From positions 1 to 39,816 of the forward strand of contig CALVGN010000043.1 of the NCBI GenBank assembly GCA_944327105.1: a stretch of 39,816 bases of DNA. The letters run 5' to 3'. The notes below the pieces were generated by a model, which was not told the DNA's origin, made no database searches, and saw only the letters and a list, made by a program, of their open reading frames with translations. This document shows, piece after piece, positions 1-39,816 of the stretch (the first letter of the stretch is position 1; the number at the start of each line of letters is the position of its first letter). A program made the translations under genes and the position numbers. This DNA is from an uncultured Erysipelotrichaceae bacterium. GTDB lineage: Bacteria; Bacillota_I; Bacilli_A; Erysipelotrichales; Erysipelotrichaceae.

Positions 1-440
1 GCGACTAAGAATTGCACCCACCGTATGCCAATCTACTAAGGCCAATGTTGCAGCAGCTGTCTTTGTAAGATAACAAGCCAACCATGCAACATAAAACTCG
101 AAATCTTCACTAAATTTCGAGTTATGGACAGCCCAGAGAACTGAAGCAGTAATGATACCGTGTTGTGAACAATGTAGTCTAGGTAGCGGAGCATGGACGT
201 ATGTAACGTGTCCCAATATATCCATAACACGCCACTTTCTAGATTCATATTGAGTATCATATTTTGGTACTCTTTTACCGCAGACAGGGCATGTATAGAC
301 AGCGTTTTTTCGTGGTTCTAGATAAATGTGAATTCCCGGTAAGGTTTCTGATTTACGGTATGTTCCTTTTCCAAATCAATTGATTTGATAACATAATTAC
401 CTAGTTTCAGGGTTGATTTGATACAATGTAAAAGGTTCAT
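1..440 (-). pseudogene. ISL3-family transposase, N-terminal part, frameshifted and cut by window edge
   Basis: Reading the minus strand from about 360 down to 1 gives a stretch typical of ISL3 transposases: a zinc-ribbon CPVCGKRVPKYD, then RKWRVMDILGHVTYVHAPLPRLHC, a CSQHG element, VLWAVHNSKFSEDFE and a WHTVGAILSR helix-turn-helix end. The likely N-terminus (ATG at 440, MNLLHCIKSTLKLGNYVIKS) is in a different frame. In the zinc-ribbon frame a TGA stands just upstream, so at least one indel separates the two parts. The catalytic DDE region would lie beyond the left edge and cannot be seen. This is probably an inactive IS remnant. Confidence 0.65.
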
Positions 441-603
441 GAGTGGCTTCTTATTTTTTGTGACCTAAATAATTTGCCATATCATGAATCTTTTTACTAT
501 TATTCACTGCAAGAGTCGAACATTTTAAGAAGCCTCAAACTCATTCGTTGTCACGAAGAGCCAGATTTTATCGATTGCTACGTTTCAAGTGTCAGTGAAA
601 CCG

Positions 604-631
604 TTGACTTTAAATTTCTATCCGATAGAAT
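604..631 (+). promoter_or_regulatory. Probable promoter of the MATE gene
   Basis: TTGACT at 604-609 and TAGAAT at 626-631 are separated by 16 nt and lie about 60 nt before the MATE start codon. Transcription would begin near 638. The stretch from 441 to 600 shows nothing else I can support; a 73-codon frame at 474-695 has no recognisable features. Confidence 0.5.
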
Positions 632-650
632 ACCCTTCGTAATAATGAAA

Positions 651-678
651 GAAAACGCCGGACAATTGCGGCGTTTTC
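651..678 (+). other. GC-rich hairpin in the 5' leader of the MATE gene
   Basis: GAAAACGCCG (651-660) and CGGCGTTTTC (669-678) form a perfect 10-bp stem with an 8-nt loop, directly before the ribosome site GGAGG at 683. It lies downstream of the predicted promoter, so it could be an attenuator or mRNA stabiliser. It could equally be an old terminator of upstream DNA, although the T-run is only four bases and lies inside the stem. Confidence 0.45.
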
Positions 679-691
679 AAGTGGAGGGGAT

Positions 692-2011
692 ATGAATTTT
701 CTGACTGCAGACATTTCACAACTCTATCGACGCTTTCTTATTGCATCCTTGGGTAGTGCGGTGGTGGTATCCATCTACAGTTTTGTGGATACAATCGCCA
801 TTGGTCAATCGGTTGGACCGTTGGGTACGGCAGCCATTGCTGCCATTAATCCCTTGTTCGGTGTAACAGCAGTTTTTGCCATACTTTGCGGTATTGGCGG
901 ATCGGTATTGTGTACCCATACCAAGGCAGAAGGTGATCAGACCAAAGGCAATGAATACTTTACTGTAGCCTTTGTCATGATGAGTATCATCACCCTTCTT
1001 TTATGGATTATCTGTTTTCCGTTGAGCAAACAGATCTTTACATTATTCGGTTCGGATTCCTCCACACTGCCGTATGCCATGGAATACGGTAATCTGATCA
1101 TCCTGGGTATTCCTGCATTTACCTTTTCTTCATTTCTAGCGGCATTCATTCGCAATGACGGGGCACCGTCATTGGCGATGAAAGCTGTGATCATTGGTGG
1201 ATGTCTGAATGTATTTGGAGACTGGTTCTTCTGCTTTCCACTGGATATGGGTATGTTTGGGGCAGCATTGGCAACGGTGCTTGGCACCGTATTGCAGACC
1301 CTGATACTTATTTCTCACTTCTTTAATCGGGAAATGTGCACATTACGTTTGGTCAAACCACACCATCCATGGATGATGATCAAAAAGATCATCACTACTG
1401 GATTTGGTTCGTCCATTTTAGATCTTGGTACCGTCGTATTGGCCGTATTGATGAATAATCAGATTTTACGTTATGGAGGGGTGGATGCTTTAAGTGTCTA
1501 TGGGGTACTTAGCACCATCGCTGTTTTGTTTCAGGCATTGTTTTCCGGTGTCGGACAGGCGGTCCAGCCTTTGTTATCGGCCAACTATGGTGCAAAGAAA
1601 CTAAATCGAATCATGGTGATTTATAAATTTGCCATGGTGACTATCATTACTATGAGTGGGACGTTCATCCTTATATCTGAGTTACTCCCGGTACAGATCG
1701 TATCCCTGTTTACGATGGTGACACCATCGATCGTTGAACTGACACCAAGGATTTTTCGACTCTATTCACTGTTATATCTTGGTTTGGGAATCAATGTATT
1801 GGCAACATACTATCTGCAATCCACCATGGCCAATAAAGGCGCCATGCTGATTGCTGTATCAAGATCCATTGTGGTTTCATCCATCTTATTGGTGGTTTTA
1901 CCATTGATCTTTAAACTTAATGGCGTCTTATTGGCCATGCCGATCAGCGAAACATTGATCATGGTGGTATCTTTATTTTTTATCCATCGGCGTAACAAGA
2001 CGATTCGATAA
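692..2011 (+). CDS. MATE family multidrug/cation efflux transporter
   Basis: A 439-residue, very hydrophobic protein with about twelve membrane segments in two homologous halves, the usual length for the family. The start MNFLTADISQLYRRFLIASLGSAVV resembles bacterial MATE proteins, with the first helix running into VDTIAIGQSVGPLGTAAIAAINP, the typical MATE loop and helix 2. MATE proteins sit in the cytoplasmic membrane and export cationic drugs or metabolites using a Na+ or H+ gradient. The ATG at 692 follows a strong GGAGGGG ribosome site. The gene stands alone, with the remnant IS upstream and hipA downstream. Its substrate cannot be read from the sequence. Three TGGTNNNACCA dyads (1350, 1716, 1893) mark it as native DNA. 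Confidence 0.9.
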   Translation: MNFLTADISQLYRRFLIASLGSAVVVSIYSFVDTIAIGQSVGPLGTAAIAAINPLFGVTAVFAILCGIGGSVLCTHTKAEGDQTKGNEYFTVAFVMMSIITLLLWIICFPLSKQIFTLFGSDSSTLPYAMEYGNLIILGIPAFTFSSFLAAFIRNDGAPSLAMKAVIIGGCLNVFGDWFFCFPLDMGMFGAALATVLGTVLQTLILISHFFNREMCTLRLVKPHHPWMMIKKIITTGFGSSILDLGTVVLAVLMNNQILRYGGVDALSVYGVLSTIAVLFQALFSGVGQAVQPLLSANYGAKKLNRIMVIYKFAMVTIITMSGTFILISELLPVQIVSLFTMVTPSIVELTPRIFRLYSLLYLGLGINVLATYYLQSTMANKGAMLIAVSRSIVVSSILLVVLPLIFKLNGVLLAMPISETLIMVVSLFFIHRRNKTIR

Positions 2012-2209
2012 TCCAAACGATCCTATTTAACGATTGCATACTTTTTGACTAGCTTGAACCACGTCGACTTTATTCGTCTTTTTGTCCTATGTAAGCTTGC
2101 TTATTTTACGTGAAAATTTTGCATGTCAAGATTTCAACTGCCATTGATTTTGGATAGGCTATGGATATGCGTGCAAATTGTAAATCAAGATTAATGAAGG
2201 GTGGTTAGG

Positions 2210-3337
2210 ATGAGAGATATCAATACGGTCGAAGTCTATTATCAAAATCAAGTTGTTGGTCATTTAAAACTAACGACGTCGCAACAGGTGTCGTTTCAAT
2301 ATGACTCTGATTGGATTGAATCCGGCTTTTCAATCAGTCCGTTTTCGCTTCCGTTGAAACCGGAAATATTCATTCCTAAAAATCCGTTTACTTTTGATGG
2401 CTTGTTTGGTGTTTTTGCGGATAGCTTATCGGATGGGTGGGGTCACTTATTGACTGATCTTAAACTCAAAGCCGACGGCAATGATGTGGACTCATGTAAC
2501 AAGCTTTATCGCTTTGGCTGGATTGATCATAATGGTCTAGGTGGTCTTGAGTATCGGCCACGCTTTAATTTGGTTAAACCGTGGACTGCGTTATCGCTTG
2601 ATAATCTGGCAATGGAAAGTACAACGTTGTATCAAAAGGATGTCTGCAAACATCTGGATGAGTTGTTTTATAGTTCAGGAAGTTGTGGTGGCGCACAACC
2701 GAAAGCCAATATATTTATGGAACGAGCATTATGGATTGTGAAGTTTCCGACGGCATTGCACGATCGAATTAACGGATTAATGGAATACCAATACATGCAA
2801 TGTGCTCAAGCCTGTGGTATTAACGTACCACCATTTCAGTTATTGCCCAGTAACTGGTGTGATGGTTATTTTGCGGTCAAACGATTTGACCGCAAAAACA
2901 ACCAAAAAATACATATGATTTCATTGGCAGGTCTATTGGAAACGTCGCATCGCATCCCAAGTCTGGATTATCTAGATATATTCAAAGTCATCGCTTTGCT
3001 TACACGGGATATCCGGGAAAGCGAAGAAATGTATCGCCGTATGTGCTTTAATGTCTTTGCTCATAATCGCGATGATCATTCCAAAAATTTTGCTTTTCTT
3101 TATGATGAAAGGCAAAACCGCTATACGCTTAGTCCAGCATATGATCTGACTTATAGTAATTCGATAGGGGGAGAACATGCCACGACCATTGATGGAGTAG
3201 GAGATCACCCTGGACTCAATCAGCTTCTAAGTGTTGCAAAAATAGTTGGATTAAACGAAAAATGGGCCAAACAGACAGCTCTGGATATCCAGCAGAAAGT
3301 TTTGACCCAATTAAATCGATGGTTAAATCATCGGTGA
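2210..3337 (+). CDS. HipA-like serine/threonine kinase, no HipB seen
   Basis: A 375-residue HipA-fold protein. The N-terminal part (about residues 1-100) has the HipA N1 pattern FSISPFSLPL and GLFGVFADSLSDGWG. The kinase part shows GSCGGAQPKA (P-loop), IVKFP, the FAVKRFDR element, the catalytic NRDDHSKNFAF and the LSPAYDL metal-binding motif, so it looks catalytically intact. HipA proteins phosphorylate translation targets such as glutamyl-tRNA synthetase and cause growth arrest when HipB is absent. I chose ATG 2210, which has GAAGG about 9 nt upstream; an in-frame GTG at 2201 is the alternative. No HipB-like helix-turn-helix gene lies on either side. The gene holds no TGGTNNNACCA dyad, unlike its left neighbour, which suggests acquisition. 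The DNA from 2012 to 2209 shows no gene. Confidence 0.85.
   Translation: MRDINTVEVYYQNQVVGHLKLTTSQQVSFQYDSDWIESGFSISPFSLPLKPEIFIPKNPFTFDGLFGVFADSLSDGWGHLLTDLKLKADGNDVDSCNKLYRFGWIDHNGLGGLEYRPRFNLVKPWTALSLDNLAMESTTLYQKDVCKHLDELFYSSGSCGGAQPKANIFMERALWIVKFPTALHDRINGLMEYQYMQCAQACGINVPPFQLLPSNWCDGYFAVKRFDRKNNQKIHMISLAGLLETSHRIPSLDYLDIFKVIALLTRDIRESEEMYRRMCFNVFAHNRDDHSKNFAFLYDERQNRYTLSPAYDLTYSNSIGGEHATTIDGVGDHPGLNQLLSVAKIVGLNEKWAKQTALDIQQKVLTQLNRWLNHR
2869..2897. repeat. Perfect 13-bp inverted repeat with 3-nt loop inside hipA
   Basis: TTTTGCGGTCAAA (2869-2881), loop CGA, then the exact reverse complement at 2885-2897. It encodes the conserved FAVKRFDRK segment of the kinase, so part of the symmetry may be forced by the protein (VKR/FDR codons are naturally complementary). 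Confidence 0.9.
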
Positions 3338-3781
3338 TCAGATGATTTTGATAATAGTGGAAGCATGTGGAGGAATGGTTACGGTCAAAGTATTATTAGC
3401 CCATTCATAATTCATTTCATTCATCAGAAAATCTATGGATTGCGCATTATCCAAATTGATCTGAACCACTTCGTTCTGTTCAGCACAGCTCATGATGGTC
3501 AAAACACGTCGATGATTTCCCTGACGGATATAACCAAATACGGTATTGGTCAAAACCACTGTCCTACTGGTTCCACTGAAGGCATCCATATGCTTTTTGC
3601 GAATGTCCAGTAATTTCAATATATGCTCATAAATCGAAATATCCAGATTCAACCATTCATTCAAGTCCAATGCCGGGCGCAGTGAGTCATCACTGCCCGG
3701 CATTTTCTTTCCATGGATGCCAAATTCACTGCCATAGTAGACACTGGGAATACCATAAGCGGTAAAAATATAGGTATACAC
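3338..3781 (-). pseudogene. C-terminal part of GH13 glycoside hydrolase, split by IS200/IS605
   Basis: Minus-strand reading from 3781 gives VYTYIFTAYGIPSVYYGSEFGIHGKK, the conserved end of the GH13 TIM barrel, then a C-terminal beta domain ending PPHASTIIKII. It continues the N-terminal part at 5806-6711: joining DLFKK to VYTYIF restores the normal family spacing with no lost codon. An internal ATG cannot rescue activity because catalytic regions I-IV are all on the other fragment. A quasi-palindrome at about 3669-3704 (AATGCCGGGC and GCCCGGCATT around a second small stem) lies in this fragment. Confidence 0.85.
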
Positions 3782-3960
3782 AGTGAACCACTCGGCTACA
3801 AGTAACCGAGCTTCCAGCCTTTTTGACAGTAGTCATAAAGGCCATCTTTTATTCCTGCTTGGCCGGGTGACATATTATGGCATAGTTTTGGCCATGCGCC
3901 CCGTAGTTCAACAGGCTAACCCCGGTGTCCCACCGGTTTATATTACGGCTAGTTATGCCG
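3782..3960 (-). ncRNA. Predicted TnpB guide RNA (omega RNA) scaffold region
   Basis: In IS200/IS605 elements the TnpB guide RNA comes from the 3' end of tnpB plus the right end, with the guide read from DNA just outside. Here 170 nt lie between the tnpB stop (3953) and the right end. They contain CCGGTG-TCC-CACCGG (3922-3936), CGGCTAGTTATGCCG just before it, and the terminal hairpin 3791-3810. The present guide would be the GH13 sequence starting at 3781. Position and extent are inferred from the family, not directly shown. Confidence 0.45.
3791..3810 (-). repeat. Right-end subterminal hairpin of the IS
   Basis: CTCGG (3791-3795) and CCGAG (3806-3810) around CTACAAGTAA. The left-end hairpin differs at only one loop base. 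TnpA recognises such imperfect hairpins at both ends of IS200/IS605 elements. Confidence 0.75.
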
Positions 3961-5146
3961 CTTCAGAACAGTTCTTCAGATAGAGTCGCATCCCTTCGTT
4001 CAGAATATTGACTGCCGCCTGATGATCGCGTGCCATCGCATTTCCGCATTGGGGGCAGACGAATTGTCGGTCAGATAACTTCAATTCTTTATGTACATGC
4101 CCGCAAGCGCAACATGTTTTACTGGACGGGAACCAACGACTTGTGCGGATAATGGTGCAACCGTACCAGTCAGCTTTATAGTCCAACATGCGAGTGAACA
4201 TTCCCCAACCGTTATCACTGGCAGATTTTCCAAAAGAGAGCGACCTTTTGATTGCTGCCATATCAAGATCCTCAATGCATATCAAATCATACTGTGTTGT
4301 CAGGGCATGGGACTGCTTATGCAGGAAATCGGTCCGCTGATGCTTGGCTTTCGCATGCAGTTTCGCGATTCGGATCTTTTGTTTTTTATAATTATTGGAA
4401 CCCGGCTCCATCTGTGAAAGACGGCGCTGTTCGCGTGCAATTTTGATAGCTATCTTTCGATATGGTTTTGGGTATGAAGGTGTATTACCATCAGAGTCAA
4501 CATACAGTTCCGGAAGGGACATATCGAGTCCGATAGCCTTGATTTCACTGTGGTCTTTCTCCTTCGCTGTTTTAGGAACTTCTATTTTGGGATATTCGAA
4601 AACCAGAGAGAAGTACCATTTTCCGTTTGGTTCATGCGTCACGGTGCAATTTTTCAGGATTCCACCAGGTCGAATCTTCCGGTGCAGTCGGAGTTTGATT
4701 GGGTTCTTTATTTTTGGCAACTTCAACAGGCATCCGTCTAAAAATAGATTCGGGTTTTCTCTGTTTGCAAGATTTGTTGTGTAGGAATCTTTACAGGAAT
4801 GCTTCTTTTTGAACTTCGGATAGTTGGTTTCACCGTCAAAGAATCCATTGATCGCTTGGATAAATCGAAGTTGCACGTTAGCTAGGCATAAAGAATCCAT
4901 GTCGTTGAGCCACTCTAAACCCGACTCTTTTTTATAGGCGGCCGGCGTCTTTACCGGATCGGATTTACCTTTTTCTTCAAAACTGGTTATCCAGTCTGCC
5001 AGCATCCGATTCCATAGAAAGCGTGCCGCACCGATGAACTGGCGAAGTTTTTGTTCTTGATCTGCATCTGGACGGCCTTCAAACCGGTATGCACGTTGTT
5101 CAGTCGGCCCTGTATTGCCTCTTTGTGTAAGAAAATCTCTTGCCAT
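3953..5146 (-). CDS. tnpB: TnpB RNA-guided endonuclease of the IS200/IS605 element
   Basis: About 397 residues with the usual TnpB order. The N-terminal helix-turn-helix/WED region is RAYRFEGRPDADQEQKLRQFIGAARFLWNRML. The split RuvC domain has GLDMSLPELYVD (catalytic Asp), ICIEDLDM (catalytic Glu) and ARDHQAAVNIL (catalytic Asp). Between the last two is a zinc finger, CCACGHVHKE...FVCPQCG. All catalytic residues are present. TnpB cuts DNA matching its guide RNA beside a short target-adjacent motif, which helps the element survive its own excision. I chose ATG 5146, preceded by AGAAGGGG about 8 nt upstream; the frame stays open to 5275, overlapping tnpA, so a longer form is possible but lacks homology. 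Confidence 0.9.
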   Translation of the reverse strand: MARDFLTQRGNTGPTEQRAYRFEGRPDADQEQKLRQFIGAARFLWNRMLADWITSFEEKGKSDPVKTPAAYKKESGLEWLNDMDSLCLANVQLRFIQAINGFFDGETNYPKFKKKHSCKDSYTTNLANRENPNLFLDGCLLKLPKIKNPIKLRLHRKIRPGGILKNCTVTHEPNGKWYFSLVFEYPKIEVPKTAKEKDHSEIKAIGLDMSLPELYVDSDGNTPSYPKPYRKIAIKIAREQRRLSQMEPGSNNYKKQKIRIAKLHAKAKHQRTDFLHKQSHALTTQYDLICIEDLDMAAIKRSLSFGKSASDNGWGMFTRMLDYKADWYGCTIIRTSRWFPSSKTCCACGHVHKELKLSDRQFVCPQCGNAMARDHQAAVNILNEGMRLYLKNCSEAA

Positions 5147-5262
5147 ATGACTGCCCCTTCTAACTAAATAAATGCAGTGTGTAATACCTGACATGTCCAC
5201 CAGGATTACAGTTTCTGATTGTTGATTCTGTTGGAATGAACGTGTATTTGTTACGTACTTTT

Positions 5263-5673
5263 TTATAGTTGGCAATTTTTCTGCCTTTCAATATATTGTA
5301 AAATATTTTCTTCTGAGGTTGAGCCAATGGCTTCGCAGAAGTAAGAACCGTTCCAAAGCTGGCCTTTCCATAATGATTTCCGGATTTCAGGGAATTCCTT
5401 GAGAAGCAAATTGCCACTTATTCCTTTCAGGTACTTTACAATTTGGGTAACCGAGAGTTTTGGAGGAGCTGACACAAAGCAATGTACGTGATCGGTATCA
5501 CCAACTTTGCATTCGGCTACAGAAAACCCCTTTTCAACAGCAATCAGGCTGACCAATTCAAATAACCTGTTACTAATTTCGGGCGTCAGTACTTTTCTAC
5601 GATATTTGACGCACCATATTATATGATAATTGATGTTGTATACGCAGGTCCTTGCGTGTGTGTATTTATCCAT
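5263..5673 (-). CDS. tnpA: IS200/IS605 Y1 (HUH) transposase TnpA
   Basis: 136 residues, the normal size for Y1 transposases. Visible are YNINYHIIWCVKYRRKVL at the N-terminus, the HUH metal-binding motif in DTDHVHCFVSAPP, the KYLKGISGNLL helix and the C-terminal LWNGSYFCEAIGSTSEENILQYIERQ, which carries the tyrosine nucleophile region. It nicks and rejoins single-stranded element ends at the subterminal hairpins. It precedes tnpB on the same strand. The protein looks intact, so the element may still move. Confidence 0.92.
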   Translation of the reverse strand: MDKYTHARTCVYNINYHIIWCVKYRRKVLTPEISNRLFELVSLIAVEKGFSVAECKVGDTDHVHCFVSAPPKLSVTQIVKYLKGISGNLLLKEFPEIRKSLWKGQLWNGSYFCEAIGSTSEENILQYIERQKNCQL

Positions 5674-5770
5674 ACATATAGTATAACAAAGTTCACCGAA
5701 AATTACATTATTTACCTATATTTATTTGCAGCACCTAGCAGATGGAAAAGTTGTATTTTACATGCTTTCA

Positions 5771-5792
5771 TCTCGGATACAAGTAACCGAGA
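5771..5792 (-). repeat. Left-end subterminal hairpin of the IS
   Basis: TCTCGG (5771-5776) and CCGAGA (5787-5792) around ATACAAGTAA, matching the right-end hairpin at 3791-3810 except for one loop base. Confidence 0.75.
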
Positions 5793-5805
5793 ATTCCCGC
5801 CTGCT

Positions 5806-6711
5806 CTTCTTAAACAGATCCCGTGGATCATTGAGCTGGTCAATGATCCGTGTGACATCATGATTATCGGCAAAGGTGACCAATGGGATGTTTCGACATA
5901 GACCATATGGACCATAAAGTCGATCCTGATTATGGGCGAGTTCAAAATAATTACGGCTGTTAAGGGAAGAATAGATGGCTTTATGCAAGACATAATTGGT
6001 CAATGTATCCAATTCACTGGATTGGATGATATGACCATAATCTCCATGGATCACTTCACCCAGCATGATAAAACCATCCTTACATTGGTTGCACCATGCT
6101 TTCAATTCCTTTAAGAATTGAAAGTCCATCACATCTGCACTGTCTAATCGCATCCCATCGATATCATAGGTTTCGATCCAGTATTTTGCGACCTCGAACA
6201 AATAGTGTTTGACGTCGGGATGGGTTAGATTCAAATCCACCAGATCCTCGATGCCTCGCCATCCCTGGTAACTGAATGGATCATGATGGGCATTTGTATT
6301 ATTAAAGTTTACATCCTTAAACCAGCAAACATAGTTTGAGTGCTCGCGATGCACCAGTAGATCTTTAAATGCAAAGAATTCTCGAGAAACATGGTTGAAT
6401 ACGGTATCTAAAATAACCTTGATCCCATAACCATGGGCTTTATCCACCCATTTGCGAAAATCTGCGTTACTTCCAAGTCGACCATCCAGTTGAAAATAAT
6501 CCACTGTATCATACCCATGGCTCAAGGATTGAGCCATGGGTCCGATCTGGATCGTATCAAATCCCATTTCATGGATATGGTCTAACCATTGATCCAGGAT
6601 ATCAAAACGATTCATGTTGGTTTGGTCATGCAATGCATTGGTTAGACCAAGGGGATACAGATGATACAGTCCGATGATTTCATTAAGACGTTTATTCATG
6701 GTTTTAACCAT
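5806..6711 (-). pseudogene. N-terminal part of GH13 alpha-glucosidase/alpha-amylase, split by IS
   Basis: Minus-strand protein with the GH13 barrel motifs in order: DTVFNHVS (region I), GMRLDSADV (region II, nucleophile Asp), GEVIHGDY (region III, acid/base Glu) and FADNHDVTRI (region IV). The reading frame runs about 16 codons into the IS left end and stops at 5758. The rest of the barrel and the C-terminal domain are at 3338-3781. The intact enzyme would have cut alpha-1,4 glucans, probably in the cytoplasm since no signal peptide is visible. Start candidates are ATG 6711 (GGAG 6 nt upstream), ATG 6699 and TTG 6723. The gene carries three dyads (6578, 6639 and a 4-nt-spaced one at 6699). 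The insertion looks recent because both halves are otherwise open. Confidence 0.85.
6513..6541. repeat. Perfect 13-bp inverted repeat with 3-nt loop in the GH13 gene
   Basis: ACCCATGGCTCAA (6513-6525), loop GGA, exact reverse complement 6529-6541. It encodes PMAQSLSHGYDT on the minus strand, between barrel strands. Confidence 0.92.
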
Positions 6712-6730
6712 CCTTCGCTCCAATCCATTG

Positions 6731-6736
6731 TATACT
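6731..6736 (+). promoter_or_regulatory. -10 box of the ThrE gene, leaderless spacing
   Basis: TATACT ends 7 nt before ATG 6744, with TTG just upstream of the box. No Shine-Dalgarno is present, so transcription would start at or next to the A of the ATG. The opposite strand reads TATACA at the same place, so the divergent GH13 gene may share this AT-rich core. Confidence 0.5.
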
Positions 6737-6743
6737 GAAAGTC

Positions 6744-7538
6744 ATGGAAACCAGGATGGATTTGACCCATGTCAATTATGATGAACTGGCGCGTATCATC
6801 ACCAAGGCCGGCATCATCTTGCTTCAAAACGGTGCGGAAACGCACCGGGTCGAAGATACGATGATGCGCCTTGCTAAAGCTTATGGTGCAACCAGTTGTG
6901 ATGCGTATGCCACCCCTACGTTATTGATCGTATCCTTCAAAGTCGACAGTACGATCAATGATCGGTTGTTGCATAACATCAAACGGGTGCATATGGCTTC
7001 AACCAATCTGGATAAGATCGAAAAAGTGAATGCTTTGAGTCGATCAATCGTCAGTGATCCATTACCTATTGAAATCTTTGAACAGCGATTGGATGAAATC
7101 GATCAAGCGAAAGGCTATGGTTTGACCATCCGCATGTTGGCCGCATTACTTTGTTGTTTTGCGTTTGGTTTATTTTTTAAAGGAACGATCGCTGATGCGT
7201 TTGCTTCAGCAATCGTGGGTGTGGTGGTTGAAACCACTGTATCTTTGGTTTCAACCATTTCTTTTTCCTCTTTTTTTACCAATATGCTTGGTTCTTCCAT
7301 TGCGACTTTATTCGCGCATTTGATGGCAATGGTTTTACCAGTAAATCCAGATATCGTCATCATCTCTTCCATTATGCTATTGGTTCCAGGTTTAGCGATG
7401 ACCAATGCCATTCGGGATTCAGTATCAGGTGATCCCGTGTCCGGGATCACCCGGTTATGGGAAGCGTTGATGGTGGCCATTGCCATAGCAGCTGGGTCTG
7501 GTTTGACCATGTTGCTTTTATCGGGGGTGGGATTATGA
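6744..7538 (+). CDS. Threonine/serine exporter ThrE, N-terminal (DUF1212) subunit
   Basis: 264 residues. The soluble N-terminal half carries the DUF1212 signature GIILLQNGAETHRVEDTMMRLAKAYG, and about five membrane helices follow from residue 125. The family motif LVPGLAMTNAIRDSVSGDPVSGITRLWEAL near the end is typical of ThrE-like exporters, which remove threonine and serine from the cytoplasm by proton antiport. In this organism the protein is split: the small membrane partner follows with an ATGA overlap (7535-7538), so the two are translationally coupled and should act together. A GGTGATCCCG inverted repeat with a 4-nt loop lies at 7428-7451. Four dyads are present (6884, 7118, 7330, 7499). 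Confidence 0.88.
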   Translation: METRMDLTHVNYDELARIITKAGIILLQNGAETHRVEDTMMRLAKAYGATSCDAYATPTLLIVSFKVDSTINDRLLHNIKRVHMASTNLDKIEKVNALSRSIVSDPLPIEIFEQRLDEIDQAKGYGLTIRMLAALLCCFAFGLFFKGTIADAFASAIVGVVVETTVSLVSTISFSSFFTNMLGSSIATLFAHLMAMVLPVNPDIVIISSIMLLVPGLAMTNAIRDSVSGDPVSGITRLWEALMVAIAIAAGSGLTMLLLSGVGL

Positions 7539-7957
7539 TCATTACGGCACTGAGCAGTGCGTTGGCATCGGCAGCGTTTGGGCTATTGTTCAATGTACCC
7601 TATTCCCAATTGATATTGATCGCATTGGTCGGGTTATCCGGAGGGATCGTGTATGGAACACTGTTGATGGTTTCATCCACTTACCTGGCCTTGTTTGTGG
7701 CCAGCAGTGTGATCACTTTACTTTCCGATATCATGGCCCATCGGTTTCGTATCCCGACCATTACCTTTTTGATCTGTGCCTTGATCCCATTGGTTCCAGG
7801 GGGTGGTTTGTACTATACGATGCTGGAAGTGATCAATGGAACGATCAATGGGGCATTGATCAAAGGCGTGGACACGATCGTCCAAGCGATTTGTATCGTC
7901 TTTGGAGTGGTATTGATCAGCGGGGTCATGGGGATGGTCCGGTCCATAAAAAAATAG
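7535..7957 (+). CDS. ThrE-type exporter, C-terminal (DUF3815) membrane subunit
   Basis: 140 residues, almost entirely four or five membrane helices, with LIPLVPGGGLYYTMLEVINGT, the conserved motif of the DUF3815/ThrE_2 half. It is the partner of the gene before it, overlapping its stop codon by ATGA. An upstream in-frame start at 7457 lies within the previous gene and is unlikely. Both halves together make the usual ten-helix ThrE transporter. Confidence 0.87.
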   Translation: MIITALSSALASAAFGLLFNVPYSQLILIALVGLSGGIVYGTLLMVSSTYLALFVASSVITLLSDIMAHRFRIPTITFLICALIPLVPGGGLYYTMLEVINGTINGALIKGVDTIVQAICIVFGVVLISGVMGMVRSIKK

Positions 7958-7969
7958 CAGGTAAGCATA

Positions 7970-9217
7970 ATGAATGGAAATCCATTGAAAGTAAATGATA
8001 TAAAAACCACGCTCATCTTGGGATTATTGGTGGTTTTGACCAGTGTCTTGGTGGCATTGATCGAAGTCATTTTTTCCTATGGGATTACGTTGGTTACCAC
8101 CATTCGGATCAATACCCTATCTGTTTTATGGATGCTGGCACTACCAATAGTTGGATGGTTGATCTTGAAAATCTATCAGCATACGCATGCATCCACCATG
8201 GATGTCATGGGTGCATTGTTCGATATTTACCATTACAAAGATCGAAAACTTCCATTGATATTGATCCCATTGGCAGTAGTGAGCACATGGCTGACCCATC
8301 TATGTGGTGGTTCAGTTGGACGCGAAGGGGTCGCGGTGCAAGTGGGTGGATTGATCGGGATGAACATTGGTTCGACCATTTCATCCTTTAATATCACGCA
8401 TAAACGGATATTGGTCTATTGTGCGATGGCTGCCGGCTTTGCTGGCTTGTTCCTTACCCCTTGGACAGCGATGTTTTTTGTGCTAGAGATCGCGATATCG
8501 GGGATGGTGGATACCATGTTATTGATCCCTTGTGGGTTTTCGGCATTTATTGCATCCATGGTCGCATCATGGTGTGGATTGCATCCATTTACCTATGGTT
8601 TGACCATCACCGGTATGGATTGGACCATGCTGATCGATATCATTTTGATGAGTATCCTCTTTGGTTTGATCGGGGGATGGTTTGGTCGAAGCATCCATTG
8701 GATCCATGATCATTTGACGCGTTTATTCCATGGTCATACCACAAAAATGATGGTGATCATGGCATGTGTGATCGCTATCATCATGGTATTGACCAACGGA
8801 CGTTATGCCGGATTATCGACAGATCTCGAACATGCGGCATTTCGTGGGGAAGTATATTGGTTTGATTTTCTCTTCAAATTTGGTTTGACCAGTCTATGTC
8901 TTGGTATCGGGTTAAAAGGTGGTGAAGTGGCACCATTATTTGTCATTGGTTCCACCCTGGGTGCATTTTTGGCATCGTTATTGAATATTCCGGTGGAATT
9001 TGGTGCAGCGTTGGGCTATATCTGTGTGTTTGCTTCCGGAACCAATACATTGATCGCACCGATGTTTTTAGTCGGGGAATCGTTTGGTTTTGCCAATGTC
9101 CCTTTCTTCGCCTTTGGAGTGATCATCGCCTATGCATTCAATTTCAACCACAGCATCTATACCCATCAAACCAGTATCAATCGATTGCTGGATGAAAGGG
9201 AAAAGAAGGATGGTTGA
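7970..9217 (+). CDS. CLC-family anion/proton antiporter, probably fluoride type (CLC-F)
   Basis: 415 residues with about ten or more membrane segments in the CLC arrangement. The gating glutamate is in GSVGREGVAVQVGGLIG: the residue after GREG is Val, not the Pro of chloride-type CLCs. The later pore motif reads GLKGGEVAPLFVIGSTLGA rather than GxFxP. From family knowledge, GREG(T/V)xVQ and KGGEVxPLF are typical of CLC-F proteins, which export fluoride in exchange for protons. That assignment is inference. The gene lies 12 nt behind the ThrE pair and is probably cotranscribed. ATG 7970 has only a weak AGGTAAG site. Confidence 0.8.
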   Translation: MNGNPLKVNDIKTTLILGLLVVLTSVLVALIEVIFSYGITLVTTIRINTLSVLWMLALPIVGWLILKIYQHTHASTMDVMGALFDIYHYKDRKLPLILIPLAVVSTWLTHLCGGSVGREGVAVQVGGLIGMNIGSTISSFNITHKRILVYCAMAAGFAGLFLTPWTAMFFVLEIAISGMVDTMLLIPCGFSAFIASMVASWCGLHPFTYGLTITGMDWTMLIDIILMSILFGLIGGWFGRSIHWIHDHLTRLFHGHTTKMMVIMACVIAIIMVLTNGRYAGLSTDLEHAAFRGEVYWFDFLFKFGLTSLCLGIGLKGGEVAPLFVIGSTLGAFLASLLNIPVEFGAALGYICVFASGTNTLIAPMFLVGESFGFANVPFFAFGVIIAYAFNFNHSIYTHQTSINRLLDEREKKDG

Positions 9218-9232
9218 ACCAGTGGAATCGAT

Positions 9233-9238
9233 TATAAT
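9233..9238 (+). promoter_or_regulatory. -10 box of the gene at 9245, leaderless spacing
   Basis: Perfect TATAAT ending 6 nt before ATG 9245, with no ribosome site between. A TGGTTGAACCA dyad sits at 9211-9221, in the region where a -35 element would be. Confidence 0.6.
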
Positions 9239-9244
9239 CTTGGT

Positions 9245-10189
9245 ATGAAACGTGCGTTATATGGTTTGACCACCGTATCCTTTATGCTGATGCTCAACCA
9301 TGCTTATCTGACCAATGTTCCCTTTAAGAATCATCTTGAATTATCGGATTATCTGCTAGTGTATGCCAGCAATGATTTATCCCAGGATGTGTTGATCATC
9401 GAAACGTATGATCAAAACCATCAATTGATCGATGTTGGTCAATATAAGGCAGGGGATGCATGGGTGAGTCAGATCAATGATGATCATCTGATCATTCTTG
9501 GCGGTGGTCAAACCATTCTGATCGATCTGGATAATGGCAACGTCAGTAAAGTGGATGGTTCATACCATATCGCGGATGGCAATGATATCACCAATCAATT
9601 CGTGGTGAGCGATACGCGCAACATCTATGGTACAGTCGTGGATGTTCTGTGTGTGATGGATCAGTTTCCACTCGGAGCAAATTGTTCGTGTGTGGATTCT
9701 GATTATTGGATATCGGATATACTCCTGGATGGTCAAACCATCTATACCCTGGTCAGGGATGATACGACGCATCGTGTTTTAGCTTATGACGCTGAAACAT
9801 TAAAAAAAATTGAAAGTTTTCGATTCGATGACGATGGTTTAACCATTGTAGGAATCGACGTCAACCACCATCTTATCGTTGAAAATCAAACCGGAAACTG
9901 GATCGATGTAATGAACAATATGTTCATCGATCCAAAATCGACTCAATTGATCAAAGCAAGTGATCCTGCAGATCTTCTTTATGATTCTTTTGAGCAATTC
10001 AATACTATCGATACGATATATCATGGTGTGGTTGCAACGATCGATCATCATGGAGGCTTAGTGGCATTCTTTGATGCGGATAACCTGTCCGCTTCATCAC
10101 TGCTGTATCATGCAAACGATCCGGCTTCCCGTTATCCTTGGTTTAACCTTCGTATGATCGGCGCGGTGTGGACCGGTGAGAAACCATGA
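9245..10189 (+). CDS. Hypothetical exported or membrane-anchored protein
   Basis: 314 residues, not recognised. The N-terminus MKRALYGLTTVSFMLMLNHAYL is a signal peptide or anchor, and the rest is soluble and predicted outside the cell. It has recurring beta-rich units with DGQTIYTLVRD, DHLIILGGGQTILIDLDNG and HRVLAYDAETLKKIESF, which read like the strands of a WD/PQQ-type beta-propeller; that fold is a guess. It contains one cysteine cluster (GANCSCVDS). It has its own -10 box and is probably leaderless, so it may not belong to the transporter operon upstream. It is rich in dyads (9262, 9505, 9730, 9835). Confidence 0.7.
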   Translation: MKRALYGLTTVSFMLMLNHAYLTNVPFKNHLELSDYLLVYASNDLSQDVLIIETYDQNHQLIDVGQYKAGDAWVSQINDDHLIILGGGQTILIDLDNGNVSKVDGSYHIADGNDITNQFVVSDTRNIYGTVVDVLCVMDQFPLGANCSCVDSDYWISDILLDGQTIYTLVRDDTTHRVLAYDAETLKKIESFRFDDDGLTIVGIDVNHHLIVENQTGNWIDVMNNMFIDPKSTQLIKASDPADLLYDSFEQFNTIDTIYHGVVATIDHHGGLVAFFDADNLSASSLLYHANDPASRYPWFNLRMIGAVWTGEKP

Positions 10190-10296
10190 TATAACCATCG
10201 CGACACGTGGATGCTTGAGATGAACAGGCGTGTGTTGTAACATATGGCATGTGTTTATCTTAAGCAAGCATTAGCATGGTTCGATCATTTCTGATT

Positions 10297-10320
10297 CCTG
10301 ATCATCCGTATCAGGGTTTT
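10297..10320 (+). terminator. Weak Rho-independent terminator
   Basis: CCTGAT (10297-10302) and ATCAGG (10310-10315) form a 6-bp stem followed by GTTTT, between the hypothetical gene and prfA. The stem is short, so read-through is possible. Confidence 0.4.
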
Positions 10321-10325
10321 ATCTA

Positions 10326-10356
10326 TGGTTTGACCATCTATGCTATGGTTCTACCA
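10326..10356. repeat. Tandem pair of TGGTNNNACCA dyads before prfA
   Basis: TGGTTTGACCA (10326-10336) and TGGTTCTACCA (10346-10356), centres 20 nt apart (about two helical turns), ending 31 nt before the prfA start. TTGACC inside the first copy and TACCAT at the end of the second are 16 nt apart and could serve as -35 and -10 boxes. The pair may therefore be part of the promoter or an operator. Confidence 0.6.
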
Positions 10357-10387
10357 TTTCCATCATTATCAAAGGAGAAACCGAATT

Positions 10388-11479
10388 ATGAGTGAAACCA
10401 ATCCCATTGTTGAAAAATGTGCACAGATCGAAAATGAATATAATGCCATCAATGATCAATTGATGTCCCCGGAAGTCTTATCCGATCCCAAAACGATGAC
10501 CCGTTTGGCAAAAAAACAGGCATCTTTGAAACAAATCGTGGATGAATATCAATTGTATAAAAAGTATGCATCCCAAAAAGAAGATGGTTTAACCATGTTA
10601 AATGAAGATGATGCTGAACTTAAAGAAATGGCCAAGATGGAAATCGAAGAAGCAGATTCCAAACTCCCCGAGATCCTTGATCGTCTTCAAGTCTTATTGA
10701 TCCCGAAAGACCCGGAAGACGATTGTGATGCCATCATCGAAATCCGTGGCGGCGCTGGCGGTGATGAAGGCAATATCTTTGCCGGCGACTTATATCGCAT
10801 GTATACGATGTATGCCGAGAAAATGGGCTGGAAGATCCAACCCTTGGAACAAAGTGAAAGCGAAGCCGGTGGCTTTGCTTTGATCTCGGCGTTGATCAAA
10901 GGCAATGATGTCTACCATCATCTGAAATATGAAAGTGGCACCCATCGCGTGCAGCGTGTTCCGAAAACCGAATCTCAGGGACGGATCCACACTTCCACTG
11001 CTACGGTTTGGGTCTATCCCAACGTGGAAGATCTGGACAGTGAAGAATTCGATATTCCCGAAAGTGATTTGACCATCGAAACCCATCGCGCTTCGGGTGC
11101 CGGTGGGCAGCATATCAATAAAACCGATTCCGCGGTCCGTATCGTCCATGTGCCCACCGGCATCACCGTCAATTGTCAGGATGGTCGAAGCCAGATCGAA
11201 AACCGGGAAACCGCATTGCGTTTGATCAAAGCCAGAGTCTATGAACAGATGAAGGCGGAAAAGGAAGCCAAAGAAGGTGCGGCACGTCGCAGCAAGATCG
11301 GTACCGGGGATCGCAGTGAAAAAATCAGAACGTATAATTATCCCCAGAATCGGGTTACCGATCATCGGATTGGTCTGACCATCAATCAATTGGATCGGAT
11401 CATGGATGGTAAACTCGATGCCATCATCGATGGTCTTTTGCAAGAAGAGCAGCGTCAGAAATTGGAAGGACAACAATAA
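10388..11479 (+). CDS. prfA: Peptide chain release factor 1
   Basis: 363 residues, normal for RF1. The codon-recognition region HRVQRVPKTESQGRIHTS contains the PxT tripeptide that reads UAA/UAG. The catalytic GGQ lies in SGAGGQHINKTDSAVRIVH, and the glutamine there is the residue methylated by PrmC, encoded next. RF1 releases finished polypeptides at the ribosomal peptidyl-transferase centre. ATG 10388 is preceded by AAAGGAG; an upstream in-frame ATG at 10340 adds 16 residues without homology. The TAA stop shares its last A with the prmC ATG, a tight coupling of the factor with its modifying enzyme. Confidence 0.97.
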   Translation: MSETNPIVEKCAQIENEYNAINDQLMSPEVLSDPKTMTRLAKKQASLKQIVDEYQLYKKYASQKEDGLTMLNEDDAELKEMAKMEIEEADSKLPEILDRLQVLLIPKDPEDDCDAIIEIRGGAGGDEGNIFAGDLYRMYTMYAEKMGWKIQPLEQSESEAGGFALISALIKGNDVYHHLKYESGTHRVQRVPKTESQGRIHTSTATVWVYPNVEDLDSEEFDIPESDLTIETHRASGAGGQHINKTDSAVRIVHVPTGITVNCQDGRSQIENRETALRLIKARVYEQMKAEKEAKEGAARRSKIGTGDRSEKIRTYNYPQNRVTDHRIGLTINQLDRIMDGKLDAIIDGLLQEEQRQKLEGQQ

Positions 11480-12342
11480 TGCCAACGTATCAGCAAGTGG
11501 TACAGCAAGCTCGCAAAGATTTGGCGCATACAAATGCCAACGATCAGGAAATCATGTTATTGATGAATGATCTGTGCCGAGACCATGGGATCAATCTTTA
11601 TGCCGAATATGTAAGAGAAGCGGATCCACAGATCGTGGAGTGGTTCGACCAAGGGTGCAAACGTTTAGCACAGAATGAACCATTGGATTATATCCTGGGT
11701 TATACCGAATTTTATGGATATCGGTTTAAAGTGGATCCAAGGGTTTTGATCCCTCGACCGGAAACGGAAGAGTTGGTATTGCATGCACTAAAAACCATCG
11801 ATACAGTTTTCGATGGTTATACCAGCATTGATGTGGCGGATATCGGATGTGGTTCCGGAGCCATTGGTTTATCTGTTGCGTTGGAAGAACCACGCGTGAA
11901 ACTGGTTGCCAGTGACATCAGTGATGATGCATTGGAAGTGGCAAAGATCAATGCCAAGGCATTGCATGTCGATGCATCGTTTTATTGCGGGGATATGGCC
12001 AAACCATTGATGGAAAATGGTATTAAGGTGGATATGATCCTATGCAATCCACCGTATATTCCAGCTGATGAGACCATGGAATCCAGCGTCATTGATTATG
12101 AACCCCATGTGGCATTGTTTGGTGGAAGCGACGGGTTGAAGTTTTATCGCTCGGTATTGATGGATGCTAAATCCATCCTCAAAGGCGAAGGTCATCTTTT
12201 ATTTGAAATGGGATATAACCAAAAGGAAGCATTGAGTGAACTGGTTCAAACCATCAATCCCAATGCGACGGTTGAATGTTTTAAAGATATCAATGGAAAG
12301 AATCGGATTCTTTGGGTGAATATGCATTATGGAAATCGTTAA
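11479..12342 (+). CDS. prmC: Release factor glutamine methyltransferase
   Basis: 287 residues. The N-terminal helical domain ends in LDYILGYTEFYG. The Rossmann SAM-binding site is VADIGCGSGAIGLSVA, and the active-site motif NPPYIPADE binds the substrate glutamine. The enzyme methylates the GGQ glutamine of RF1 and RF2. It overlaps prfA by one base and tsaC by 14 bases, so the three genes form one translationally coupled operon. Confidence 0.96.
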   Translation: MPTYQQVVQQARKDLAHTNANDQEIMLLMNDLCRDHGINLYAEYVREADPQIVEWFDQGCKRLAQNEPLDYILGYTEFYGYRFKVDPRVLIPRPETEELVLHALKTIDTVFDGYTSIDVADIGCGSGAIGLSVALEEPRVKLVASDISDDALEVAKINAKALHVDASFYCGDMAKPLMENGIKVDMILCNPPYIPADETMESSVIDYEPHVALFGGSDGLKFYRSVLMDAKSILKGEGHLLFEMGYNQKEALSELVQTINPNATVECFKDINGKNRILWVNMHYGNR

Positions 12343-12889
12343 GGAAAGTGAAATCAAAACCATTCACCAATGGTTAGACCATGGATATCCGTTGGCTTTG
12401 CCAACGGATACCGTATATGGATTGATCTTAAAAGCAACCAACGACAATGAGTATGTGTTAAAACAGATCAAAAACCGACCTGAAGATAAACCATTACCGA
12501 TGGTGGTATCCAGTGTCGAAGAACTGTTGAATCTGATCGAAGTGCCGCAATCCCATCTATATGTGGTTTATGATTATTTACCCGGTGGTTTGACCATCGT
12601 TGGTAAAGCCAAAAAAGATTATGGTCATACCACGTTAGCTGTACGTGTTCCCGATAAACCCTATTTATTGGAAAGTCTAAAGGGTATTGGCCCTTGTTGG
12701 TTGACCAGTGCGAATTTATCTGGAGAACCTGCATGTTTTACAGTGGATCAAGTCAAGGAAAGACTGAATGGTCGGATCGACTATATCGTGGAAGGACCAT
12801 GTAAGGATAATGTGGCCAGTACCATCGTTTCTTTTGTCGATGGTTCACCCAAGATACTGCGTCAAGGTGCAGTGGTTTTACAATTCTAA
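12329..12889 (+). CDS. tsaC: L-threonylcarbamoyladenylate synthase (YrdC/Sua5 domain)
   Basis: 186 residues, single YrdC domain. LALPTDTVYGLI, KNRPEDKPLPMVV, PGGLTIVGKAK, LAVRVPDKPYLL and GPCWLTSANLSGEP are the standard TsaC motifs for ATP, threonine and bicarbonate binding. It makes threonylcarbamoyl-AMP for the t6A37 modification of ANN-decoding tRNAs. It starts inside the 3' end of prmC and is followed by a strong terminator, so it closes the operon. A perfect 11-bp palindrome covers the segment encoding PLALPTD. Confidence 0.95.
   Translation: MEIVKESEIKTIHQWLDHGYPLALPTDTVYGLILKATNDNEYVLKQIKNRPEDKPLPMVVSSVEELLNLIEVPQSHLYVVYDYLPGGLTIVGKAKKDYGHTTLAVRVPDKPYLLESLKGIGPCWLTSANLSGEPACFTVDQVKERLNGRIDYIVEGPCKDNVASTIVSFVDGSPKILRQGAVVLQF
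12386..12410. repeat. Perfect 11-bp inverted repeat with 3-nt loop in tsaC
   Basis: TATCCGTTGGC (12386-12396), loop TTT, exact reverse complement 12400-12410. A TGGTTAGACCA dyad lies just before it at 12371-12381. Confidence 0.9.
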
Positions 12890-12894
12890 AGAAT

Positions 12895-12933
12895 ACCGTC
12901 AGGGATCATTACGATCCCTGACGGTTGTTTTTG
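12895..12933 (+). terminator. Rho-independent terminator after tsaC
   Basis: ACCGTCAGGGATC (12895-12907) pairs with GATCCCTGACGGT (12913-12925) around a 5-nt loop, followed by TGTTTTTG. Confidence 0.9.
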
Positions 12934-12983
12934 TTTCGAATCGATTTAAAAGTGTTGATTCAATCCATGACGGTGGATTTTGA

Positions 12984-12989
12984 TATAAT
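12984..12989 (+). promoter_or_regulatory. Extended -10 promoter of pepV
   Basis: TGATATAAT gives a perfect TATAAT at 12984-12989 with the TGn extension. Transcription should begin near 12996, giving a leader of about 65 nt before pepV. The leader holds a dyad (13029-13039) and a four-codon frame ATG GAA CGA TGA at 12998, probably accidental. Confidence 0.6.
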
Positions 12990-13060
12990 TTGAATCAATG
13001 GAACGATGATGAATGACTCTGGTTTTTATGGTTGCACCATTCATCACTCAAGGAGGAAAT

Positions 13061-14443
13061 ATGGATAAAAAACTGATTGAATCCCATGTGGATCATTATA
13101 TGGATGAACTATTGTTTCGTTTAAAGGAAACGGTGGCTTACCCATCGGTATCGGAATATGATCCCAATAATAATGAAAATCCCTTTGGGATCACGTGTAC
13201 CCAGTGTTTGAACCATGTATTGACATATGGGGAACAGGATGGTTTTACCAGTGTCAATGTGGATAATTATGCCGGTTATATCGAAATGGGGATGGGTGGT
13301 AAGACCATCGGTATCTGTGGTCATCTCGATGTGGTACCGGCAGGGGATGGATGGAACAAAGATCCCTATGATACGACCATTGAAAACGGTGTGGTCTATG
13401 GTCGAGGTGTCGCGGATGACAAGGGTGCGGTCATTGCAGCATTGACCGCAATGAAAGTCATCCGCGACATGGAGATCCCATTAACCAAAAAGATCCGTCT
13501 GATCATGGGCATCAATGAAGAAAAAGGATCCCGTTGTTTGACCCATTATGTCCAAAAGTACGGATCAGTGGATTATGGATTTACTCCGGATGGTGATTTC
13601 CCGGTGATTTTCGGAGAAAAAGGCATGGTTGGGGCATCATTCGCTGGAAAAAGTGCGTCCATCAAATCCATTGAAGGTGGAACGGTATCCAATGCGGTAT
13701 GCTTTAAAGTCAAGGCGGTCATCACGGATGCCAATCTGGATATCAAAGCATTGACGCAGTATTTTGATGATGCACCCGTAAGTTATACGTTAAGTGCGTT
13801 GGATGATGGTTTGACCATCGAAGTCATTGGTAAAAGTGCCCATGCATCCTTACCCCATCTTGGGATCAATGCCATCGCTTATTTGATGGATGGTTTATAC
13901 CACAGTGGGTGTAAAGATGAATTCGTATTGTTTTACCATGATGTTTTTGGCATGAGTACCAATGGAAGTACCAGTGGTATTTATTGTCGGGACCAATATG
14001 GTGAATTGACCATGAATAACGGGTTGATTTCCATGGATGAAAATGGTTTGATCCATGGCTCCATCGATATCCGTGTTCCGGTTCAATGTGATCCAAACGA
14101 AGTAGCGGACAAGCTGGCTAAAGCCAGTTGCCATGGTGTGACCATCGATATCATCGATACCGTCCACTCTTTATACTATGATCCATCTTCTCCCTTTATC
14201 CAAAGCTTATTGAAAGCCTATCGGGATATTACAGGGGATACGGAAAGTGAACCGATGGTGATCGGTGGAGGAACGTATGCCAAGGAAATCAATAATGTCG
14301 TCGCATTTGGATGTGCATTCCCCCATGACTACCCCTATAACCTGCATGACGTCAATGAAAGTGTACCGGTATCCGAATTAAAAGCACAAGTGATGATCTA
14401 TGTGCAGGCGATATTGAATTTATTGGCATTAGAGGATCATTGA
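13061..14443 (+). CDS. pepV: PepV-type dipeptidase (M20 metallopeptidase)
   Basis: 460 residues. Metal-binding motifs of the M20 family are visible: GHLDVVPAGDGW (His, Asp), VYGRGVADDKGAVIAAL (bridging Asp), MGINEEKGSRC (catalytic Glu and metal Glu), FTPDGDFPVIFGEKG, and IGGGTYAKEINNVVAFGCAFP near the C-terminus. PepV is a cytoplasmic zinc enzyme that cleaves dipeptides including Xaa-His and beta-Ala dipeptides. ATG 13061 follows AAGGAGG; the frame is open upstream to 13013 but that extension is unlikely. The next gene follows almost at once (GAGG of its ribosome site lies in the pepV end), so the two are an operon. Confidence 0.93.
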   Translation: MDKKLIESHVDHYMDELLFRLKETVAYPSVSEYDPNNNENPFGITCTQCLNHVLTYGEQDGFTSVNVDNYAGYIEMGMGGKTIGICGHLDVVPAGDGWNKDPYDTTIENGVVYGRGVADDKGAVIAALTAMKVIRDMEIPLTKKIRLIMGINEEKGSRCLTHYVQKYGSVDYGFTPDGDFPVIFGEKGMVGASFAGKSASIKSIEGGTVSNAVCFKVKAVITDANLDIKALTQYFDDAPVSYTLSALDDGLTIEVIGKSAHASLPHLGINAIAYLMDGLYHSGCKDEFVLFYHDVFGMSTNGSTSGIYCRDQYGELTMNNGLISMDENGLIHGSIDIRVPVQCDPNEVADKLAKASCHGVTIDIIDTVHSLYYDPSSPFIQSLLKAYRDITGDTESEPMVIGGGTYAKEINNVVAFGCAFPHDYPYNLHDVNESVPVSELKAQVMIYVQAILNLLALEDH

Positions 14444-14445
14444 GC

Positions 14446-15285
14446 ATGGATACTGGTAAAAAAGTGGCGATGATCTATGACTTTGACAAAACACTCTCGC
14501 CACGGGACATGCAAGAGTATCAATTACTGGCTTCTCTTGGTTATACCAATGCCATCGATTTTTGGTCTAAAGTCGGCCAACAGACAGAAATGAATCGAAT
14601 GGATCCGATTTTATCCTATATGTTGATGCTGATGAAAGAAGCGGATGCATGCGGCAGACCGTTGAATCGGGACATGTGGGAAAGCTATGGTCGATCCATC
14701 GAATTCTTTGACGGTCTGCCGCAATGGTTCGACCATATCAATTCCAAAGGAAAATCCCTTGGTTTGACCATCGAACACTATGTCATTTCCAGTGGATTAT
14801 ATGAGTTGGTTTCCTACAGTGCCATTGCGCCGTATTTAAAAAAGATCTATGCCTGTGCGTATGTCTATGATGAGCATGGTCAAGCCATCTGGCCCGCCAA
14901 TGTGGTCAACTATACCACCAAGACCCAATATATCTTTCGTATCAATAAACAAGTACTGGATATTTCCAATGAAGCGGATCTGAATGCCTATACTCCAAAG
15001 GAAAAACGACCGATCCCGTTTGAACGGATGATCTATATCGCGGATGGGTATACAGATGTACCGGTGTTCAAACTGATCAAAGAGTATGGTGGGACCAGTA
15101 TCGGCGTGTACTCCAAGGATGAACATGTGGTCCGTCAGCTCTATGCAGATGGTCGGCTCAATGCCTATGTGAAAGCGGACTATACAGTCGGCGGTGAGTT
15201 GGACCATTACATGGATATGGTGCTCAACAATATCCGTTATTTCGAATCATTGAATGACTATATGCACACGAATAAGGAGGTTTAG
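14446..15285 (+). CDS. HAD-superfamily phosphatase
   Basis: 279 residues. MIYDFDKTLSP near the N-terminus is HAD motif I with the DxD nucleophile and acid. HYVISSGLYEL carries the motif II serine, and RMIYIADGYTDVPVF is the motif III/IV DGxxD end. The long insert between motif I and II is a C1-type helical cap, as in phosphoserine-phosphatase-like proteins. The substrate is unknown. ATG 14446 was chosen over TTG 14440. It is followed 2 nt later by a flavin-reductase-like gene. Confidence 0.85.
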   Translation: MDTGKKVAMIYDFDKTLSPRDMQEYQLLASLGYTNAIDFWSKVGQQTEMNRMDPILSYMLMLMKEADACGRPLNRDMWESYGRSIEFFDGLPQWFDHINSKGKSLGLTIEHYVISSGLYELVSYSAIAPYLKKIYACAYVYDEHGQAIWPANVVNYTTKTQYIFRINKQVLDISNEADLNAYTPKEKRPIPFERMIYIADGYTDVPVFKLIKEYGGTSIGVYSKDEHVVRQLYADGRLNAYVKADYTVGGELDHYMDMVLNNIRYFESLNDYMHTNKEV

Positions 15286-15287
15286 TC

Positions 15288-15842
15288 ATGGTTCAAACAT
15301 TCGATCCCAAGCATTCCATCATCTGTCCCGAAGGGGTATTCATCATTGGTACCTATGATGAAAACGGTGTTCCCAATGCGATGAATGCCGCATGGGGCAT
15401 CCAAAGTGATTATGGTCAGATCACCTTATATCTGGACGAACACAAAACCACAGAAAATCTGAAAAAGACCAACGCCTTCACGGTAGCATTTGGCACGGTA
15501 GATACATTGGTCATCTCCGATTATTTCGGCATCGAATCCGGCTTTAACGTCAACAAGATCGAAAAGGCCGGTTGTCATGTCCATCCCAGTACTGTGGTCA
15601 ATGCACCGATCATTGAAGAATATCCCGTTACCTTGGAATGCAGTGTATTCGATTATAACGATGATACCGGGATATTGGTCGGAAATATCGAGTCCATGGT
15701 TGCAGATGAGCGTGTATTGACGGATGGTAAGGTGGATTATGACAAACTCAAACCCATTATCTTTGATTGTTCCACCAATACGTATCGACTGATCGGACCA
15801 GTAGTGGGTAAAGCATTCAATGATGGTAAAACCATCCAATAA
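15288..15842 (+). CDS. Flavin reductase-like FMN-binding protein
   Basis: 184 residues with the split-barrel flavin reductase fold: GVFIIGTYDENGVPNAMNAAWGIQSD at the N-terminus, then TLYLDEHKTTENLKKTNAFTVAFG and SDYFGIESGFNVNKIEKAG. Members bind FMN and reduce flavins or small substrates with NAD(P)H; the physiological partner cannot be told from sequence. A strong AAGGAGG site lies 6 nt before ATG 15288, inside the end of the HAD gene. Confidence 0.85.
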   Translation: MVQTFDPKHSIICPEGVFIIGTYDENGVPNAMNAAWGIQSDYGQITLYLDEHKTTENLKKTNAFTVAFGTVDTLVISDYFGIESGFNVNKIEKAGCHVHPSTVVNAPIIEEYPVTLECSVFDYNDDTGILVGNIESMVADERVLTDGKVDYDKLKPIIFDCSTNTYRLIGPVVGKAFNDGKTIQ

Positions 15843-16523
15843 ATGAAAAAACCATTGGAACCAATGATTGAAATCGAAGGAATCCAAATCAAAACGTATG
15901 GACCACAACGTGGTCCATACGTGATCGTCAACACGGTTTTAAAAGATGGAGCCACCATCTTCAATATGATCAAAACCATGTATACCCAACCATTTGAACT
16001 GATTTGTCTGGATGTTTTAAACTGGAACGATGATCTTTCACCATGGTTTGCACCACGTTTATTCAAAAATGATACCGATTGCGGTGGTCAAGCCGATGCA
16101 TATTTCCAAAAGATGATGTGTATTATGGATGAAGTGATCCCAGATGGTTCGACCACCATCATCGCTGGTTATTCTTTGGCTGGATTGTTTGCTTTATACA
16201 GTGGCTATCAATGTGATCGGTTTTCCGGGATCGTTTGTGCTTCGGGTTCATTGTGGTTTCCACGATGGATGGAGTATGTGAATGGTCATACCATTTCACC
16301 TTCTGTCAAAGCCATCTATTTTTCGCTAGGAGACAAAGAAAGCCAAACGAAAAATCCATTCTTTCAGAGAACCCAAAACAATACTGAACAGTTGAATCGG
16401 TTCTACCACGATCAGGGGATCGAAACCATTTTTGAACTCAATCCCGGGAATCATTTCGTTGACAACGAATTGCGTTTGGCGAAAGGGATCGCTTGGATAC
16501 TTCGATATTTTGAAATGTCATAA
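15843..16523 (+). CDS. Alpha/beta-hydrolase (esterase-like)
   Basis: 226 residues. IIAGYSLAGLFALYSGYQ holds a GxSxAG nucleophile elbow. The later FSLGDKESQTKNPFF gives a candidate acid (Asp), and LNPGNHFVDNE a candidate catalytic histidine, in the order expected for the triad. The layout resembles enterochelin-esterase-like and acyl-esterase proteins. No signal peptide is present. The ATG immediately follows the TAA of the previous gene with no ribosome site, so translation must be coupled. Confidence 0.75.
   Translation: MKKPLEPMIEIEGIQIKTYGPQRGPYVIVNTVLKDGATIFNMIKTMYTQPFELICLDVLNWNDDLSPWFAPRLFKNDTDCGGQADAYFQKMMCIMDEVIPDGSTTIIAGYSLAGLFALYSGYQCDRFSGIVCASGSLWFPRWMEYVNGHTISPSVKAIYFSLGDKESQTKNPFFQRTQNNTEQLNRFYHDQGIETIFELNPGNHFVDNELRLAKGIAWILRYFEMS
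15894..15922. repeat. Perfect 13-bp inverted repeat with 3-nt loop in the hydrolase gene
   Basis: ACGTATGGACCAC (15894-15906), loop AAC, exact reverse complement 15910-15922, encoding TYGPQRGPYV. A second palindrome (CATTGG AA CCAATG) lies just upstream at about 15853-15866. Confidence 0.93.
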
Positions 16524-16546
16524 ACGAATATATGACCAGATGAAAA

Positions 16547-16591
16547 ACAAGGCGGACATGTGTGAACCATGTCTGCCTTGTTTTTTTTTTG
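16547..16591. terminator. Bidirectional Rho-independent terminator
   Basis: ACAAGGCGGACATG (16547-16560) and CATGTCTGCCTTGT (16568-16581) pair with one wobble, followed by about ten T. A run of A precedes the stem, so it can end the rightward hydrolase operon and, from the other side, the leftward surface-protein gene. Confidence 0.9.
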
Positions 16592-16603
16592 GTGTGAAGC
16601 GAT

Positions 16604-18919
16604 TTAGCGTTCGCTTCTATTGCGAAGGATGATGAATCCGATAACCGCCAATGCAACTAAACCGATTCCGCCTAAAGCGAAGATAAAGATCGTCATAAAG
16701 TTCGTTTCTTTTTGTTTTTGAGGGGTCTCGGTTGCCACGGGTGTCGAATTTACTGTGGCAGTGGCCATCGGTGTTTCACTTGGCTCGATCGTTTGCGTCG
16801 GTGTTGTCGTTGGCGTTGCTGTCGGTTTGGCAGTGGATGTCGTGCTTGGACGATAGGTGGATGGTGGTGGTGTTGGGGTTGGCGTTGGAACATCACAATT
16901 GGGCGCTTCCCAGATCAGATTGCCCCATCGGTCAAAGACGTCGCCACATTCATTGCGGGTAAAGGGTCCCCCATCATCGGTTGGTCCGGGTGTCGGTGTG
17001 GGATCGTCTTTATGATCATCCGGTTTCGCTGTCGGCGTTGGTGTAAGCGATGGGGTTGGTGTTGCAACAATCGGATCGAAGATGGCCATCAATGTAACAT
17101 CGCTAGCTGGCATGACAAATTGATTCTCTTTGATGGTGATATCACCAGAAGTGACATTCCAATGTGAGAAATAATATCCATCATCAGGTGTTGCCGTTAA
17201 GGTGATGGGTGAGCCTGCTATGGCAGAGGTGGAATTTGCAGAAGCACTACCATTTCCGTTAACTTGAACAGTGATGGTATACAATGCGTTGACGGTTAAT
17301 TGTGCTGGCTCGCTATTGGCCGTTTCACCTGCTAAATCCGTGATTTGGCAACGGTACTGGCTACCATCCATTTGAGTGGAAGCGATAAACGTGTAACTGT
17401 TGGTCGTTTCACCTTTGATATTGAGCCATTCATCATCGCCATTGGATTGTTGTTGCCATTGATAACTCAGGTCCGTGCCGCTTGCTTCAACGGATAACGT
17501 AACGGTTTCGCCTTCATTGACCGTAGTGGATTGGGGGTGTTGGGTAATCGATGTTGGATCGTATACAGTGACGCTACAGGATGCACTGTGTTGACCGTCT
17601 TTACTGGTTACTGTAATCGTGGCTTCACCAGCAGCCATGGCTGTGACGATGCCATCGTCACTGACAGTAGCAATCGTTTCATCACTGCTTGTCCAAACGA
17701 TCCGCTTGTCGGTTGCATGTTGGGGTTCGATGATTACATTGAGTTGGTGAGTTGATCCGACTTGCAGTGTCAGGTGCTCTAGGTCCAATGCTAATCCGTC
17801 CACATTGATCATTTCTAAATCATATGATTTTGCAAAGAAACGGGTATCTTCTAATTGAAGAGTAATCGGTTCCCATGGTAAAACCGTCGGTGCATGTATA
17901 CTTTCTTTATCGGGTACATAATAGATGGCTTTATCGTCATGGGGTGCGATGGTTACGTTGCCATCAATGGCTTTTTCGCTAGATTCGATCGATATTTTTC
18001 CATCCTGAATGGTGGTTGGACCATAAATACCAGTATTGACGCTTTGAATGGTGGTGGTTCCACCATTCACAGTAATGGAATTGGCCTTGATACCAACAGT
18101 GGGCTTGAGGATGTCAAGCTTACCGCCATTGATGGTCAAATTGTTGGCTGTGATGCCATAACTCGTTTCACCCATGACAGATAATTTTAATTCACCGCTG
18201 TTGATGGTCAGATCAGCGTTGGTTTCAATACCATCACCAGTAGAAAGTAAGCTTTGAACCGTAAGATTTCCAGCACCTTGGATGATTAGATCTGTGTTGA
18301 GGATGATCAAACCATTGGATGCTGTAGCTGGATCATCCTGAAAGGTATTTTCATCGATAAGATGAATGGTAAGTGGGAGCTTGTTCTTTTCGTTATAGTA
18401 CAACGCAGGTTGATTCATCGGGGAATCGATGGTTAAACCATTCAATGTCAAAGTATTGGTGGCTTGATCATAGTAAACATTGTAATTTTCTTCTGATGCC
18501 TTTTCACAAGTGAGGGCTTGCTCGTCGTTTATGAGCAAATACGTATCAAAGGGGATAGGCATTCCTGCAATGGCTAGTGTACTGGTAAGCGATTCATCAT
18601 CATTTGGGGTCGTTTCAGCACTGTCTGCATTATCCATATTCGACAGACTATAGGAATAGGCACGTACTGTTTTTCCAAAATCGATGGGTGTCATCACGAA
18701 TTGATCGTTTGTGAGTGGCACCAACGTTTCATAGGGTCGATCACTTGAAGATGGGGATGGTTCAACCATATCACTGGTGTATGGTGTGGGTTCAAGCGTC
18801 GATCCTTCTGGGAGTGGGGTATCTTGAGCGAATATGGTCTTAACGGAAAATGGTAGGGCCATCAGTACACTGATACTCATCAATGTGAAGAAGTTGGATA
18901 ATCGTTTGATTTGACTCAT
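16604..18919 (-). CDS. Cell-surface protein with Ig-like domains and C-terminal membrane anchor
   Basis: 771 residues. A signal peptide (residues 1-31, ending FSVKTIFA) is followed by a region of short beta repeats (TLNGLTIDSP, LIIQGAGNLTVQS, LTINGGKLDI, ITVNGGTTTIQS) that look like a right-handed beta-helix. Then come a BIG2 Ig-like domain (LQVGSTHQLNVII, WTSSDETIATVSDDGIVTA), an I-set-like Ig domain (VNEGETVTLSVEASG) and an InlB-type B repeat (TATPDDGYYFSHW). A Thr/Pro-rich wall-spanning stretch contains a short cysteine-pair motif NECGDVFDRWGN. It ends with one membrane helix and RNRSER. No LPxTG sorting signal is visible, so it is held by the helix. A ribosome site AAAGGAGG precedes ATG 18919. 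It probably acts in adhesion or polysaccharide binding. Confidence 0.88.
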   Translation of the reverse strand: MSQIKRLSNFFTLMSISVLMALPFSVKTIFAQDTPLPEGSTLEPTPYTSDMVEPSPSSSDRPYETLVPLTNDQFVMTPIDFGKTVRAYSYSLSNMDNADSAETTPNDDESLTSTLAIAGMPIPFDTYLLINDEQALTCEKASEENYNVYYDQATNTLTLNGLTIDSPMNQPALYYNEKNKLPLTIHLIDENTFQDDPATASNGLIILNTDLIIQGAGNLTVQSLLSTGDGIETNADLTINSGELKLSVMGETSYGITANNLTINGGKLDILKPTVGIKANSITVNGGTTTIQSVNTGIYGPTTIQDGKISIESSEKAIDGNVTIAPHDDKAIYYVPDKESIHAPTVLPWEPITLQLEDTRFFAKSYDLEMINVDGLALDLEHLTLQVGSTHQLNVIIEPQHATDKRIVWTSSDETIATVSDDGIVTAMAAGEATITVTSKDGQHSASCSVTVYDPTSITQHPQSTTVNEGETVTLSVEASGTDLSYQWQQQSNGDDEWLNIKGETTNSYTFIASTQMDGSQYRCQITDLAGETANSEPAQLTVNALYTITVQVNGNGSASANSTSAIAGSPITLTATPDDGYYFSHWNVTSGDITIKENQFVMPASDVTLMAIFDPIVATPTPSLTPTPTAKPDDHKDDPTPTPGPTDDGGPFTRNECGDVFDRWGNLIWEAPNCDVPTPTPTPPPSTYRPSTTSTAKPTATPTTTPTQTIEPSETPMATATVNSTPVATETPQKQKETNFMTIFIFALGGIGLVALAVIGFIILRNRSER

Positions 18920-18971
18920 GTTTCGATCCTCCTTTTCGTTTTATGGATATGGTAGGACCATCTCTACGTTT

Positions 18972-19001
18972 ATTATAAGGGATGACGACCAATTCTGTCT
19001 G
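18972..19001 (-). promoter_or_regulatory. Promoter of the Ig-like surface protein gene
   Basis: On the minus strand CAGACA (19001-18996) and TATAAT (18977-18972) are 18 nt apart. Dyads flank it: TGGTTTGACCA directly upstream (19002-19012) and TGGTAGGACCA (18950-18960) in the leader. Confidence 0.5.
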
Positions 19002-19016
19002 TGGTTTGACCAATAA

Positions 19017-19042
19017 AAAGGATCACAGAAACGTGATCCTTT
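19017..19042 (-). terminator. Terminator after the DPM1-like gene
   Basis: AAAGGATCAC (19017-19026) and GTGATCCTTT (19033-19042) form a 10-bp stem. On the minus strand it is followed by TTTTTATT. It separates the glycosyltransferase from the surface-protein gene. Confidence 0.85.
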
Positions 19043-19046
19043 CTAA

Positions 19047-20000
19047 TCAATGATTATAATTTCCCGGGTAATGATTCAATTCAATCTGCAATAATTGCAA
19101 TCGCATCGTCTTGATGTAATCCAGGATCAATCCGGTAATAAACAACAACACCGCAATGATCATCAACGAAGCGGCCAATACTGCAGAAGGCACTTTGTAA
19201 ATATATTGGAAATGAATATATTCCATAATGACCGGAGTACCCATGATCAAACCAAAGATGATACAGATAAAAGCCAATAAGGAAAAAAACATCAACGGTT
19301 TGTATTCTTTCAATAGATTGAAGATGGTCAAAATCACCTTCAATCCATCGGAAAACGTATTCAGCTTTGAAAACGATCCTTCCGGACGATCCTTGTAATT
19401 GATCGGTACTTGCATCACTTTCAATTTATTGGCTAATGCAAAAATAGTCATTTCCGTTTCGATTTCAAATCCGTTGCTCATCAATGGGAAACATTTGACG
19501 AAGCGTTTATTGAATACCCGATACCCGGTCATGATGTCATGGATATCCCCATGGAATAAACGGTTGATCATGTTTTTGACCAGATTGTTTCCAAAATTAT
19601 GGAAACCCCGTTTGTTTTCGGCAAAATAAGTGCCGTTGCTCAACCGATCACCCACGACCATGTCACAACCCGTTTCCAGCATGGTTTCAACCATATCTTT
19701 TGCCGCATCGGCCGGATAGGTATCATCCCCATCCACTAAAATATAAATATCCGCATCGATTTCTCGAAACATCGAGCGAACGACATGGCCTTTACCCTGG
19801 CGGTATTCATCATACACTTTGACGTTTTTACTTAAGGCGATGGTTTTGGTATCATCACTGGAATTGTTGTTGTATACATAAATGGTAGCCTGTGGTAAGG
19901 CCATTTTAAAATCATCGATCACTTTACCGATGGTCAAACCCTCGTTATAACATGGCACCAGTATAGCGATGGTAGCTTCATGGCTATCTCTTGAATTCAT
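19047..20000 (-). CDS. DPM1-like family 2 glycosyltransferase with two C-terminal membrane helices
   Basis: 317 residues. The GT2 domain shows ILVPCYNEGLTIGKVI, VYNNNSSDDT, RQGKGHVVRSMF, the DxD-type LVDGDDTYPADA, and a GYRVFNKRFVK/NGFEIETEMTIFA acceptor region, as in dolichyl/polyprenyl-phosphate hexosyltransferases. Two membrane helices follow (MFFSLLAFICIIFGLIMG and VLAASLMIIAVLLFITG). It likely loads a sugar onto undecaprenyl phosphate for wall or surface glycan synthesis. ATG 20000 (MNSRDSHEATI) is preferred over the longer frame to 20087, which would overlap the divergent ybaK and has no homology. A TATGAT box ends 6 nt before that ATG. Confidence 0.88.
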   Translation of the reverse strand: MNSRDSHEATIAILVPCYNEGLTIGKVIDDFKMALPQATIYVYNNNSSDDTKTIALSKNVKVYDEYRQGKGHVVRSMFREIDADIYILVDGDDTYPADAAKDMVETMLETGCDMVVGDRLSNGTYFAENKRGFHNFGNNLVKNMINRLFHGDIHDIMTGYRVFNKRFVKCFPLMSNGFEIETEMTIFALANKLKVMQVPINYKDRPEGSFSKLNTFSDGLKVILTIFNLLKEYKPLMFFSLLAFICIIFGLIMGTPVIMEYIHFQYIYKVPSAVLAASLMIIAVLLFITGLILDYIKTMRLQLLQIELNHYPGNYNH

Positions 20001-20006
20001 GGCATT

Positions 20007-20022
20007 ATCATACAATAATAAT
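20007..20022. promoter_or_regulatory. Back-to-back -10 boxes for divergent, apparently leaderless genes
   Basis: On the minus strand TATGAT (20012-20007) ends 6 nt before ATG 20000. On the plus strand AATAAT (20017-20022) ends 6 nt before ATG 20029. The two start codons are only 28 nt apart and neither has a Shine-Dalgarno site. Confidence 0.45.
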
Positions 20023-20028
20023 GGCACT

Positions 20029-20508
20029 ATGAATATGGAGAAAACCAATGTCATGCGTGAACTGGAAGTCGCGCATATCCCATACATCCCCCATTATTAT
20101 CCTGTGGATGAAGATCATATGGACGGGATGCATGTAGCTGCCAGTCTCAACGAAAATCCAGAACAGATCTTCAAAACACTGGTCTGCATTGACCCTAAAA
20201 ACAACATTGCGGTATTCTGCATCCCGGTCAATTGCGAGATGGATTTGAAGAAAGCGGCCAAAGCCGCACACTTCAAATCCATCTCTCTGTTACCATTGAC
20301 GAAATTGACATCCATTACCGGGTATATCCGTGGTGGATGTTCACCCATTGGTATGAAGAAACGGTTTCCCACCTATATCGATGAAACCGCGATCTTATTT
20401 GATACGATCATGGTATCCGGTGGGAAACGAGGGGTCCAGGTCGAGTTGGATCCCAATGATCTGACCACCTTCATCGATGGTTCTTACCATGATTTAGTCC
20501 AAGACTGA
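20029..20508 (+). CDS. ybaK: YbaK/EbsC-type aminoacyl-tRNA deacylase
   Basis: 159 residues with the YbaK fold: HVAASLNENPEQIFKTLVCID, CEMDLKKAAKAAHFKSISLLPLTKL and the hallmark TGYIRGGCSPIGMKKRFPTYID. YbaK proteins hydrolyse mischarged Cys-tRNA(Pro) in trans to prolyl-tRNA synthetase. ATG 20029 is chosen from the -10 spacing and the start of homology; ATG 20035 is two codons further in. The frame upstream to 19969 lies inside the divergent gene. Confidence 0.9.
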   Translation: MNMEKTNVMRELEVAHIPYIPHYYPVDEDHMDGMHVAASLNENPEQIFKTLVCIDPKNNIAVFCIPVNCEMDLKKAAKAAHFKSISLLPLTKLTSITGYIRGGCSPIGMKKRFPTYIDETAILFDTIMVSGGKRGVQVELDPNDLTTFIDGSYHDLVQD

Positions 20509-20586
20509 CCTTGTCTAAACCACGCTTTTTCATCATAATAGTATCCGTTGATTCTTTAATAATCACGATTCATTCGAGGTAAACAT

Positions 20587-21690
20587 ATGTCATTAACCGC
20601 AGGTATCGTTGGTTTGCCCAATGTCGGCAAATCCACATTATTCAATGCCATCACCAATTCCCAAGTCGAAGCCGCCAATTATCCCTTTGCGACCATCAAC
20701 CCCAATGTCGGTGTGGTGGAAGTCCCGGACAAACGCCTGGACAATTTATCCGATATCTTCAAACCCAAACGCACGATCCATACCACCTTTGAATTTACCG
20801 ATATCGCCGGTTTAGTCAAAGGTGCGTCCAAAGGTGAAGGTTTAGGCAACCAGTTTTTAAGCAACATCCGCGGTGTGGATGCGATCTGTCATGTGGTGCG
20901 TTGTTTTGAAAATGATGATATCACCCACGTGGAAGGATCGGTCGATCCATTGCGGGATATCGAAACGATCAATCTGGAACTGTGTCTGGCTGATCTGGCG
21001 GTGATCGAGGGAAGGCTGGGGCGCATTGAAAAGAAAGCGAAAACCGGTAAAGATAGCGACGCACTGAAAGAAGTCGAATTGCTGAAAACACTGCAGAGCG
21101 CTTTAGAACAAGGTATCCCGGCGCGTTTGGTCGAAGTGGATGCGGAAGCACTGGAAAGTATCAAGTCGTTTCAATTGCTGACACTAAAACCGGTCATCTA
21201 CATTGCCAATATCGCCGAAGAAGAAATCGCGGACCCCTACAGCAATGTGCATTTTGCAAAAGTAGAAGCATTGGCCAAAAAGGAAAACTGCACGGTGGTT
21301 CCCATCTGTGCGGAGATCGAGGAACAGCTCAGCGGACTTTCCAGTGAGGAAAAGGATGCTTTTTTGGAAGATTTAGGCATTGGACAAAGTGGTTTGGACC
21401 ATGTCATTCAAAGTGCATATACATTATTGAATTTACGCACATTCTTCACGGTCGGTGAAGATGAATGCCGAGCGTGGACGTTTACGAAGGGGATGTTGGC
21501 ACCCCAATGTGCGGGTGTGATCCATACCGATTTTGAAAAAGGATTCATTCGTGCGGAAACATTTTCGTATGATGATTTTATGCAATATGGCAGTGAAACG
21601 GCATTGAAGGAGGCTGGAAAACTGCGATTGGAAGGCAAAGATTACGTGGTGCAGGATGGAGATATCATGCACTTTCGATTCAATGTATAG
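20587..21690 (+). CDS. ychF: Redox-regulated ATPase/GTPase YchF (OLA1 family)
   Basis: 367 residues. G1 GLPNVGKSTLFNAIT, G3 DIAGLVKGASKGEGLGNQFL, and the altered G4 YIANIAEEE in place of NKxD, which gives YchF its ATP preference. A coiled-coil insert covers about residues 130-190. The TGS domain at the C-terminus includes LRTFFTVGEDECRAWTFTKG and RLEGKDYVVQDGDIMHFRFNV. It binds ribosomes and takes part in stress responses. ATG 20587 follows CGAGGTAAAC. This strongly conserved gene has no 3-nt-spaced dyad, only one 4-nt form (about 21391). Confidence 0.96.
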   Translation: MSLTAGIVGLPNVGKSTLFNAITNSQVEAANYPFATINPNVGVVEVPDKRLDNLSDIFKPKRTIHTTFEFTDIAGLVKGASKGEGLGNQFLSNIRGVDAICHVVRCFENDDITHVEGSVDPLRDIETINLELCLADLAVIEGRLGRIEKKAKTGKDSDALKEVELLKTLQSALEQGIPARLVEVDAEALESIKSFQLLTLKPVIYIANIAEEEIADPYSNVHFAKVEALAKKENCTVVPICAEIEEQLSGLSSEEKDAFLEDLGIGQSGLDHVIQSAYTLLNLRTFFTVGEDECRAWTFTKGMLAPQCAGVIHTDFEKGFIRAETFSYDDFMQYGSETALKEAGKLRLEGKDYVVQDGDIMHFRFNV

Positions 21691-21699
21691 GAGAATGGA

Positions 21700-22842
21700 T
21701 TGAATTTAATTGAAGGCGCTTTTCCGTTTTTTATCGTGCCATTTGTGATCGCGATGGTACTGGTACCGATATGCAAGCGAGTGGGTTTTCGCTTGCATAT
21801 TTATGCACTTGAAAATAAGCGGACAGTGCATCATGGCAAAATCGTAAGAGTCGGTGGGATCGCGATCTATGTTGCCTTTATGATCGCTATGGCCATTTTC
21901 ATGAAGGCAGATACGACATTGAACGCGATCGTGATCGGTGGTTCGATCGTATTTTTCGGTGGATTGATCGATGATATGTTCGATGTAAGGCCATTAGTGA
22001 AAGTGTTGTTTCAACTGGCAGGTGCTTTGATAGCGATCTTATATGGTGGGATCGGATTGCAGGTATTGAGTTTACCCTTTGGTTTGACCATCGATCTGGG
22101 AATATTCGGTATCGTTTTTTCGGTGGTCTGGATCATCGGGATTTCCAATGCCATCAATTTGATCGATGGTTTGGATGGATTATGTGCCGGTATCGTTTTT
22201 ATTGTATCCTGTGTCATCGGATTGCTTGGTTTTTTCATGGGAAGACGGGATATTTGCATCCTGACATTGATCGTCTGTGGTTCGACCATGGGTTTTCTGC
22301 CATATAACTTCCATCCGGCTTCCATTTTCATGGGAGATTGTGGTGCGTTGTGGTTGGGCTTTTTACTGGCTTGTTTTGCATTATTGGGGTTCAAGACGGC
22401 ATCGTTTATTACATTGGTCTTACCCATTTTGATTCTGTTTGTACCGATCAGTGACACGTTACTGGCGATCGTTAGACGTAAGTTACGCGGTCAGCCGGTT
22501 TCCCAGGCGGATCGGGAACATCTGCATCATCAATTGATGTATCGAATGCATTTTGGCCATCGCAATACGGTATTGGCCATGTATGCGATGAGTGCGATGT
22601 TTGGCGTCAGTGCCATCGTGTCCTATTTCAATGAATTGGCTGGATTATGCATGGTGGTGGTATTGGTCGTATTGTTTGATATTTTTGTGGAATATACCGG
22701 GATGGTCAATATCAAATATCATCCATTGATTTCCTTGTTCAACACCTTATTTGGAAAGATGGTCCATATCATGACCATCCCGGAAAAGATGCAGCTTGAA
22801 GCGGATGAAAACAAGCGGATCGAAAGCCATGCTCACCATTAA
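21700..22842 (+). CDS. Undecaprenyl-phosphate N-acetylglucosaminyl-1-phosphate transferase (WecA/TagO/MraY family)
   Basis: 380 residues with about eleven membrane helices. Cytoplasmic active-site loops are visible: GGLIDDMFDVRPLVK (catalytic Asp pair), NLIDGLDGLCAG, PASIFMGDCGALWLGF and the sugar-recognition DREHLHHQL. The enzyme moves GlcNAc-1-phosphate from UDP-GlcNAc to undecaprenyl phosphate, the first step of teichoic acid or wall polysaccharide synthesis. The start is TTG 21700: AGGAG at 21689-21693 is correctly spaced, while the nearby ATG at 21695 reads ATG GAT TGA. A 12-bp inverted repeat with an 8-nt loop lies at 21769-21800. It may feed lipid carriers to the DPM1-like and FemX-like enzymes nearby. 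Confidence 0.9.
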   Translation: MNLIEGAFPFFIVPFVIAMVLVPICKRVGFRLHIYALENKRTVHHGKIVRVGGIAIYVAFMIAMAIFMKADTTLNAIVIGGSIVFFGGLIDDMFDVRPLVKVLFQLAGALIAILYGGIGLQVLSLPFGLTIDLGIFGIVFSVVWIIGISNAINLIDGLDGLCAGIVFIVSCVIGLLGFFMGRRDICILTLIVCGSTMGFLPYNFHPASIFMGDCGALWLGFLLACFALLGFKTASFITLVLPILILFVPISDTLLAIVRRKLRGQPVSQADREHLHHQLMYRMHFGHRNTVLAMYAMSAMFGVSAIVSYFNELAGLCMVVVLVVLFDIFVEYTGMVNIKYHPLISLFNTLFGKMVHIMTIPEKMQLEADENKRIESHAHH

Positions 22843-24037
22843 GGATTACACGGGTTCAACCATTATTATTGGTGTCAGTGGTGGTCCGGATTCCATGGCA
22901 TTATTGGATGTACTGATCCATCAGGATGTCCAATTGATCGTGGCACATATGAATTATCACCATCGTTTTTTTGCAGATCGTGATCAAACACTAATGCAGT
23001 CCTATTGTCAACACCACCATGTTGTCTGTGTTGTGGAAGATTATCATCCTTGTGGTCTATCCAATTTCCAAGCTGATGCACGGCAAGCCCGATATCTTTT
23101 TTTTAAACGATTGTATGATCTGTATCATGCCGATATGCTGATGCTGGCCCATCATAAGGATGATCTGATCGAAACCTATTTGATGCAAAGGGAAAGTGGA
23201 CGAAGCGTGGATGTATTGGGGTTAGAAGAATGTCGCATGTTATTTGGGATGAAGGTGGTACGACCATTGTTGGATTATCGTAAGAAGCAGCTAGAACACT
23301 ACTGTATCGATCACGGTATCCCTTATGGCCATGATGAAACCAATGATCAAGATGGATATCGACGCAATCAATTGCGTCATGATGTGGTTTCAACCATGGA
23401 TGATACAACGATGGATACTTTGGTGAAAACCATCCATTCACTCAACCACGTCAATCACATCGATTATCAAAACTACATCCGTCATTTAAACCATGGATCG
23501 CTTCATCTTGATTCGATCGAATCTTTACCGATCCAATGGCTACGTTGGTATTTGAGAGAATATACATCGGATATCACATCCCATAAAGATGACTATTATG
23601 TTCAATTGAAAGATACATTGCTGAAACGTCACTGGCAGATCATTCACCAAGGTATTCTGGAATATCATTTCCCTTATCTGCGTTATACGCCATTGATGGA
23701 TTTCAAACCCATTCAATTAACGGATCTAGATCCTAGATCCTACGATGGTTTTACCATCACAGATCATGGTTCCACTCGTCAGGGTATTGCGGCAAGACCC
23801 GATGAATTTCCATTAACGGTACGTTTGGTCCAACCAGGGGACACGATGGAATTTTCCTTTGGTCATAAATCCTTGCATCGTTATTTCATCGACCATAAAA
23901 TCCCCATGGCCACTCGCCGCAATACCCTGGTCATCACCAATTGCCATGGTACGATCATCTTCGCCAGTGGCATTGGATGTGATTTGTCACATTATGACCA
24001 ACCATTCAACGCCTTTATGGTACAATCGTTTGCATAA
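22829..24037 (+). CDS. tilS: tRNA(Ile)-lysidine synthase
   Basis: About 402 residues. The PP-loop GVSGGPDSMALLDVL is at the N-terminus, followed by AHMNYHHRFFADRDQTL, LAHHKDDLIETYLMQRESG and RPLLDYRKKQLEHYC. The C-terminal TilS_C domain includes RLVQPGDTMEFSFGHKSLHRYFIDHKIP. It converts C34 of tRNA-Ile(CAU) to lysidine so that AUA is read as Ile, an essential step. The start region overlaps the end of the previous gene; ATG 22829 is closest to the homology, ATG 22805 is possible. tilS-hpt-ftsH is a conserved Firmicute order. Confidence 0.94.
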   Translation: MLTIKDYTGSTIIIGVSGGPDSMALLDVLIHQDVQLIVAHMNYHHRFFADRDQTLMQSYCQHHHVVCVVEDYHPCGLSNFQADARQARYLFFKRLYDLYHADMLMLAHHKDDLIETYLMQRESGRSVDVLGLEECRMLFGMKVVRPLLDYRKKQLEHYCIDHGIPYGHDETNDQDGYRRNQLRHDVVSTMDDTTMDTLVKTIHSLNHVNHIDYQNYIRHLNHGSLHLDSIESLPIQWLRWYLREYTSDITSHKDDYYVQLKDTLLKRHWQIIHQGILEYHFPYLRYTPLMDFKPIQLTDLDPRSYDGFTITDHGSTRQGIAARPDEFPLTVRLVQPGDTMEFSFGHKSLHRYFIDHKIPMATRRNTLVITNCHGTIIFASGIGCDLSHYDQPFNAFMVQSFA

Positions 24038-24065
24038 TCATTTAAGGGAAAAATAAGGGGAAAAC

Positions 24066-24605
24066 ATGGAAAACAACGTTATCAAAGAAGTATTGATCAC
24101 CATGGATCAGATCGAAAAGCGCTGTGAAGAAATGGGTGAAATGATCTCTAAAGCCTACGCCGGCAAATCCGTATTACTGGTCGGTTTGTTAAAAGGGTCG
24201 GTACCATTCATGGCCGAGCTGATCAAACATCTTCACGGGGATATCGAAATCGATTTCATGGATGTTTCCAGTTATGAAGGGACCGAGTCCATCGGTGATA
24301 TCAAGATCAACAAGGATCTTGATCAATCCATCAAAGGATTGAATATCTTATTGGTCGAAGATATCGTGGATACCGGAAGGACATTAAAAACGGTCAAAAC
24401 ATTGATGTATAACAAAGGGGCAGCCGATGTGAAGATCGTGACCTTATTGGATAAACCGGATCGACGGATCGTGGATGTGGATTGCGATTACGTCGGATTT
24501 GAAATTCCCGATGCATTTGTCGTCGGATTCGGTCTGGATTATAATCAGAAATACCGCCAGTTACCACTGGTGGGGATTCTGGATGAACGGGTCTATACCA
24601 AATAG
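24066..24605 (+). CDS. hpt: Hypoxanthine phosphoribosyltransferase
   Basis: 179 residues. LLVGLLKGSVPFMAEL, DFMDVSSYEG (flexible loop) and the PRPP motif LLVEDIVDTGRTLKTV are all present. It salvages hypoxanthine and guanine to IMP and GMP. ATG 24066 follows TAAGGGG. It sits between tilS and ftsH as in many Firmicutes. Confidence 0.96.
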   Translation: MENNVIKEVLITMDQIEKRCEEMGEMISKAYAGKSVLLVGLLKGSVPFMAELIKHLHGDIEIDFMDVSSYEGTESIGDIKINKDLDQSIKGLNILLVEDIVDTGRTLKTVKTLMYNKGAADVKIVTLLDKPDRRIVDVDCDYVGFEIPDAFVVGFGLDYNQKYRQLPLVGILDERVYTK

Positions 24606-24635
24606 ACCACTTGAAAGAAAGGAATTGAATACTGA

Positions 24636-26495
24636 ATGAATAATGGTAAACGAACCAGTTGGCTGACATTGATCCCCTATCTGGTCGTGGTCATCGCCAT
24701 CTTCTCATTGTTTAACATGAGCAATGGTTCAACCAGTGCAGTGGTGAGTTATACCACGATGAAAAACATCGTGGAAAGTGAAAAAGTGGAAGATGTTTCC
24801 GTCTCCATCGGTTCCAATGTGATCAGTGTCGCTGGTGTATACACCGATGACAATGGTACCGCCATCTCCTTCACCTCCAACATGCCCAATTCCAGCGGCC
24901 AGTTGGATGAAGTGATGGATATCATGACGGACAATGATATCAACGTGATCGTCTCCGATGCGGAAGCCACCAGTTTATGGATGGATCTTTTCATCAACAT
25001 CGTCCCCTTTATCATCTTCATGGCACTGGCCTACTTCATGTTCAGCCGTATGGGTGGGGCCGCCGGCAACAACAAAGCCTTTGAATTTTCAAAATCCAAA
25101 GCACGATTGGAAGGCAATATCAAAGTCCGTTTCAAAGATGTCGCCGGGTGTGATGAAGAAAAGCAGGAGATGGAAGAATTGATCGACTATCTCAAGTCTC
25201 CCAAAAAATTTGCCGATATGGGCGCCCGTATCCCAAAGGGTGTCTTATTGGTCGGCTCACCGGGTACCGGTAAGACCTTATTGGCCAAAGCCGTCGCGGG
25301 TGAAGCCAATGTTCCCTTTTACAGCATTTCCGGTTCCGACTTTGTTGAAATGTTCGTCGGTGTCGGTGCTTCCCGTGTGCGCGATATGTTCAAAGAAGCC
25401 AAGCGGACCGCGCCATGCATCATCTTTATCGATGAGATCGATGCTGTCGGTCGTCAACGTGGTGCCGGTTTAGGCGGTGGACATGATGAACGTGAACAGA
25501 CGTTGAACCAGTTATTGGTAGAAATGGATGGGATCGAAGAAAACAAAGGGATCGTGGTCATTGCTGCAACCAACCGCCCCGACGTGTTGGACCCAGCTTT
25601 GTTGCGACCCGGTCGATTCGATCGGACGATCACCGTATCCCTACCGGATCGTAAAGGTCGGGAAGCGATCCTTGAGGTCCATGCGCGCAATAAGAAATTG
25701 AGCAGTGATGTGGATCTTAGTGCATTGGCCAAACGGACACCGGGATTTAGTGGCGCGGAATTGGAAAATGTGCTCAATGAAGCGGCGATTCTGGCAGTGC
25801 GTGAAAACAATACGCAGATCTCCACCAAAAATGTAGATGAAGCCATTGATCGTGTCATGATGGGACCAGCCAAAAAGAGTCGAGTATACGATGATAAGAC
25901 CAAAAAGATCGTGGCTTATCATGAAGCCGGCCATGCCATCATCGGTCTTTTCCTGGAAGATTCCAGTGTGGTCCAAAAAGTCACCATCATTCCCCGTGGC
26001 ACAGCCGGTGGGTATAACTTGATGACGCCCAAAGAAGAAAAACTGATGAATACCAAGCAGGATCTTCTGGGCAATATCACATCCTTGATGGGTGGACGCA
26101 GTGCAGAAGAGCTGTATTTCGATGATATCACCACCGGTGCCAGCAATGATATCGAACGGGCGACCAATATTGCCCGGGACATGGTTACCTTATATGGTAT
26201 GAGTGATCTGGGACCGGTCAAATATGACAATGGTAATGGTAACGTCTTCCTTGGACGGGATTACAATAATCCGACCAATGTCAGTGGTCAGGTCGCATTT
26301 GAGATCGATCAGGAAGTGCGCAAGATCATCGATACCTGCCATGATAAGGCACGACAGATCATCCAGGAACATGGAAAACAATTGGAATTGATCGCCAATA
26401 AGCTGATGGAAGTGGAAACACTGACAGCAGAACAGATCAATGAATTGATTTTTGGTTCAACCAATGCCAATGATGCATCATTGATGCAAGCATAA
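24636..26495 (+). CDS. ftsH: ATP-dependent zinc metalloprotease FtsH
   Basis: 619 residues. Two membrane helices (residues 8-27 and about 108-128) flank an external domain. The AAA module has Walker [14 protein letters not shown], pore motif FVEMFVGVG, Walker [12 protein letters not shown] and the second region of homology [20 protein letters not shown]. The zinc protease site is HEAGH, with the third ligand in the downstream D-rich segment. FtsH degrades misfolded membrane proteins and short-lived regulators. The ribosome site AAAGGAA lies slightly far from ATG 24636. Dyads occur only near the two gene ends (24725, 26453), none in the AAA core. Confidence 0.97.
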
Positions 26496-26504
26496 AGCAT
26501 ACAC

Positions 26505-26535
26505 GAAACAAAAGGGGGATTCCCCTTTTTGTTTC
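26505..26535 (+). terminator. Rho-independent terminator after ftsH
   Basis: GAAACAAAAGGGGG (26505-26518) pairs, with one slip, with CCCCTTTTTGTTTC (26522-26535) across a 3-nt loop. Confidence 0.85.
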
Positions 26536-26575
26536 ATGTATGGTTCAATAATTACGAAATAAGGATGGTACGACC

Positions 26576-27127
26576 ATGAAATTCAAAATTACATATAATG
26601 CACCATTGACACTTACTTTTGCCTTGTTATGTGCGTTGGCATTAGGAATCAATTTTCTATCTGTCGGATGGTTCAACCAGATGTTTGCCTGTTACTTTAC
26701 ATCTTGGAGCGATCCAATGATGTATCTACGCCTGATAACATATCCGTTTGCCCATGCGGATATGAGCCATCTGGTATCCAATATGACACTGCTATTGGTG
26801 TTAGGTCCGATCCTTGAAGAACGCTATGGGGCTAAGATGTTGGGGATCGCAATGGTGGTCACAGCTCTCGTTGCCGGTATATTCCAAATCATCTTTGCCC
26901 GGGGTAGTGCTTTGGTTGGATGCAGCGGGATCGTATTCATGATGATCGTGCTGGCCAGCTTCGGTGGTGCCAAAGGCCATGGTGTGCCATTGACGTTCAT
27001 CGTGGTGATCATCATGTATCTGGCCATGCAGATCAACAGCGCATTACAAGCAAACAATATTTCCGAAATGACCCATGTATTGGGCGCATTATGTGGGGCA
27101 TGGATCGGCTTCAAGTTTCGAAAGTAG
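26576..27127 (+). CDS. Rhomboid-family intramembrane serine protease
   Basis: 183 residues, six membrane helices. The serine elbow is in ALVGCSGIVFMMIVLA (GxSG), and the catalytic histidine is in EMTHVLGALCGAWIGF on the last helix. FAHADMSHLVSNMTLLLVLGPILEERYG is the conserved HxxxN region. Rhomboids cut membrane proteins near their helices. The ATG is fused to a dyad: TGGTACGACCA (26566-26576) ends on the A of the start codon, with AAGG just before it. Confidence 0.88.
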   Translation: MKFKITYNAPLTLTFALLCALALGINFLSVGWFNQMFACYFTSWSDPMMYLRLITYPFAHADMSHLVSNMTLLLVLGPILEERYGAKMLGIAMVVTALVAGIFQIIFARGSALVGCSGIVFMMIVLASFGGAKGHGVPLTFIVVIIMYLAMQINSALQANNISEMTHVLGALCGAWIGFKFRK

Positions 27128-27141
27128 GAGGTGGTTTAACC

Positions 27142-28014
27142 ATGGAAGATACATTAGTCCACGCGATTTCAACCAATGGTCATATCCGTTATATGGCCTT
27201 AACCAGCACACAAGTGGTGGAAACGGCGCGTAAGATCCATGATCTATTGCCCACCAGTACGGCCGCTTTAGGTCGGACGTTATCTGTAACATTGATGTTA
27301 GGTGCCCAATTAAAGGATAAGGATGGCCAGGTGGTCGTCGAAATCAACGGTCATGGCCCTTGCGGTACCATTATCGCGATCGCAAAAAACGATGGGACCG
27401 TCAAAGGCATGATCGCCAACCCCAATTGCGATGATGTTTACCCCGAAAACGGGAAATTGGCTGTTGGAAAAGTCGTTGGAACGGATGGGTATCTATCCGT
27501 TTCCAGAGAAAGTTACGGCCACACGCCGTTTGTGGGGAAAGTCAAACTGCAAAGTGGAGAGATCGGGGATGATTTTGCCTATTATTTTGCATTGAGCGAA
27601 CAGGTGCCTTCCGTTGTCAGTGTCGGTGTATTGGTTCGTGGTGATAACAGTGTCCAAAGCGCTGGTGCATTGTTGATCCAATTGATGCCCGGCCATGATG
27701 AAACGGATATCGAAACGGTTGAAAAATCGATCGCAACATTGCCACCGGTCTCCAATTTGATCGATTCAGGGACCGATGCCCAAGGCTTGATCGAAATGGT
27801 CGATGCGAAGGCGTCGATCCTATCGAGTATGCCGATCAGTTATCGTTGTGATTGTTCGAAGCAACGTTTCCATGACGCATTGGCGAGTTTGCCGAAAGAT
27901 GAATTGAAAGAATTGATCGAAAAGGATGGAACGATCGAGATGCAGTGTCATTTCTGCAATCGGAAGATGGTTTTTACCAAAGACGATCTGGCGGATCTAC
28001 TCTATGCAAATTAA
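27142..28014 (+). CDS. hslO: Redox-regulated chaperone Hsp33
   Basis: 290 residues. The N-terminal substrate-binding domain includes VVVEINGHGPCGTIIAIAK and KVKLQSGEIGDDFAYYFALSEQVPSVVSVGV. The C-terminal redox switch is CDCSKQRF followed by CHFC, the CxC...CxxC zinc centre. Oxidation releases zinc and turns the protein into a holdase. ATG 27142 is set by AGGAGG 10 nt upstream; the longer frame back to 26920 is in the rhomboid gene. A TGGTTTAACCA dyad fills the spacer between ribosome site and start codon. Confidence 0.95.
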   Translation: MEDTLVHAISTNGHIRYMALTSTQVVETARKIHDLLPTSTAALGRTLSVTLMLGAQLKDKDGQVVVEINGHGPCGTIIAIAKNDGTVKGMIANPNCDDVYPENGKLAVGKVVGTDGYLSVSRESYGHTPFVGKVKLQSGEIGDDFAYYFALSEQVPSVVSVGVLVRGDNSVQSAGALLIQLMPGHDETDIETVEKSIATLPPVSNLIDSGTDAQGLIEMVDAKASILSSMPISYRCDCSKQRFHDALASLPKDELKELIEKDGTIEMQCHFCNRKMVFTKDDLADLLYAN

Positions 28015-28972
28015 AGATATCCAATTATCCTCGCCCATCATCGCAGCCCCTTTGGCAGGCATCAGTAATGCGGCGTTTCGTTCCTTGTTGTATCCATTAG
28101 GAGCCGGTCTAGTGGTTTCGGAAATGATCAGTGACAAGGCGTTGCTTTACCACAATCGGAAGACCTTGGATATGACGCGTACATGGGAAGGGGAAGACCC
28201 ATTGGCGATGCAGTTATTTGGTCATGACGTGGACTCGATGGTGTATGGTGCGCAATATTTAGATACCAAGACTCCATGTAAGATCATCGATATCAATATG
28301 GGCTGTCCGGTCAAAAAGGTCTTGGCCGCGAAGGCGGGCAGCTATTTGATGCAGGATGTGGACTATGCTTATCATTTGGTCAAAACCATCGTCGAAAATG
28401 TCAACAAACCCGTCAGCGTCAAAATGCGGCTTGGATATGATATGAAACATATCAATGTGATCGAAATGGCCAAAGCCATGGAAGCTGCTGGTGTGGCCAT
28501 GATTGCCATCCATGGACGTACGCGTAGCCAACTGTACAGTGGTCAAGCCAATTGGGATTATATATATCAGGTCAAAACCCAAGTATCCATTCCAGTTGTA
28601 GGCAATGGGGATATCACAAGTGTTGAAGATGGTTTGGAACGGTTGAAACATGTGGATGGGATCATGATTGGCAGAGGTTTATTGAGCAATCCATGGTTGA
28701 TCTGTCAAATCAATGCGGCATTGAACGGTCAAACCATCCCCATGGTCACACCAATGATGAAACATGATTTTCTGATCGAACTCGCTAACCGATTGATTAA
28801 GATCCATGGCGAAAACGTCGCGATCAAGGAAATGCGCACGTATACTGCTGCCATGATTTCAGGTTTACCCAATAATCATGCCATCAAACAACAGGTCAAT
28901 ACCATCGAAACTCAAGTTGAGTACCATAAAGCCATCGATGATTATTTCACGTCATTGCAGCCCATATTTTGA
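28004..28972 (+). CDS. dusB: tRNA-dihydrouridine synthase
   Basis: 322 residues, FMN TIM barrel. IAAPLAGISNAAFRSL, the catalytic INMGCPVKKVLAAKAGSYLM (Cys), PVSVKMRLGYD, AIHGRTRSQLYSGQANWDYI and GNGDITSVEDG are present in order, matching the DusB type. It reduces uridines in the tRNA D-loop. It overlaps the hslO end by 11 nt, a frequent Firmicute pairing, and is followed by a terminator. Confidence 0.94.
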   Translation: MQIKDIQLSSPIIAAPLAGISNAAFRSLLYPLGAGLVVSEMISDKALLYHNRKTLDMTRTWEGEDPLAMQLFGHDVDSMVYGAQYLDTKTPCKIIDINMGCPVKKVLAAKAGSYLMQDVDYAYHLVKTIVENVNKPVSVKMRLGYDMKHINVIEMAKAMEAAGVAMIAIHGRTRSQLYSGQANWDYIYQVKTQVSIPVVGNGDITSVEDGLERLKHVDGIMIGRGLLSNPWLICQINAALNGQTIPMVTPMMKHDFLIELANRLIKIHGENVAIKEMRTYTAAMISGLPNNHAIKQQVNTIETQVEYHKAIDDYFTSLQPIF

Positions 28973-28999
28973 AAGATTTTCGATTTTTTTCTCAAACAC

Positions 29000-29037
29000 T
29001 TACCCGTCTGGTTTCCAGACGGGTAAAATTATTTTAG
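29000..29037 (+). terminator. Rho-independent terminator after dusB
   Basis: TTACCCGTCTGG (29000-29011), loop TTT, CCAGACGGGTAA (29015-29026): a perfect 12-bp stem with 3-nt loop, followed by AATTATTTTA. Confidence 0.85.
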
Positions 29038-29055
29038 GAAAGAAGGTAAACGTTT

Positions 29056-30183
29056 ATGTCAGATTATTTTGGCAAGGATACGCCTAAACTAGGCTTCGGC
29101 TTGATGCGCTTACCCAAAGAGGATGATGTTACCGATATCGAGCAGGTCAAAGCAATGGTCGATCTGTTCATGGAAAACGGGTTCACCTATTTTGATACCG
29201 CGTATGTCTATGGGACCAGTGAAGAAGATACCCGCAAAGCATTGGTCGAACGCTATCCGCGGGAAAGTTACACACTGGCTAGCAAAATGAATGGTCATGC
29301 CACGGATTGCCCGGATGAAGCCAGTGTCAAAGCCCAATTTGAAACTAGCCTCAAACGCACCGGTGCCGGTTATTTCGATTATTATCTGCTCCATGCCTTG
29401 ATGCGGGACAATTATCATGAATATGATGATTATCACATCTGGGACTATGTCAAAAGCCTCAAAGATGCCGGTAAGATCCGTCATATGGGTTTTTCGTTCC
29501 ATGGTGATCCCGCATTGTTGGATGAATTGTTGAGTGCCCATCCGGAAGTGGATTTTGTCCAATTGCAGATCAATTATGCGGATTGGGACAATCCGAAAGT
29601 CACATCTCGTGCCAATTATGAAATGGCAAGAAAACATGGTAAATCCATCGTAGTCATGGAGCCGGTCAAAGGTGGGAATTTAGCCAATCCACCCAAAGAA
29701 GTAACGGATCTATTCCATGCGTATGATCCCGATGCGTCCCCAGCCAGTTGGGCGATCCGCTTTGTTGCGTCATTGGATGGTATCATCACCGTCTTATCCG
29801 GTATGTCTACTATCGATCAGATGAAGGATAACATTTCCTATATGAAAGCATTCAAACCATTGAATGAACGGGAACAGGAGATTATCAAAGCGGCTCAAAA
29901 GATCATCGGAAAGAGTCAGACCATTGCCTGCACAGCATGTCATTATTGCACACCGGGTTGTCCCAAAGGGATCCATATCCCGGAAATCTTTGCAGCAGCC
30001 AATATCCAAATCGGTCATGGTGATGCCACAAAATCCCTGGAAGAGTATCAAAAGGTGGTTGGTTTGACCAATCATGCCAGTGATTGCATTCAATGTAAGC
30101 AATGTGAAGGGGTATGTCCACAACATCTAGAGATCACGGATCTATTGAAACAATGCGCAAATCTTTTTGGTGAATCGAGATAA
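29056..30183 (+). CDS. Aldo/keto reductase with C-terminal ferredoxin domain
   Basis: 375 residues. An AKR barrel spans about residues 1-280: FGLMRLPKEDD, YFDTAYVYGTSEEDTRKAL (catalytic Asp and Tyr) and YTLASKM. The C-terminal 2[4Fe-4S]-like domain has CTACHYCTPGCPKGI and CIQCKQCEGVCPQHLEI. This fusion class is common in anaerobes, where it probably couples ferredoxin or NAD(P)H to carbonyl reduction; the substrate is unknown. It has AAGAAGG before ATG 29056 and a terminator on each side, so it is a single-gene unit. Only one dyad is present, in the ferredoxin part (30060). Confidence 0.92.
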   Translation: MSDYFGKDTPKLGFGLMRLPKEDDVTDIEQVKAMVDLFMENGFTYFDTAYVYGTSEEDTRKALVERYPRESYTLASKMNGHATDCPDEASVKAQFETSLKRTGAGYFDYYLLHALMRDNYHEYDDYHIWDYVKSLKDAGKIRHMGFSFHGDPALLDELLSAHPEVDFVQLQINYADWDNPKVTSRANYEMARKHGKSIVVMEPVKGGNLANPPKEVTDLFHAYDPDASPASWAIRFVASLDGIITVLSGMSTIDQMKDNISYMKAFKPLNEREQEIIKAAQKIIGKSQTIACTACHYCTPGCPKGIHIPEIFAAANIQIGHGDATKSLEEYQKVVGLTNHASDCIQCKQCEGVCPQHLEITDLLKQCANLFGESR

Positions 30184-30203
30184 ATCATTCATTAAAGAAA
30201 ACT

Positions 30204-30237
30204 AAAAGCCAACGGCGTTCGCCGTTGGCTTTTTGAT
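30204..30237 (+). terminator. Rho-independent terminator after the AKR gene
   Basis: AAAAGCCAACGGCG (30204-30217) and CGCCGTTGGCTTTT (30220-30233) form a 14-bp perfect stem with a minimal loop and a T-run. Confidence 0.92.
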
Positions 30238-30327
30238 GGTCGTACCATCTTTTATGAGAAATTCACGTATGGTTTTCACCATGGGGATAAAATAGAAATA
30301 GCGATATCTTCAAAAAGGAGGAAAAAT

Positions 30328-31896
30328 ATGAGTGATAATTTAGAAATCTTAACCGAAACGATGGTTGATACCATACCACAACCCGATGACTCGGATTATC
30401 CTCAACTGAGTGATATGGGTGATGAACGATCATCAATAAATGAAGATCTGTTGGATCGAACCACGGAATCCCAAGATGATTATGGAAAGACCAATGATGA
30501 CTATGAGCAACTGGAATTACCGGAATCGTTACGACCTACTGCCGATAACCCTTTGTATTACCGTGGTGAAGATACCTATTTCATTGTATCCATGACGGCT
30601 TATCTTTTAGGTGTGGATGAATGGGTATTTGACAGCGACAAAGAACCGATGCAACGACCGATATTCGATGAAATGGAAAAAAACAAATCCGCTCGCATCA
30701 TCCGTAATTTATGTCGATTAAGAACGCAGATCGAATTGAAATACAAAGCATTGCGGGAGCGTGGTTATGCCACCATGGCCGGGATCGAAGCCATGGATGA
30801 TCTGATCGATGTATCCACCATCCGTAACTTAAGAAACGATGGTGTACCCATCCATTTCGTCAATGGTAAACTCACCGAATACTTGATCGATATCAACCAA
30901 CTGGTCCAAGATCGTATCAATAATGTCAAATCCTTATTCCCATTATGGCTCAACTGGCATTACTATCGTCGTTTGTTCATCATGCCCAATGGTAATACCA
31001 TTCAAGGGTTGAAAGATGCCAGTACCCTTTACTATGCCAATAAGAAAAATTATCCCTATAAAGCGTGGTTGAATTGGAATCCGGAAGCCAAGGGGAACAT
31101 CTTAGCGTATGATCGTAAATTCTTAAAGATCTTGTATTCCCAAAACCGGGATCGATTCGATGATGTTGCACAAGTTTCCAAAGTGTCGGTGGAAACATTG
31201 GCCAATGTGGATGAGTTTCTTTCAGATTGCCGTGGTGTGGCCATGATCGTCGATTGTGAGAATGCCGATCCGTATAAATTGGCCAGTGCCATCAAATCCA
31301 TGGAGGATGATCAACGGGAAAAGATCACTTCCATCTTGTTGTTTGATGATGTCCATGCTGCCAATGTGTGGCAAGATTACGAACGCTATGTATCCATTCC
31401 GGTACGCCATTTGATGATCGAAAGGATCAAAGAAGATAAATCATTGGTGGATATTCGTTTGACGGCTGCCGTTTGCGAATTGTATTTTGCCAACAATATC
31501 GACCATTTTATCCTGGTTTCCAGTGATTCCGATTTTTATGGTCTGGTTTCTGCATTACCCAATGCAAAATTTTTGGTGATGTTGGAATATGAAAAAAGTG
31601 GACCGGATATCAAGATCGCATTGGATAAACTCGGTGTGGGATTCTGCTATCTGGATGATTTCTATTCCCAATATGGCGAACGGGTACGCATGGGAATGCT
31701 ATTTACCGAGTTGGAGAAGTATCTGCAAAGCCACGTGGATGTCAATATCCACAAGATGTTATCCACGGTATTGCGAGAAAACCGGGTGGATATGGATTAT
31801 GGGAGTAAGATCCAGTTTATCGAAAAGTATCTGGATACGATCGAATGTGTCATTGATGAAGAAGGAAATGTACGATTACACCTTGGAAATCGTTAA
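30328..31896 (+). CDS. NYN-domain (PIN-like) putative RNase
   Basis: 522 residues. The C-terminal half (about 290-455) is an NYN/LabA-type nuclease domain: VAMIVDCENADPYKLASAI (first Asp), KSLVDIRLTAAVCELYFANNID (second Asp) and FILVSSDSDFYGLVSAL (third acidic cluster). The N-terminal 290 residues are unrecognised: a very acidic, probably disordered first 65 residues (PQPDDSDYPQLSDMGDE), then a helical region with a possible winged-helix core. NYN domains act on RNA; the target here is unknown. It has a strong AAAGGAGG site and stands alone upstream of the lysS T-box. One dyad (30990) is present. Confidence 0.85.
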   Translation: MSDNLEILTETMVDTIPQPDDSDYPQLSDMGDERSSINEDLLDRTTESQDDYGKTNDDYEQLELPESLRPTADNPLYYRGEDTYFIVSMTAYLLGVDEWVFDSDKEPMQRPIFDEMEKNKSARIIRNLCRLRTQIELKYKALRERGYATMAGIEAMDDLIDVSTIRNLRNDGVPIHFVNGKLTEYLIDINQLVQDRINNVKSLFPLWLNWHYYRRLFIMPNGNTIQGLKDASTLYYANKKNYPYKAWLNWNPEAKGNILAYDRKFLKILYSQNRDRFDDVAQVSKVSVETLANVDEFLSDCRGVAMIVDCENADPYKLASAIKSMEDDQREKITSILLFDDVHAANVWQDYERYVSIPVRHLMIERIKEDKSLVDIRLTAAVCELYFANNIDHFILVSSDSDFYGLVSALPNAKFLVMLEYEKSGPDIKIALDKLGVGFCYLDDFYSQYGERVRMGMLFTELEKYLQSHVDVNIHKMLSTVLRENRVDMDYGSKIQFIEKYLDTIECVIDEEGNVRLHLGNR

Positions 31897-31902
31897 TTAT
31901 GG

Positions 31903-31930
31903 TTGAACCATAAAATGCTTATGGTAAGAT
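31903..31930 (+). promoter_or_regulatory. Promoter of the T-box/lysS transcript
   Basis: TTGAAC (31903-31908), 16-nt spacer, TAAGAT (31925-31930) with a TGG extension just before. The -35 box lies inside the dyad TGGTTGAACCA (31900-31910). Transcription would begin near 31937. Confidence 0.6.
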
Positions 31931-31936
31931 AAATGC

Positions 31937-34124
<2,188 letters not shown>

Positions 34125-34128
34125 TGCT

Positions 34129-34155
34129 AAAGGACAGCGAATGCTGTCCTTTTGA
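34129..34155 (+). terminator. Rho-independent terminator after lysS
   Basis: AAAGGACAGC (34129-34138), loop GAAT, GCTGTCCTTT (34143-34152) and a final T. Confidence 0.85.
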
Positions 34156-34246
34156 TTGCTTTAAAGGCTGTTTTGGTCAATGAATTCAGTAGCGGCACAA
34201 AGTAAAACGTGTATGGCATCATGAACCGATTTGAGTGGTCAATGTG

Positions 34247-34681
34247 TTAGAAAGAATTTTTTTGTGCGACCTTGCTATTCAATATATTTAGGAAATCTCG
34301 TGGGGTTACAATATACGGGTCTTCAGGAAAATGTTTGATATTTCCGGTTATCAAGTATGTCGTGCTACTTTTGTTTGATAAAAGTGTTTCATAAAACGGT
34401 AGATCCTTGGGGTCGGGTAATGAAACATTCAGTGATTTAGGATTTAAGAAAACACCATATTTTTTAATTGCCGAAAGCACATATTCTATGAGATCTTCGG
34501 GGAAACCAAATTTCTTTCGCTTTAAAACTTCATGATACTCGGCCATGATGGCGTAACTATAAACTGGAATGATTTTGCCTAAAAATATATTTTTAATGAC
34601 TTGAACAGTTGCCGCGTCATTTTTTCTGGTAAGTATGCCTGACACGAGTACATTTGTATCAATCACAGCGTAATGTTCCAT
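34247..34681 (-). CDS. PIN-domain toxin of a type II toxin-antitoxin pair
   Basis: 144 residues. YAVIDTNVLVSGILTRKND gives the first PIN acidic residue, IMAEYHEVLKRKKF the conserved Glu, and LPDPKDLPFYETLL the third acidic site; the order fits the putative toxin, PIN family group. PIN toxins are Mg-dependent RNases that cut tRNA or mRNA. ATG 34681 lies 1 nt behind the antitoxin stop, so the two are translationally coupled. The upstream in-frame ATG at 34702 is within the antitoxin gene. Base composition is more AT-rich than its neighbours and no dyads are present, which suggests transfer. Confidence 0.85.
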   Translation of the reverse strand: MEHYAVIDTNVLVSGILTRKNDAATVQVIKNIFLGKIIPVYSYAIMAEYHEVLKRKKFGFPEDLIEYVLSAIKKYGVFLNPKSLNVSLPDPKDLPFYETLLSNKSSTTYLITGNIKHFPEDPYIVTPRDFLNILNSKVAQKNSF

Positions 34682-34682
34682 T

Positions 34683-34970
34683 TTAGTGACCTTTACGGGC
34701 AAGCGCGATTTCTTTGTTGATCTCCTCTAAGGTTAAATCGGCGATGCCGCTTGATTGAGCGTGTTGACGCAAAGATTCAAAGGCTTTTAAAGCACCTTCC
34801 CGGGTAATTTGTGGGGCAGTTATTTCAAAGGGTATTTTGCGCTCTCTTACGGTTGCGCGTGCAAAAACATTGATGGCAGTCGTTGTATTCATTCCGAATT
34901 CTTGACAAAGTGAATCGAATTGTCGCTTTAAATCTTCATCCATACGAACACTAAAAGTAATCTGTGACAT
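34683..34970 (-). CDS. RelB/DinJ-family antitoxin
   Basis: 95 residues. ITFSVRMDEDLKRQFDSLCQEFGMNTTTAINVFARATVRERKIPFEI is a ribbon-helix-helix DNA-binding domain of the RelB/DinJ type. The C-terminal part should wrap the PIN toxin. ATG 34970 has AGAGGTG just before it; the frame open to 35024 reads through the promoter. As in related systems it likely represses its own operon. Confidence 0.88.
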   Translation of the reverse strand: MSQITFSVRMDEDLKRQFDSLCQEFGMNTTTAINVFARATVRERKIPFEITAPQITREGALKAFESLRQHAQSSGIADLTLEEINKEIALARKGH

Positions 34971-35341
34971 TATTTCACCTCTTTCATATAAATTATAATC
35001 AAAATTATATAAAAAATAACTCAATATGTTCTAAATTATATAAATTTAAGTAATTTTGATGCTTTATGCGTCGACTGAATAACGATATTACGGGTAAAAT
35101 GGTGCACAGGCAAAAAATATTCAAAGGAATGCTTTTGGAAACTTGATAATTGTTATATCAACACCTTAGTCTTCAGCTCGATTATGTATTAATCGATTAA
35201 GCAAAGTGGCCTGAGTCCCCCTCATCCTGTTCGTAAGGGGCATTTCAAATCAAATTTGGAAACTCTAAATTGTCATCGAAACATAGGACAAATAAATGCT
35301 ATTTCTGACGTCCGAATGTGTGGCGGCTTGATATCAACATT
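34971..35341. other. Intergenic region upstream of the toxin-antitoxin operon
   Basis: No gene is supported in this stretch. On the minus strand TATAAT (34997-34992) is the likely -10 box of the antitoxin operon. Overlapping A/T-rich dyads (ATTATAAT and TTATATAA around 34985-35042) are candidate RelB operator sites. From 35050 to 35341 I see only a weak CCCCT...AGGGG stem near 35217-35241. Confidence 0.45.
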
Positions 35342-35372
35342 ACATCATCTAGTTTTTAAAACTAGATGATGT
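35342..35372. repeat. 31-bp near-perfect palindrome at the trhA promoter
   Basis: ACATCATCTAGTTTT (35342-35356) and AAAACTAGATGATGT (35358-35372) are exact reverse complements around one central T. The right end touches the TATAAT box, so the palindrome covers the place of the -35 element. It could be an operator, or a terminator for leftward or rightward transcripts. Confidence 0.85.
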
Positions 35373-35377
35373 ATAAT
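35372..35377 (+). promoter_or_regulatory. -10 box of the hemolysin III gene, leaderless spacing
   Basis: Perfect TATAAT ending 6 nt before ATG 35384, preceded directly by TG, with no ribosome site. Transcription would begin at the start codon. Confidence 0.55.
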
Positions 35378-35383
35378 GTATCC

Positions 35384-36034
35384 ATGAATAAAGAATTGAT
35401 GCAAGCAGGATTTAAATTATCCTTTGGTGAAGAAGTCGGGAATGCTGTATCACATGGAGTGATGGCAGTGTTATTCCTTTTTGGATTACCATTTACAACG
35501 CTATATGCCACGTTCCGTTACGGGATCTGGGGTGGATTTGGTGTATCCATCTACATGATCTGTATGTTTTTGATGTTTCTGGTGTCATGTTTGTACCATA
35601 GTATGCACTATGGTTCAAACCAGAAATATATTTTCCGTAAACTGGACCACATGATGATCCTATTGGCAATTGCCGGAAGTTATACCCCCATTTGTATCGT
35701 GGATATCCACTGGCCACTTGGCTTGGTTGTGATTGCCATAGAATGGATCGCCGTTGTAGTGGGTATCATTTTGAAATCGCTATGGAAAAAGACACATATG
35801 GCGGTATCATTGACCATCTATTTGATCATGGGATGGTTGGCAGTGTTGATGTTACCGGATCTATTGAAATTGAATCCAGTGTTTTTGATTTTGATCGTTT
35901 TAGGCGGGATCCTGTATACCATTGGGGTATTGTTTTATCGACATCCGGAAAAACCGTATTTTCATTTTATCTGGCATTTATTCATTATCTTTGCAGCGAT
36001 TTCGCATTTTATCGCCATCGTCTTTTTGATGTAA
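35384..36034 (+). CDS. trhA: Hemolysin III family membrane protein (TrhA/YqfA-like)
   Basis: 216 residues, seven membrane helices. GEEVGNAVSHGVMAVLFLFG, SCLYHSMHYGSNQKYIFRKLDHMMILLAIAGSYTP and FHFIWHLFIIFAAISHFIAI carry the conserved His and Ser/Asp residues of the PAQR/hemolysin III superfamily. Bacterial members affect membrane energy and lipid homeostasis; true haemolysis is doubtful. ATG 35384 is chosen from the -10 position; the frame begins at 35366, inside the promoter. No 3-nt dyads occur in it, only one 4-nt form. Confidence 0.92.
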   Translation: MNKELMQAGFKLSFGEEVGNAVSHGVMAVLFLFGLPFTTLYATFRYGIWGGFGVSIYMICMFLMFLVSCLYHSMHYGSNQKYIFRKLDHMMILLAIAGSYTPICIVDIHWPLGLVVIAIEWIAVVVGIILKSLWKKTHMAVSLTIYLIMGWLAVLMLPDLLKLNPVFLILIVLGGILYTIGVLFYRHPEKPYFHFIWHLFIIFAAISHFIAIVFLM

Positions 36035-36054
36035 ACCATTGATGGATATTCATG

Positions 36055-36060
36055 TACAAT
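36055..36060 (+). promoter_or_regulatory. -10 box of the gene at 36068, leaderless spacing
   Basis: TACAAT ends 7 nt before ATG 36068 with TG directly upstream and no Shine-Dalgarno sequence. It is only about 20 nt after the trhA stop. Confidence 0.5.
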
Positions 36061-36067
36061 TAAGACC

Positions 36068-37300
36068 ATGAAAAAACATGGTTTGACCATTGGGATAATC
36101 ACGATTGCCTTGATTCTGATCTTTGGATTATTTGGTGGTTTTTACTATTATCTCAATTATGTATATATCCCGGATGGTTTGACCATGGATGGATATGATC
36201 ATATAGCGGATATTGGTCCCAACCATCAATACGTGGTCAATTATCCATCTTGCAATGATTATCAATGTGAATTGATCTATACCGGTTTTGCCAACGGATA
36301 TTTAAAGATCATGGAAACGAATGGTTCGACCATGGAAAGCATCACCATTGAGATCCATGATCTCAATGGTGATGTGGGATATATGGATTTGACGGATAAT
36401 ATCCATGATACCCATACCATGGAATTTGTGGACATGACCACCCATACCATCATTGATAAAGTTCAATTCAGTGATGATTTTTTAAGAATGTTAAGGCAGG
36501 ATTTTATCCAACAGGCGAGAAATGATGATCGCTATGCGAGTATCAGTTATACATCTGAATTTGTGGATGGTATCGCCATGGAAACGGTGGTTGAATCCAT
36601 ATCCTGGAATGATCCGATCATGGTCTTTACCAATGATTTCGGTTATGGGGAATTATCAGTCAGCAAAGACATGCGGTATTTTAATGATGCATTGAATTTC
36701 GCTTTATGTAATGAATCCATGGTTGAAACCATCCGATATGGATCCACACGTCGTGTGGATCCATATCGGAAATCCATCGTATTGATGGTGGCACCATCCT
36801 TAAACCGTTCGTTAGACGATCAGTGGATCGAATTATTGGACCACTATGGGGCATCGGCGACTTTTTATATGTATGGTTATGCCATGGAAGGCAATGATGA
36901 TCTGATCCGTTCTTTATTGAACCATAATATCGAATTGGGTTCATTGGGGATGTATGGTTCCATTGCGGATCTATCTGATCAACAAGCGGATGAAGAAATG
37001 TATGGTCCTTTACGGATATTAGAATCCATTTCTGATCATGGTGCGACCATGGAAACGTATCTGGATCTATCCAATACTTTGGATAATAGCGATTATCCCT
37101 TAACGGTGATCACGTGTGATGACTATATTACCAGTGTTGATGGTTTGACCAGTGCCATCAATGGATCTAGCGATTCGATGATCTACTTAGTCGTTCAGGA
37201 TAATGCATCGCTATTGACGGCCATGGAATCTTTGATCCCAACCATGATGGATCAAGGTTATCAATGGATCAGTGTCAGTGAAGCATTGAATATGAAATGA
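36068..37300 (+). CDS. Membrane-anchored protein with a degenerate polysaccharide-deacetylase (NodB-like) domain
   Basis: 410 residues. One N-terminal helix (IGIITIALILIFGLFGGFYYYL) anchors an extracellular protein. The middle (about 50-230) resembles the DUF3298-type domain found before NodB domains: LRMLRQDFIQQARND and WNDPIMVFTNDFGYGELSVS. The C-terminal part (about 240-410) follows the NodB plan: SIVLMVAPSLNRSLDDQWIELLDHYGASATFYMYGYAMEGNDDLIRSLLNHNIELGSLGMYG. However, the catalytic TFDDGP has become LMVAPS and the metal-binding HSxxH is replaced by LGMYG, so it should not bind metal or deacetylate. The FemX-like gene follows 16 nt later. It is rich in dyads (36079, 36175, 36322, 36786, 37039, 37141). 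Confidence 0.75.
   Translation: MKKHGLTIGIITIALILIFGLFGGFYYYLNYVYIPDGLTMDGYDHIADIGPNHQYVVNYPSCNDYQCELIYTGFANGYLKIMETNGSTMESITIEIHDLNGDVGYMDLTDNIHDTHTMEFVDMTTHTIIDKVQFSDDFLRMLRQDFIQQARNDDRYASISYTSEFVDGIAMETVVESISWNDPIMVFTNDFGYGELSVSKDMRYFNDALNFALCNESMVETIRYGSTRRVDPYRKSIVLMVAPSLNRSLDDQWIELLDHYGASATFYMYGYAMEGNDDLIRSLLNHNIELGSLGMYGSIADLSDQQADEEMYGPLRILESISDHGATMETYLDLSNTLDNSDYPLTVITCDDYITSVDGLTSAINGSSDSMIYLVVQDNASLLTAMESLIPTMMDQGYQWISVSEALNMK
36732..36770. repeat. Perfect 18-bp inverted repeat with 3-nt loop inside the NodB-like gene
   Basis: TCCGATATGGATCCACAC (36732-36749), loop GTC, exact reverse complement at 36753-36770. It encodes IRYGSTRRVDPYRKS. This is the longest such hairpin in the window, with 36 paired bases and no mismatch. 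Confidence 0.95.
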
Positions 37301-37315
37301 AAAGAGTAAACCAAT

Positions 37316-38545
37316 ATGTTAATGATCAAACCAATCGATGCCAGGATGCTGGATGACTTTGTCATCCAGCATCCCTATGGCCATTATATGAAAACCAGCA
37401 TGTGGGCGAATATCCAGAAAGACAATGGTTATGACCATGTATTTTTAGGTTTCTATGATCAAAATATCTTAGTCGCGACAGCGATGGTTTTGACCAAAAA
37501 ATCCTTGTTCGCCAATTATCATTATGTTCCGTTAGGCCCATGTGTGGATTATGAGGATGTGACATTGACTGGTTCAACCATTGATGCATTGGTGGATTAT
37601 TCAAAAAAAGCGAAAGTGGATTTTCTTAGGATCGATCCCAATGTTACCCGGATACAACGGGATATCAAAGGCAATGCGATCGAGGGTGGTATCAACCATG
37701 AAAATATTACCGCGTTATTGATATCGCATGGTTTTAACCATAAAGGCTATGGATATGCCTACAATGGTTCCTGGACCAATCGCTATACGTTGATCATCAA
37801 CCTGGATCAACCATTAAATGATGTGGTCAATCATTTTTCCAAACAACGCCTGAATAGTTTAAGACGTCATGATGTTATTGGTGTGACCACCCGTTTAGGG
37901 AATAAAAACGATTTAGATAGTTTATGTGAATTTGAAAAACAACTGGCTGCGATCCAGGGATTTCATCCGCACAGCAAGGAATTCTTTGAAAATTTATTGG
38001 ATACCTTTAGGGACAATGCCGTGTTGTATGTGACATCCATCGATTTAAATCAGATGATCGATGGTATAACCCGGGAAATCGAGAGTGGGAAATATCATAA
38101 AGATAAAGAAGCGTTAGCCAGTAAGCAGAATGAATTGCAAAAAGCCAAGACATTGATGGAGCAATATGGTTCCAACCCCGATATTGCGGTGGGCTTGTTT
38201 ATTCGCTTAGGTCATCAAAGTTGGGATCTATATACGTATAACCACAAAGCGTTTAATTTTGTCAAAGCGGTGGATAACCTGCATCGTTTTGCCATTGAAG
38301 ATATGCAAAACCATGGGGTGAAGGATTATGACATGTGTGGTTTCAGCGGTGTGGTGGATCGTAACGATCCATATTTTGGATTGTATGATTACAAAAAATC
38401 TTTTGGAAGTGAATTCATCGAACGGATCGGTGAGTTTGACTGGAATTTCCATCCGAAAAAGAAGGATTTGTGGTTCAAGTGGGACTATAACCTTCGGCGT
38501 GTGAAACGAAAACTGAATCGATTGAAATATTTGAAATCAAAATAG
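37316..38545 (+). CDS. FemX/FemAB-type peptidoglycan bridge aminoacyltransferase
   Basis: 409 residues. Two GNAT-like subdomains are visible: HPYGHYMKTSMWANIQKDNGYDHVFLGFYD with YHYVPLGPCVDYED, and FHPHSKEFFENLLDTF with LFIRLGHQSWDLYTYNHKAFNFVKAVDNLHRFAIEDM and YDMCGFSGVVDRNDPYFGLYDYKKSFG. A coiled-coil arm (about residues 255-285, REIESGKYHKDKEALASKQNELQKAK) matches the tRNA-binding arm of FemA/FemX. These enzymes add amino acids from aminoacyl-tRNA to lipid II to build the interpeptide bridge. ATG 37316 or ATG 37322 could be the start; neither has a strong ribosome site. Probably cotranscribed with the NodB-like gene. Confidence 0.92.
   Translation: MLMIKPIDARMLDDFVIQHPYGHYMKTSMWANIQKDNGYDHVFLGFYDQNILVATAMVLTKKSLFANYHYVPLGPCVDYEDVTLTGSTIDALVDYSKKAKVDFLRIDPNVTRIQRDIKGNAIEGGINHENITALLISHGFNHKGYGYAYNGSWTNRYTLIINLDQPLNDVVNHFSKQRLNSLRRHDVIGVTTRLGNKNDLDSLCEFEKQLAAIQGFHPHSKEFFENLLDTFRDNAVLYVTSIDLNQMIDGITREIESGKYHKDKEALASKQNELQKAKTLMEQYGSNPDIAVGLFIRLGHQSWDLYTYNHKAFNFVKAVDNLHRFAIEDMQNHGVKDYDMCGFSGVVDRNDPYFGLYDYKKSFGSEFIERIGEFDWNFHPKKKDLWFKWDYNLRRVKRKLNRLKYLKSK
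37344..37374. repeat. Perfect 14-bp inverted repeat with 3-nt loop at the start of the FemX gene
   Basis: GGATGCTGGATGAC (37344-37357), loop TTT, exact reverse complement 37361-37374. It encodes RMLDDFVIQHP, about 10 codons from the start. In mRNA it could slow early translation. Confidence 0.93.
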
Positions 38546-38633
38546 ATTGTAAGATGAATTGGAAACCTGTTAATAAAGCACCATGATGAGTGGAAAAATT
38601 CTTGACAGAGCAATCATCGGTTCGCATGCTATG

Positions 38634-38694
<61 letters not shown>

Positions 38695-38824
38695 CTAAAG
38701 GATAGTTTCATCTTTTCTGAATTTTTAATGTTCACAAAGCTATATTCGAGTTATTGAGTACGGGTATAGCTTTTTTCGTTGCAGGCTTGATTGTACGTTT
38801 TTGAAAATGCTGGAGGAACTAAAT

Positions 38825-39160
38825 ATGAGAAAATTATCTTTGTTAATTTCAATGTTTATCGCTGTTGAGCTTTGCAAACCGGTATTTGCAGAAGATTCCG
38901 AAATTACAGCTGGTGATTTAGAGGTTGGTGACATAAATTATCATGGGATCAGCTAAGTCCGATAAAGGTGAGTTATAAAGTAATACAGAAGATGGTACGT
39001 TATCTTGGATTGTAGTAGAGAATCATTATGGTAATGATGGTATAACTCTTCTCAGTGAATATATTCTGACTAGAAGCACATTTGCCACAGATACAGATTC
39101 ATGTGAAGTTTCGCATATAAGAAAGTGGTTACAGAACAATTTTTTTAGTTCACTTCGCAT
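38825..39160 (+). pseudogene. Broken exported DUF6273-type protein
   Basis: ATG 38825 (GGAGG upstream) opens a signal peptide MRKLSLLISMFIAVELCKPVFA, then AEDSEITAGDLEVGDINYHGIS and a stop at 38956 after 43 codons. In another frame from about 38985 the protein resumes as TLSWIVVENHYGNDGITLLSEYIL, then HIRKWLQNNFFSSL, which resembles the DUF6273 pattern (W.V..., TLLSE.IL, RKWLNN.F). A TAA precedes it in that frame. The right end is lost where recombinase DNA begins near 39165. It was probably a surface protein inactivated by a frameshift and by the neighbouring insertion. Confidence 0.6.
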
Positions 39161-39174
39161 AAAGCATGACAAGT

Positions 39175-39573
39175 TCAGACTTCGATGTACCCGACAAAAT
39201 TGTAGTAGATGTGGATGTCCCGTTCCTCATGGTTGTCCACCGTATATTTCTCGCTGATCTCAATCTTCTGGATGAGCCGCATGAGGGTGGGGCGATCCAG
39301 TTCCTGCAAATCGTAGTAGTCCTGCACCATGTCCAGCCATGCGTCTACGGTCTGTTCGTTTTCTCGGCTGGCTGCAAGCTGCTCCGTCAACTCCCGGCGG
39401 CGCTCCTGCTTTGCTTTTCGCTCGCCCTCATAACCTTTGAGAAGCTGGACACAGAGGATTTCCGGGATTTTTCCCAGCACCTTATCCTCGTAGGCGGACT
39501 GCACCAGCCGGTCAAGCTCCGGTAGCCGCCGGTCGATGGCGCTCAACTCCGCTTGGAACGTCCCAAACCCCAT
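39175..39573 (-). pseudogene. C-terminal fragment of a large serine recombinase
   Basis: 132 residues: ELDRLVQSAYEDKVLGKIPEILCVQLLKGYEGERKAKQERRRELTEQL, then LVQDYYDLQELDRPTLMRLIQKIEISEKYTV. This is the coiled-coil and C-terminal (DUF4368-like) end of TnpX/Tn4451-type resolvase/invertase proteins. The catalytic serine domain and zinc ribbon are absent. Upstream of ATG 39573 the frame loses coding character. GC content is clearly higher than the rest of the window, so the DNA came from another lineage, most likely a Clostridia conjugative or mobilisable element. Confidence 0.7.
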
Positions 39574-39702
39574 GATAAATAGTATTGTCCCTTTTCCACT
39601 TATGCCAACTTGATTTTATTCGTTTCTGCGATTATAATTATAATGTGCATTTATGCGGACGGCAAAATGCAGAGCAGACTTTATGAACCAGGAGATACGC
39701 CA

Positions 39703-39816
39703 ATGAAATATTTATCTGTAACGCAAACCGCTGAAAAATGGGGAATTTCTACCCGGAGAATACAGATATTGTGCAACGGAAACCGTATTCCCGGTGCAAT
39801 AAAAATTGGCAATCAG
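39703..39816 (+). CDS. Helix-turn-helix DNA-binding protein, cut by window edge
   Basis: The first 38 codons are visible. SVTQTAEKWGISTRRIQILC followed by NGNRIPGAIKIG is a MerR/excisionase-type winged HTH: helix, turn, recognition helix, then the RIPGA wing. Such proteins are common as small regulators or excisionases on integrative elements. AGGAG lies 8 nt before ATG 39703. An A/T-rich TATAATTATAAT stretch near 39635-39645 is a likely -10 region. Confidence 0.75.
   Translation, partial: MKYLSVTQTAEKWGISTRRIQILCNGNRIPGAIKIGNQ

Follow-up and report, generated by a model that had tools for sequence, protein, structure and literature searches.

An interrupted, helix-phased palindrome abundant in one Erysipelotrichaceae-like genome and scarce in alien and conserved genes

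The dyad and the genes of the window

The window, that is, the whole stretch of 39,816 nucleotides that was analysed, carries the genes and elements collected in Table 1. An earlier note on this DNA had divided it into segments rich in and free of a dyad that was left unspelled, and we have identified the word by matching the boundaries of these segments. They are all reproduced by TGGTNNNACCA, copies of which start at 1893, 6578, 33119, 36079 and 37879. A scan of the window for gapped palindromes gave TGGT-3-ACCA as the single outstanding word, and TGGTNNNACCA was found 74 times, compared to 3.4 expected. HIP1, GCGATCGC, was ruled out as the dyad, with one copy in the window. The same word with a 4-bp spacer constitutes an equally real class.

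Table 1. Features of the window and their dyads; copies are of the 3-bp-spacer form unless indicated.
Feature	Position	Strand	Dyads and remarks
Segment	1..1903		3 copies
MatE-family transporter, native	692..2011	+	1350, 1716, 1893
"Empty" segment	1904..6577		1 copy (6086); 4-bp spacer, 3547; mixture of native and inserted DNA
HipA-like kinase (HipA_C + Couple_hipA)	2201..3337	+	none; single copy in the sampled genome
Alpha-amylase-type gene, 3′ part, severed by insertion	3338..3781	-	4-bp spacer, 3547; no Pfam match alone
IS605 OrfB / TnpB-like gene	3953..5275	-	none
IS200-type Y1 transposase TnpA	5263..5673	-	none
Alpha-amylase gene, 5′ part	5758..6723	-	6086, 6578, 6639
Exact dyad TGGTTGCACCA	6086..6096		within the amylase gene
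Dyad-rich resident stretch	6578..18960		41 copies; ca 11 with 4-bp spacer
Segment	18961..33129		21 copies
ychF	20587..21690	+	0; one with 4-bp spacer, 21390
ftsH	24636..26495	+	24725, 26453, close to the two gene ends; AAA domain 0
Segment	33130..36078		0 copies
lysS end, conserved, C-terminal tRNA_bind domain	33130..34124	+	none
PIN_3 / RelB toxin-antitoxin pair	34247..35024	-	none; in a stretch of GC 0.36
HlyIII/trhA-like gene	35366..36034	+	4-bp spacer, 35611
Segment	36079..37890		8 copies
FemAB gene end, GCAA tract (38634-38694), DUF4368 fragment (recombinase C-terminal type)	37891..39816		0 copies

The IS200/IS605 element (ca 3790-5760) interrupts the alpha-amylase gene. When the insert is skipped, an open frame connects the two parts of the gene, and dyads are present in both of them. 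Close to both edges of the element (window 3338-6723) there are near-identical palindromes, CTCGG(C/A)TACAAGTAACCGAG. Elsewhere in the window, lysS with its C-terminal tRNA_bind domain (32178-34124) has near-full-length matches among the relatives only at loci L109 and L110, and in the best long alignments it is ca 69% identical to the relatives (named Erysipelotrichaceae and Solobacterium sp.). Just past the FemAB gene end lies an AGCA/GCAA tetranucleotide tract of ca 15 units, which is possibly a phase-variable or repeat-peptide tract.

The earlier note had stated that the segments 1904-6577 and 33130-36078 and the DNA after 37890 contain no exact copy. This is correct for the latter two as far as the 3-bp spacer is concerned, while in the first one the copy at 6086 had been overlooked; the first two also contain one 4-bp-spacer dyad each. 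The count of about 40 given for the dyad-rich stretch agrees with ours. The suggestion that the dyad-free segments look acquired is not cleanly borne out, since in 1904-6577 only HipA and IS200/IS605 are plausibly foreign, and 33130-36078 is a composite that opens with the conserved lysS and includes the dyad-bearing trhA-like gene. The lack of dyads in the AAA core of ftsH stands; for ychF, also said to have none, it stands for the 3-bp form but not for the 4-bp form.

With a genome mean of 1.36 per kb for the 3-bp class, the probability of at most one copy in 4674 bp is 0.013, that of none in 2949 bp is 0.018, and that of none in 1926 bp is 0.07. Each dyad-poor segment of the window is thus, taken singly, weakly significant. 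Genome-wide, gaps of at least 1926 bp number 138, compared to 151 from a Poisson distribution, which means that the shorter segments prove little one by one.

Genome-wide abundance and depletion

The assembly that contains the window is Erysipelotrichaceae-like, 1.61 Mb in size and 97% complete. It has 2182 copies of TGGTNNNACCA, compared to 93 for a reversed-pattern control, and the 4-bp-spacer dyads add ca 940, such that the two classes together amount to ca 3,000. In the spacer spectrum, which like the other anatomy counts covers 1.554 of 1.615 Mb read in stretches, gap 3 has 2106 copies and gap 4 has 941, to be compared with ca 112 expected, and the remaining gaps are near background. No comparable enrichment of TGGTNNNACCA was found among 59 relatives. 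The extended form ATGGTYNRACCAT occurs 532 times in this genome (control 0), with no enrichment elsewhere: the maximum is 7 among 273 family genomes and 6 among 295 genomes drawn from the phylum. Among the sampled genomes the dyad is confined to one gut-type bacterium. One relative, of which 800 kb were scanned, gave no other lineage-specific dyad (z at most 5.5, compared to 160 here), and neither did nearby loci. Dyad-rich viruses were ruled out as well, as the 117 viral stretches that contain a phased pair have a chance-like density.

The logo is symmetric, aTGGTY..RACCAt, and beyond ca 3 flanking bp there is little information, which argues that the copies are not a dispersed repeat or a spread element. 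Half-sites adjoining the dyads recur at 21±1 bp, within genes as well as between them. Intergenically, TGGT at +9/10/11 is found 21/43/27 times, compared to ca 6 expected, and codon structure can thus not be the cause of the phasing. Half-sites with one mismatch are weakly enriched, and this is restricted to particular bases in a way that resembles binding tolerance. While 83% of the dyads are located within genes, the gap-3 density is higher in short intergenic spacers (3.0-3.9 per kb for each of the three classes of orientation) than in genes (1.35 per kb). There is no preference for promoters, as divergent and convergent spacers are both rich.

Scoring the density over the whole genome reveals that islands and core genes are both depleted relative to other DNA. 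Using a simple codon-usage ORF caller, in which the class "alien" denotes codon usage and not an independent annotation, the alien genes were found to have 3 dyads in 31 kb (0.1 per kb) where 63 are expected (P ~1e-23). This supports, as a general statement, the proposal that the motif marks long residence. Also the proposal that protein constraint limits its spread is supported, since the density falls with conservation (Spearman -0.25, P=2e-6), from 2.5 per kb at <35% identity to 1.3 per kb at >50%. IS605-type reading frames contain no dyads genome-wide, with 4.9 expected.

Stretches of at least 4 kb with neither dyad class number 27, compared to 1.06 expected when dyads are placed at random (no more than 4 in any of 200 trials). 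By GC content, 15 of these are lower (102 kb) and 12 are higher (62 kb). The lower-GC ones that were sampled carry genes of defence type, namely Type I R-M and DISARM, a Type II methylase accompanied by a helicase, a STAND NTPase and a dynamin-like gene, and the sampled higher-GC ones contain the ribosomal L2 operon, V-ATPase, Lon, phosphoglucomutase and transport genes. A 21-kb dyad-free island at C25:4176-25294 (L040, L088) comprises DISARM drmA and drmD, a C5 methylase and a dynamin-like GTPase gene.

DNA thus lacks the dyad either because it arrived recently or because protein constraint keeps the dyad out. Because core genes are deserts too, the motif alone cannot separate the two causes, and a second criterion, codon usage or GC, has to be added. 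The expectation that the motif could date insertions is too strong, since at 2 dyads per kb an insert of 1-3 kb is indistinguishable from chance. Together with codon usage, the dyad density serves to pick out multi-kb islands of this genome, and using a motif as an island marker has been done earlier with HIP1 in Synechococcus (PMC3025956).

Effect on the encoded proteins

Codon usage could be ruled out as the cause of the dyads. Synonymous shuffling within genes lowers the dyad counts from 1723 to 314 and from 846 to 237, and shuffling all codons lowers the count to ca 40. The main form encoded by the dyad, Gly-x-Thr, occurs 2914 times, compared to 1724 expected (+69%), which ranks first among 400 spaced residue pairs; no over-use of Thr-x-Gly was seen in the same comparison. 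Other over-used pairs in the predicted proteins are Leu-x-Gln (1891 vs 1478) and Trp-x-Asn (326 vs 186).

Both residues match the orthologue of a relative in 16% of the dyad-coded Gly-x-Thr, compared to 34% of the other Gly-x-Thr and 32% of the Thr-x-Gly, which indicates that the dyads arose through protein change. The mean identity to the relative is 39% for dyad genes vs 42%, a gap that is too small to account for the twofold drop. The dyad shows thus a pressure at the DNA level that overrides the choice of amino acid.

Possible causes and known systems

We now turn to what could maintain these sites. The two half-sites, the helical phasing and the indifference to transcription suggest a dimeric protein that binds double-stranded DNA, and the 21-bp phasing, which is also present intergenically, points to cooperative binding. 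That the dyad is bound by a DNA-binding protein of the lineage's own, one that is abundant, dimeric and sequence-specific, is a reading that we consider slightly better than an even bet. Such a binder would be a nucleoid-associated or self-marking protein acting on aTGGTY(N1-2)RACCAt, in part cooperatively on pairs of sites spaced by two turns of the helix. The sites would form in place by point mutation, and a high site density would benefit the cell, such that they would be retained up to the limit of protein function; recently arrived DNA would have yet to gain them. We infer the protein binding, its being favoured and its role from these patterns. A bolder proposal, to which we give somewhat less than even chances, is a genome-wide chromatin-like or self-marking code, in which the abundant dimeric protein would occupy the ca 3,000 dyads, partly as phased pairs, and the maintenance of the sites would have reshaped the proteome.

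The core of the dyad is that of the PdhR box, AATTGGTnnnACCAATT (core GGTnnnACC), recognised by GntR/FadR-type regulators (PMC7660256), and the binder might therefore have such a fold. Of the five GntR genes in the genome, one is FCD-type, i.e. FadR-like (C27:11315-12157), with no close homologue in the dyad-free relatives, the best match having 29% identity. This protein seems to be without the Arg residues usual in the FadR recognition helix, which counts against it. A LysR-like group of seven DNA-binding paralogues is also found in the genome. Against a binder in general count the lack of promoter preference, the two spacer lengths, which are unusual for a rigid dimer, and the fact that ordinary regulation hardly accounts for selection on ca 3,000 sites so strong that amino acids are replaced.

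An alternative that we regard as unlikely is that mutation or conversion is simply biased towards the dyad, a Chi-like or nuclease-protection drive being among the possible forms of this, and that the individual sites give no benefit. The even distribution in resident DNA, the disregard of gene orientation and the replaced amino acids would all be consistent with such a strong push; however, a recogniser of eight fixed bases would still be required, and the phasing implies a bound complex regardless. Selection for an RNA hairpin in transcripts (stem AUGGU/ACCAU, loop 3-4) appears very improbable: loops of 3 and 4 fit tight hairpins, but loops of at least 5 are not favoured, sense-strand variants that preserve wobble pairing are not consistently favoured, dyads are plentiful in divergent as well as convergent intergenic DNA, and 21 bp is a distance of the double helix.

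Two further options come from the known systems. For cyanobacterial HIP1 it has been proposed that a DNA methyltransferase recognising the sites, together with methyl-directed mismatch repair, makes and keeps them. The gap-3 density here, ca 1,350 per Mb, falls inside the HIP range of 1,000-2,000 per Mb, and, like a HIP, the dyad is palindromic, arises in place and is seldom found in alien or ribosomal genes (PMC4390886, PMC3025956). However, the two spacer lengths and the phasing are unexpected for a methylase, and the option is disfavoured, indeed quite improbable in our judgement, because the DNA methylases that were found (HsdM, a DISARM-linked C5 enzyme and a Type II enzyme) all lie in dyad-free islands. 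A motif scan of the genome, which can miss atypical enzymes, gave no candidate for a resident methylase; the Type II methylase at C52 was overlooked by it and found with PADLOC. The other option is that competent cells favour dyad-carrying DNA, by which dyads would accumulate as uptake sequences. The dyad matches DUS/USS (PMC2397512) in its density and placement in genes and in that it avoids recent genes and prefers permissive positions, but known DUS/USS are directional, whereas the dyad is palindromic with two spacers. Moreover, ComEC (PF03772) was not found in this genome. A search of 25 family genomes gave no match above cut-off either, while it is present in all 16 genomes of a sister family. 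Uptake is disfavoured because of this absence, and we give it very little credence. With neither a resident methylase nor a competence channel found, the two leading explanations can be set apart here.

Compared to the GntR operators of the PdhR/FadR type, the dyad has an identical core, TGGTnnnACCA (PMC7660256), but lacks the promoter or regulon location; instead of tens of sites there are ca 3,000, mostly in genes, and there is the additional 4-bp-spacer class. Like the DUS/USS of Neisseria and Pasteurellaceae, it is abundant at permissive core positions and missing from recent genes (PMC2397512), and unlike them it is palindromic, has two spacers and resides in a Bacillota-type lineage with a host that has no ComEC. 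The closest likeness in kind is to HIP1 and the alternate HIPs of cyanobacteria, that is, thousands of short in-gene palindromes that are made in place, lineage-bound and low in alien and ribosomal genes (PMC4390886, PMC3025956). The abundance and in-place formation seen here agree with this, but the host is no cyanobacterium, no resident methylase was found in it, and where a HIP is an uninterrupted GC-rich palindrome, the dyad is not GC-rich, has 3 or 4 free bases as spacer and is phased by 21 bp. The dyad is thus HIP-like in distribution and evolution, but of a new sort, interrupted, two-spaced and helix-phased, and as a sharply lineage-bound motif it bears on the question of HIP function.
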